The translations under genes and the position numbers were made by a program. From a virus: a DNA stretch of 39,605 bases. Positions 1 through 39,605 of the stretch are shown piece by piece. Position 1 is the first letter of the stretch, and the number at the start of each line of letters is the position of its first letter. The notes beneath the pieces were generated by a model. The model searched no databases and was not told the DNA's origin. It saw nothing but the letters and a program-made list of their open reading frames with translations. The stretch lies in the IMG/VR virus record IMGVR_UViG_3300031707_000058, positions 1-39,605 of that record, one strand, 5' to 3'.

Positions 1-821
1 GCCAGCATCACTTCGGGGTTGGCGATCTTGGATGAGCGCATCACGTCGGAGAGCATGTCCTCCTCCTCGTCATCGTCCAGCGCAGCCTCGAACATGTCCA
101 ATTGCTCCTCCTTGGGCCGGTCGCCCAGGGAGAGCTTGAGCTGGTTCTTGGCGGAATACATGGCATCGTGGAGCTTGGGCCAGGTTACCGCATCGGCCAC
201 ATGGTCAACACTGATCGAAGGTTTATGCGACGTGTCCGTGTCCCAAAATTCTTCGGCTTTGGATGCCATCCGATTGAAAAACTGGAGTCCGCGTGGTCCG
301 AAGATAAAATTCTCGATTTCGGCCCGTGGGTTCGTGGCCTTGAACTCCCCGCCGAACCTCTCCAGCATCGACTCCGCAAACTCCTTGGCATAGGTATCCT
401 TCCAGGTTCTCTCGATGGCCTGCTGGGCGACCTCGCTCATGGTGTCATCATCGAGCGCATGACCGTGGATCGCTCGTTTGACATAACCCCGGAATGGATT
501 CCACAGGGGCATCCAATCCAGCTTCTCCGGCTCCAGGAACAGCCGGTAGCTCAACTCGCTGCCATCCTGCTCCAGCCAGGGGAAAGTGCGGAGCATGAAT
601 ACGTGGTTGGCGTGCTCGACCGTGCCCGGAAACATCATGCTGTAATCGGTGCCAGGTATCTCCCACATTTTTCGATCTTCGTCCCAATAGAGATTTTGAC
701 GCGCCCAATCCTCGCGGGACTCATATTCCCCACTGCCTGCCAGCTCCTTCACGTCCAGCTCCGGCTCGTCATCCTCCAGGGCCTCGCCGATGTGCGGAAT
801 CAAATCAATCTCGTCACTCAT
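1..821 (-). CDS. Unknown acidic phage protein, 3' end outside the window
   Basis: The minus strand is open from an ATG at 821 to the window edge (273 codons) and gives a coherent protein that begins MSDEIDLIPHIGEALEDDEP. It is rich in acidic and aromatic residues, with WEIPGTDYSMMFPG near residue 52 and an acidic stretch (DDDEEEDM) near residue 250. The ATG overlaps the TGA of the upstream gene (ATGA), which favours this start over the in-frame ATG at 827. No signal peptide, membrane segment or known domain is visible. The large plus-strand frames here are its antisense shadows. Function unknown; a structural or assembly role is possible but not shown. Confidence 0.75.
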   Translation of the reverse strand, partial: MSDEIDLIPHIGEALEDDEPELDVKELAGSGEYESREDWARQNLYWDEDRKMWEIPGTDYSMMFPGTVEHANHVFMLRTFPWLEQDGSELSYRLFLEPEKLDWMPLWNPFRGYVKRAIHGHALDDDTMSEVAQQAIERTWKDTYAKEFAESMLERFGGEFKATNPRAEIENFIFGPRGLQFFNRMASKAEEFWDTDTSHKPSISVDHVADAVTWPKLHDAMYSAKNQLKLSLGDRPKEEQLDMFEAALDDDEEEDMLSDVMRSSKIANPEVML

Positions 822-1243
822 GGCCATTTGGTTCCTGGTGATTCGTTCACTACGATGGTCTGAACGTCGTTGGCCCAGTAGGGTGGGCGGTTGTTGGTGC
901 CCCAAATCTCGATGTATTTCTGGCGCAGCGTGCCGATGTCATTCGTCCCGATGTAAATATAAACGCTGAAGCTGTCCGGCCCGCCTACGTCCACCGAGAA
1001 CCGGCCCCATGGAAACTGATTCATCAGGCGTTCGACCGTGTTGAGGTCGGCCACGCCTTGGCCCGCGTAAACAGAGCAATCCCCCTGGCCCAGCTCGCGG
1101 TCGATGGGGGCCTGCCGCAGTTCCGCGTTGATGAGCCAACTGCCCCGCGTGGCCAGATAAACGATCTGCTCGTAGCTGAGCATGGGCTGGTGCTGGGCAT
1201 TGATCTGCCAGACGTTGTTGTAGATGCAGATTTTGGGGATCAT
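818..1243 (-). CDS. Unknown 141-residue phage protein
   Basis: This is a compact protein without membrane segments. It starts MIPKICIYNNVWQINA and contains beta-type stretches such as FSVDVGGPDSFSVYIYIG. It begins three bases after the stop of the upstream gene, and its stop overlaps the next ATG, so it sits in the middle of a three-gene unit read leftward. I do not recognise the family. The strong frame, clean junctions and ordinary composition support a real gene. Confidence 0.75.
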   Translation of the reverse strand: MIPKICIYNNVWQINAQHQPMLSYEQIVYLATRGSWLINAELRQAPIDRELGQGDCSVYAGQGVADLNTVERLMNQFPWGRFSVDVGGPDSFSVYIYIGTNDIGTLRQKYIEIWGTNNRPPYWANDVQTIVVNESPGTKWP

Positions 1244-1246
1244 TTA

Positions 1247-2287
1247 TTATGCCTGTTGAAGCCAATCCCATAGGTCGGACGTATCCGGGTTAAATGGCTG
1301 CTGCGCGTCTTTGGCTCTTATCCGTGGCTCCAGATGCCTTAACACCGATTGATTTCGGATGTGAAACCGCCCGCCCCCAGCGTAGCGGTGGTTGTAGTAG
1401 ATCGAGAGCATACAGCCTTCGGACTGCTTCTCGTAACGGAACTCCCAGGGATCGGGTCCAAGGTAGCCGCCCAGCAACTCCTTGGTGCTCTCCTCCTCGT
1501 CCTCATGGATGCCGTAACGGTCGGCGATCTGCTCGCGCATAGGGCGGAAGTCCCCAGCCTTAATCATGGCCTTGGCGTCAGCCAGGCCGTTGGCGCTGCC
1601 ATGGTAGTGCATGAGGCCCTGCGGTGTATCCTCAGTCTTCACGAACTCGTAGATGACGTATTGCGTCCAAGTTCTCCAGGTGCCCATCTGCCCGAAGCTT
1701 CCAGGAACCCACCTGGCGTTCTTGAGCACCAAAAAGTTCCCATATTTGTAAACCTTCTCCGTCCCAAACCACCTGTTGTTCTGGCGGCTGAAGAAGCCCG
1801 GTTCGGCTGCCTTCATGTCCGCCAAGCTGGCAGCACCCTCCCCACCAACTACTTCCTTAACATCAAAATCATCCTCCTCGGCCTCCTGAAGAGCTGCGTT
1901 GCGGTAGCCTACCGTGCCGGATGGGGTTCCGTTAACGATCAAGGGTGCGCCAAACAGGTTCCTCCAGCTCCTCAAGGCCCACTTTAGCGTTCCAAAACTA
2001 GCGAAACGCCCCTTCCAGCACCAGTGGTTGACGAAATCCACACGGATTCCGCCATGTCCCTTATCAAGCTCTTGAATCAGAACTCTTTGCACAGGCATCT
2101 GCGATACATATTCCCGGATACCCCTTAGATTCCGGCTTTTCCTGACTGCCCGCCCGCTCTCATCGTAGAGGTAATGGACTTCCGTGTAGGTCTCCGGCCA
2201 TGACGTATCCGGGAAGGTGTGGGCTGCGTCTTTCCAGTCCAGGTCGTCTTCCGCCTCAAGCAAGTGCTTGATGATTTCGTCGGTCAC
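1247..2287 (-). CDS. Unknown 346-residue phage protein (GTG start proposed)
   Basis: The frame is open from 2545, but residues before 2287 come from tandem repeats and hairpin DNA and look non-coding. I place the start at GTG 2287, giving TDEIIKHLLEAEDDLDW. The bases before it (GTAATTAAGGTT) resemble the leader of the gene at 17916 (GTAATTAAGTT). The N-terminus resembles those of other proteins here, for example TEIILAALLEDD at 36702. The rest is aromatic-rich with many W, Y and G residues (RWVPGSFGQMGTWRTWTQY). No known domain was recognised. In-frame ATG codons at 2374 and 2443 are alternatives. Function unknown. Confidence 0.65.
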   Translation of the reverse strand: MTDEIIKHLLEAEDDLDWKDAAHTFPDTSWPETYTEVHYLYDESGRAVRKSRNLRGIREYVSQMPVQRVLIQELDKGHGGIRVDFVNHWCWKGRFASFGTLKWALRSWRNLFGAPLIVNGTPSGTVGYRNAALQEAEEDDFDVKEVVGGEGAASLADMKAAEPGFFSRQNNRWFGTEKVYKYGNFLVLKNARWVPGSFGQMGTWRTWTQYVIYEFVKTEDTPQGLMHYHGSANGLADAKAMIKAGDFRPMREQIADRYGIHEDEEESTKELLGGYLGPDPWEFRYEKQSEGCMLSIYYNHRYAGGGRFHIRNQSVLRHLEPRIRAKDAQQPFNPDTSDLWDWLQQA

Positions 2288-2535
2288 AACCTTAATTACG
2301 CCCCTGGCGGGAGCCTCGCGCCGGGCCGTAAGGCCCGTGCCGAAGTTTTTCAACCTCGTTTTGGAACCCCGCATAGCGGGGCCTACTTCCAACTTACTTC
2401 CAACAGACCTGGTAAACCCTTGGTGGTGAGATACAAAACCCATAAAAGGGGTGTGAATTTGGCGGTGAGGGGTGTGAATTTGGCGGTGAGGGGTGTGAAT
2501 TTGGCGGTGAGGGGTGTGAATTTGGCGGTGAAAAA
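2288..2535. other. Structured intergenic region; candidate replication origin or control region
   Basis: This 248-bp gap, long for this genome, holds three kinds of structure. There is a perfect hairpin at 2322-2337 (CGGGCC, loop GTAA, GGCCCG). A second lies at 2367-2381 (CCCCGC, loop ATA, GCGGGG). Four tandem 21-bp repeats occupy 2448-2531. Neither hairpin is followed by a T run, so they do not look like terminators. The neighbouring gene encodes a protein with two winged-helix-like units. Repeats plus hairpins beside such a gene resemble plasmid iteron origins; the origin role is inference. Confidence 0.5.
2448..2531. repeat. Four perfect 21-bp tandem direct repeats (iteron-like)
   Basis: Four head-to-tail identical copies start at 2448, 2469, 2490 and 2511. 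Each contains GTGTGAATTTGGCGGTGA preceded by GGG. The array begins about five bases past the stop of the winged-helix gene. A 21-bp period is two helical turns and is typical of iterons bound by plasmid Rep proteins. In one minus-strand frame they would read HRQIHTP four times, but that frame starts only at a TTG and is unlikely to be translated. There are no spacers, so this is not CRISPR. Confidence 0.9.
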
Positions 2536-3300
2536 TCAGGCACAATCGGGATCATTTAGGATGGGGACGTAGATGACCTGGCGAACCCCTTTTTCGTTTA
2601 CAATTTCCTGCTTAACCCTCTGGTGGAGCTTGCGCCAGCGGTCGAGACGACCTTCCCCTAAAGTGATCGTCCAGACTGGCACTCGGCCCTTGCGCCCGGC
2701 GATCACCAGCTCCCCCGTCCGCTGGAGCATTTGGAAGGCCCGCTCAATTGAGCGCAGGGGCGCGTAGGGGTGGAGCTTGCGCCACTCGACAGCGGAGATG
2801 TAGTGGATCGGCTCGTCCTCCCCTGCGGCTTCATCCTCAGCGATCCAAAAGAGCACATTGTCGTGGATCACGGCTGCCAGGATGCCGTGCGTCGCGGCGA
2901 TCTTGGGGTCGAAGGCATGGAGACCCCCGCGTATGCGGTTGGCCAGAATATAGGTGTAGATCGCGCCATCCTGAAATCGGTTGATAAGTGGCGCATAACC
3001 CTTGACTTTGCCCAGAAGCTTGGGCAAGACCGCCCGCAGTTCTTCGATGCTCAGGTAAGGAAAGACGTTCAAGAGTCTGGCCTTGGTGCCGGTCCACTGG
3101 CCAAACTTCCGGCAGTGCCAGGTGAGGTATTGATAGACCGCCGCCGCCAATAGGCCATGCGTCGCGGCGACCTCGATGTTGAACAAGTGGAGCTTGTCGC
3201 AGGGTTGGGGTTTGACCGTCAAGACCACATCTCTGGGCAGCTCCCTGGCTCTGAACTGTAAACTTTCTGCGCTAAACCGCGCTTCTTTTATAGCATTCAC
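2536..3300 (-). CDS. Two-winged-helix protein, possible replication initiator
   Basis: This 254-residue protein starts at GTG 3300. It contains two similar units, one around AATHGLLAAAVYQYLTWH (residues 45-62) and one around AATHGILAAVIHDNVLFWI (about 134-152). Each is followed by a turn and a second helical segment (LSIEELRAVLPKLL; PLRSIERAFQMLQRTGELVI), as in winged-helix DNA-binding domains of phage and plasmid replication initiators (DnaD/RepA-like N-termini). Two such domains and adjacent iteron-like repeats recall the WH1-WH2 layout of Rep proteins. A transcriptional regulator is the main alternative. Similarity was judged by eye. Confidence 0.6.
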   Translation of the reverse strand: MNAIKEARFSAESLQFRARELPRDVVLTVKPQPCDKLHLFNIEVAATHGLLAAAVYQYLTWHCRKFGQWTGTKARLLNVFPYLSIEELRAVLPKLLGKVKGYAPLINRFQDGAIYTYILANRIRGGLHAFDPKIAATHGILAAVIHDNVLFWIAEDEAAGEDEPIHYISAVEWRKLHPYAPLRSIERAFQMLQRTGELVIAGRKGRVPVWTITLGEGRLDRWRKLHQRVKQEIVNEKGVRQVIYVPILNDPDCA

Positions 3301-3308
3301 GATGGGCA

Positions 3309-3323
3309 GAACCGAATCGGTTC
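3309..3323. promoter_or_regulatory. 15-bp palindrome upstream of the winged-helix gene
   Basis: GAACCGAATCGGTTC is a perfect inverted repeat around one central base. It lies nine bases before the GTG of the minus-strand winged-helix gene, in the divergent gap shared with the HNH gene. It could be an operator, possibly autoregulatory; this is inference. Confidence 0.5.
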
Positions 3324-3354
3324 GCGTGCTGGAATCCGACCAAAAAAGGATGTA

Positions 3355-3382
3355 TTGACAAAACTGATTTCATTGGTAAAGT
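3355..3382 (+). promoter_or_regulatory. Sigma70-like promoter candidate before the HNH gene
   Basis: TTGACA (3355-3360) is separated by 16 bases from TAAAGT (3377-3382), directly before the HNH start codons at 3383 and 3389. A transcript starting about seven bases downstream would be almost leaderless, which weakens the call. It lacks the CGTTCT element seen before other units. Confidence 0.3.
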
Positions 3383-4087
3383 ATGCCTATGGCTGAGCAC
3401 ATAACCACTATTGGCAAACCGAAAGTATCAACAGGCAGACCAGAACTTAAAGTGGGCCAGAAGTGGAATTTTTTGCTTATTCTGGCCGAAGCTGGCCGGG
3501 ACAGGCACGGAGGTCGGCTTGTCCGTTGCCGCTGCGATTGCGGCAACGAAAAAGATGCCCAAGCTTATCACATCCGGGCAGGCAGGATCGTAAGCTGCGG
3601 GTGCTACCCGCGCCAGATGCGTAGAGGAAAGAAACTGGGATATTGGCGAAAAAGCCGCAAAGGCGCTAAAACACCGGAAGAAGCAGCAAGGCGCAGCTTG
3701 TTTACGCACTACACCAGCAAAGCCCGCCAATTTCAACGATCTTTTGAATTGACCGAGCAGGAATTTTTCGCACTGACCCTAAAGCCTTGCTGCTACTGCG
3801 GATCACCGCCGAAACGCCTGTTCCACCGGGATAAGCGTGCCGTAACTGTTTGCCAGTGCCTATTCAACGGTATTGACCGGATTGACAGCGCCAAAGGCTA
3901 CAGCAGAAATAATGTGGTGCCGTGCTGCTGGAAGTGCAACACGGCCAAAAACTCGATGAGTCAGGCTGATTTTGCTTCGTGGATTAAAGCCGTCCATGCT
4001 CATTGGGCACTAAAAGTCAATCAAGCTTCTGATAGACTTTTGCCACAGCTATCGAATCCGGCCCCAGCACTGGGTGATAAAACGTAA
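3383..4087 (+). CDS. HNH homing-type endonuclease 1
   Basis: This 234-residue protein (or 232 from the ATG at 3389) has an N-terminal zinc motif (RCDCGNEKD, then SCGC) and a C-terminal HNH-type core: CCYCG, NGIDRID, GYSRNNVVPCCWKCNTAKNSM. Such free-standing enzymes cut DNA at a homing site and spread between phages. Two paralogues occur at 15963 and 38323. Its last 23 codons are antisense to the end of the helicase gene at 4017, suggesting insertion at that junction. It has no clear ribosome binding site. Activity is inferred from motifs. Confidence 0.85.
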   Translation: MPMAEHITTIGKPKVSTGRPELKVGQKWNFLLILAEAGRDRHGGRLVRCRCDCGNEKDAQAYHIRAGRIVSCGCYPRQMRRGKKLGYWRKSRKGAKTPEEAARRSLFTHYTSKARQFQRSFELTEQEFFALTLKPCCYCGSPPKRLFHRDKRAVTVCQCLFNGIDRIDSAKGYSRNNVVPCCWKCNTAKNSMSQADFASWIKAVHAHWALKVNQASDRLLPQLSNPAPALGDKT

Positions 4088-5822
4088 AACCACGGGTATC
4101 GAAAAGCTTTTTCCAAACACGACGGCCACTGCTTCGCAGCGTTGGGTGCTGCACGTCAATAAACGCGGTAATAAAAGCTTCGTTTTGATCTTTCTTCTTA
4201 CGGATGAATCGACCTAGTATTTGCATCATCGGCTCCGCCCCCGCCACGTGGTCCGCTATAATTCCTCCTTTTAGTTCTGGAATCGACACACCCTCCTTGA
4301 CCAGCGGGCTAATGAGCACTCCGCCCAACGTGTGCCGGAACCAATCAAAGGCTTCGTCGCGCTCCCTGGGCGTGTGATCGCTGAACAACACGCGTACCCG
4401 CGCCTGGCCAATGGTCGCGCCGATCATCGTTTCCAGAATCAGGACGTGCATGGTGCGAGTGCAGACCACCAGCGTCGGGAACTTGCGTTCCTGGCTGTAA
4501 TACTCGGCCCAGCGCACGATCAGCTTGTTGCGCTCCTTGAAACCGATGATGGCCTTGTCGATAGTGCGCTCCAGGAGGCAATAGCGCGAGTCCACGTTGT
4601 AGGTTTTATCCTCGCCATCGAACTGGATGATATGGTAGCCATCGACCGTGACCGGCTTCTCGACCACAATCCAATTGGCTGCCTTCACTGTGTCCACCTG
4701 ACCCTCAGCACCGTAAACCTCGTTCTCCTTGGTGCCCTTCAGCTCACGCACCTTCCGCATCTTGATCTCGCCGTTTTCATCGCGCTCGTAAACCGGTCCA
4801 ACGTAGGTGCCGTGCTTCCACTCGTCGCCGACCAGTGCCCAAGCAGGAGTATCGGGGTCGGCCTGGTGGGGAACGTCTTGAAATCGGTTATGCCAGCGGC
4901 AATCGTCCACCAGGTAGATCGTGGGCTTGGCCGACCGGCCCATGTCGATATAGGTGCCGACCGGCACCGTGTAGCGGATTGGCCCCAGGAGGCCCTGAAT
5001 CTTGTTGGCGAGCGCCGGGTCGCTGTCGCGCCGGGAGTCCGACGCGCCCAACCGGAAGTAAGCCGGGAGCTGCATCATCAGCTTCGAGCTGGTTGGGGCG
5101 CAGATGTGATGGCACTCGTCTGCTAAAACGGCTATAAACGAGGCGAACCACCTTTTGTCGATCAACTCTTGACGGTTGGCCCACAACATGGCCACGGTCG
5201 AAATCACCATGTTCTTGCCGGTATTGTCCTTCTTGCTGCCGCCGAACTGAGTGATGTCCCAGCCCGGCAGAAACGCCTTTATGTCCCGGTAAGCTTGGCG
5301 AACCAGGCGCTCGCTTTGCGTGACGTAGAGGATGCGGGCGTCGGCAAACTTGGTCTGGATCATGGCAGCCGCCGTGGCGAACATCGCCGTCTTGCCGCCG
5401 TTTACGGCTATCTTGTTCACTCCCATCCCGTGGACGAGCCAGTAGGCCACGGCCTCGCGCTGGTATTCATCCAGGTCGAACTCTGCCGCCAGGATGTCCA
5501 CCGGGATGTCGTCTGAGACCAGATGCTCGAAGGGCGACTTCAGGCATTCCGACGTGTCCACCAGAAAGCCTTGCTTGCGGGCAAGGTCGATGATGGTGTC
5601 CCGGTGCCCTCGCAGACAGGATGCCGGTCGGCCCTCCGGGAAGGTGATGGGGCAGATGAAGCCGTCCCAACCATCCTGGCCCTCGGTCATGACGTAGGCT
5701 TTGTAGGAAGGGGCGTGCTCGAAGCCTTTGGGCCGAAAGCGAAATTTGGCGGCGATGGCCCTGATCTCAGAGTCGTCGCCCTCCAACTTCACCTTGGTTG
5801 GACCTTCAATGACACGAATCAC
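4017..5822 (-). CDS. uvsW: UvsW-like superfamily 2 DNA helicase
   Basis: From the GTG at 5822 the protein has 601 residues, close to T4 UvsW (587). An N-terminal UvsW-type DNA-binding region (IAAKFRFRPKGFEHAP, DGWDGFI) leads into helicase motifs: a Walker-A-like VNGGKTAMF (about 140-148), DECHH (235-239), GASDSRRD (259-266), KEGVSIPEL (509-517) and QILGRFIRK (534-542). An insertion of roughly 100 residues lies between the two RecA-like lobes. The family reverses forks and promotes branch migration in recombination-dependent replication. The frame is open to 5978, but that extension overlaps the upstream gene. Motif I, GGKT, lacks the usual serine or alanine. Confidence 0.85.
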   Translation of the reverse strand: MIRVIEGPTKVKLEGDDSEIRAIAAKFRFRPKGFEHAPSYKAYVMTEGQDGWDGFICPITFPEGRPASCLRGHRDTIIDLARKQGFLVDTSECLKSPFEHLVSDDIPVDILAAEFDLDEYQREAVAYWLVHGMGVNKIAVNGGKTAMFATAAAMIQTKFADARILYVTQSERLVRQAYRDIKAFLPGWDITQFGGSKKDNTGKNMVISTVAMLWANRQELIDKRWFASFIAVLADECHHICAPTSSKLMMQLPAYFRLGASDSRRDSDPALANKIQGLLGPIRYTVPVGTYIDMGRSAKPTIYLVDDCRWHNRFQDVPHQADPDTPAWALVGDEWKHGTYVGPVYERDENGEIKMRKVRELKGTKENEVYGAEGQVDTVKAANWIVVEKPVTVDGYHIIQFDGEDKTYNVDSRYCLLERTIDKAIIGFKERNKLIVRWAEYYSQERKFPTLVVCTRTMHVLILETMIGATIGQARVRVLFSDHTPRERDEAFDWFRHTLGGVLISPLVKEGVSIPELKGGIIADHVAGAEPMMQILGRFIRKKKDQNEAFITAFIDVQHPTLRSSGRRVWKKLFDTRGFTFYHPVLGPDSIAVAKVYQKLD

Positions 5823-5850
5823 ATGGGCAGTATCCAGCCTGGCTGGAAAA

Positions 5851-5859
5851 TGTAAACAA
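5851..5859 (+). repeat. TGTAAACAA element
   Basis: This is one copy of the recurrent 9-mer. It sits between the stop of the glycosyltransferase gene (5861) and the helicase GTG (5822), in the opposite orientation to both. Other copies are at 7310, 9603, 11528, 16252, 18477, 24713, 28779, 29277 and 34114 (either strand). Confidence 0.6.
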
Positions 5860-5860
5860 A

Positions 5861-6985
5861 TTAAGTTGCGGGCGCAGGGGTCGGCAGAGGCACGAACTGC
5901 TTGCAGGCGTCGATCACATCCTGGGGCGAGATGGCCCCCAGGCACTCGCATACCGTTCGGTTGGGCCGGGGCTGGCAATATTTGGGGAACACACCGCTAT
6001 AGGCGAAACATGGGCTGAAGGGACAGGCTTCGCGTTTCCAAATCGGGATGTGGTTCTTGTAATATTTCGTCCGTTTGGCCGGGTCGCACAGGCCCCACAG
6101 TCCAACGCAGGGGATGTCCATTGTCCCGGCGACGTGAACCATCATGGAATCGGGAGAGATCACTAGTGTCGCCTTGGTGGTCAGCGCCCATAACTCGCGC
6201 AGGGACGGCGAGACGTAAAGCTGAATGTTGGGCCGCAGGGTGCCTGATCCTTTGCACTTCAGGCAAATCTCATGAACAGGCGCGGAGGGCGCAACCGCCG
6301 TTCCGCTTTCCGTAATTGTGGTTCCGCTGGCCGTTACTTCAGGGACTTTCTCCAGCCTGCCCGTGCCGTTGCATTTGGTGCAGATCAGCGCCTTGCGATA
6401 TGGCTCCGGGATGAACTCGTCATAGAGCGCCAGCCAATGAATATTCGGATAGGCATCGGCCAGCTTGCTCAAAATGAAGGCGCTGTCGTTGGGCGGCAGG
6501 CAGCGCACTTGGTTGGCCGCAGAAAGCTGATACATCCCAATCTGCTTCCCCTGGAAGGTGTTCGTGGACTGCATTTCCAGGAAAGTGAAGTTGGGCCGCA
6601 CAACCTTCTGCTTCGAGTCGATGGTCTCCGGGTTGATGCCCGCCTTCCAAAGCATTACGTCCAGCGGATGTTGCTGATCCTGATGTTCGTCGGTGTTTAC
6701 GACTGCTTCCAAGAGGAAGTAGTAGTCATACATCTTGAACTGTTCGTGCTGCATGGGAAGGGTCTGAATCGACTTGATCCAGGGAAAGTTCCACCAGCAG
6801 GTCTGGTTGCCGGGGTCGGTCAAAACGTGAACCTCGAACCCATAGGTGGTCAGGATGCGGGCGAAGGGCCATGTCATGATCTGATCGCCGTAACCGCCGC
6901 TGCCGTTGTAAACCAAGATGCGCTGCGGGCCGGGCTTGCGGGCGAGCGCGTTGAAATTCTGGATACGGCTCTCAATTCGGCTCAC
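5861..6985 (-). CDS. GT9-type glycosyltransferase with inserted DnaJ-type zinc motifs
   Basis: From GTG 6985 the protein has 374 residues. The N-terminal loop YNGSGGYGDQIMTWPFARIL and the later SPDSMMVHVAGTMDIPCVGLWG (277-298) match the ADP-heptose transferase (GT9) fold, which transfers sugars from nucleotide donors. Two CxxCxGxG motifs (CTKCNGTG 202-209, CLKCKGSG 241-248), as in DnaJ zinc fingers, lie in the middle. A C-terminal cysteine cluster (CPFSPC, then YC, then CEC) recalls other GT9 members. The same frame stays open upstream to 7237 with plausible sequence (INFKKSAGAATLTFEAGREY) but no ATG, GTG or TTG, so the N-terminus may be longer. Substrate unknown. Confidence 0.75.
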   Translation of the reverse strand: MSRIESRIQNFNALARKPGPQRILVYNGSGGYGDQIMTWPFARILTTYGFEVHVLTDPGNQTCWWNFPWIKSIQTLPMQHEQFKMYDYYFLLEAVVNTDEHQDQQHPLDVMLWKAGINPETIDSKQKVVRPNFTFLEMQSTNTFQGKQIGMYQLSAANQVRCLPPNDSAFILSKLADAYPNIHWLALYDEFIPEPYRKALICTKCNGTGRLEKVPEVTASGTTITESGTAVAPSAPVHEICLKCKGSGTLRPNIQLYVSPSLRELWALTTKATLVISPDSMMVHVAGTMDIPCVGLWGLCDPAKRTKYYKNHIPIWKREACPFSPCFAYSGVFPKYCQPRPNRTVCECLGAISPQDVIDACKQFVPLPTPAPAT

Positions 6986-7131
6986 TTTGAAGCACCGCTG
7001 ATTAACGGCCTGCTCCTGGATGATGCGGTTGAACTGTTGCAGGGGCAGAATATACTCCCGCCCAGCCTCGAAGGTCAGGGTTGCGGCCCCCGCCGACTTC
7101 TTGAAATTGATACTGACCGGTTCTGCGAATG

Positions 7132-7287
7132 TTACGAGGTTAATAAGCCTGAATGGGTTAGAGGTTGAACGCTGTTCAGTAACGCGAACTCTCCCCAGTG
7201 CTGGAGAGCCGCCTGGTTGTAAACACGAGCAGCGCCTTCATCATCAAGGAGGGCTGTCTGGCCCCTCAATAAGCGAATTTCGGCCAT
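7132..7287 (-). CDS. Small 51-residue protein, or N-terminus of a frameshifted gene
   Basis: ATG 7287 opens a frame that starts MAEIRLLRGQTALLDDEG and ends HSGLLTS at TAA 7132. Composition is protein-like. A TTGTAAACAA plus CCGTTCT element stands just upstream (7295-7318), as before other first genes. It overlaps, in another frame, the open extension of the glycosyltransferase frame. It may therefore be an independent small gene, or the start of one longer protein joined by a frameshift or a sequencing error. No family recognised. Confidence 0.55.
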   Translation of the reverse strand: MAEIRLLRGQTALLDDEGAARVYNQAALQHWGEFALLNSVQPLTHSGLLTS

Positions 7288-7294
7288 ATCAATT

Positions 7295-7318
7295 AGAACG
7301 GGGCAAATTTGTTTACAA
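7295..7318 (-). promoter_or_regulatory. Composite phage motif: TTGTAAACAA, 7 bases, CCGTTCT
   Basis: On the minus strand TTGTAAACAA (7318-7309) is followed after seven bases by CCGTTCT (7301-7295), then by the ATG at 7287. The same order and near-identical spacing occur at 24698-24722 and 34113-34136. Proposed phage promoter or leader element (inference). Confidence 0.5.
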
Positions 7319-7323
7319 TTCCG

Positions 7324-7383
7324 ATGAATGCCCCGCGTTGTAGATACCTGGAGGAGCCGCGTGCTTCTCGAATGGCATTATGA
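7324..7383 (+). CDS. Possible 19-codon leader ORF
   Basis: ATG 7324 begins a short frame (MNAPRCRYLEEPRASRMAL) whose TGA overlaps the ATG of the next gene at 7380. An ATGA junction could couple translation. It is too short to judge by composition, and there is no family match. A similar mini-ORF (MWSVRS, 7850-7870) precedes 7871. Confidence 0.3.
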   Translation: MNAPRCRYLEEPRASRMAL

Positions 7384-7838
7384 AGATACAAAAAATTAAG
7401 GAAACTTTTAATGACTACAAAGTCGAACTGAGCTGGGGTCAACTCAACGCGATTTTCCGGGCATTGGAGCAGGATCATGCCGACCCGCTGGCCGACGAGT
7501 TGTATGCCGAACTTGGCTGGTATCTCGAAAACGTCCCTGGCCCCGGTGAAGACGAGGAGGAATACAAGGAGGCCAAAGACGCGGAGAAGCAGGCCATTGA
7601 GGGCGGCGATGAAGCGGGTATGCCCGGCGAGGAAGGCCGCGACCCCGAATTGCTCGGACAGGAAATTGGAGCCGAAGAGCCGGAAGGCGCTGAAGGCCCG
7701 GTGGACACCAAAGCCCCAATGGGCAGGGCGGGCAGCGAAGGTGAGGGCGGCGAGGAAGAATTTGGAGGCCCTGCCCCCGCCGAAAGCCCCGAAACCAAAG
7801 AGGCTGACAAGTTCCTGGAACGCCCGCCCGCAGACTGA
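7380..7838 (+). CDS. Acidic low-complexity protein, unknown
   Basis: This 152-residue protein has a structured-looking N-terminus (residues 1-55, VELSWGQLNAIFRALEQD) and a long Glu/Gly/Pro/Ala-rich acidic tail (55-152) that is probably disordered. It is the first of four plus-strand genes (7380-10058). No strong ribosome binding site lies directly before the ATG; a GGAGGAG is about 25 bases away. It could be an internal head or scaffold-like protein, but nothing proves this. Confidence 0.65.
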   Translation: MKIQKIKETFNDYKVELSWGQLNAIFRALEQDHADPLADELYAELGWYLENVPGPGEDEEEYKEAKDAEKQAIEGGDEAGMPGEEGRDPELLGQEIGAEEPEGAEGPVDTKAPMGRAGSEGEGGEEEFGGPAPAESPETKEADKFLERPPAD

Positions 7839-7867
7839 GTTCTAAAAGCATGTGGTCAGTGCGGAGT
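7838..7867 (+). promoter_or_regulatory. Leader element: GTTCT box plus GTGGTCAGTGCGGAGT
   Basis: GTTCT (7839-7843), eight bases, then GTGGTCAGTGCGGAGT (7852-7867), which ends three bases before the ATG at 7871. The 16-mer recurs exactly at 17644-17659, again just before a gene start. Related copies are at 17609, 17626 and 24679 (minus). Confidence 0.5.
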
Positions 7868-7870
7868 TAA

Positions 7871-8488
7871 ATGAGCAACACAGCTTTAGCAACCACCGCC
7901 TCACGGCTGTCAGCGGCGCAAAACGTCGATAACTATGCCGAAGGGGTTGCTGTCCATGTTAACGGCGACTGGGAGAAACATTATCAGATCACGTTCGTCA
8001 GCGCGAACTGGGTTGACTCGTGTGGAGATACGATTGCCCTCAGCTCGCGGCTCCGTATTCCGCTGACCAACTACAATGCCGATGTGAACGTCGTCGTTCC
8101 GATCAAGCCCTTCGTCCAAGAGCTGGTTGGCGACGCCCCAACCATCACTAAGCAGCCCAAAGCAGTCAATATCGGCACCGGCGAAACGGCTCGCTTCTAC
8201 GTCCAGGCGACGGGCGCTCCGCCGCTCTACTACCAGTGGTTTCACAACGGCAATCCCATTGAAGGGGCCATCTCCAACCAGTTCACCGTAACCAACGCCT
8301 ATCTGGCTGACGCTGGGTTGTATATAGTGGAGGTCAGCAACGATTTTGGCCTGGTGATGAGCAGCGAGGTCAGACTCATCATCGTCTGGCAACAGAAGAA
8401 CTGGCGAGAAAGCTCGTTTTGGGATGATGTGGCTGATTTCTTCGATAGTTACACCCCGGCTGGCTTGTTTTACGACCACACCGCATGA
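7871..8488 (+). CDS. Ig-like domain protein, probable virion surface protein
   Basis: Residues 90-172 of 205 form an immunoglobulin I-set type domain: PTITKQPKAVNIGTGETARF, then YYQWFHNGNPIEGA with the core Trp at 123, and LADAGLYIVEVSNDFG. The Cys pair is absent, as in many bacterial versions. Phage Ig-like domains commonly decorate capsids or tails and help attachment to cell-surface or mucus glycans. This sequence style is abundant in Verrucomicrobiota proteins, hence the host hint. The N-terminal 85 residues may anchor it. Its stop overlaps the next ATG (ATGA). Virion location is inferred. Confidence 0.75.
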   Translation: MSNTALATTASRLSAAQNVDNYAEGVAVHVNGDWEKHYQITFVSANWVDSCGDTIALSSRLRIPLTNYNADVNVVVPIKPFVQELVGDAPTITKQPKAVNIGTGETARFYVQATGAPPLYYQWFHNGNPIEGAISNQFTVTNAYLADAGLYIVEVSNDFGLVMSSEVRLIIVWQQKNWRESSFWDDVADFFDSYTPAGLFYDHTA

Positions 8489-9582
8489 GCCAGAAACCAA
8501 TAGTCACACAGGGCGAGCTGAAGAATACGATCAGCGGCCTGGACGCTTTGGCCAACAACCTGAACGATCACGTCAATTCCAGCATGTCGAAGTCACACGG
8601 CTGGACAGGCATGGATCACCAATTCTTCGATTCAGGCGGCTGCTGCCACACCAACACTCCTGGCCGGGTTCTCCGCATCGCCATGGGCAACCAGATTTAC
8701 TATGCTCCAGCCCAGCTTTCGGGCGGCATTGACGGCCATTCAGACCCAGTGTTGCCGCCCTACACTGGCATCATCTCCCCGCAGAACTCCGATCCGGCGC
8801 TCGATCTAACCGTGGGCAGCCCCACCGTGGCCTCTCTAGCCACTGAATTTGCCGGAAGTTTGAACATCATCGCCGGAGCTTCAGATACGACCTTGCTAAC
8901 TCACGCGGGCATAGCCCCGGAAAGCGTCCATAGTGGCCTGGCCGGAATCACGCGCTACACCCGCGACAGCGCCGCGCACATCGTTGGTCGCCGGGGCGTC
9001 ATCATCGTCATTGGAGGCAGCCCTTACCTGATCGTCTGCGACCACGTGGCCACAGGGCCAACCCAACCAACTCGATTCACGAACACCTGCCCGCAAATTC
9101 TTCCTACGTCGATCATCAGCCACGGCAGCTCACTGACCTACCAGCAAACCTGTTACTGGAAAGACGAGACCAACGACGACCCGATGTGCGACTTCGTGGT
9201 CGAAATGCTGGTTCAGGGCACGCCTCCGATCCTTTGGAAGTATCAATACTGCACGGACGCCTCCAATCCTACCTGGACGAACTTGGGAGGCAGCGGGATT
9301 TACGGCGTCAACAATGGTTTTCAAATCGAAGTCCTTCAGGACGGCGCACACGCGGGCGATGACTGGATCATCGGCGACAATCCCTCCGGCACAACCAGCG
9401 CCAGTCCACCCGCAGTCACGCCGATCAGACTGGGCATTAGGCACCATCAATCAAACAAGAACGGCACTAATTTTGCCTACGGCATCCGCGTAATTGCGGA
9501 CAACAGCGCCGTGGATGACGGCGCGGTCATCGCAAGCGATATGCTGTCGATGGCGATGGTTGACCACACCGGATGCTGCTAG
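8485..9582 (+). CDS. Unknown 365-residue probable structural protein
   Basis: This Gly/Ser/Thr-rich, beta-type protein starts MSQKPIVTQGELKNTISGLD. A helical N-terminal segment (ELKNTISGLDALANNLNDHV) could be an oligomerisation coil. Several Cys residues occur (SGGCCHTNT, FTNTCPQ, TCYWKD, TGCC at the end). It is translationally coupled to the Ig-domain gene, which suggests they work together at the virion surface or tail. No family recognised. Confidence 0.7.
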   Translation: MSQKPIVTQGELKNTISGLDALANNLNDHVNSSMSKSHGWTGMDHQFFDSGGCCHTNTPGRVLRIAMGNQIYYAPAQLSGGIDGHSDPVLPPYTGIISPQNSDPALDLTVGSPTVASLATEFAGSLNIIAGASDTTLLTHAGIAPESVHSGLAGITRYTRDSAAHIVGRRGVIIVIGGSPYLIVCDHVATGPTQPTRFTNTCPQILPTSIISHGSSLTYQQTCYWKDETNDDPMCDFVVEMLVQGTPPILWKYQYCTDASNPTWTNLGGSGIYGVNNGFQIEVLQDGAHAGDDWIIGDNPSGTTSASPPAVTPIRLGIRHHQSNKNGTNFAYGIRVIADNSAVDDGAVIASDMLSMAMVDHTGCC

Positions 9583-9587
9583 AGCCT

Positions 9588-10058
9588 ATGCCAGACGTAA
9601 TTTGTAAACAACTTAAAGTTCGCGGACTGATGACGGAGACCGAGCACCAGCTCATCCGCGCCATGCTCCTGTGGGACGCGCAAAATCCATTCGCCTCCAT
9701 GATGGCGACCTTTTACCTGGGCCGGGGGCGCGAACTGGTGGAAAAAATGCTGGCGGCGGGGGCCGACTGGAACGAGTGTGCGCAGCGCAATGCGGTCATC
9801 CTCGCGCTGATACAACAAAAGAAGATGGCCGAATCCTCCATCGCCTACGGCGACATGCTCGTGGATTACATGGCCAAATACTGGCCCGACTGCAAGGATG
9901 TCTTCTGGAAGAAGGCCGTGGAGCACTACGAGGAAGGTAAAGCCCGCGTAGCCAGAGGTGAAAGCCCGGAAGCAACCTGGCCCGCCTGTTCGGACGGGCC
10001 TCCACCTGCCTTTCCTTTCAGAGTTACCCTACCCGCTAATAAGACCGGAACCCAATAA
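9588..10058 (+). CDS. Unknown 156-residue helical protein
   Basis: The frame is open from an ATG at 9573 inside the preceding gene; the ATG at 9588, just after that gene's stop, is the likelier start (MPDVICKQLKVRGLMTETE). The protein looks mostly helical (LIRAMLLWDAQNPFASMMA, KYWPDCKDVFWKKAVEHYEE), with a Pro-rich tail. A TTGTAAACAA copy overlaps codons 5-8. The 3' end overlaps the convergent fibre gene by 23 bases. Function unknown. Confidence 0.65.
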   Translation: MPDVICKQLKVRGLMTETEHQLIRAMLLWDAQNPFASMMATFYLGRGRELVEKMLAAGADWNECAQRNAVILALIQQKKMAESSIAYGDMLVDYMAKYWPDCKDVFWKKAVEHYEEGKARVARGESPEATWPACSDGPPPAFPFRVTLPANKTGTQ

Positions 10059-11712
10059 GGCCCAGGTAGATATTGCTGGCTTGGTTGGGCGTATTCGTAA
10101 TTGTGATCTTGTCGTCCCACTGGCGCAGCCTCGGCCCGACTGCCGTCCCATTGGTCACAAATCCAGGAACGTCCACGGGTGGTGCCCCAGAGATCACCTG
10201 CGTTGGATGGGTGCCATAACTGGTAAAAGTTCCGGCGCTGTTGACGGTAAGCACCGTGTCCGCCGCCAGCCAATTCACTGTGGCCGCAGTCGGCACTGAG
10301 CTAAGGCTGGGGAGCACCAGGGTAATCGAACCCAGCCAGCGGGCATACTGAACGAACTTGAGGACGCACAAACCGTGGCCAATCGCCGCATCCGCCACTT
10401 TAAACTCGGTGAAAGTAGTGGTTGCGGTGCCAGGATAACTGAGCGGTATGCTAGCGTAAGGCCCATCCCCATCCATTGGCAAGAAGTCGGCCTCGACGTA
10501 AGCCTTTCCCGTGACGGTATTGAAGCCGTAAGTCGTCAACGGTGCGCCGAACATCAACTGCCAGCTCGTGTTGCCTGGAGGCACTTGATCCCAGCGGGGC
10601 GGAGGCACGGTCGGATTGATGGCGACATAGGTAGAAGTAACACCGCTGGCGGAGTAGTTGACCACATCGTTCAGCGCGTAAGGCGTGCTTGGATTGTCCA
10701 CGGGCGGATTGCCCCAAACGCCACGATAGCGAAAACCGTCCGCGCCCTTGGCCGCAATCAAATCCCAGTCAGCAGGATAGCCGACCGGATCATGGCCTAT
10801 GGCTGAGACCGTGACTACGCACACGTAGGAACTGCCCAGATATTCCACGCCATCGTTCAAGGCGTAAGCCAGGACCGGATCATAGATGCCCTTCCAATCA
10901 AACCCTGGATCACCTTTCTGAGCCAGATATTCCCACCAAGTGCTACCGTCGAACGGGGTGTTGCCCGTGTTGCCTGAAGCCTGGGACTTCCAGCAGGAGC
11001 CGTCCCAAAACACCACGTCCAAGGCACCATACGGAGTTGATGGATTGTAAGTCGATCTCCAGGCCAGGCCCGGACTTCCCGCAGGACCGACCCCCCCGCC
11101 TGCCCCGGCCTGCCCCGGTGGTCCAGCAACGCCAGGAGGCCCTGAAGGCGCGATTGTGGCCGAAGCCAGGAGGAATGCGGACGTGGCCCCCAGGGGCCGC
11201 ATGGTCAACAGGATCGAGGCGATCATCTCCAAGGTCGAGCCGCCACGATTCTTGAGCGTAATGATGAATTCGCCACTGGAGTAAAACTGAGTGCCGCCCG
11301 TGTATTCGACGGACGTGCTGACAATCTGAGCGCCCGTCGAGTTCCCGAAGCTGTTCGGCGTGTAGTAAATGTCCAGCTCGGCGCTGGAGGAGGCTGGGAT
11401 CGAGGTCACGATGGCGTTGAGCACGCGGCACTCGAAGCCGGGCGGGATGCGGAAATTCTGAATGATCTCCTCGGCGTTGGGCGGGAGCGTCGTCCGCAGC
11501 ACCGGCAAGGGCACGAACTGTTCTTTATTGTTTACAATTTCTATCACTTCGTTGACTTTCGTGGCAATGGCCACGTCGCGCTGGGCCAGGTGTCGCGTGG
11601 GCCGGGAAATGCCCGGCACATCCATTGCGTCGCCTTCCGTGAAGTGGCGCACGTCATTCTCGCCGTAGTTGATTGCTGCGGCATCCGGGATTGATAGCAG
11701 GTCGATTGCCAT
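10036..11712 (-). CDS. Tail fibre protein with collagen-like and carbohydrate-binding-like repeats
   Basis: This 558-residue protein has an N-terminal region (1-90), a beta domain (about 90-185), a short collagen-like stretch at 191-216 (GPPGVAGPPG and more GxG triplets), then three modules of the CBM5/12-like pattern (WRSTYNPSTPYGALDVVFWDG; FDWKGIYDPVLAYALNDGV; YRGVWGNPP with PYALNDVVNY). The C-terminus is beta-rich. Such modules bind surface glycans in fibres, so it probably contributes to host recognition. It is last in a minus-strand series with portal and baseplate genes. The leader reads TTAAAGCGTT before ATG. Confidence 0.8.
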   Translation of the reverse strand: MAIDLLSIPDAAAINYGENDVRHFTEGDAMDVPGISRPTRHLAQRDVAIATKVNEVIEIVNNKEQFVPLPVLRTTLPPNAEEIIQNFRIPPGFECRVLNAIVTSIPASSSAELDIYYTPNSFGNSTGAQIVSTSVEYTGGTQFYSSGEFIITLKNRGGSTLEMIASILLTMRPLGATSAFLLASATIAPSGPPGVAGPPGQAGAGGGVGPAGSPGLAWRSTYNPSTPYGALDVVFWDGSCWKSQASGNTGNTPFDGSTWWEYLAQKGDPGFDWKGIYDPVLAYALNDGVEYLGSSYVCVVTVSAIGHDPVGYPADWDLIAAKGADGFRYRGVWGNPPVDNPSTPYALNDVVNYSASGVTSTYVAINPTVPPPRWDQVPPGNTSWQLMFGAPLTTYGFNTVTGKAYVEADFLPMDGDGPYASIPLSYPGTATTTFTEFKVADAAIGHGLCVLKFVQYARWLGSITLVLPSLSSVPTAATVNWLAADTVLTVNSAGTFTSYGTHPTQVISGAPPVDVPGFVTNGTAVGPRLRQWDDKITITNTPNQASNIYLGLIGFRSY

Positions 11713-11726
11713 AACGCTTTAATTAC

Positions 11727-12071
11727 TCAGCCATACCAGTTCAAGTGCCGGGTGTTCATCCACTCCCGGTAAATTTTGAACCTGTATCTTATTCTTGGAT
11801 CAAGGATGTAGGTCTGCTTCTGCCTGACAACGCCCCGATTGGGCGTGCGCCGGAAGCCCATCGTTACGGTGCGGGCTTCCTGCCACTGAGGCACCAAAGC
11901 TCCCAGCCTTCCGATGGTGACTTTACTGCCATCTGCGACGCCTTCCTCAAAGGTCGAGACCATTGTGCGGTAAAGCTGGCAGGCCACATCATAAGTGACG
12001 CCGCACTGCTGCATCCACTTGCGGATGAAGTCTTGCCGGTTGATGGTCTTCTTTCTTTCGGTCAGGCTCAT
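11727..12071 (-). CDS. HU/IHF-like DNA-binding protein, tentative
   Basis: The 114 residues show an HU-like order: a helical N-terminus (TINRQDFIRKWMQQCGV, YDVACQLYRTMVSTFEEGVA), then DGSKVTIGRLGALVPQ, which corresponds to the L.DGe.V.I.gfGtF segment of HU, and a basic arm (RTPNRGVVRQ). The C-terminus is basic and aromatic. HU relatives bend and coat DNA; in a phage it could package or organise DNA. It lies between baseplate and fibre genes and overlaps the upstream stop by ATGA. A structural role is the alternative. Confidence 0.5.
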   Translation of the reverse strand: MSLTERKKTINRQDFIRKWMQQCGVTYDVACQLYRTMVSTFEEGVADGSKVTIGRLGALVPQWQEARTVTMGFRRTPNRGVVRQKQTYILDPRIRYRFKIYREWMNTRHLNWYG

Positions 12072-12781
12072 GATTGCGTGAATGGCAGTGAGAGATTAAA
12101 GGTAGTCTGGTTCATCCGGGATAGGAACTTGGCGTTGACCAAGACCGCCCGTGCGCTCTCTCGGATCACTTCCAAGGACTCTAGGGCGACCCGTGGCTCA
12201 AACTGGTTGATGGCCTCGTCGATTTCCTGTTGGATGATGCTAGTGACGTTACCGTCGTTTGGCTCGAAGACAACCCGACGCAGGTTGGTGCCGTAAGTCG
12301 GGTTCATGACCCGCTCGCCCTTGCTCGTGATAAGCAGCATTTTCACCGATGACTTCAGCACATCCAGATTGATGCCCGTATGAAAGTTCCACTCGATTTC
12401 ATTCGGAAACTTATCGTCCATGGGGAGGATGGGACCGAACAGGTAGCTGTCCGTGGTAGGAACAAGCTGTTCCGGCTGAACTACGATGGTGATGTAGTAT
12501 GCGGCCAAGCCTGGGGTCGGCATCTGGTAGTTGTAAGCCAGGAGGGTAACATAGTAGGTGCCCAGCCGCAGCTCGCGGGTCTCGTTGATGTTTATAGGTT
12601 TCTGGCCGGGCGCGATCTGAACAGGCGGGCTGCCATCGTTCCAGTCCAGCGTGGTTCCCACGGTGTTCAGAGCCGGATTATTGTCCGTAACCGAGGCGGT
12701 CAGGTGGATGACGCCATAGTCCTTGCCCGGCAAAACCATCTGGTTCACCGTGTGCGCCAGGTCGCAAGTGATCGTGAGCAT
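12068..12781 (-). CDS. Baseplate wedge protein, gp25-like with N-terminal PKD-like domain
   Basis: Residues 135-225 of 237 match the GPW/gp25 family: INLDVLKSSVKMLLITSKGE, NPTYGTNLRRVVFEP, and EIDEAINQFEPRVALESLEV. gp25 forms the inner baseplate that starts sheath assembly. Residues 20-101 look like a PKD or Ig-type domain (TLDWNDGSPP, YYVTLLAYNYQMP), which is not part of T4 gp25 (132 residues). The added domain may contact neighbouring wedge or fibre proteins. It lies directly downstream of the portal gene. Confidence 0.85.
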   Translation of the reverse strand: MLTITCDLAHTVNQMVLPGKDYGVIHLTASVTDNNPALNTVGTTLDWNDGSPPVQIAPGQKPININETRELRLGTYYVTLLAYNYQMPTPGLAAYYITIVVQPEQLVPTTDSYLFGPILPMDDKFPNEIEWNFHTGINLDVLKSSVKMLLITSKGERVMNPTYGTNLRRVVFEPNDGNVTSIIQQEIDEAINQFEPRVALESLEVIRESARAVLVNAKFLSRMNQTTFNLSLPFTQS

Positions 12782-12783
12782 TA

Positions 12784-14697
12784 CTACATCCTCTCCGGGT
12801 AGAATTGCCGGTAAGGCTGTGCGGCCTTCGTTTCGTTGAGCGGGGCTGGGCCAGACTCAGGAGGACTACCAGCTTCGCTCTGGCGCTTCAGTTCCATCGG
12901 GTGACGGCCATAGGAGGAGACGATCACATCCCAGTCACCAATCTGCTTCTTCATGGCCATGCCCTTCACGCTCAGCATGTTTTCGTGGAGTTTGCGGTGA
13001 GCGCGGCTGCGGGCGGGAGCCGCTTCGCCTTTCAATCCCTGGCGCAGCTCCTCGCACAGGTTAACCAGCTCACCATTCTGGCGCACCTTGTCTTCGATCT
13101 CGCGCAGGATGCGGTAGCTGTAGGGAGCAGGTCGTTTTTGTAAACTTTCCATAGCTGGCTCCTCGATTTCGTTGGGGAGCGCGGTGATGAACATGTTGAC
13201 AACCTCATCGGGCAGTCTCATGTAGCGTTTGAAAATCGTCTCGACCCAAGCTTCGCGGGGAAGGTTGTATTTGGCCATCACGTCGGCCAGGATGTCCATG
13301 ACCTCAGCCTGCTGGCGCAGCATCTCCAGCTTCATCTGGTCTTCCAGCGACCCAATGGGCGGCATCATCGCCTTGATGTCCAGCTCACGGATGTCCTTGC
13401 CCTTGAGCACGGCATGGAAGTATCCGAGCCAGGTATAACCGTTGAGCAGCGGACGGCGGATGCCCTTGATCTTCCGCAAGAACCGCATGTCCTGGGCCAA
13501 CAACGCCTTGCCGGACATGGCCTGGTCGCCCCCGCCGCTGCCGGTCTTGGCCCCGAACCAGGAGCGCGGCATACCGATGATCGAGTAAAACAAGTCGGTC
13601 AACAGCTCGATGTCGTAAACATCGGGGATGTTCTGCGTGCCCTGGAGCTTTTCGATGGTGTGCTCGAAGCCGGTTGGCTTGGCGACCCACAGGATCGTGT
13701 CCAGCGACCAGGCGTTGTAAAAAGCCTGGAAGCCCATCGGGTCGGTTAGGTCGGAGGTCAGCCCCGTGCTGCCTTGGTTCTGGAGGCCGAAGGACAACTT
13801 GCTGCGGAGCGTCTGCTTCCACCGTTGCACGGTCTTCATCTGCTCCATCGGCGGCTGGTCTTTGGTGTCGATGTTGATGACATAGCGGTCGGGCTGAACC
13901 TGGGCGCGGTGAACGACCATCTGGTCGATGGCCAACCGGAGCTTTTTGTAAATCCCCTGCGCCTCGTCGAAGATCGGCTCGCCATGTTCGCTGATGCGGA
14001 GGCGATACATGCGGCGGAAGTGGAGCATGTCCCAGGGATACCAAAGCTCCTCGATGTTTTGTCCGTCGCTGATGGCCACGCGCTCAATAGGGGTCTTGTT
14101 GTCCGGGTGAACAAACGCGGCCTCTTTACTGGGCTTGTGACCCGTCCAGCGAAAGCCTACGACCTTGCGGTTCCGTTCGAGCCAGTAGCGGCGAATATCC
14201 ATCGGATGGATGAACGACATGCCCATCACGCCCTCGCCAGGGGCGTATTCCAACTTCTCAAAGTGATTGCCCAGGGCAGAAACGTAGTAAACTTGGGACG
14301 GCAGCAGTTCCTCAGCGTTGAGGTTAATGAGCATTCCATTCAAATCGTCCTCAAACTCACGGTCGTTGCACTGATACCAGAGAGTGGCTGGGCTATTCTG
14401 GTCTTGCTGCGTAGCTTCGTCAACAATTTCCACTAGGGCGGCAGCCATCATGTCCCACCCTGCCATTTCATCCCACAATTGGAGCATCGCGTCGAACGTG
14501 ACCGGACGGCGCATGTAGGCGTTGAACCTTGACCAGACATCGGGATTGGCGACGCGGCCAGCCTCCTGAAAATCCTTGAATAGCTCTTGATCTGCTGTGG
14601 GCGTGCCAGCACGCGGGACGAGGCTTCCGGTGGGCTGCCCGGATGTGCCGATCATCCCCAAATATTTTAGCAGGCTTGTCGCAGTCGTGTTTGCCAT
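12784..14697 (-). CDS. Portal protein, T4 gp20-like
   Basis: This 637-residue protein resembles myovirus portal (gp20) proteins: an N-terminal region with WDEMAGWDMMAAALVEIVDE, a wing with MSFIHPMDIRRYWLERN and YPWDMLHFRR, and a crown/clip region with PPMEQMKTVQRWKQTLR, then YSIIGMPRSWFGAKTG. The portal forms the dodecameric vertex through which DNA is packaged and joins head to tail. The 3' region (after about 520) is charged and low in complexity. The start is preceded by CCCGTTCT and by TTAAAAGCGT. No terminase is visible nearby. Confidence 0.9.
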   Translation of the reverse strand: MANTTATSLLKYLGMIGTSGQPTGSLVPRAGTPTADQELFKDFQEAGRVANPDVWSRFNAYMRRPVTFDAMLQLWDEMAGWDMMAAALVEIVDEATQQDQNSPATLWYQCNDREFEDDLNGMLINLNAEELLPSQVYYVSALGNHFEKLEYAPGEGVMGMSFIHPMDIRRYWLERNRKVVGFRWTGHKPSKEAAFVHPDNKTPIERVAISDGQNIEELWYPWDMLHFRRMYRLRISEHGEPIFDEAQGIYKKLRLAIDQMVVHRAQVQPDRYVINIDTKDQPPMEQMKTVQRWKQTLRSKLSFGLQNQGSTGLTSDLTDPMGFQAFYNAWSLDTILWVAKPTGFEHTIEKLQGTQNIPDVYDIELLTDLFYSIIGMPRSWFGAKTGSGGGDQAMSGKALLAQDMRFLRKIKGIRRPLLNGYTWLGYFHAVLKGKDIRELDIKAMMPPIGSLEDQMKLEMLRQQAEVMDILADVMAKYNLPREAWVETIFKRYMRLPDEVVNMFITALPNEIEEPAMESLQKRPAPYSYRILREIEDKVRQNGELVNLCEELRQGLKGEAAPARSRAHRKLHENMLSVKGMAMKKQIGDWDVIVSSYGRHPMELKRQSEAGSPPESGPAPLNETKAAQPYRQFYPERM

Positions 14698-14757
14698 ACG
14701 CTTTTAACTACCGAAAAGAACGGGAACCCTTGCTAACGATTCCGTTCTATCGAGCGT
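14698..14757. promoter_or_regulatory. Divergent control region with two CCGTTCT elements
   Basis: This short gap between the portal gene (minus) and the small plus-strand gene has one CCGTTCT on each strand: minus 14723-14717 and plus 14742-14748. Each points toward the gene on its own side, and both starts read AGCGTATGGC (TTAAAAGCGTATGG for the portal, CGAGCGTATGG for the plus gene). This arrangement supports a directional promoter or leader role for CGTTCT. Confidence 0.5.
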
Positions 14758-14970
14758 ATGGCTGAAAGAAAGCTCAAAGAATACATCGTGTCGTTTAGGA
14801 TTCCGAAGGACCAGGCAACTATCGTGAGCAAAATGCTGGTCGATCAACCAATCTTGGGTGTGAAGTCCGTCAATCAGTTTTTCCGCAAGATTGGCCGTGA
14901 CCATCTGGCGGGAAGGCTGGCATACAAGAACCCTGAGCACGCGAGCACTGACACGGACATTATGGACTAA
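14758..14970 (+). CDS. Small ribbon-helix-helix-like protein
   Basis: The 70 residues start MAERKLKEYIVSFRIPKDQ. A short beta strand (EYIVSFRIP), a helix, then a turn and second helix (GVKSVNQFFRKIGRDHLAG) fit the ribbon-helix-helix pattern of small DNA-binding regulators. It is a lone plus-strand gene between minus-strand genes and ends convergently with 14967. If RHH is right it could repress nearby phage genes. Similarity was judged by eye only. Confidence 0.5.
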   Translation: MAERKLKEYIVSFRIPKDQATIVSKMLVDQPILGVKSVNQFFRKIGRDHLAGRLAYKNPEHASTDTDIMD

Positions 14971-15284
14971 ACTCTCTGCGCCTTCTGCGTCAAAGGGTTA
15001 AGCTCAAAATGAACGTCCAACTCGAACGTCGAAGTGCTCTCATGATCGGCAACGCGGCACGGTATCCGCACCGTGATCTTGTCTGCGTCAATCTTTTCAA
15101 CCACTGCCAGTTCCACGCTTAGCGGCTCGTCCTGTTCCTTGATCGCCTCCAGCAACGCCTCCCGAAAACAACCAGCCCGGCACTCAGACTGAATCCACGC
15201 CGACAGCGGAGGCTTGGGAGAACGGTCATCCTCGATGTAAGTGCCTGCAATCCTTCGGGCAATCTCGGATGGAGTCACACTCAT
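14967..15284 (-). CDS. Unknown 105-residue protein
   Basis: It starts at ATG 15284 (MSVTPSEIARRIAGTYIEDD), overlapping the upstream TGA; the TTG at 15287 is less likely. It has a helical N-terminal half and beta-type C-terminal half (DKITVRIPCRVADHEST, FELDVHFELN). It is the last of three small genes read leftward, upstream of the portal gene. Neck or head-completion roles would fit that place, but no family was recognised. Confidence 0.65.
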   Translation of the reverse strand: MSVTPSEIARRIAGTYIEDDRSPKPPLSAWIQSECRAGCFREALLEAIKEQDEPLSVELAVVEKIDADKITVRIPCRVADHESTSTFELDVHFELNPLTQKAQRV

Positions 15285-15715
15285 CAAAAAGCGTAGTCGT
15301 ATTCCTCGCCAGGAAAGTCCTCCGGCTTCAGCTCAAGTTGAATACCGGTGCGGGCTTGGCCGTCCTTCACGAACCGAAAGAGTTTAGGCTCTCGCGGAGC
15401 GGCAATTAGCCGAAGGAGCGGCGTAATCACTTCCTGGGGAAGACGGCGGAAGGAGAGCTGGACAATGACCTCATCGGTGGGCGCTTCGGGCTTTTCCCGT
15501 TCCTCAGCCTCGTTGAACACGCCGTCTTCCACCTGGTCATCGGTATTACTTTCGATTCCAGGCTTGAAAACAGCCACGTCCGCCAGATTGGCCATCAAAG
15601 CTTGTTGCGAGTGAAGACGGAGCATAAGCCGATTGACATAGACCGAAATTTTCTTGTCGATACTCGCGTCCGCCAGCTTTTCGACCAACAATATGGCCAG
15701 TTCTTTGTAGGTCAT
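15284..15715 (-). CDS. Unknown 143-residue protein
   Basis: The protein starts MTYKELAILLVEKLADASID, with an acidic middle (DDQVEDGVFNEAEEREKPEA) and a C-terminal part with LSFRRLPQEVITPLLRLIAA and GIQLELKPEDFPGEEYDYAF. Its ATG overlaps the upstream stop and its stop overlaps the next start, so three small genes are coupled. Function unknown; the position suggests a small structural or assembly protein. Confidence 0.65.
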   Translation of the reverse strand: MTYKELAILLVEKLADASIDKKISVYVNRLMLRLHSQQALMANLADVAVFKPGIESNTDDQVEDGVFNEAEEREKPEAPTDEVIVQLSFRRLPQEVITPLLRLIAAPREPKLFRFVKDGQARTGIQLELKPEDFPGEEYDYAF

Positions 15716-15918
15716 GCTCTAACTACGTCCTGCAAGTCGAACTTGTTGCGCGGGCAAAAATACTCACCAAGGGCTTGGGTCACGACCTGGCGGAGCCACT
15801 TACGATCCAACTTTGGACGAATCGGCAGCCACGAGGGGACTTCGGCAGTGACCTCGCACACCATCCATCCGTTCACTTTTAAGCAGTAGAGCCGCACAAC
15901 AATAACTCGCACACTCAA
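15712..15918 (-). CDS. Unknown 66-68-residue protein
   Basis: A short basic/aromatic protein (VRVIVVRLYCLKVNGWMVCE, then WLRQVVTQALGEYF). The start is either TTG 15918 or GTG 15912. CCGTTCT lies on the same strand at 15926-15920, directly before the TTG, which marks this as the first gene of the three-gene unit. Its TGA overlaps the next ATG. Family unknown. Confidence 0.5.
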   Translation of the reverse strand: MSVRVIVVRLYCLKVNGWMVCEVTAEVPSWLPIRPKLDRKWLRQVVTQALGEYFCPRNKFDLQDVVRA

Positions 15919-15962
15919 CAGAACGGAACAGAAAGCAGCGCCGAGTCGCGCCTAAGCGCATT

Positions 15963-16577
15963 ATGGATCAATTTGTCACTACTATTAACTTGCTGGATTT
16001 GGTTCTATACGGCGGTATGCCAGCACGGATTGAACGCAAGTCCGGCGACCACAATGGGCGCTTAACCCTGGTCAAAGAGTCGGAACCCGACCGCTGGGGC
16101 GGTCGGCAGTTCCTTTTCAAATGCGATTGTGGCAGTGAAGTCGTTGCCCGGTGGGGGATTACGAGGAGCTGCGGGTGCCTCCAGCGAGAAACGACAATTC
16201 ACATCACCAACTATAAAAAGCGTCTTGGTTGTGGCGAAGCCTGCTTGAACTTTGTTTACAACCGCTATCTCATGCGGGCACGGAACAAATGCCTTGAGTT
16301 CGTCATCAGCAAGGCCCAGTTTTTGGCACTGACTCAGCAGGCGTGCCACTATTGCGGGTGTCCTCCCAGCAATATCGAGACAAAATACCACGATGCCTAC
16401 GGCACGTTCACGTATAACGGTCTTGACCGGGTTGATCCCAAACGCGGCTACCTGCTGAGCAACGTGGTGCCGTGCTGCCGAATCTGCAACGTGGCTAAAT
16501 CTATCATGACAAAAGAGGAGTTCATCGCTTGGATTGAACGTGTTCATAATCATCAATATGCGTGCCTTAGTGTATAG
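15963..16577 (+). CDS. HNH homing-type endonuclease 2
   Basis: This 204-residue paralogue of the HNH at 3383 has an N-terminal zinc motif (FKCDCGSE, SCGCLQRE) and a C-terminal core: CHYCGCPP, NGLDRVDPKRGYLLSNVVP, CCRICNVAKSIM. It overlaps the start of the gp47-like nuclease gene by 20 bases, so it has settled at the 5' edge of a replication/recombination gene, a common home for homing endonucleases. A TTGTAAACAA copy on the opposite strand (16252-16261) lies inside. The leader is CTAAGCGCATT before ATG. Confidence 0.85.
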   Translation: MDQFVTTINLLDLVLYGGMPARIERKSGDHNGRLTLVKESEPDRWGGRQFLFKCDCGSEVVARWGITRSCGCLQRETTIHITNYKKRLGCGEACLNFVYNRYLMRARNKCLEFVISKAQFLALTQQACHYCGCPPSNIETKYHDAYGTFTYNGLDRVDPKRGYLLSNVVPCCRICNVAKSIMTKEEFIAWIERVHNHQYACLSV

Positions 16578-17592
16578 CGATTTACAGGCGACGGACGGCC
16601 ACGAACGCTGTTTTGCGGACCCTAGCCGATCTCTCCAACTCTGGAGAATAGACCGGTTTTTCAAAGAACTGAAACGGATATACCGCGAGCAAAAATGTGA
16701 CGCCCTCTTTGATCTCGGTGATACTACGGACGACAGAAGCGCAATTCCGGTGCCAGTTATTGACCTTTTATGCGATCACTTGAAGGAATTTAAAGGGGAA
16801 TGGAATCTAAAATTAGTGGGCAACCATGAGCAATGGTTACGCTCGCCAAAAATCCACGCCGGGAAAATGTTCCGGGCCTTTTTCCATGTCGTGGACGGCT
16901 GCGAGGCCATTCCGTGCGGAAAAGTAAACATTTTGTGCATCAGCTATCAAGACGACGAACGCTCGATTACGGACTTCCTGCGGCTGAACCGGCCCAAGAG
17001 ACCCGCGCTGCTCCTCGGCCACTTCCAGGTCGCCGGATGCCAGATGCCTACGGGCACGGCAGCGGGCGGCTTCTCCAAGGAGGCGCTAGATTTTGTAAAC
17101 ATTGGCTTACTTGGACATATTCACAAGCCGCAAACCCTCGGCAAGCTTCATTACATCGGCTCCCCCTTTCAGCAGGACTGGGGCGAGTCCGGGGAAGCCA
17201 AGCGCGTGGCCATTGTGGACATCCAGGGAGGCCGGATAGACGTGTCCTGGGTGCCCCTGGAGGGCTTCCCGGCCTATCGTCAAGTGTCGCTCGACGATTT
17301 CCTGGTCAGCGTCAAGGCGGACTCGGAGGATCGCTACAAGGTCGTCTTGAAGGACATCGCGGAGGCTGAGCGGTATTATGCCCATCCCCTGGCTAACCGC
17401 GCCGACGAGGCCATCTACGACTTCGAGATGACCGTCGCGGGGAACAAAGAAGGGGAAGTGGGCAACCAGCCGATCCCGCGTTCCAAGCAGGACATCATGC
17501 TCCGATACTTAAAGCAAAATCCGCCGCAGAACGTGGGAATCGTCCTGGAAGACGATACCATGCTGGCCTACGGGGATCAGATTTCTAAATAA
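16558..17592 (+). CDS. gp47/SbcD/Mre11-like recombination nuclease
   Basis: From the ATG at 16558 the protein has 344 residues (T4 gp47: 339). Metallophosphatase motifs appear in order: YSDLQ (6-10), DLGDTTDD (52-59), GNHEQW (88-93), GHFQV (154-158) and GHIHKPQ (186-192), with IGSPFQQDWGE after. The usual His of motif I (DxH) is Gln here. With gp46 (not in this window) the family resects DNA ends for recombination-dependent replication. The upstream ATG at 16534 lies deeper in the HNH gene and is less likely. Confidence 0.85.
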   Translation: MRALVYSDLQATDGHERCFADPSRSLQLWRIDRFFKELKRIYREQKCDALFDLGDTTDDRSAIPVPVIDLLCDHLKEFKGEWNLKLVGNHEQWLRSPKIHAGKMFRAFFHVVDGCEAIPCGKVNILCISYQDDERSITDFLRLNRPKRPALLLGHFQVAGCQMPTGTAAGGFSKEALDFVNIGLLGHIHKPQTLGKLHYIGSPFQQDWGESGEAKRVAIVDIQGGRIDVSWVPLEGFPAYRQVSLDDFLVSVKADSEDRYKVVLKDIAEAERYYAHPLANRADEAIYDFEMTVAGNKEGEVGNQPIPRSKQDIMLRYLKQNPPQNVGIVLEDDTMLAYGDQISK

Positions 17593-17593
17593 T

Positions 17594-17659
17594 CCGTTCT
17601 ATTCGTTTGTGGTCAATGCGGGCACGGTCGGTGCGGATGCGTGGTGGTCAGTGCGGAGT
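17594..17659 (+). promoter_or_regulatory. Leader with CCGTTCT and three GGTCRRTGCGG copies
   Basis: CCGTTCT (17594-17600) is followed by GTGGTCAATGCGG (17609-17621), GGTCGGTGCGG (17626-17636) and GTGGTCAGTGCGGAGT (17644-17659), then the lipoprotein ATG at 17667. R is A or G. The three copies stand 15-20 bases apart and form the densest cluster of this motif in the window. Confidence 0.6.
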
Positions 17660-17666
17660 CGGGCGC

Positions 17667-17912
17667 ATGAAAAAGCTATTACCACTCGTGCTGCTGGCGC
17701 TCACTGGGTGCGTGCCCCTGGGAAAGAGCACCCACCTGGTTCTCGGCCTCGGAGTGTTCCGCGTAAACAATACCAACCAGGTGACCGTGGTCAAAGCCAA
17801 CACGCTGGGCGTTTACGCCGGGTCTGGCCGTCTAAATGCGGGCCTCTCAAGTGTTGTGACGGCGCACATCCCGATCAATAGCAACACGATCCTGGAGATC
17901 AAAGGTAATTAA
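17667..17912 (+). CDS. Small phage lipoprotein 1
   Basis: This 81-residue protein has a lipoprotein signal: MKKLLPLVLLALTGC, with Cys15 the predicted lipidation site, so it should be membrane-anchored after export. The mature part is about 67 residues, beta-type, Asn/Thr-rich. The frame is open upstream, but the signal peptide fixes the start at 17667. It is followed four bases later by a second lipoprotein gene. A role in superinfection exclusion, lysis or envelope change is conceivable but unproven; it lacks the proline-rich look of Rz1 spanins. Confidence 0.8.
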   Translation: MKKLLPLVLLALTGCVPLGKSTHLVLGLGVFRVNNTNQVTVVKANTLGVYAGSGRLNAGLSSVVTAHIPINSNTILEIKGN

Positions 17913-17915
17913 GTT

Positions 17916-18329
17916 ATGAGAAAGCTGCAAATTCTTTTCCTCGGCACAGCTCTGGCACTCTGCGCCACGGGCTGCGAAAATCTGAACTCGGTCATCACCA
18001 CAACCCAAACGGGCCTGGGCGTCAGCGTTTCGGAGAACCCATCCACCCAGCTTTACGAGATACGCTTCGGGTATTTCAGGAACGAGTTCGCTTTCGTCCC
18101 CGGCAATACCAACGACCCAGCCACGGTGCCCGACGTAATAATGGAGATTCGGATGGAGCACATCATCAAGGGTGGGCTGGTTTACCAGCGCCTCGCAGTG
18201 GGCAAAAATGCCATTAGCCAGCCGGGGGCTTCTCTGATGTTCGCCAGGGACGCCAATGGCAACCTGAGCAGCAACGCAATTGATTTTATCACCCGCAAAG
18301 TGAACAACATCCCGGAAGCTCCGAAATGA
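17916..18329 (+). CDS. Phage lipoprotein 2
   Basis: The 137-residue protein has a signal peptide with lipobox (MRKLQILFLGTALALCATGC, Cys20). The mature domain is beta-type (QLYEIRFGYFRNEFAFVPGN; VIMEIRMEHIIKGGLVYQRL). Its leader GTAATTAAGTT before ATG matches that proposed for the gene at 2287. It is coupled by ATGA to the next small gene. Exported and membrane-anchored by inference; function unknown. Confidence 0.8.
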   Translation: MRKLQILFLGTALALCATGCENLNSVITTTQTGLGVSVSENPSTQLYEIRFGYFRNEFAFVPGNTNDPATVPDVIMEIRMEHIIKGGLVYQRLAVGKNAISQPGASLMFARDANGNLSSNAIDFITRKVNNIPEAPK

Positions 18330-18481
18330 ACACACGAGTCTTCCGCATTGACATGGCGACGGTCACCGATCTGGCCAACAGCATCGTGGTCCTCTGCAAC
18401 AAGCAGCTCACCGAGGGGTTCAATTTGGCTGCCTCCTTCGTCTGGCAGACCAATCTCGTGCTGATTTTCCAAAAGGTGTAA
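18326..18481 (+). CDS. Small 51-residue protein
   Basis: ATG 18326 overlaps the TGA of lipoprotein 2. The protein starts MNTRVFRIDMATVTDLANSI and ends NLVLIFQKV; its alpha/beta pattern resembles small DUF4177/DUF1737-like proteins (inference). The stop codon TAA lies inside a TGTAAACAA copy (18477-18485). The gene is last in the lipoprotein unit. Confidence 0.6.
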   Translation: MNTRVFRIDMATVTDLANSIVVLCNKQLTEGFNLAASFVWQTNLVLIFQKV

Positions 18482-18565
18482 ACAAATTCTATCCCATCGA
18501 AGCGCCTTAACTCTCAATAGTGTTAGGCATCTTAAAAAGTGCTCGCGTGGTTACTTGTGATTAAG

Positions 18566-18590
18566 GCACTCCAGGCCAAGCCGGGAGTGC
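18566..18590 (+). promoter_or_regulatory. Stem-loop in the leader of the 18616 gene
   Basis: GCACTCC (18566-18572) pairs with GGAGTGC (18584-18590). After one A-G mismatch the stem continues with GGC/GCC and closes on the triloop CAA. It is followed by AAAACG rather than a T run, so it is not a classic terminator on this strand. It may stabilise the mRNA or control translation. The surrounding 18482-18615 holds no gene. Confidence 0.55.
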
Positions 18591-18615
18591 AAAACGCAGC
18601 AAAAACACATAACCT

Positions 18616-19158
18616 ATGAATCAAGCAAGTTTAGTTCCCTTTGGAACAGACGCAACCCGGCTTTCCGGCTACGCACAGACGGCTAACGAGCGCCTGGGCG
18701 CGGTGGATTTCATCTTTGAAAACACCGGCTCAATCGCGGCCTACATCCGCGTCAAACAATATGTGGCTCCCACCACAACCCCATCCGGCTACGCTGACGT
18801 GACGCCACTTGGCATCGGCGCATACGTCGGGCCGGAAATCACGGTTGCCGCACGGGGTGCCGTGACCCGCAGCTACAACCTCCTGAGCAAGCGCATCGGC
18901 TTCTTCGGGTCGGGTGTCGCCGCAACAGTCAACGGCATCGTCGTTCGCTCGACCACTGTCAACATCACGGCTGTCCTCCGCAACAAGAGCGACATTCGTG
19001 GGGCACAGATCGACATCAGCCAGGTCAGTCGTCAGGGCTGGGGCTTCGACCCGGCCTTCAACACCCCGAATCTCACCAAGAAGTGGGGTTCCCTCGACGC
19101 CACAACCGGCCAGCTCAACCCGGACGGTCTCAATTACAACGAGCCTGCCGCATCGTAA
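18616..19158 (+). CDS. Probable structural protein, monocistronic
   Basis: The 180-residue protein starts MNQASLVPFGTDATRLSGYA and is beta-rich (AVDFIFENTGSIAAYIRVKQ; VNGIVVRSTTVNITAVLRNK), in the style of phage decoration or tail proteins. A 134-base leader with a strong hairpin precedes it and a clear terminator follows 39 bases after the stop, so it appears to be transcribed alone, as expected for an abundant virion protein. No named family recognised; the abundance argument is inference. Confidence 0.7.
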   Translation: MNQASLVPFGTDATRLSGYAQTANERLGAVDFIFENTGSIAAYIRVKQYVAPTTTPSGYADVTPLGIGAYVGPEITVAARGAVTRSYNLLSKRIGFFGSGVAATVNGIVVRSTTVNITAVLRNKSDIRGAQIDISQVSRQGWGFDPAFNTPNLTKKWGSLDATTGQLNPDGLNYNEPAAS

Positions 19159-19197
19159 GCTTTTCGCGGACAAAGGCAGTCATACAGTCGCAGGCCG

Positions 19198-19219
19198 GGC
19201 CGAATGGCTCGGCCTTTTT
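19198..19219 (+). terminator. Rho-independent terminator
   Basis: GGCCGA (19198-19203), loop ATGGC, TCGGCC (19209-19214), then TTTTT (19215-19219) followed by GTTCTT. This is a textbook intrinsic terminator for the 18616 gene and the clearest one in the window. Confidence 0.85.
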
Positions 19220-19231
19220 GTTCTTCCTGGC

Positions 19232-19840
19232 GTGAAGCAAATCGGTTTCATCGCCAACCAGGACGGGGCCGTCGTCAAATACGACCCCAGGATTCACGCT
19301 GTCCGCGAGCCTGCCCAGCCGCCGGGGCCGCTGACCCGGCACCAACGGGCCACGCTCTATTTCAAGGCCCTTCGCGCCGCCAGCGCCCTGCTCCGCGAGG
19401 TTGGTTTCCAGACCGTAGCCGATGTGGGTCACTCCGGTTTCTGCATCGAGATGGACCGGTTCATCCTGGAAATGATGGTTAAGGAGGCACCGCGCCTGGC
19501 CTATGTCACCAGCTATCCAGGCTACGTGTATGACCCACAGAATGTTACGGCCAGGGTCGAAATGGCTTCCTGCCCTACGGATAGCAACGATTACGTGATC
19601 CAGGTCGTCGCTTCGTATCCCAGAGGCACCTTTGCGCCGTGCTATGTAATGATCCGCCAGAACTCCCCAGATGTGCTCAGGGAGGCATTCATGGGTATTC
19701 TGGCAGTGGCACGGACCTTCATCAGCAAAGACCCTCACTTGATGGCTAAAATTCAGGCCGCGCTGGCGAGGCGCGATCTGGAGAAAGACTTGGACCGGCT
19801 GAGCCGGGAGGACGCCCGGCAACTGCCGCCTATGGTATAG
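19232..19840 (+). CDS. Unknown 202-residue protein
   Basis: The longer open frame starts inside the previous gene; the credible start is GTG 19232, just after the terminator (VKQIGFIANQDGAVVKYDPR). The protein is alpha/beta with a helical C-terminus (KIQAALARRDLEKDLDRLSR). Stretches such as LLREVGFQTVADVGHSGF and PRLAYVTSYPGYVYDPQNV do not match a family I know. It ends convergently, overlapping the big tail gene by 11 bases. Being downstream of a terminator, it needs read-through or its own promoter. Confidence 0.6.
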   Translation: MKQIGFIANQDGAVVKYDPRIHAVREPAQPPGPLTRHQRATLYFKALRAASALLREVGFQTVADVGHSGFCIEMDRFILEMMVKEAPRLAYVTSYPGYVYDPQNVTARVEMASCPTDSNDYVIQVVASYPRGTFAPCYVMIRQNSPDVLREAFMGILAVARTFISKDPHLMAKIQAALARRDLEKDLDRLSREDARQLPPMV

Positions 19841-22800
19841 AGATGGCCAAGTTGCAACCCACGGCACGGCCCAGCGGCCCATCAAGGCTGGTGTTCAGCA
19901 TAGTGTAGTTGCCGTTCATCTTGACCACCAATGACGAGCTGCCGCCGCCATCGAGATTGAGCGCGTTATAGACGGCGTAGTTCCGCATCAAAATGTCCAC
20001 GATGTCACCCACGGCCATGCCGCCGTTGCCTCCCAACGATCCGCTCACACCTTCGGCCACACAGACGACCAGGGTGCTTCTGTCGCTCTTCACGCCAACA
20101 ACGGTGCGGGCACGCTTGAGGTTATACCACGAGTTGCTGTTCGAGTAGCCGCTCATGGCGGTGAGCTGGTTCGTGCCTGATCCATAGATCGGAATGGTTT
20201 TGACGCCGTTCGTAACGACCTGGGCGCTGCCCGCAACGCCATTCCACAAGGCCACGCCCTCCAGGACGTGTTTGTTGTCCACGTAGGCTCCGTCGCGGTG
20301 GACGACCGTGGCCATGCCGCTGACGCCGATGTTTAGCGCCGGGGCATACGGCAGGATCGCGTAGCTCTGATTGGCGTAGCCAATACCGATAGGCTGAGGC
20401 TCGAAGGGCGAGAAAACGATGCCTGACGACGCCACAAATCCAACATCCGCCGCGTTCGGGCTGGCAGACGGGAAGGGCAGGAAGAAGTTGCCATTGAAGG
20501 CCAGGTCAGCGCCCACGCTGGCAGCAAAGTCAAGGGTCGTCTGTCGAACCGTATCCCGCGAGCCGCCAGGGCTGGTGACGAAGGTGCTGGAATTTATGAG
20601 ATTGACCACAGCTACGAACATGCGCGTGCCGTCCGGCATCACCAGCATATCCACGTAAATGTGGTCGTTGACGGACATCCGGCTGCCGATGTTCCAGGGC
20701 AAAATGTTGTAGGCCCCGCCAGGCACGGTGCCAGCCCAGGTGTAAAGATCGGCATAGACCAGTGCGACGGGCCGATTCGGGATCGGCGGAGCGGCTACGA
20801 CCAGACGGTTGCCGTTGTTTGCAATATAGGCGGAAGGCCAGCGATAGGTGAAGGCCGAGTCCACCACCCGAAGGCTGTTGCGTTCGACCTCCGGCACCCG
20901 GTTAGTTGGCAGCGGGTCTCCGTATCGCACCAAACTTTGGTAGGAATTGGCCGCGAAGATGGGTGCCAACTCTCCCTGTTCGGCCAGCCACACATCGAGA
21001 TCGCCGTTTCCACCGGCATCTTCGCGCCCGGAATAGAGCTTGAAGACCAGCGGGCCGACCAACGGGGTGTTGCTGCCATACCAAACGCAGGGAAACGGCA
21101 ATGCCGGGACTGAATCGGTGATACCTCTGGCTCGCACCAGGGCGTATTCCACGCCGCTCGCTTTAACTGTCAGGATGCTGTCGGGATTAACCTCGGTCAT
21201 GGACACATCGGCGGGCAGCGTTCCGTAGAAGGCATACTCACTGCGATTCGTCAGGCCGGTGAAACCTACGGCGCGGATTGGTGTCGGGGCCGTAGGATAA
21301 AGCGTGCCGGTCGCGTAGAGGCGAGGCCGGGGCACCCAGGGCTTCCAGGAGATGTGAATAGTCGCTCTCTTGGCATACATCCTGAAGTTGATCTGATCGC
21401 CTGCCCTCACGTCCATCTTCGTGACGAACGTGCCCAAGCGCATTGGGAATCGGGTTGGAACCCCGGCGCGATAGCGGATGAGTTGCTTGTCGTTGCTGCT
21501 CACCGAAACGATGAACTCCAGAGTGCCACTGCCAGGAACCACCAAAACCGGCTGCTCGACGACATTCTTGCTGACGATAACCGTTGCGTGGCCTTCGATC
21601 AAACCAGCCGCGCCGTCGTCGTAAGTTTGCGGCACGACACCTTGGAACGGAACTCCCGTGTCCATGTGGTTCATGTAAACGTCCACGTCGCGCTGGGTCT
21701 CGTGGTCGCGGTAGCGCACAACCATGCCGCCCGTGGCGGAGCCGGTGCAGAAGGAGTCCTGGCAGTCATAGACCACATCCACTTCGTCGCGCCCGACCAG
21801 GCTGTAGCCGGTTGTGTAAGCTAGGCTGCCCGCGTTGCCGTAGCAGGTGCCGTTGTAGGCCACGTAGCCGGGAGGAATTGTCGTGCTGGGATAGGGAATG
21901 ACCAGTGGATTGCTGGTGCCGTTGCAGGCCAGGAAGGCATAAGCCACACCGCAGTAGCTCCCGTTCGTGTAGGCCACAAAAGGATCATAGGCGGGCAGGA
22001 TGCCATCAGTGCCGACCCACTCCAAAGTGATGCACGGATTGCAGTAACAGCGCGTTACCTGGTCAGCGGGGGCCACGTAAGGAGCCGGATTATAGAGCGG
22101 CTGGAGGACATGGAGCTTAGTAGCCCCATTGTATTCGCCGTAGCAGAACAGGCCCGCTGGCACGCATTTTGGGTCGTAGCAGGCGATGATGTCAGCGACC
22201 AGTGGGTAGATGGTGCCGGAAGCGTCCACGGTGTAGGTGCCGTTGGCGCTAGCCGTCGTAGTGCCCATCATGGCGACCAACGGGCCGACGTTGTGATAGC
22301 ACGCGCCGTCAAAACGGGCGAATGGACCTGAAACCATCGAGTAAACCGTGCCTTGCAGCTCGGCTGGATCGGGCCGGGTAACTCCAACCGGCCAGGAGAC
22401 GAGATCGGCCCCACTCTCGTCGAGGTTGACGATGCCAACAATGCCGTTGTCAATGAACTCAGCGTCGGAAATGTCAACATTTGCCTCTGCGATTTTGAGG
22501 TAGGTTTGGAGGTCAGGGCTGAAAGCATCCGCCATAACCGGCACCGCGACCGAACGAGTGCTGTAACCGCCTGCGGTGAGCAGGTTCACGCTGATGACTG
22601 TCCCCGCATTCACATAGCCATTGGCCAAGTAGATGGCGACCTTGCCCCAAACCCGGCGAGGACGCTGGATGATCGTGGGGTAGGCGGGCATCATGAATGA
22701 AATTGTGAACGGACGCGATTCCTCGATGGCATAGGTCGAGTGGGCATCGACTTCCAGAAGTCCTTCAGTCGCCGGGTCATACGAAGTCGTCCAGTTTTGA

Positions 22801-24020
22801 TCGGTGTAGAACAGCCGGTGCGACTGCTCCGAAATGTCGGGCCTGCCTTCCAAGCTGAGGGTGACCGGCAGCGTTTCGGGCAAGTCAGTTTCATAGGTCT
22901 GGATAGCGGTCGGCGAGCTGCCCATGCGGCCTTCGGGCGTATCCGTATCGGTCAGCAGGTTCACCTTGCTGAACAGGACGGCGAAGCGCCGGGCACGCTG
23001 GCCTGCTCCACCCTCGGACGTGGATTCAGGGCACAGCCTGAACTCATAAACCTGGGTCTTATCATAAAAGCACTTCACCCGGATGCGGAAGCGGAATGGC
23101 AATTGCGGGCCGACCGACGTGGCGAAACCTTCGGTCGTGATCTGGAGCCGGAGGTCGGCGGGCGCGGGCACGAAGTAAGTGTTGCTCAGAAACTCGTAGG
23201 GCAGGTCAATCGTGCCCGGAGCTTCGCCTCGGACAGACCAGTTGCCTGTGGGTGTGCGGACGACGACCTGGCCCGGCGCACGCACCGTCTCTGGATCAAG
23301 TTCGACCTGGAAATAAGTCGTGCCTGGCAGCAGGTAAATTTGCTCGGCCATTGCGGTCATAGGCATAGCCACGGTGGATGAAAAGCTCGCCTCGCCGATC
23401 TGCTCGCCAGTATAAGCATAGCCCAGGAATTGCATTGTCTTGCCCGGCTGCGGCTGGAGGCTGGCCTGAATTTCGTAGTCGCCGACCACGACCGCTGAGC
23501 TGTCGCCAGTGACAGTGTTGTTATCGTTGTCAATGACCTTGGCGACGATCCGGTAAACACCGTGATCGGCGTTTTCGTAGTGGATCGTGGCGGTGGTGCC
23601 TGATGCCTGCCAAATGCTGTTCCGGTAAAGGTTCCAAGTGAGCGACTGGTAGTTCCGGCCCCTGGGGTCGCTGAAGACGATTTGAGCGTCGATAGGGTCG
23701 CTCTTGCGGTATTGAATCTTGCTCCAATTGATGGAGGTCGTAATCGGGCCAATGGGAGTGCTAACAACTTGAACGAAAAAGCTTTGGTGCTGAGCAGAAC
23801 CGTCGCCTTTAACGACGAACACGTCGATCAAAGTGGTGACCGGATCAACCGGCGTGAACGAAATCACCGGGGTCGTTCCAGAGGCAATTTCGACCGTCGC
23901 CCAGACCGACCAAACGGACTGCAACGGAACCTGGCCGTCCACCAGGATGCTCAGCGCCGCCGATACGTTGGCAGTCAGAATCGGTGGTAGCGGCTTGCCA
24001 GCAAACATCAGCGTTATCAT
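19830..24020 (-). CDS. Giant tail protein with C-terminal phosphodiester glycosidase (NAGPA) domain
   Basis: The 1396-residue protein begins MITLMFAGKPLPPILTANVS and has a long chain of beta-sandwich-like segments up to about 600. A Cys-rich part (about 600-800) repeats patterns like GACYHNVG, GTCYGNAG, IACYDPKC and RCYCNPC. The last ~230 residues match NAGPA-type phosphodiester glycosidases: LAFNGNFFLPFPS (1173-1185), RTVVGVKSDRSTLVV (1305-1319), AEGVSGSLGGNGG, and NLDGGGSSSLVV (from 1355). This family cleaves sugar-phosphodiester bonds, so the domain could degrade a surface polymer during adsorption. Virion location is inferred from its make-up and tail-gene neighbourhood. Confidence 0.8.
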   Translation of the reverse strand: MITLMFAGKPLPPILTANVSAALSILVDGQVPLQSVWSVWATVEIASGTTPVISFTPVDPVTTLIDVFVVKGDGSAQHQSFFVQVVSTPIGPITTSINWSKIQYRKSDPIDAQIVFSDPRGRNYQSLTWNLYRNSIWQASGTTATIHYENADHGVYRIVAKVIDNDNNTVTGDSSAVVVGDYEIQASLQPQPGKTMQFLGYAYTGEQIGEASFSSTVAMPMTAMAEQIYLLPGTTYFQVELDPETVRAPGQVVVRTPTGNWSVRGEAPGTIDLPYEFLSNTYFVPAPADLRLQITTEGFATSVGPQLPFRFRIRVKCFYDKTQVYEFRLCPESTSEGGAGQRARRFAVLFSKVNLLTDTDTPEGRMGSSPTAIQTYETDLPETLPVTLSLEGRPDISEQSHRLFYTDQNWTTSYDPATEGLLEVDAHSTYAIEESRPFTISFMMPAYPTIIQRPRRVWGKVAIYLANGYVNAGTVISVNLLTAGGYSTRSVAVPVMADAFSPDLQTYLKIAEANVDISDAEFIDNGIVGIVNLDESGADLVSWPVGVTRPDPAELQGTVYSMVSGPFARFDGACYHNVGPLVAMMGTTTASANGTYTVDASGTIYPLVADIIACYDPKCVPAGLFCYGEYNGATKLHVLQPLYNPAPYVAPADQVTRCYCNPCITLEWVGTDGILPAYDPFVAYTNGSYCGVAYAFLACNGTSNPLVIPYPSTTIPPGYVAYNGTCYGNAGSLAYTTGYSLVGRDEVDVVYDCQDSFCTGSATGGMVVRYRDHETQRDVDVYMNHMDTGVPFQGVVPQTYDDGAAGLIEGHATVIVSKNVVEQPVLVVPGSGTLEFIVSVSSNDKQLIRYRAGVPTRFPMRLGTFVTKMDVRAGDQINFRMYAKRATIHISWKPWVPRPRLYATGTLYPTAPTPIRAVGFTGLTNRSEYAFYGTLPADVSMTEVNPDSILTVKASGVEYALVRARGITDSVPALPFPCVWYGSNTPLVGPLVFKLYSGREDAGGNGDLDVWLAEQGELAPIFAANSYQSLVRYGDPLPTNRVPEVERNSLRVVDSAFTYRWPSAYIANNGNRLVVAAPPIPNRPVALVYADLYTWAGTVPGGAYNILPWNIGSRMSVNDHIYVDMLVMPDGTRMFVAVVNLINSSTFVTSPGGSRDTVRQTTLDFAASVGADLAFNGNFFLPFPSASPNAADVGFVASSGIVFSPFEPQPIGIGYANQSYAILPYAPALNIGVSGMATVVHRDGAYVDNKHVLEGVALWNGVAGSAQVVTNGVKTIPIYGSGTNQLTAMSGYSNSNSWYNLKRARTVVGVKSDRSTLVVCVAEGVSGSLGGNGGMAVGDIVDILMRNYAVYNALNLDGGGSSSLVVKMNGNYTMLNTSLDGPLGRAVGCNLAISIP

Positions 24021-24067
24021 CGGCTTAACTACGCGCTTTACGCCGTGGCCCAGCCATCGCTATCTTT

Positions 24068-24652
24068 TCAATCCGTGGCCAGTGCGCCGTAGATGAACTG
24101 CTGATCGACGAAAGCCAGCTCAGTATTCTCGATAGTCATGGGGTTGACCCGGCCTTTATCCGGGAAAACCTCCTGGCCGGTGTAAAATGGATAGCCAACG
24201 TCCGCACCGACCTGGCGCACGCTGAAATGGAGGTTTTCCCTCTTGGCATCCTCGGCGGTATCCGGCAGAACGATAAGGCTTTCGCGGCGAACAGACGGCT
24301 CGATGAGCACAAAACGCCCCACGATCTTGAACGATTCCAACTCGATCACGTCCCTGGTGAGCCTGGCGATGATGTCCTCGACGTGGAGGAAGCAATTCAG
24401 CACGCCCTTGATGTCGAAGGTGAGACTCTCGACTAAAGACGATGGAAGCTGGAACAGCACAAGATCGCCAGCGATGTAAGTCTCTTTGGTGCTGTGTTTG
24501 CCATCCGGCCCATAACCCTCCATCGCGCCGACCGCGATCACTTCGCCGATCTCGTAGAGCTTCGCCCGATTGGGAGGAAGCTGGATCGCGCCCTTGAGCT
24601 TCGTTGCGTGTTGCTTGACCACCACTCTGCCCGCCATAACTCTCATATTCAT
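24068..24652 (-). CDS. Tandem two-domain GroES-like co-chaperonin
   Basis: From ATG 24652 the protein has 194 residues: MNMRVMAGRVVVKQHATKLK, then LYEIGEVIAVGA, YIAGDLVLFQ and FLHVEDIIARL, matching in order the Cpn10 elements DRVVVK, GEVVAVG, GDKVLF and the EDIMA end. The second half repeats the fold more loosely (GRFVLIEPSVRRESLIVLPD, VRQVGADVG, YTGQEVFPDKG). T4 gp31 and similar phage co-chaperonins replace GroES for capsid folding. The frame extends upstream to GTG 24691 through the leader motif, but this start is likelier. Confidence 0.7.
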   Translation of the reverse strand: MNMRVMAGRVVVKQHATKLKGAIQLPPNRAKLYEIGEVIAVGAMEGYGPDGKHSTKETYIAGDLVLFQLPSSLVESLTFDIKGVLNCFLHVEDIIARLTRDVIELESFKIVGRFVLIEPSVRRESLIVLPDTAEDAKRENLHFSVRQVGADVGYPFYTGQEVFPDKGRVNPMTIENTELAFVDQQFIYGALATD

Positions 24653-24678
24653 AGGCTTCGCACACCTTCTGCTTGTCC

Positions 24679-24722
24679 CCGCACCGACCACCTAAAAAGA
24701 ACGCAGTTACTTTTGTTTACAA
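24679..24722 (-). promoter_or_regulatory. Full composite motif: TTGTAAACAA, CGTTCT, GTGGTCGGTGCGG
   Basis: Reading the minus strand: TTGTAAACAA (24722-24713), nine bases, CGTTCT (24703-24698), six bases, GTGGTCGGTGCGG (24691-24679), then the co-chaperonin ATG at 24652. It joins all three recurrent elements. The primase stop codon TAA lies inside the first. Confidence 0.55.
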
Positions 24723-25793
24723 TTTTGCTCCTGGATCGTGGGCCAGGCTGCCACGTGCGCCAGGGAAGTCTTTACCCAGGCGCATCATGGCTACGTCCTG
24801 CGGGAGTGGCGTTTGTCGTTCCGTCACGGCGTATAGGGCCGCTTCTACATCATCGTTAGCGTCATTGGTCAACCGGGCGGTGCCATCGGCACTTCGGCTG
24901 TGGGGCATCCGGGCAACCGTGACCGGCAGGAGCGCCCCAAGCCTGGCCCCGGTCTCGACGGCCAGGTCACTGGAATCGCTGTCGAACAGGATGCAGAACT
25001 CCTTGATGTGGCGGTATCGCTGGAACTTGGCAACCTGGGAGCGACTGAGGCGATGGGTAAAAACGCAGACCGGTGCGATATGGGCCACATCCAGCTCGCG
25101 CAACTTGTGCCGGAGCGACAGCGCGTTAAGGATCGACTCCACGACGATCACCCGGCTCACCTGGAGGTCAGTCAGGGCGTCTAGGTTGTAAACCCAATAG
25201 CTTGGCCCGTAGGGAACCTCTTTTTTGCCGGGAAACCGCTTGGTGCTCTCAAAGCCTTCGTCGTTGTAGGTGCGACCCTGGTAATACACGCATCGCATAC
25301 CTTCGTAAACCGGGAAAATGCAGAACGGCTCCCATGGCCCCGTGCGCGTAAATCCAGCCCCGGCTTCCTCCAGGTCTTCGATGCTCAAGTGCTTGCGTTC
25401 GGCCATGTCCCGACAGAAACGCCAATAGCAGCTCTTGCGGTTATTGCTCAGCAGCTCAAACCCGGTCGGCAGTTCGATGTCCTGGACGGGCGTAACCGCC
25501 TTTCTCATGTCGCCTTCCATAAGCTGCTGCCCAAAGCCTTCAAAGCCATCGCTGCCCTCATCGTCGGCCCATTCCAAGCCTTTTAACTTGAACAGGGACT
25601 TGACGTGATGGGGCTGGGGGTCGTGGCAGCGCCAGCAATGTGTGTAGAGGGTCTTGACATTGATGCTCCGATTTCCTGTTTTGTCATCGCACCCGCTAAC
25701 CGGACAGAGGATGTAGATTTCATCGTCCGTCGAACGGTTTTTGATGACCTCGAAGGCATTGCCAATCTCGCGTTTGATCTTATCCGGCGACAT
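24717..25793 (-). CDS. Phage DNA primase (CHC2 zinc finger plus Toprim)
   Basis: The 358-residue protein starts at ATG 25793 (MSPDKIKREIGNAFEVIKNR). A zinc-binding motif (C30, C35, C53, C56; CPVSGC then HCWRC) precedes a Toprim domain with VIVVESILNAL (catalytic Glu219) and ILFDSDSSD (Asp271, Asp273). This is the layout of DnaG/T7 gp4-type primases, which make RNA primers for the lagging strand. No helicase domain follows. The open frame upstream of 25793 is antisense to a plus gene. CGTTCT (25809-25804) precedes the start. Confidence 0.8.
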   Translation of the reverse strand: MSPDKIKREIGNAFEVIKNRSTDDEIYILCPVSGCDDKTGNRSINVKTLYTHCWRCHDPQPHHVKSLFKLKGLEWADDEGSDGFEGFGQQLMEGDMRKAVTPVQDIELPTGFELLSNNRKSCYWRFCRDMAERKHLSIEDLEEAGAGFTRTGPWEPFCIFPVYEGMRCVYYQGRTYNDEGFESTKRFPGKKEVPYGPSYWVYNLDALTDLQVSRVIVVESILNALSLRHKLRELDVAHIAPVCVFTHRLSRSQVAKFQRYRHIKEFCILFDSDSSDLAVETGARLGALLPVTVARMPHSRSADGTARLTNDANDDVEAALYAVTERQTPLPQDVAMMRLGKDFPGARGSLAHDPGAKL

Positions 25794-25815
25794 GCTGTAG
25801 TTAAGAACGAAGTTT

Positions 25816-26007
25816 ATGGAATTGAACCAAATGATCGACATTTCGAGAAAGTTCGAGCCGAACAAACAGCAGCAGGCCATCCAGCAGGACGGCCAGGCCA
25901 AAGCTGCCTTCGCCTTGAACTTGATCCAGCGGATGCCCCAAGAACCTCCGAAGCCCGAAGAAGCGGTAAGAATTCCCTGTTTGGGGGTCTTAGCCATTCC
26001 GAGCTGA
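25816..26007 (+). CDS. Small 63-residue protein, lone plus-strand gene
   Basis: MELNQMIDISRKFEPNKQQQ opens a hydrophilic Gln/Lys/Glu-rich protein that fills a gap between two minus-strand genes. The antisense frame here is abnormally rich in Trp and Cys, which favours the plus-strand reading. Its end overlaps the sulfotransferase gene end by 18 bases. No family recognised. Confidence 0.5.
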   Translation: MELNQMIDISRKFEPNKQQQAIQQDGQAKAAFALNLIQRMPQEPPKPEEAVRIPCLGVLAIPS

Positions 26008-26748
26008 CGGGGCGGCTGCCTGAGCCGAAGAATCTAAAAGTTCGCTCCTCTTGCTTGTTCGCTCCAACAGCTCACGGTAGCACGGCCACAGATCGTTAGC
26101 GGTCATTTTACCCCTGGTGATGTGCGCCATTTTCGGCTGGATGAAGTCCCGCTTGATCGTGTAACTCAGCAGTGTCTCCAGGAAGGGCAGGATCGAGCCG
26201 TCGATCAGTTCGTCGGTCTCGATATAGCAAAAAGTGCCGTCGTCGTTGGCCAGCACATGCTCATAAGTATTGAGCCACATCTGCTCCAGGGCAGACCTCT
26301 CCTGGGCGATCACGGGATGATCCGCCCGCAAGCGCAGGGCACTATCCACGAAATCGGATGGTTTGCGGAACAGGACGATGTTGACGTGCGGCTGAACGAA
26401 GAAAGGCTTCCAGGCCGGGTAGGTGAAAGAGAAGCGCGGGTCTTTGAAAGCATAGGGCTGAAACCAAAAGTAGCGCCGCACGGCCATCAGATCGGGGAAC
26501 CTTGCCAGCGGCATTTTCTCGCGGGCTTCCAACGGGATGGGAGCGACTAAAATGCCTTTGAAGTCGCAGACCTGCTTCAGCAGATCGTTGTTCCAGCAGC
26601 ATACCCCGTGGTCTTCCCAGTAGCCCTGTGGCATCTGGCTGGTCGCACCGACCGGGTGCAGACCCGTGAACACTCCTGACTTGGCCAAGGCCCCCGCGAG
26701 GGCGGAAGTGCCGCACCTGCCAGAACCGAAGATAAGGCAATTTCTCAT
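25990..26748 (-). CDS. Sulfotransferase-like protein
   Basis: The 252-residue protein begins with a P-loop-like motif MRNCLIFGSGRCGTSALAGA (G8-S15), the PAPS 5'-phosphosulfate loop pattern of sulfotransferases. Later segments (FKDPRFSFTYPAW; VNIVLFRKPSDFVDSALRLR) match the 3'-phosphate-binding RxPxxxxxS-type motif region. It would transfer sulfate to a glycan or other acceptor. It is last in a minus-strand series of carbohydrate genes, coupled by ATGA to the glycosyltransferase upstream. The acceptor is unknown. Confidence 0.7.
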   Translation of the reverse strand: MRNCLIFGSGRCGTSALAGALAKSGVFTGLHPVGATSQMPQGYWEDHGVCCWNNDLLKQVCDFKGILVAPIPLEAREKMPLARFPDLMAVRRYFWFQPYAFKDPRFSFTYPAWKPFFVQPHVNIVLFRKPSDFVDSALRLRADHPVIAQERSALEQMWLNTYEHVLANDDGTFCYIETDELIDGSILPFLETLLSYTIKRDFIQPKMAHITRGKMTANDLWPCYRELLERTSKRSELLDSSAQAAAPSARNG

Positions 26749-27395
26749 AGCTTATGCACCTCCGTTGACCAGCCATCGCGCACGCACGCCAGCATTCGTT
26801 CGCGGACTGTTTCTAAGACGGCAACCTTTCCGGCAGCCCAATAATGTTTCATCCAGGCGTCCGGCCAAAAGTCGGAGTCTTGGTTGCAGATCAGCCACTC
26901 CGGGATGAACGAAATTTTGCTCCGAAAATCCGGGAAGAACTGCATCAGGCACTTGATGGCGTTTTGCTCCCAGGCGTCACGGGTGCCAAACGGACCAACC
27001 GGATCAACCGTCCCCAGCATAGGCAGCAGATCAAAAAGAGCCTTCGACCAGGCGCAATTTTTGACCAAGAAAGCGCCAAAACACACGCCCCACTTATCCA
27101 GGGAGATGAGCAACGGCTTATTCCACGAAAAGGTATTGACGATCTCCTCCAACTTGATGTCCTGGCGCATCAGCACGATGTCCGCGTCGAGCCACATAAT
27201 CCAGTCGCAGTCGTCCATCTGCGAGCACACGGCCATGAGCTTGTTCCAGGAAGCAGGCTGCTGCGGATTGAACAACGACCGGTAGCAGACAAATCCATAG
27301 CCGTGTTTGCTGGCATACGCCTGGACCAGCGGGGCGCTGACTTCCCCCAGCATCGCCCGGCCCTCGTCGTAGAGCATGACCAATTTTATCTTCAT
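26745..27395 (-). CDS. Glycosyltransferase, GT34/galactosyltransferase-like
   Basis: From ATG 27395, which overlaps the previous TAA (TAATG), the protein has 216 residues. It starts MKIKLVMLYDEGRAMLGEVS and shows SWNKLMAVCSQMDDCDWIMW followed by LDADIVLM, with the DxD metal-binding motif at 70-72. The family (GMA12/MNN10-like) transfers hexoses from nucleotide sugars. The longer start at 27464 lies inside the methyltransferase gene and is unlikely. It probably adds a sugar to a phage or host glycan together with its neighbours. Confidence 0.65.
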   Translation of the reverse strand: MKIKLVMLYDEGRAMLGEVSAPLVQAYASKHGYGFVCYRSLFNPQQPASWNKLMAVCSQMDDCDWIMWLDADIVLMRQDIKLEEIVNTFSWNKPLLISLDKWGVCFGAFLVKNCAWSKALFDLLPMLGTVDPVGPFGTRDAWEQNAIKCLMQFFPDFRSKISFIPEWLICNQDSDFWPDAWMKHYWAAGKVAVLETVRERMLACVRDGWSTEVHKL

Positions 27396-28162
27396 TAGTA
27401 GTATAACCACTTTGGATAGCGAGACTGCGGTGCCGTCATTTTCCGGGCAGCCGTAATCAGGCACTCCTCGCGGATGATCTCCGGGAAGCTATTGGCTCTC
27501 AGGTGGTCGATCAAGTGGCGGTCGGTCTCGGTGAAATCAAGCGCGTAATTACAGCCTTTGACTTCTGTCACCTGGTAGCCGCTGGCTTCAGCCAGGTCTT
27601 TCAGCTCGCCGGGCGAGTATTCCCTGGCCAGGCGCGGCTCGCTGGAGATGATGTAGTTGCTGAAAAATCCGGGGTGGAACCCGTTCAGCACTTTCCAGAC
27701 GGCCTTGATCGAGCAGGCGTTGGGCACGGACAGGATCAGGGTGCCGCCGACCTTCATGGTGCGGTTGATCTCATACATCATCCACATCGGGTCGCACTGC
27801 ATGTAGGACAAGACCTCGCAGCAGAGCACGCAGTCGAACTGGGCATCTTGGTAGGGAAAAGTGTCCTTCTCGGCATCGAAGAAGTCCATCCGGCTTTGGA
27901 ACTCTTTACCCTCGCGGGACATGATGTTTGCGTTCCGCGTGCCTGTCCCCAAGTAGCAGGCATACACGTCCGGGTAGCCGCCGATGAACTTGCAAACCGG
28001 AGCCATCTGGAGATAGCTGCCCATGTCCAGCAGGGCCTTGCCGGGGCCTCCCTCCGGGACGCACTCCAGCGTCCTCAACAACCGGATACGATGAGACTGG
28101 ACGTATGCCTCCGCGTCTTCGGTGACCGTCCAGTCAATTATCTGCGGCAGCGTAACCGTCAT
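27395..28162 (-). CDS. Class I SAM-dependent methyltransferase
   Basis: The 255-residue protein has a degenerate motif I (KALLDMGSYLQMAPVCKFIG), the acidic segment FPYQDAQFDCVLCCEVLSYM, and GGTLILSVPN of motif V, in the order of Methyltransf_11-type enzymes. A C-terminal unit (REYSPGELKDLAEASGYQVT) also fits. In a cluster with glycosyltransferases and a sulfotransferase, a sugar or lipid-carrier methylation is likely (inference). It starts at ATG 28162 preceded by GCAAAAGCT. Confidence 0.7.
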   Translation of the reverse strand: MTVTLPQIIDWTVTEDAEAYVQSHRIRLLRTLECVPEGGPGKALLDMGSYLQMAPVCKFIGGYPDVYACYLGTGTRNANIMSREGKEFQSRMDFFDAEKDTFPYQDAQFDCVLCCEVLSYMQCDPMWMMYEINRTMKVGGTLILSVPNACSIKAVWKVLNGFHPGFFSNYIISSEPRLAREYSPGELKDLAEASGYQVTEVKGCNYALDFTETDRHLIDHLRANSFPEIIREECLITAARKMTAPQSRYPKWLYY

Positions 28163-30447
28163 AGCTTTTGCAATTCATTCACGATTCCATCATCAAAGAA
28201 CGCCATTCGGCAGCGGCAATCATTTTCGCCGAAGGTGACCAGCCAGCCGCACGCGGCCCGGATTGCCCCGCAAGGGAAGATCACGGAGTGCTGGGAAGGC
28301 CGATTATGCTGAATTTTCTCCTCCTCGCCCGCCAAGAGTGGCACTTTGGACATGTAAACCGGCTTGAAGGGAGGCTTGGGATCGAAGGCGTAAACGCCGA
28401 TAAAGTATTGACGGATGGGGCCGTAGGACTCCTCACGGATGTTGACGCTGGAGTGGAAAAACGACCAGAGCAGCCCGTCGTGCAGCACCGGCGAGGAGCC
28501 GCCGCGCAGGTCGCCCCGCGTCCAGTTGTGGTCGAAGCGGGTCTCATATACGAACTTGGTCGTGTGGTCTTCCACGCTGACCTCAAGAACCTTGTGAGGC
28601 ACAATGCCGTAGGTAGCGAACAGCCGACCTTCCGCCTCGAAGAACGTCCAGTTTTTCTCCGGCCTGGTGTGATACCAGGGGCGCTCTAGGTAAAAACTCT
28701 CCGCCGTGGTCATGTCGTCGTTTAATCGGGCGATACCGACCTCAAGAGAGTCGGTGTAGGCCAACCACAAATTTTCTTTGTAAACAAAAAACCTTGGGTC
28801 TTCCACGCAGTAGTTGCCAAACTTGGAATGGAGATCGAACACTCTGGTCGTCTCCAGGATTGGGTTCCATTCCCGATCCAGTTCGTTGACGGCAACCATC
28901 GAGAGTCGGAACCAGGGGATACACTCGACGCGATAAGCCAGGAACTTTTTACCCTTCCAGATGGCCAGGCTGGGATTGAACCACGCCTCAACCCGGCCCT
29001 TTCTGCCGAATGTCCACTGGATGGCGTTGCGCTTCATCGGCAGGGGCAGGGGAATGGCCTGAAGCATCCGGCTGTTGTCGAACAGGTGCGTGGAAGCCAT
29101 GCCGATACTTCGGTGCAGGCCGCTGATCGTGGCCGGGACGCCATTGTGGGTGTAGAATTCCTCAAACTTAGTGGGCTGCTCGACGACGTTAATTTCCGGG
29201 GCCTGGTGCGTCAGTTTTCGGACGTGCCATTTCTCCTTCCGGCGCGGATTGAGCGGCAGGTGCCTCAGCTCAGGAATGTAAACAAATTTGTCCTGGCCGT
29301 AGATGGCGTTGGGCCGCTTGAACAAGCAATTGGCGAGCTGTGGATAGGTTTCCTGGACGGTGTTCACCTTTAGCCCCTCGGCAATAGCGTAGGGACAGCT
29401 CTGGTTGCCGACGAACAAATGACAGCCCGCAATCAGCCGGGCCAGTTCCAGGAGGTTGGCCGTCTGCGCGTGCGGAATCAGGCCGAAGTCCGAAACAAAC
29501 GAGGCATACTCCTCCGGCGTGCCGATGAATACCATGTCGCGCCGGAACCTGTTCACGATGTCGTGCCAGGGGAACTGCGGATTGCGCCAACGATGGCTTC
29601 GGTGGACGAGCACGCTGCGCTTGAGAATGATCGGGTCAACATCCAACCAGGGCACCTGATCGTTGAAAAAGGTCTCGGCGCTCAGGCAGCAGGCGTCGAG
29701 GGATTGAGTGACCAGGTTCTTCCCTGGTGCCGCGAAGTTGCGGAACAGGTTCAGGTCGTAGTTCACAACCGGCATCTTCTCCGTGAAGTAAACTGACCGG
29801 ACATAGGGCTGGGCCAGCATCAGGGGCGCGATGTTCTTGACCACCTTGGGCGACATGACTTCGCGCAAGTCCGGTTTTGGGTTCATCTTGATCTCCGTGC
29901 CCAAGTAAAAGATGCCGTGGCCCATGACCTTCAAGGCAGGCATGGAATAGATGATGTCACCCAAGTTGCCGCTATGATAGAGCCGCCATCCCTTGGGGTC
30001 ATGGTTGCCCTCCATACGCTCAACCAAGCCGACCGCACCGACCTGGTGGGTCTTCATCAGCGGTGAATCCAGGGCCTTGTAAGCGCGGCGGTAAAATGAC
30101 GTGCTATAGACCGGCTCATGGAGGTCGTGGCGCAGTTCGATTTTCAGGTAAGTCGTGGTCAGCCGAGCGTGGATGCTGAGCACGTCCCTGTGATACCACC
30201 AGCCAAGCGTCCAAAGCACGCAAATCTGGCCCCTGGCTGCCCGCACACCAGCAGCAATAGCGTTTTCACCGTTGATCGGCTTGACCTGAATGCCATCTCC
30301 GAGGTCTTTGTCCAAAAGGTTTACAAAAACCAGCTCTTTGTGCGGATGGCTCTGCCGGTGAAAGCTCCCATGGATGGAACCTATTGACCCTACGGTCTTT
30401 TCGTCCACCACCACGATTGTCGAAATCAGGACTGGGACATCGTTCAT
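28159..30447 (-). CDS. Three-domain glycan enzyme: GT2-like, GT9-like, GH130-like
   Basis: The 762 residues contain three parts. Residues 1-130 resemble a degenerate GT2 domain (STIVVVDE; SFHRQSHPHKELVFVN). Residues 150-400 look like a GT9 fold (LYHSGNLGDIIYSMPALK at 156-173; LARLIAGCHLFVGNQS near 350). Residues 480-750 fit the five-bladed GH130-type phosphorylase/hydrolase fold (NPSLAIWKGKKFLAYR from 491, EDPRFFVYK 549-557, PEKNWTFFEAEGR from 596, LRGGSSPVLHDG from 647). Such a fusion could build and trim one glycan. It overlaps its neighbours by four bases. Catalytic competence of each part is unknown. Confidence 0.6.
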   Translation of the reverse strand: MNDVPVLISTIVVVDEKTVGSIGSIHGSFHRQSHPHKELVFVNLLDKDLGDGIQVKPINGENAIAAGVRAARGQICVLWTLGWWYHRDVLSIHARLTTTYLKIELRHDLHEPVYSTSFYRRAYKALDSPLMKTHQVGAVGLVERMEGNHDPKGWRLYHSGNLGDIIYSMPALKVMGHGIFYLGTEIKMNPKPDLREVMSPKVVKNIAPLMLAQPYVRSVYFTEKMPVVNYDLNLFRNFAAPGKNLVTQSLDACCLSAETFFNDQVPWLDVDPIILKRSVLVHRSHRWRNPQFPWHDIVNRFRRDMVFIGTPEEYASFVSDFGLIPHAQTANLLELARLIAGCHLFVGNQSCPYAIAEGLKVNTVQETYPQLANCLFKRPNAIYGQDKFVYIPELRHLPLNPRRKEKWHVRKLTHQAPEINVVEQPTKFEEFYTHNGVPATISGLHRSIGMASTHLFDNSRMLQAIPLPLPMKRNAIQWTFGRKGRVEAWFNPSLAIWKGKKFLAYRVECIPWFRLSMVAVNELDREWNPILETTRVFDLHSKFGNYCVEDPRFFVYKENLWLAYTDSLEVGIARLNDDMTTAESFYLERPWYHTRPEKNWTFFEAEGRLFATYGIVPHKVLEVSVEDHTTKFVYETRFDHNWTRGDLRGGSSPVLHDGLLWSFFHSSVNIREESYGPIRQYFIGVYAFDPKPPFKPVYMSKVPLLAGEEEKIQHNRPSQHSVIFPCGAIRAACGWLVTFGENDCRCRMAFFDDGIVNELQKL

Positions 30448-32174
30448 ACGCGGCGAATCTGCAACCCGGCCAAATAGCCAAGAACTTCGATTCTGATAGT
30501 AGAACCGGGAACAATATCCAGGCTGCTGAACAGAACGTAGTTGTCATCCTGAATCCAGGAGGTTGCCCCCGTGGGGGTAGTCGTCGCGCTGAGGATGGTT
30601 CCGCCGTCCACCTGGACGTAGTAGTCGGAACCACTGCCACTGAAAGTCTGATTGCTGTAAAGGTAAAGCCCATAAATGCCGGGAGGCAGGCCGTGGAGCC
30701 GAAAGACGGTGGTATAGGGGACGCCGCCCATATCGAACCCGCCGATCCAGGTCATCAGCATCCCGTTCCAGGTCGCTGTGACACCACTGTTATTCACCAA
30801 GGGAGCAACCCGTTCCAGCCAGATGCGCGTGTCCACCTGCTTGGCGTCCTTCAGGTAGATGTAAGACACCGAGGAGTAGGTGAAGCAGACTTCGGGTGTG
30901 CCGCCATAGCCGTAGGAGCAGTAGCAGTCCCGGTAATCCTTTGTGTAAAGCACCGGCACGTAGATGTTCCAGTAGTCGCTGGTGTCGCCGACCACCGCAG
31001 GCCCCCAGTAGCGGGTGACCGTGATCCCGTTCTCGGTGTCGAAATTGTCGTTGAGCAGCACGGTGCTGCCGGTGAGGTCTTCGAGCACTACATCATCCAG
31101 CAGCGACCCATAAGCTTGACCGGGATCGGTTTCCAAGGCGATTTTGCGGAACGAAATGGTGCCGGTGGAACCATCGCCAGTAAAATCGACGTAGTAGTCC
31201 TGGAAATCCTGCATCCAGTCGGTGATGTCCAGGTTGGCATCGACCAGTGCCCCGGCTTTGTAATTCAGAATTTCGTGGGCACGAGCAAGGCGCTGGTTGC
31301 CCGCCGCCCGCCAGCTTAACCGGAAGATGTGCCCGGTCGTGAAGGTAAAGGTCGTCTTGCTCTCCATACGGCCATACCAGCTCATCGAACCTCCGGCATT
31401 GCCGCTGCCCGCCATATCCACATAAAGGCCATTGCCGGGCCTGAAGTCATAAAATCCCCTGCCGATCAAATCGACGCTGCCGTTGTCCACCACGTTGAAG
31501 TTTATGAAAAACGAGTAGCCGAGCGCCCCCCGGCCTTCGAGCACGGTGCCATCACTGCCGTTGAAGTCAATGTCCGCCAGCACAGGCGGATGATAGCCAA
31601 AAATGTTTACAAAATAATGGACACCGTTGACGATGATCTGGCGGATGACCGAAAGGAATGTCCGAGGGAGCCGGTCGGCAGCTTCTCGAATGAAGCCTGT
31701 GCGCCCAATCGCGTGGGTGCCGTCCTGGACCTGAAAATGGCGGCTGACCGAAGCTGGATCATGCGGCGTGCCCATCCATTTGATCTGGAAGAAAAGCTCG
31801 TCCGTCAGGAGGTTGCCGATCACGTCGCCGCGCACCACCGGCGTCGCCGTCTGAACCGTGCAGGAGGCCAGACCATGGACGGTCGTCCAGATTTCGTTGC
31901 CGTGGTCAATCGTGACCTCGTAGGTTGGCTGCGTTCCCAAGAGCGTATTGGGCGTGAATTTCCAGATCGAAAAAATCAAGCGAATCGAAATGACTTTGCC
32001 GTCCCCAGCAGCCAATACCTGCTCTCCCGGCTCGAAGCGGTAGCAGCACCCCAGGTTGGTTTCGCCCTCAACGGAGAAGTCCTCCAGGAGGAACAACTTC
32101 TTCCGGCTCGGCGGACGAAGTTTCTGGAGTGTCCACCGCGCTGGAAATTTCAATGGCGATAGGTCTGGAGTCAT
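30444..32174 (-). CDS. Tail-associated protein with M23-like and lectin-like domains
   Basis: Residues about 45-150 of 576 have the outline of an M23 (lysostaphin-type) peptidase: PGEQVLAAGDGKVISIRLIF, TIDHGNEIWTTVHGL, VVRGDVIGNLL. The first HxxxD-type metal ligands are not evident, so activity is doubtful. Residues 205-320 resemble DUF642/lectin-type beta domains (GLYVDMAGSGNAGGSMSW; FRLSWRAAGNQR). A C-terminal beta domain (about 480-576) also looks carbohydrate-binding. It may touch the cell wall or surface glycans. It lies between the glycan enzymes and tail genes. Confidence 0.55.
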   Translation of the reverse strand: MTPDLSPLKFPARWTLQKLRPPSRKKLFLLEDFSVEGETNLGCCYRFEPGEQVLAAGDGKVISIRLIFSIWKFTPNTLLGTQPTYEVTIDHGNEIWTTVHGLASCTVQTATPVVRGDVIGNLLTDELFFQIKWMGTPHDPASVSRHFQVQDGTHAIGRTGFIREAADRLPRTFLSVIRQIIVNGVHYFVNIFGYHPPVLADIDFNGSDGTVLEGRGALGYSFFINFNVVDNGSVDLIGRGFYDFRPGNGLYVDMAGSGNAGGSMSWYGRMESKTTFTFTTGHIFRLSWRAAGNQRLARAHEILNYKAGALVDANLDITDWMQDFQDYYVDFTGDGSTGTISFRKIALETDPGQAYGSLLDDVVLEDLTGSTVLLNDNFDTENGITVTRYWGPAVVGDTSDYWNIYVPVLYTKDYRDCYCSYGYGGTPEVCFTYSSVSYIYLKDAKQVDTRIWLERVAPLVNNSGVTATWNGMLMTWIGGFDMGGVPYTTVFRLHGLPPGIYGLYLYSNQTFSGSGSDYYVQVDGGTILSATTTPTGATSWIQDDNYVLFSSLDIVPGSTIRIEVLGYLAGLQIRRV

Positions 32175-32183
32175 AATGTCACT

Positions 32184-32993
32184 CTAAGTAGCGTTCTGAG
32201 GCACTTGTTGAATGTCGTCGGCGTAGAACGTCGTGGACAGCGTGACGATCTTCGCCGCCTCATAGCTCAGATCGCTGATTTTGAACCCACCGAGCCAGCA
32301 GTTCACCAACCGGTATTCCATCGAAAACTCAAGGTCGTTAATGACGGAGTTGTCAGCAGCGTAGTTGGACACGGCCTCGCCGACTGTTTGCAGGGTTGAA
32401 AAGCCGAAAGCTCCAGCCAGGGCGCTCGCAGTCATGAGGGCCTTTTGACCGGCAGCAGTGTCATAGACTCGCGGGTTGGAGCAGCCGCGCAGCAAGAGCA
32501 GGCGCACGTCGAAACAGTAGTCGATCCGGTAATCCGTGTTTAGGCGGATCGAGCTTTCGCCCGACATCGGGCCGCGCCCAGCCCGAACAACCATCCTCCA
32601 ACCATCGAGCATCTGGTAGATGTCCGACTTGTAGGGCGACCGATTGGCCGTGCCCGTGGCCCCGCTGGTGTAAGAGTCCAGGATGAAGGTCATCGTGATC
32701 GGCTCCAGGGCTTCCTCCCAGGCTGGTGTGGGGTAGGCCCGTGAATCACGCCGGATCGGTTCTGCCCGCACTTTCAGCTCTGGAAGGGTGACGGATTGCG
32801 CAAAATACGACTGCAACTTGGGCGGCAGATAAAAAGCAGCCAAACCGTCCGTCATCGGCTTGCTGTATAAGATGCTCAGGTTCAATCCCGCCAGGGCATC
32901 TTTGAAGTCCACGATCCAAAAATCGGAGCGTTGAGCTTCGAGGCCCGATGTTCGGCCCCAAAGATTGGTCTGGTTGTCGATTACGCGACTCAC
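32184..32993 (-). CDS. Tail-tube/baseplate-like protein
   Basis: The 269-residue protein starts at GTG 32993 (SRVIDNQTNLWGRTSGLEAQ). Its order of segments (PITMTFILDSYTSG; YQMLDGWRMVVRAGRG; DLEFSMEYRLVNCWLGGFK; AAKIVTLSTTFYADDIQQV) suggests the tube fold shared by gp19, gp54 and gp48-type proteins. It stands opposite the spike gene across an 18-base gap, a place that fits a tube-initiator or hub-adapter. Assignment is by pattern only. Confidence 0.5.
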   Translation of the reverse strand: MSRVIDNQTNLWGRTSGLEAQRSDFWIVDFKDALAGLNLSILYSKPMTDGLAAFYLPPKLQSYFAQSVTLPELKVRAEPIRRDSRAYPTPAWEEALEPITMTFILDSYTSGATGTANRSPYKSDIYQMLDGWRMVVRAGRGPMSGESSIRLNTDYRIDYCFDVRLLLLRGCSNPRVYDTAAGQKALMTASALAGAFGFSTLQTVGEAVSNYAADNSVINDLEFSMEYRLVNCWLGGFKISDLSYEAAKIVTLSTTFYADDIQQVPQNAT

Positions 32994-33011
32994 GCTGTAA
33001 CTACTCTGGAC

Positions 33012-34109
33012 ATGGGTTTGCCTGGAACATACGCCGGTTTGGTTGAAGACGACAAAGACCCGGAAAAGCTTGGCCGATTAAAGGTCAGAGTCCCGCACGC
33101 TTACGGAGCAGTCGGCGGCGTCTTTGGAGCGATCAGCACGGAAAATCTGCCCTGGGCGCTGCCTGCGGGCCTGCCGAATGGCCTTTCCCAGCAGAGCGGC
33201 GGCTTCGACTGGCTCCCGATAATCGGCGACCAGGTGCTCGTGCGTTTCCTTGACGGAGAACCAGAAAAGCCCGTTTACGAGTGGTTCATGCAGACGCAAA
33301 AGGCCGCTCAGAGCTTCAAACTGCACCAATACAAGGACGCGCCAGGGAGCACTCCCGGCAGCAGTGGCGGCAGCCCCAAGCGCGGAGCACTGGTGCGCTA
33401 CGGCCACACCGTGGAGTGGAACTCGGATGGCCTGATCCTAACCACCAGCAAAGGCTACCGGCTGCTCCTGACCGACGCTAGCAAAGCGGGCAATGACGGC
33501 GACATCCAGCTCGCCACGGCGATGGGCCAATACTTCGAGTTCGATGACCAGCTCAACCAGTGCAATTTGAACGTCAATCAGGACTGGCAGATCAACGTCG
33601 GCAACCAGATGGTCGCTATTTGCGACGCCATCAGCCTCCAAACGATGGCCAACGAAATCGAGATGATCTCCGGCAGCTACATGTCCATCGACACCCTGGG
33701 CAATCTGGAGGTTACCATCGGCGGCGATTGGAAAATGGACGTAACCGGCGATACCTTCTTGACGCTGGTTGGTGACGCGACTATCGACGTGACCGGAAGT
33801 TGGATAATGAGCGTGTTCACCGATGTCAATTTGACCGTCACCGGCCTTTTGGATGTCACCAGCACGGCGGGGATCAGTGTCGGCACCCCAGCGATCATGG
33901 CGCTGGACTTCGGCAGCCTGTTCCTGGGCACTGGGTCAACCGAAGCTTATGTCCTTGGAAATAGGCTGCTTACCTATCTGACCAACCTTGTTACGACCTT
34001 GCTCGGTCACACCCATACCGATCCACAGGGAGGCGCAACCGGCCCGATGTTACCTCCGCCAATCCTGCCCACCATTGCCCTGCTCAGCACCGTCATCAAG
34101 GGTAAGTAG
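33012..34109 (+). CDS. Central baseplate spike, gp5/VgrG-like
   Basis: From ATG 33012 the protein has 365 residues. The N-terminal OB-fold motif reads GLVEDDKDPEKLGRLKVRVP, as in gp5 and gpV spikes. The middle (about 165-300) shows short repeated beta-helix turns (NLEVTIGGDWKMDVTGD, TLVGDATIDVTGSWIMSV). The C-terminus (LTYLTNLVTTLLGHTHTD, then Pro-rich) is typical of spike proteins of environmental myoviruses. The spike punctures the outer membrane. No lysozyme domain is inserted. The longer upstream start overlaps the opposite-strand gene and is unlikely. Confidence 0.85.
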   Translation: MGLPGTYAGLVEDDKDPEKLGRLKVRVPHAYGAVGGVFGAISTENLPWALPAGLPNGLSQQSGGFDWLPIIGDQVLVRFLDGEPEKPVYEWFMQTQKAAQSFKLHQYKDAPGSTPGSSGGSPKRGALVRYGHTVEWNSDGLILTTSKGYRLLLTDASKAGNDGDIQLATAMGQYFEFDDQLNQCNLNVNQDWQINVGNQMVAICDAISLQTMANEIEMISGSYMSIDTLGNLEVTIGGDWKMDVTGDTFLTLVGDATIDVTGSWIMSVFTDVNLTVTGLLDVTSTAGISVGTPAIMALDFGSLFLGTGSTEAYVLGNRLLTYLTNLVTTLLGHTHTDPQGGATGPMLPPPILPTIALLSTVIKGK

Positions 34110-34112
34110 ATT

Positions 34113-34136
34113 TTGTAAACAAACCTTTCTCGTTCT
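34113..34136 (+). promoter_or_regulatory. Composite phage motif: TTGTAAACAA, 8 bases, CGTTCT
   Basis: TTGTAAACAA (34113-34122) and CGTTCT (34131-34136) occupy the gap between the spike stop (34109) and the hub-protein ATG (34146). The order and spacing match the elements at 7295 and 24698. Confidence 0.5.
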
Positions 34137-34145
34137 TCTCGCTGT

Positions 34146-35063
34146 ATGGCATTCCAATCGAAGCTGACCAGCCTGGAACCGCGCAGGCTGCGATTTCAAA
34201 AGCGGATCAAGCTGCTGTCGGGCGGCTACGTGAAACCAGACTCGTTTCCGAACGGCGAGATCACGGTATTCCCCTGGGATGCCAACATCGACGATTGGCT
34301 CGCCGAGCGCGTCCGCAAGGGCAACCGGGATATGTTGCTGTTCGACCTGTGCGCCCAGGTCTGCGATTTGAATGGCTGCCCCCTGGATGCGTTCGTGATC
34401 GGCGATGTGAACACGGTTCTGTTGGTCTCACGGTCGCTCCGTTACAACGGCATCGTGGAATACGAATGCACGTGCCCCAACTGCCGCACCACGACCGTCG
34501 AGACGATCACCGTGCCCGATGAGCTTGGCCGGGTTGGTGAGAAAGACACCAGCTACCCTGGCTTCGACACCCTCACGCTGCCGGAGTGCCAGGACGTGCT
34601 CCAAGTGCGCCCGCTCCAGGTGAAGGACGAAAGCATCATCTTGGCCCGTGAGCCAGCCTCCAAGGCGCTCATGACGGATCGGGTTATGCACATCCTGATG
34701 CCCATTGTCTCCATCAACGACGGCAAGCCAGACGCTTGGGAGGAAGCGACGCGCTGGTATAACGCACTGTCGCCCTCTGATGCCCAATACTTGGAGGACC
34801 GAGAGAACGAACTGTATCCCCACCTCGCTACTGAGATTCCGCACCTGTGCGACCAGTGCCAAAAAAAGTTCAAGCATACCTTGGACTTTACAGCGGAATT
34901 TTTTCGTCCAAGCCTCAAGCCGAGCCACGGAACTAAGATGGCATCAAATGTTCGACCTGGCGTGGAACGGGAAGGGGCTAATTTTAAATCTCAGGGAAGT
35001 GCCGGACCAATTTCTGGAGCAGATGGTGGGTTGGGCAAACGAAAAGATCGAAGCGCAAAATGA
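34146..35063 (+). CDS. Baseplate hub-like protein with split zinc ribbon
   Basis: The 305-residue protein has two Cys pairs (CTCPNC, Cys110/113, and CDQC, Cys235/238) that could form one zinc ribbon across the intervening domain. The segments VNTVLLVSRSLRYNGIVEYE and HTLDFTAEFF resemble hub subunits (gp26/gp28-type) of other myoviruses. After FF at 252-253 the sequence becomes low in complexity and overlaps another, better-looking frame (34948-35091). A T6 run at 34899-34904 and A-AAA-AAG at 34862-34868 lie at the change. It follows the spike gene. Exact T4 equivalent uncertain. Confidence 0.6.
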   Translation: MAFQSKLTSLEPRRLRFQKRIKLLSGGYVKPDSFPNGEITVFPWDANIDDWLAERVRKGNRDMLLFDLCAQVCDLNGCPLDAFVIGDVNTVLLVSRSLRYNGIVEYECTCPNCRTTTVETITVPDELGRVGEKDTSYPGFDTLTLPECQDVLQVRPLQVKDESIILAREPASKALMTDRVMHILMPIVSINDGKPDAWEEATRWYNALSPSDAQYLEDRENELYPHLATEIPHLCDQCQKKFKHTLDFTAEFFRPSLKPSHGTKMASNVRPGVEREGANFKSQGSAGPISGADGGLGKRKDRSAK

Positions 35064-35091
35064 CCAATTAAGCGGATTGGCCGGACCATGA
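34948..35091 (+). CDS. Small overlapping ORF or frameshifted C-terminus of the hub gene
   Basis: In the +1 frame relative to the hub gene, ATG 34948 opens a 47-residue protein starting MFDLAWNGKGLILNLREVP, and its TGA overlaps the ATG of the exonuclease gene. The same frame is open back past 34899 (RATELRWHQ), so it could also be the end of a frameshifted hub product. The composition is more protein-like than the overlapping hub tail. Small genes with this place in tail operons often act as assembly chaperones; unproven here. Confidence 0.5.
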   Translation: MFDLAWNGKGLILNLREVPDQFLEQMVGWANEKIEAQNDQLSGLAGP

Positions 35092-35966
35092 CCGATATTA
35101 TCCTCGACGGAAATTCGCTCTTTGCCCGATGCTGGTTTGCCGTGAAAGAAGACCCGGAGGCAACCCGCAGAGTCTTTGTCCAGTCGGCGCTCCAGCTCCT
35201 CGATCAAAATGAGGGCCGGATCAACATGCCCATCACGCGGACGCTGTTCGGTTGGGACGGCCATGCCAAGACCGACAAGCCACGCCAACCCAAGCCCCAG
35301 GCTTATGCGGACACCCGCAAGCGTGTCCAGGAAGACATCCTGACGCTTTTTGACACCACCAACGGCTACCACCCCGACTACGAGGCGGACGACATTGTGG
35401 CGACCGTCGTGTTCAATTCCAAGGCCGAGCAAATCGTCGTCGTGAGCGGCGACAAAGACCTCATGCAGCTCCAGGGCGGCAACGTGGCCTACTACTGCCT
35501 GAACTCGAAATCAATGCTGCCGTCCCGCACGATCTGCCACAAATTTGCTGTCAAGCGCCCGTCCCAAGTCGCCATTGCCCTGGCCATCATCGGTGATCGC
35601 GGCGACGGCGTTGGCGGCATACCGAAATGGGGGCCGAAGAAGGTCGAGAAGCTGTTCAAAGCCGTGACCGAGGCCATGAATTTCGAGTCGGCCCTGGTGA
35701 CCATCCAAGCCCAAATTCCCGGAAACTTGCTGCCCTTCTTCTTAGACTCGCTAGACAAGACCCTGCTCTACAGTGATGTGCCTGGCGTGCCAGAACCATC
35801 CGAGTTGAGGTTCTGCTCCAGCCGCGAGTTGATGGCGCTGGGCATCAAGGAAATCGCGCAAAGCTACGAGCGCGTCGCCCGGCAGTATGAAGACGGAGGA
35901 GGAGGAGAAGCAACCCTGGACGAGATGCTTAAATCAAGCCGTCCTGCAACAGCGCGGTCAGTATAA
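35088..35966 (+). CDS. 5'-3' exonuclease / RNase H (FEN family)
   Basis: The 292-residue protein shows PIN/FEN metal ligands: ILDGNSL (Asp7), GWDGH (Asp57), DYEADDIVAT (Glu99, Asp101, Asp102) and SGDKDLMQL (Asp122, Asp124). A helix-3-turn-helix region follows (GDRGDGVGGIPKWGPKKVEK, Asp170 and Asp173). It resembles T4 RNase H, T5 D15 and the PolA exonuclease domain, which remove RNA primers and process flaps. It is linked by ATGA to the preceding small frame. Its 3' end overlaps the convergent gene by 38 bases. Confidence 0.85.
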   Translation: MTDIILDGNSLFARCWFAVKEDPEATRRVFVQSALQLLDQNEGRINMPITRTLFGWDGHAKTDKPRQPKPQAYADTRKRVQEDILTLFDTTNGYHPDYEADDIVATVVFNSKAEQIVVVSGDKDLMQLQGGNVAYYCLNSKSMLPSRTICHKFAVKRPSQVAIALAIIGDRGDGVGGIPKWGPKKVEKLFKAVTEAMNFESALVTIQAQIPGNLLPFFLDSLDKTLLYSDVPGVPEPSELRFCSSRELMALGIKEIAQSYERVARQYEDGGGGEATLDEMLKSSRPATARSV

Positions 35967-36702
35967 TTTTGGTATTGAGCGAAGATTCGTAGTGCTTCGC
36001 GTAGCCCTCGTCCTCGCTGCCGCCCGCGTAGTCAAAGCGAGACCTGTCATCCGGGCGTTCTCTTTCCCGCCGTTCTTTGCGCTGCTTCTTATTTGCTTCT
36101 ACTTCCGCGTCCCCCTTCTTCTTCAATATATCGGCATCAGTGTTAAGTTCAGACCAGCAATCGTCGCACACCGATCCGCCAAGGGGAGGCATAAGAGCGT
36201 GCGTGCCTGGTTTTCCGCACTTCCAACAACGATCAAGACCGGGATCTGGTTCTTGCGCTTTACCTTGTGCTTTTCCCCCGACCAGACCCGGCAGCATGTC
36301 TAAAACGCCGTAACCTAACCTGCCAAGCGCAACCTTGTTTCTTTCGTGCCAGCCGAGGGGATCATTGGGTGACCCGGACACAAGCGCCAAAGTTCTAGCA
36401 TTCTTGTCAAGCTGATAAACCTGACCCGTGGCAGGCACCGCCCACTGCTGGCCATCCTGCATCCGATTCAACAAGGCCGTAAACCAAGCGAGATGAGCTG
36501 GACTCGGCTGCCAAGCGGCAGGCGCGAGCACAGGGGTTGCAGCTCCGGCCATACTAAATGGATTGGCGCTGATGGCCCCCAGTATCTTGCCCATGAGGCC
36601 AAAGAATCCGCGCCTGTTCAGCGCCTCAGCGACTTCAGTGTCGTCCTCCAGCAGCGCGGCCAGGATAATCTCGGTGTTGGTTGGCGCAAGATAGCGGCTC
36701 AC
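35929..36702 (-). CDS. Unknown zinc-ribbon protein with repeated terminal motif
   Basis: The 257-residue protein starts at GTG 36702, overlapping the upstream stop (GTGA). A zinc ribbon (CWKCG, then CDDCW; Cys159, 162, 179, 182) is followed by a basic, charged stretch (KKKGDAEVEANKKQRKERRE). The N-terminal motif NTEIILAALLEDDTEVAEAL and the C-terminal NTKIILTALLQDGLI look like copies of one element; part of it also occurs at 37592 (DDTDVAALL). A role as internal virion or head-targeted protein is possible but speculative. Confidence 0.6.
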   Translation of the reverse strand: MSRYLAPTNTEIILAALLEDDTEVAEALNRRGFFGLMGKILGAISANPFSMAGAATPVLAPAAWQPSPAHLAWFTALLNRMQDGQQWAVPATGQVYQLDKNARTLALVSGSPNDPLGWHERNKVALGRLGYGVLDMLPGLVGGKAQGKAQEPDPGLDRCWKCGKPGTHALMPPLGGSVCDDCWSELNTDADILKKKGDAEVEANKKQRKERRERERPDDRSRFDYAGGSEDEGYAKHYESSLNTKIILTALLQDGLI

Positions 36703-37052
36703 AGATTCAAGATCGGAACCGCCCCACCTGAATCACGGTTGAAATAGCGCGTGATGGCGAACTCCAGGAAAGCACCCCCGGAGGCGTTGCCAATCATTTG
36801 GATTTTGGAGTTGCTAGATTCGCACTCGATCAGCTTGGTCTCGTTCGCCGAAAGCGTGTTGTAGAAGTCGCTGCCGCTGGCTCCCATGTCCACCCAAATT
36901 GATCCGTTCCACTCCTGGAAACGGTAGTTCATTGTGTTGACGCCAGAGTTTTTGAGAATGATAGCGGCATCCACGGGCGACGGTTGGATGATGGTAAACA
37001 GCGTGCCAAGAGCCTCGCCAACCACTTGGCTGTCAGTAACATGTATGACCAT
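36699..37052 (-). CDS. Small probable structural protein
   Basis: The 117-residue beta-type protein starts MVIHVTDSQVVGEALGTLFT and contains AAIILKNSGVNTMNYRFQEW and a Gly/Ser-rich end. Patterns like LKNSG.NT..YR are common in small phage virion proteins. It lies three bases after its upstream neighbour's stop and overlaps the next gene by GTGA. No named family recognised. Confidence 0.6.
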   Translation of the reverse strand: MVIHVTDSQVVGEALGTLFTIIQPSPVDAAIILKNSGVNTMNYRFQEWNGSIWVDMGASGSDFYNTLSANETKLIECESSNSKIQMIGNASGGAFLEFAITRYFNRDSGGAVPILNL

Positions 37053-37055
37053 AAA

Positions 37056-37592
37056 TCAAAAGCGTATCCGCCAGGTTAAAGTTAGGCTGAAATCGGAGGT
37101 CTTGTTGATCCCGACGCTGCGGACTTTCCGAGCCAGGAGCGTGTCGTTGCCCGAAAACAAACCGAATTCGGTCAAGAGATAGCCATTGGCATCGCCAACC
37201 GCGACATTGAAACCGACGCGCATTACGAAGGCCGTCAGAAAGTCAACGCTGGTGATCTTGGCTACGGTCGCTCCGAACCCAGAGGCCAGCGCCACGGCAG
37301 ATTCCAGGGCAACATCCGTTACTCTGGCGGCGGTCAAGCCAGTGCCCACCGCAAATTTTTGGACGGTGTAATTCTCGATAGGGGCACGGAAACCAAAGGC
37401 GTAAGCCAGAAGTTGACGGCCTTGGTCCAAAAATAAGTTTCGCCCCAGGCAAGCTTCATCGTGGCCGACACTCCAACCGCTCGGCGTTCGCTCCGGGGTG
37501 ATCCATCCGTAATCACAAGCCTTGCGGAGTGGCAATTCCTTGCCATCCGCAAGCGTGATCTTGGAAACCGTGATTAGACCTTCAGCTCGCAT
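37056..37592 (-). CDS. Probable tail/fibre-related structural protein
   Basis: The 178-residue protein ends with GYLLTEFGLFSGNDTLLARK, then GINKTSDFSLTLTWRIRF. The E.GLF.G...L.AR...K..........W.I.F pattern recurs in tail-collar and fibre-type proteins of phages. The N-terminus (ITVSKITLADGKELPLRKAC) is unassigned. It is coupled to the upstream gene by TGATG. Virion location is inferred. Confidence 0.6.
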   Translation of the reverse strand: MRAEGLITVSKITLADGKELPLRKACDYGWITPERTPSGWSVGHDEACLGRNLFLDQGRQLLAYAFGFRAPIENYTVQKFAVGTGLTAARVTDVALESAVALASGFGATVAKITSVDFLTAFVMRVGFNVAVGDANGYLLTEFGLFSGNDTLLARKVRSVGINKTSDFSLTLTWRIRF

Positions 37593-38326
37593 CAGTCAGC
37601 TCCAGGGGCCTCCAAGAGCCGGTCGGCGATGTCCTGGATCGACGCCCTGCCGTCCAATTGCTCCATCGCGGGCTGCATTGGATTGATGGCCGCTTTGGAG
37701 GGGACGCCACAGGCTTTGGGAGGCAGCTTGACTCGTTGACGGAAATTCATTCGGCTCGGAGGAGCACCGCCGAGGCGGCGGCGAAGAGGCATACCCCGGC
37801 CTGCCCCCGCCATGCCCAAATCCTCCTTCATGGCCTTGTCCGGCTGTTCGCCGTCCTTGGTCTTGCCGACGCCCTCGTCCTTCTTCTTGCCGAAGGAGCC
37901 TTTGTTCTTGCAGAAGCCGCATTGGCAACCGGCTTTATGTCCGCCTTCGGACAGCAGCGCAGCGACATCAGTGTCGTCGCCGTCGATGAGCTGGCGCAAA
38001 GTCTCCTTCATGGCCTCCTTGCTGATTGCTTCGCCCTCGTCCTCGCTCTTGCCCTGGCCGGTGGTCGTGGCGTCCTTGCCGCTGGTCGGCGCGTGCGATG
38101 GGGCCGCAGCCACGGGGGCGGGAATCGACCCCGAAGGTTGCTTGTAAGCCTTCTTGACGGGTTCGCCCTCGTCCTCGCTCTTGCCCTGGCCGGTGGTCGT
38201 GGCGTCCTTGCCGCTGGTCGGCGCGTGCGATGGGGCCGCAGCCACGGGGGCGGGAATACCGTCTTCGCTAACCCTGCGAGCGTGCCGGGCATCGTCCAAT
38301 CTCGAAATGAACTCGAATGCTTTCAT
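37592..38326 (-). CDS. Low-complexity internal protein with 32-residue duplication
   Basis: From ATG 38326 the protein has 244 residues: MKAFEFISRLDDARHARRVS, then two identical 32-residue copies (24-55 and 68-99; begin IPAPVAAAPSHAPTSGKD), then LRQLIDGDDTDVAALLSEGG and a Cys cluster (CQCGFC, 134-139). The N-terminus loosely recalls the capsid-targeting start of T4 internal proteins (MKTYQEFI), suggesting a packaged or scaffold protein, but this is a weak hint. Its ATG overlaps the HNH stop (ATGA); the earlier start at 38368 is unlikely. Confidence 0.6.
   Translation of the reverse strand: MKAFEFISRLDDARHARRVSEDGIPAPVAAAPSHAPTSGKDATTTGQGKSEDEGEPVKKAYKQPSGSIPAPVAAAPSHAPTSGKDATTTGQGKSEDEGEAISKEAMKETLRQLIDGDDTDVAALLSEGGHKAGCQCGFCKNKGSFGKKKDEGVGKTKDGEQPDKAMKEDLGMAGAGRGMPLRRRLGGAPPSRMNFRQRVKLPPKACGVPSKAAINPMQPAMEQLDGRASIQDIADRLLEAPGAD
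38030..38257. repeat. 96-bp direct duplication within the 37592 gene
   Basis: Bases 38030-38125 recur at 38162-38257, identical as far as I can see, with 36 unrelated bases between them. The length is a multiple of three, so the frame is kept and the protein gains a 32-residue repeat. The identity points to a recent duplication or ongoing recombination. Confidence 0.85.
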
Positions 38327-38895
38327 ATTGGTAATTGACTGAGATGGCTGTGAGCACGCTCGATCCAAGCTTGAAAATCAGCGGCGCTCATTGTTCTTTT
38401 TGCTTTGTTACAGATTTCGCAGCAAGCCACACTATTCTCCGGCGTGTAGCCTTTGGTATTATCTACGCGGTCAATACCATTGTAATGGATCGAGCCAAAC
38501 ATGCCTATACGACCCCGGACATTCTGAGGTTCAGCACCACAGTAGCGACAATCGGAGAAAATCAATCGAACCACGTCCTCGCGGGTAAGCGCAAAGTCGA
38601 GTTGACGCTTTCTGGCAGCTTGAACATAGGTGTTTACGACCGAATTGATCGCGTGCTCACCCGGTGCTTTACGGCGAAGTTTGCCAGAATTTGATGCTTT
38701 TTCACGCTGAAGACAGCCGCAGCTTTTTGTGCGCCCACGAGACAAAACAGAAGGCCGCGTGACTGTAATTTTTCCGCAAGCGCACTGAAGTTCGATTTGG
38801 CGGAGGATTTGGCCCCCACTAACCGTCCTTTCAAGTTCTCGAAGCACGGTTAACCGTCCAAACTTTTGTCCAGCATTTATCTGTAACCCATTCAT
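38323..38895 (-). CDS. HNH homing-type endonuclease 3
   Basis: This 190-residue paralogue has an N-terminal zinc motif (LQCACGKI, SCGCLQREK) and a C-terminal HNH core (CRYCGAEP, NGIDRVDNTKGYTPENSVA, CCEICNKAKRTM). It sits between the tail-tube gene and the 37592 gene with TAATG and ATGA overlaps on its two sides, so it is inserted exactly between co-translated genes without breaking either. That fits a mobile free-standing endonuclease adapted to dense phage operons. Confidence 0.85.
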   Translation of the reverse strand: MNGLQINAGQKFGRLTVLRELERTVSGGQILRQIELQCACGKITVTRPSVLSRGRTKSCGCLQREKASNSGKLRRKAPGEHAINSVVNTYVQAARKRQLDFALTREDVVRLIFSDCRYCGAEPQNVRGRIGMFGSIHYNGIDRVDNTKGYTPENSVACCEICNKAKRTMSAADFQAWIERAHSHLSQLPI

Positions 38896-39512
38896 TATGG
38901 CACACTTACGATCATTGAGTCGATATTTACGGGGTAATACCTATCAATTTGGAGGGAGAGCTGGCAGTCCACCTTGCCGCTGGTGGTCATATCAGCATCC
39001 GAAAACTTGAAGCCCTTCAAGAGCACGCCTTCCAGGTAATACTTCAAGCCGTTTTTCATCGTATTGGGCATCGACTGGGGCACACCACGGATGTCCGCGT
39101 TTTGCGCGACCTGGTTGGGGACAATCCAGGTGAAAAACCCATCCGACTTGACGAAGCTGGTCAAGGCCACGCCGCCTGTGAGCGGATTTCGGATGAGCCA
39201 AAACCACTTTTCCAGCGCCGTGGCAATGTCAGCGGCAAAAGCGTAGCGAACAGGAATTTCCACGGCGGGTGTCGGGGTGTCGCCGCCAATCAGAAAGTTG
39301 GTCTGTTGCATGTATTTGACACCGATGACTTCGATGCTGCGCTCCGGGAAAGGAAACTTCTCCACCGCGAACTCGACCTGATCCGTCCAGTTCATACGGA
39401 GAACTTGGGGCAGATTGAGCGTGAACTTAAACAAGTCTTGGCGCTGCAAGTCCAGACCTTGCCCCTGTCCGGCTTGCCCGCCGAACGTGTTCTTGAATAG
39501 CATTCTGCTCAT
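38895..39512 (-). CDS. Tail tube protein, gp19-like
   Basis: The 205-residue protein follows the tube pattern: LFKFTLNLPQVLRMNWTDQV at the start, PFPERSIEVIGVKYMQQTNF in the position of the gp19 loop, AVEIPVRYAFAADIATALEK then FWLIRNPLTGGVA, and a C-terminal LLKGFKFSDADMTTSG. Tube subunits stack as hexameric rings inside the sheath. It directly follows what looks like the end of a sheath gene, the usual myovirus order. It starts at ATG 39512. Confidence 0.7.
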   Translation of the reverse strand: MSRMLFKNTFGGQAGQGQGLDLQRQDLFKFTLNLPQVLRMNWTDQVEFAVEKFPFPERSIEVIGVKYMQQTNFLIGGDTPTPAVEIPVRYAFAADIATALEKWFWLIRNPLTGGVALTSFVKSDGFFTWIVPNQVAQNADIRGVPQSMPNTMKNGLKYYLEGVLLKGFKFSDADMTTSGKVDCQLSLQIDRYYPVNIDSMIVSVP

Positions 39513-39517
39513 AAATC

Positions 39518-39605
39518 TTAGCCAGTTACGTTAGTGAGGTCTGCGCCCGATTCACGGACAACAGCGTTGATGTAGATACGCTCCACGGCGTCAGTCGGCA
39601 CGACG
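39518..39605 (-). CDS. C-terminus of a probable tail sheath protein, partial
   Basis: The minus strand is open from the window edge to TAA at 39520-39518 and encodes PTDAVERIYINAVVRESGAD and a few more residues. The segment resembles the C-terminus of sheath or similar tail proteins (VERIYINAVV), and the next gene encodes a tube-like protein, the usual sheath-tube order. Only about 28 residues are visible, so the call is tentative. Confidence 0.45.
   Translation of the reverse strand, partial: VVPTDAVERIYINAVVRESGADLTNVTG

Follow-up and report, generated by a model that had tools for sequence, protein, structure and literature searches.

We analysed a stretch of 39,605 bp, hereafter the window, which is a whole IMG/VR virus record and probably a genome fragment. 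It carries the gene set of a T4-type myovirus, including gp20 portal, baseplate, UvsW-like, SbcD-like and exonuclease genes, together with a primase gene at 24717–25997. A gene for a protein with two winged-helix (WH) units is followed by a gap that holds an array of direct repeats. The features of this locus are listed below; the gene strand is the minus strand, and the relative G001 is described further on.

1247–2287, minus strand: conserved downstream gene past the array; start uncertain (about 2287); its G001 orthologue is 57% identical and occupies the corresponding position
2322–2381, no strand assigned: two G+C-rich hairpins before the next gene (2322–2337 and 2367–2381)
2384–2404, minus strand: 11-bp repeat in two copies (GTTGGAAGTAa/g on the gene strand), detected by TRF, 42 bp beyond the iterons
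2405–2446, no strand assigned: moderately A+T-rich spacer from the iterons to the 11-mers (53% A+T against a mean of 43%, 92nd percentile)
2447–2530, minus strand: four 21-bp iterons, exact head-to-tail copies
2536–3300, minus strand: double-WH gene, the putative initiator gene, 254 amino acids with an assumed GTG start
4017–5978, minus strand: UvsW-like superfamily 2 helicase gene, upstream of the putative initiator gene and on the same strand (phrog_16, E 1.3e-34)

The iteron array and its gap

The array consists of four perfect copies of one unit. An earlier note on this DNA, made from its letters, had reported four perfect 21-bp direct repeats and two hairpins in the gap, and both descriptions are correct. 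Exact copies of AGGGGTGTGAATTTGGCGGTG occupy 2447–2467, 2468–2488, 2489–2509 and 2510–2530, and on the gene strand the unit reads CTCACCGCCAAATTCACACCC. At lag 21 the sequence matches itself exactly over 64 consecutive bases; the longest such run in 20 first-order Markov simulations was 13. No other strong tandem array is present in the window. A fifth copy was not found in the window at up to three mismatches (chance expectation 0.05). Across viral contigs, an exact search for the repeat returned only two single copies, both of which lie among the capsid-to-tail genes, in the same region, of a single unrelated type of phage. The unit has no dyad.

The array begins 5 bp beyond the stop codon of the WH gene. 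It is therefore placed 3' of that gene and upstream of the next one, which is also on the minus strand and starts at about 2287; it does not lie at the WH promoter. This position makes autoregulation of the WH gene, which the earlier note had listed among its readings, less likely. The array might instead be an operator through which the WH protein controls gene 1247–2287 or its own operon, with no origin function. A conserved gene in the same orientation lies downstream of it, which would suit such a role, as would the fact that WH proteins are common regulators. Nevertheless, a search of the gene strand gave no promoter-like site near the array, and, in view also of the family and skew evidence below, we regard this explanation as unlikely. 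The two roles are in any case compatible, since an array can serve as both operator and origin, as in some iteron plasmids.

Further elements lie between the array and the next gene. The 11-bp repeat at 2384–2404 was equalled by 11 of 3000 random windows. It is a candidate counterpart of the 12-mers found in the WH family and, together with the spacer, could form part of an opening region: the 11-mers are a possible unwinding or auxiliary site, and the spacer at 2405–2446 is a possible melting region, although a weak one in the window. The hairpins have the form CGGGCC-GTAA-GGCCCG (2322–2337) and CCCCGC-ATA-GCGGGG (2367–2381). Folding of the entire gap did not exceed that of its shuffles (z -0.94), and no terminator-like site was found in it. 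A longer open reading frame at 1247–2545, in which the array would be fused to the next gene, is open across the repeats. We rejected it as a gene model, because the repeat unit has no stop in any frame of that strand and the alignable part of the G001 orthologue starts after the gap. Gene 1247–2287 itself matched no family in Pfam or PHROGs.

Between the helicase gene and the WH gene lies a free-standing HNH / endonuclease VII-like gene (3383–4087, plus strand; phrog_1035, E 2e-17), on the strand opposite to both. In G001 these two genes are adjacent, without an insert. The HNH gene is probably a mobile homing endonuclease beside the putative origin. A perfect palindrome, GAACCGA-A-TCGGTTC (3309–3323), is located just upstream of the start of the WH gene and adjoins a sigma-70-like promoter (3355–3382) of the HNH gene; it is a possible operator.

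The double-WH protein and its family

The 254-aa protein comprises two similar WH-like units followed by a short tail. Unit 1 spans approximately residues 38–122 and unit 2 approximately residues 128–215. The similarity of the units, as proposed from the sequence in the earlier note, is confirmed by their alignment to each other (BLASTP, E 3e-6), and each also aligns separately to the same WH family. In PHROGs, unit 2 matches phrog_11233 ‘replication initiation protein’ (E 7.7e-8) and phrog_6493 ‘DnaD-like helicase loader’ (E 0.0028). An HMM of the viral WH domain built from 80 loci finds two matches in the protein (about 2e-12 for the whole; 7e-8 for unit 2 and 6e-4 for unit 1 when searched alone). 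Unit 1 also aligns to the WH family with hhalign (4e-6), and family members match each unit separately by blastp, to 1e-8 for unit 2 and 1e-4 for unit 1. Since both units match one WH family, the protein is a tandem duplication of that WH.

The predicted structure is consistent with this. An AlphaFold model made with a 68-row alignment (a single-sequence model reached a pLDDT of 38) gives unit 2 as a WH with a pLDDT of about 90. Unit 1 has a pLDDT of about 50–78 and the same helix order as unit 2. With a pTM of 0.46, the arrangement of the two WH-like units relative to each other is not reliable. The best PDB matches of unit 2 by VIA-align include 4pql (Z 8.4), 4pt7 ‘initiator’ (Z 8.1), 4pta (7.2) and the Rep–DNA complex 5kbj (7.1). 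RepA_N initiators (4pt7, 4pta) are represented here, among them that of pSK41. Unrelated WH proteins score within 1 Z, and most structural matches are regulators, a point that could also be read in favor of an operator role. The match therefore supports the fold rather than RepA_N membership. The best-matching predicted viral structures include phage replication proteins.

We find no support for the protein being a plasmid Rep of the Rep_3 type, the comparison first drawn for it. Rep_3 initiators (RepE, Pi, and RepA of pPS10) have two WH domains per chain and iterons of 17–22 bp, and in both respects they resemble the window. Yet the 254-aa protein had no Pfam match at E<=1, with the Rep_3 (PF01051) and RepA_N (PF06970) profiles included; by sequence it belongs to phrog_11233, and its fold resembles those of DnaD and RepA_N. 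Sequence searches against NCBIfam and the PDB returned nothing useful, and a PDB profile search by sequence returned nothing meaningful. RepE and Pi structures were absent from the fold-search lists, a search dominated by unit 2 and uninformative on membership. As the units of the window protein are near-duplicates within a different WH family, the resemblance to Rep_3 is likely to be convergence.

The WH family carries repeats with its gene. Among the first phage homologues, five of six have 21–23-bp repeats that lie within the initiator gene and directly follow its WH part; in the sixth, BcepMigl, this position holds two 41-nt copies separated by 45 bp. We extended this comparison to 80 viral loci, in 65 of which the strongest tandem period of the locus falls 200–700 bp after the WH start (8.6% expected). 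The period is 21–22 in 40 of these 65 loci and 12–13 in 22. The presence of repeats just after the WH-coding part in 65 of the 80 loci suggests that the family carries origin iterons with its gene. Of the 33 loci that have both arrays, 32 have the 12-mers after the 22-mers, at a distance of about 10 bp. Many family units form a partial palindrome centered on an A-tract (GCCCAAAAGGGC), and a dyad at p<0.05 was detected in 36% of 47. Helicase or helicase-loader genes lie near the WH initiator gene in several family phages. These relatives function as replication initiators and carry the array within the gene, which speaks against a purely regulatory array in the window.

In a series of the viral loci (L013–L093), 22-bp iterons, often with a dyad, lie about 290–450 bp after the WH start and are followed by a conserved ACCTATACCAGATA motif and A+T-rich 12-mers. 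This could be a common in-gene origin layout, usable to find phage origins. Based on the 80 viral loci, the rule for uncultured phages would be to look for repeats of ~22 bp and then 12-mers right after the WH domain.

The window protein itself looks like a variant of the phrog_11233 type rather than a typical member, which has a single WH, a linker and a C-terminal domain. This C-terminal domain is absent from the 254-aa protein, and the family motif CCTATACCAGATA is not present by the window array. None of the 80 loci has a double WH, which is shared only by G001, and no double-WH relative was found in prokaryote genomes.

A syntenic relative and its GC skew

No close relative was recovered when the full protein, the next gene and the helicase were used as queries. 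An alignment-based query scan detected one locus (L099), which is part of G001, a T4-type record of 238,436 bp. Most of the window is collinear with about 17–59 kb of G001; their portal proteins, for example, are 84% identical. The G001 initiator is also double-WH, 59% identical to that of the window, with long identical stretches in unit 1. The UvsW-like helicase orthologue (65.5% identical) lies directly before the G001 initiator gene, and one DnaB-type helicase was found in G001. The double-WH type is thus known from two members only, the window and G001, both of which may be fragments.

G001 has its own iteron array at the same place. Directly after the initiator stop, at 55.09–55.18 kb, there are 4.0 copies of a 21-bp unit, CTCGATGCCAAAAGGTAACCC, in place of the CTCACCGCCAAATTCACACCC of the window (gene strand). 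When the arrays are aligned in register, 13 of 21 positions are kept, including ACCCCTC and GCCAAA, and the remaining positions are mostly changed identically in all four copies. The G001 array is unique in the 238 kb and is the only tandem run of at least 22 bases there. The two arrays thus agree in period, copy number and place although their sequences have drifted in concert. This favors a function over a neutral minisatellite.

Such a minisatellite, produced by slippage and lying beside the WH gene by chance, would account for the perfect identity of the copies as a recent expansion. We consider it extremely improbable, given that a relative with about 60% identical proteins keeps the period, the copy number and the place, with changes common to the four copies and conserved half-sites. 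Furthermore, no other such array occurs in the 238 kb of G001, and the period of the array is a family trait.

Other elements of the gap are partly shared. In G001 a degenerate two-copy counterpart of the 11-mers occupies the same place, so that a GTTG(G/T)AAGTA-like two-copy element after the array is common to both phages. The G001 locus also has a hairpin, AGGACC-AAAA-AGGTCCT, followed by GCGAGGCTCC. Just beyond the G001 array, within about 150 bp, A+T content reaches the 99th percentile, whereas the window counterpart reaches only the 92nd. The G001 iteron keeps a partial dyad (TGCC-AAAA-GGTA), which weakens a sharp contrast between family iterons with a dyad and double-WH iterons without one.

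The GC skew of G001 changes at the array. Its cumulative GC skew is flat to 55 kb and rises from there to the end, with a detrended minimum at 55.0 kb. A single change point was placed at 55.5 kb, above all 300 block permutations. Third-codon-position skew shifts in the same direction for genes of either strand. A strand-corrected third-position fit places the change at 53.5 kb, with 55.1 kb scoring equally well; the bootstrap median is 55.0 kb (quartiles 54–57 kb), and the explained variance is 13.7%, compared with at most 8.1% in 300 permutations. Such a switch at the array would be unexpected for an operator. It is one-sided, with a skew of about 0 to the left and about +0.09 to the right. 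The switch was observed in G001 only; the window has no more than 2.3 kb on the informative side.

A putative origin and its parallels

Many plasmids and lambda-like phages start replication at iterons beside the initiator gene. T4-type phages serve as the standard example of origins that depend on R-loops and recombination. To our knowledge, replication start by an initiator and iterons is not known for T4 itself. We consider it likely, from sequence comparison, that the gap at 2.3–2.53 kb is a replication origin of a large T4-type phage and that the neighboring gene encodes its initiator. An origin was among the readings of the earlier note, and it is the one that has gained support. The case for an origin with its cognate initiator rests on the family comparison, the syntenic relative and the GC-skew switch in that relative. 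Counted against it are the one-sidedness of the skew, the weak A+T element, the missing C-terminal domain, the position of the array outside the gene, the small number of double-WH members (two), and the modest model confidence for unit 1.

The mechanism would be plasmid-like, but for a plasmid lifestyle we find no support. The earlier note had raised a phage-plasmid state; here the array would be a maintenance module of an extrachromosomal phage-plasmid with iteron-controlled copy number, like that of RepE or Pi. Iterons and a double-WH protein do resemble such plasmids, and single-WH family members occur on plasmid records. Nevertheless, neither the window nor the 238-kb G001 has a match to a tyrosine integrase (PF00589) or a ParA-type ATPase (PF13614), and the genes present are T4-type phage genes. 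The protein also lacks a Rep_3 match and a plasmid homologue (none by tblastn at E<=1). As both records are possibly fragments, the missing partition and lysogeny genes only lower the probability of this reading; on balance, we find a phage-plasmid very unlikely.

Under the origin reading, we propose the following mechanism. The double-WH protein would have arisen from a phage/plasmid initiator family (phrog_11233) whose WH domain was duplicated in tandem. The four 21-bp iterons have a phasing of two helical turns, and this initiator would bind them, probably by placing one WH on each half-site (GCCAAA and ACCCCTC, about one turn apart) of an iteron. Four iterons bound on one face of the helix could then promote melting of the A+T-rich spacer and the 11-mers, and the complex would bring in the phage helicase and primase. 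As the family C-terminal domain is absent, helicase recruitment probably takes place via another part of the protein or a partner.

More tentatively, and rating it a little below even, we suggest that this is a T4-type lineage with iteron initiation, in which a duplicated, two-WH initiator reads a non-palindromic iteron by two half-sites, convergently with RepE-type initiators, and in which iteron and protein co-evolve in concert. The duplicated WH and the changed iteron would then be a worked example of how two-WH initiators evolve. With a recognizable initiator, a cognate array and a skew switch in a relative, iteron-driven initiation in T4-type phages becomes directly testable.

Among the closest parallels are the phrog_11233 or ‘O-like’ phage initiators, such as those of Burkholderia phage BcepMigl and Bacteroides phage B124-14. 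They share a homologous WH domain, and they likewise carry iterons of ~22 bp with the gene, followed by a second, shorter repeat. In these phages the array lies inside the gene, whereas in the window it lies past the stop codon, the WH is duplicated and the C-terminal domain is missing.

RepA_N plasmid initiators (pSK41, pTZ2162) and the PLE RepA are similar in having a DnaD-like WH fold and an iteron array with rep. In pSK41, four Rep boxes lie centrally inside the rep gene and have been experimentally studied (PMC5703833). RepA_N iterons are described as partly palindromic around an A-tract (PMC7145576), as in many relatives of the WH family, whereas the window iteron is without a dyad. The window protein also differs in its double WH, in its lack of a C-terminal domain, and in having no RepA_N profile match.

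Initiators of the SPP1 G38P and lambda O type are a further parallel, in that the origin repeats lie within the initiator gene or next to it; in SPP1, oriL is embedded in gene 38 and has been experimentally studied (PMC5499656). The 80alpha gp20 gene, whose product is reported to be G38P-like, has an annotated in-gene origin with the same two-part layout. We tried gp20 as a homologue and rejected it, as it is not homologous to the WH family by HMM and hhalign; it is therefore an analogue only. Within the T4 type, oriE, the single T4 origin that has iterons, shows them as evenly spaced direct repeats without a defined binder or role (PMC3016281). These are similar to the window array as evenly spaced direct repeats at a T4-type phage origin, but they are 12 nt long and have no known WH initiator, whereas the window repeats are 21 bp long and lie beside a putative WH initiator.

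Elsewhere in the window there are genes uncommon in T4-type phages, at 19830–24020, 24068–24691, 26745–27464 and 5861–6985. Their products are a phosphodiester glycosidase domain (NAGPA) protein, a Cpn10-like co-chaperonin and two glycosyltransferases (GT34-like and heptosyltransferase-like). At 38017–38257, two 109-nt copies, 95% identical and 132 bp apart, form an internal protein repeat within the open reading frame at 37592–38368.
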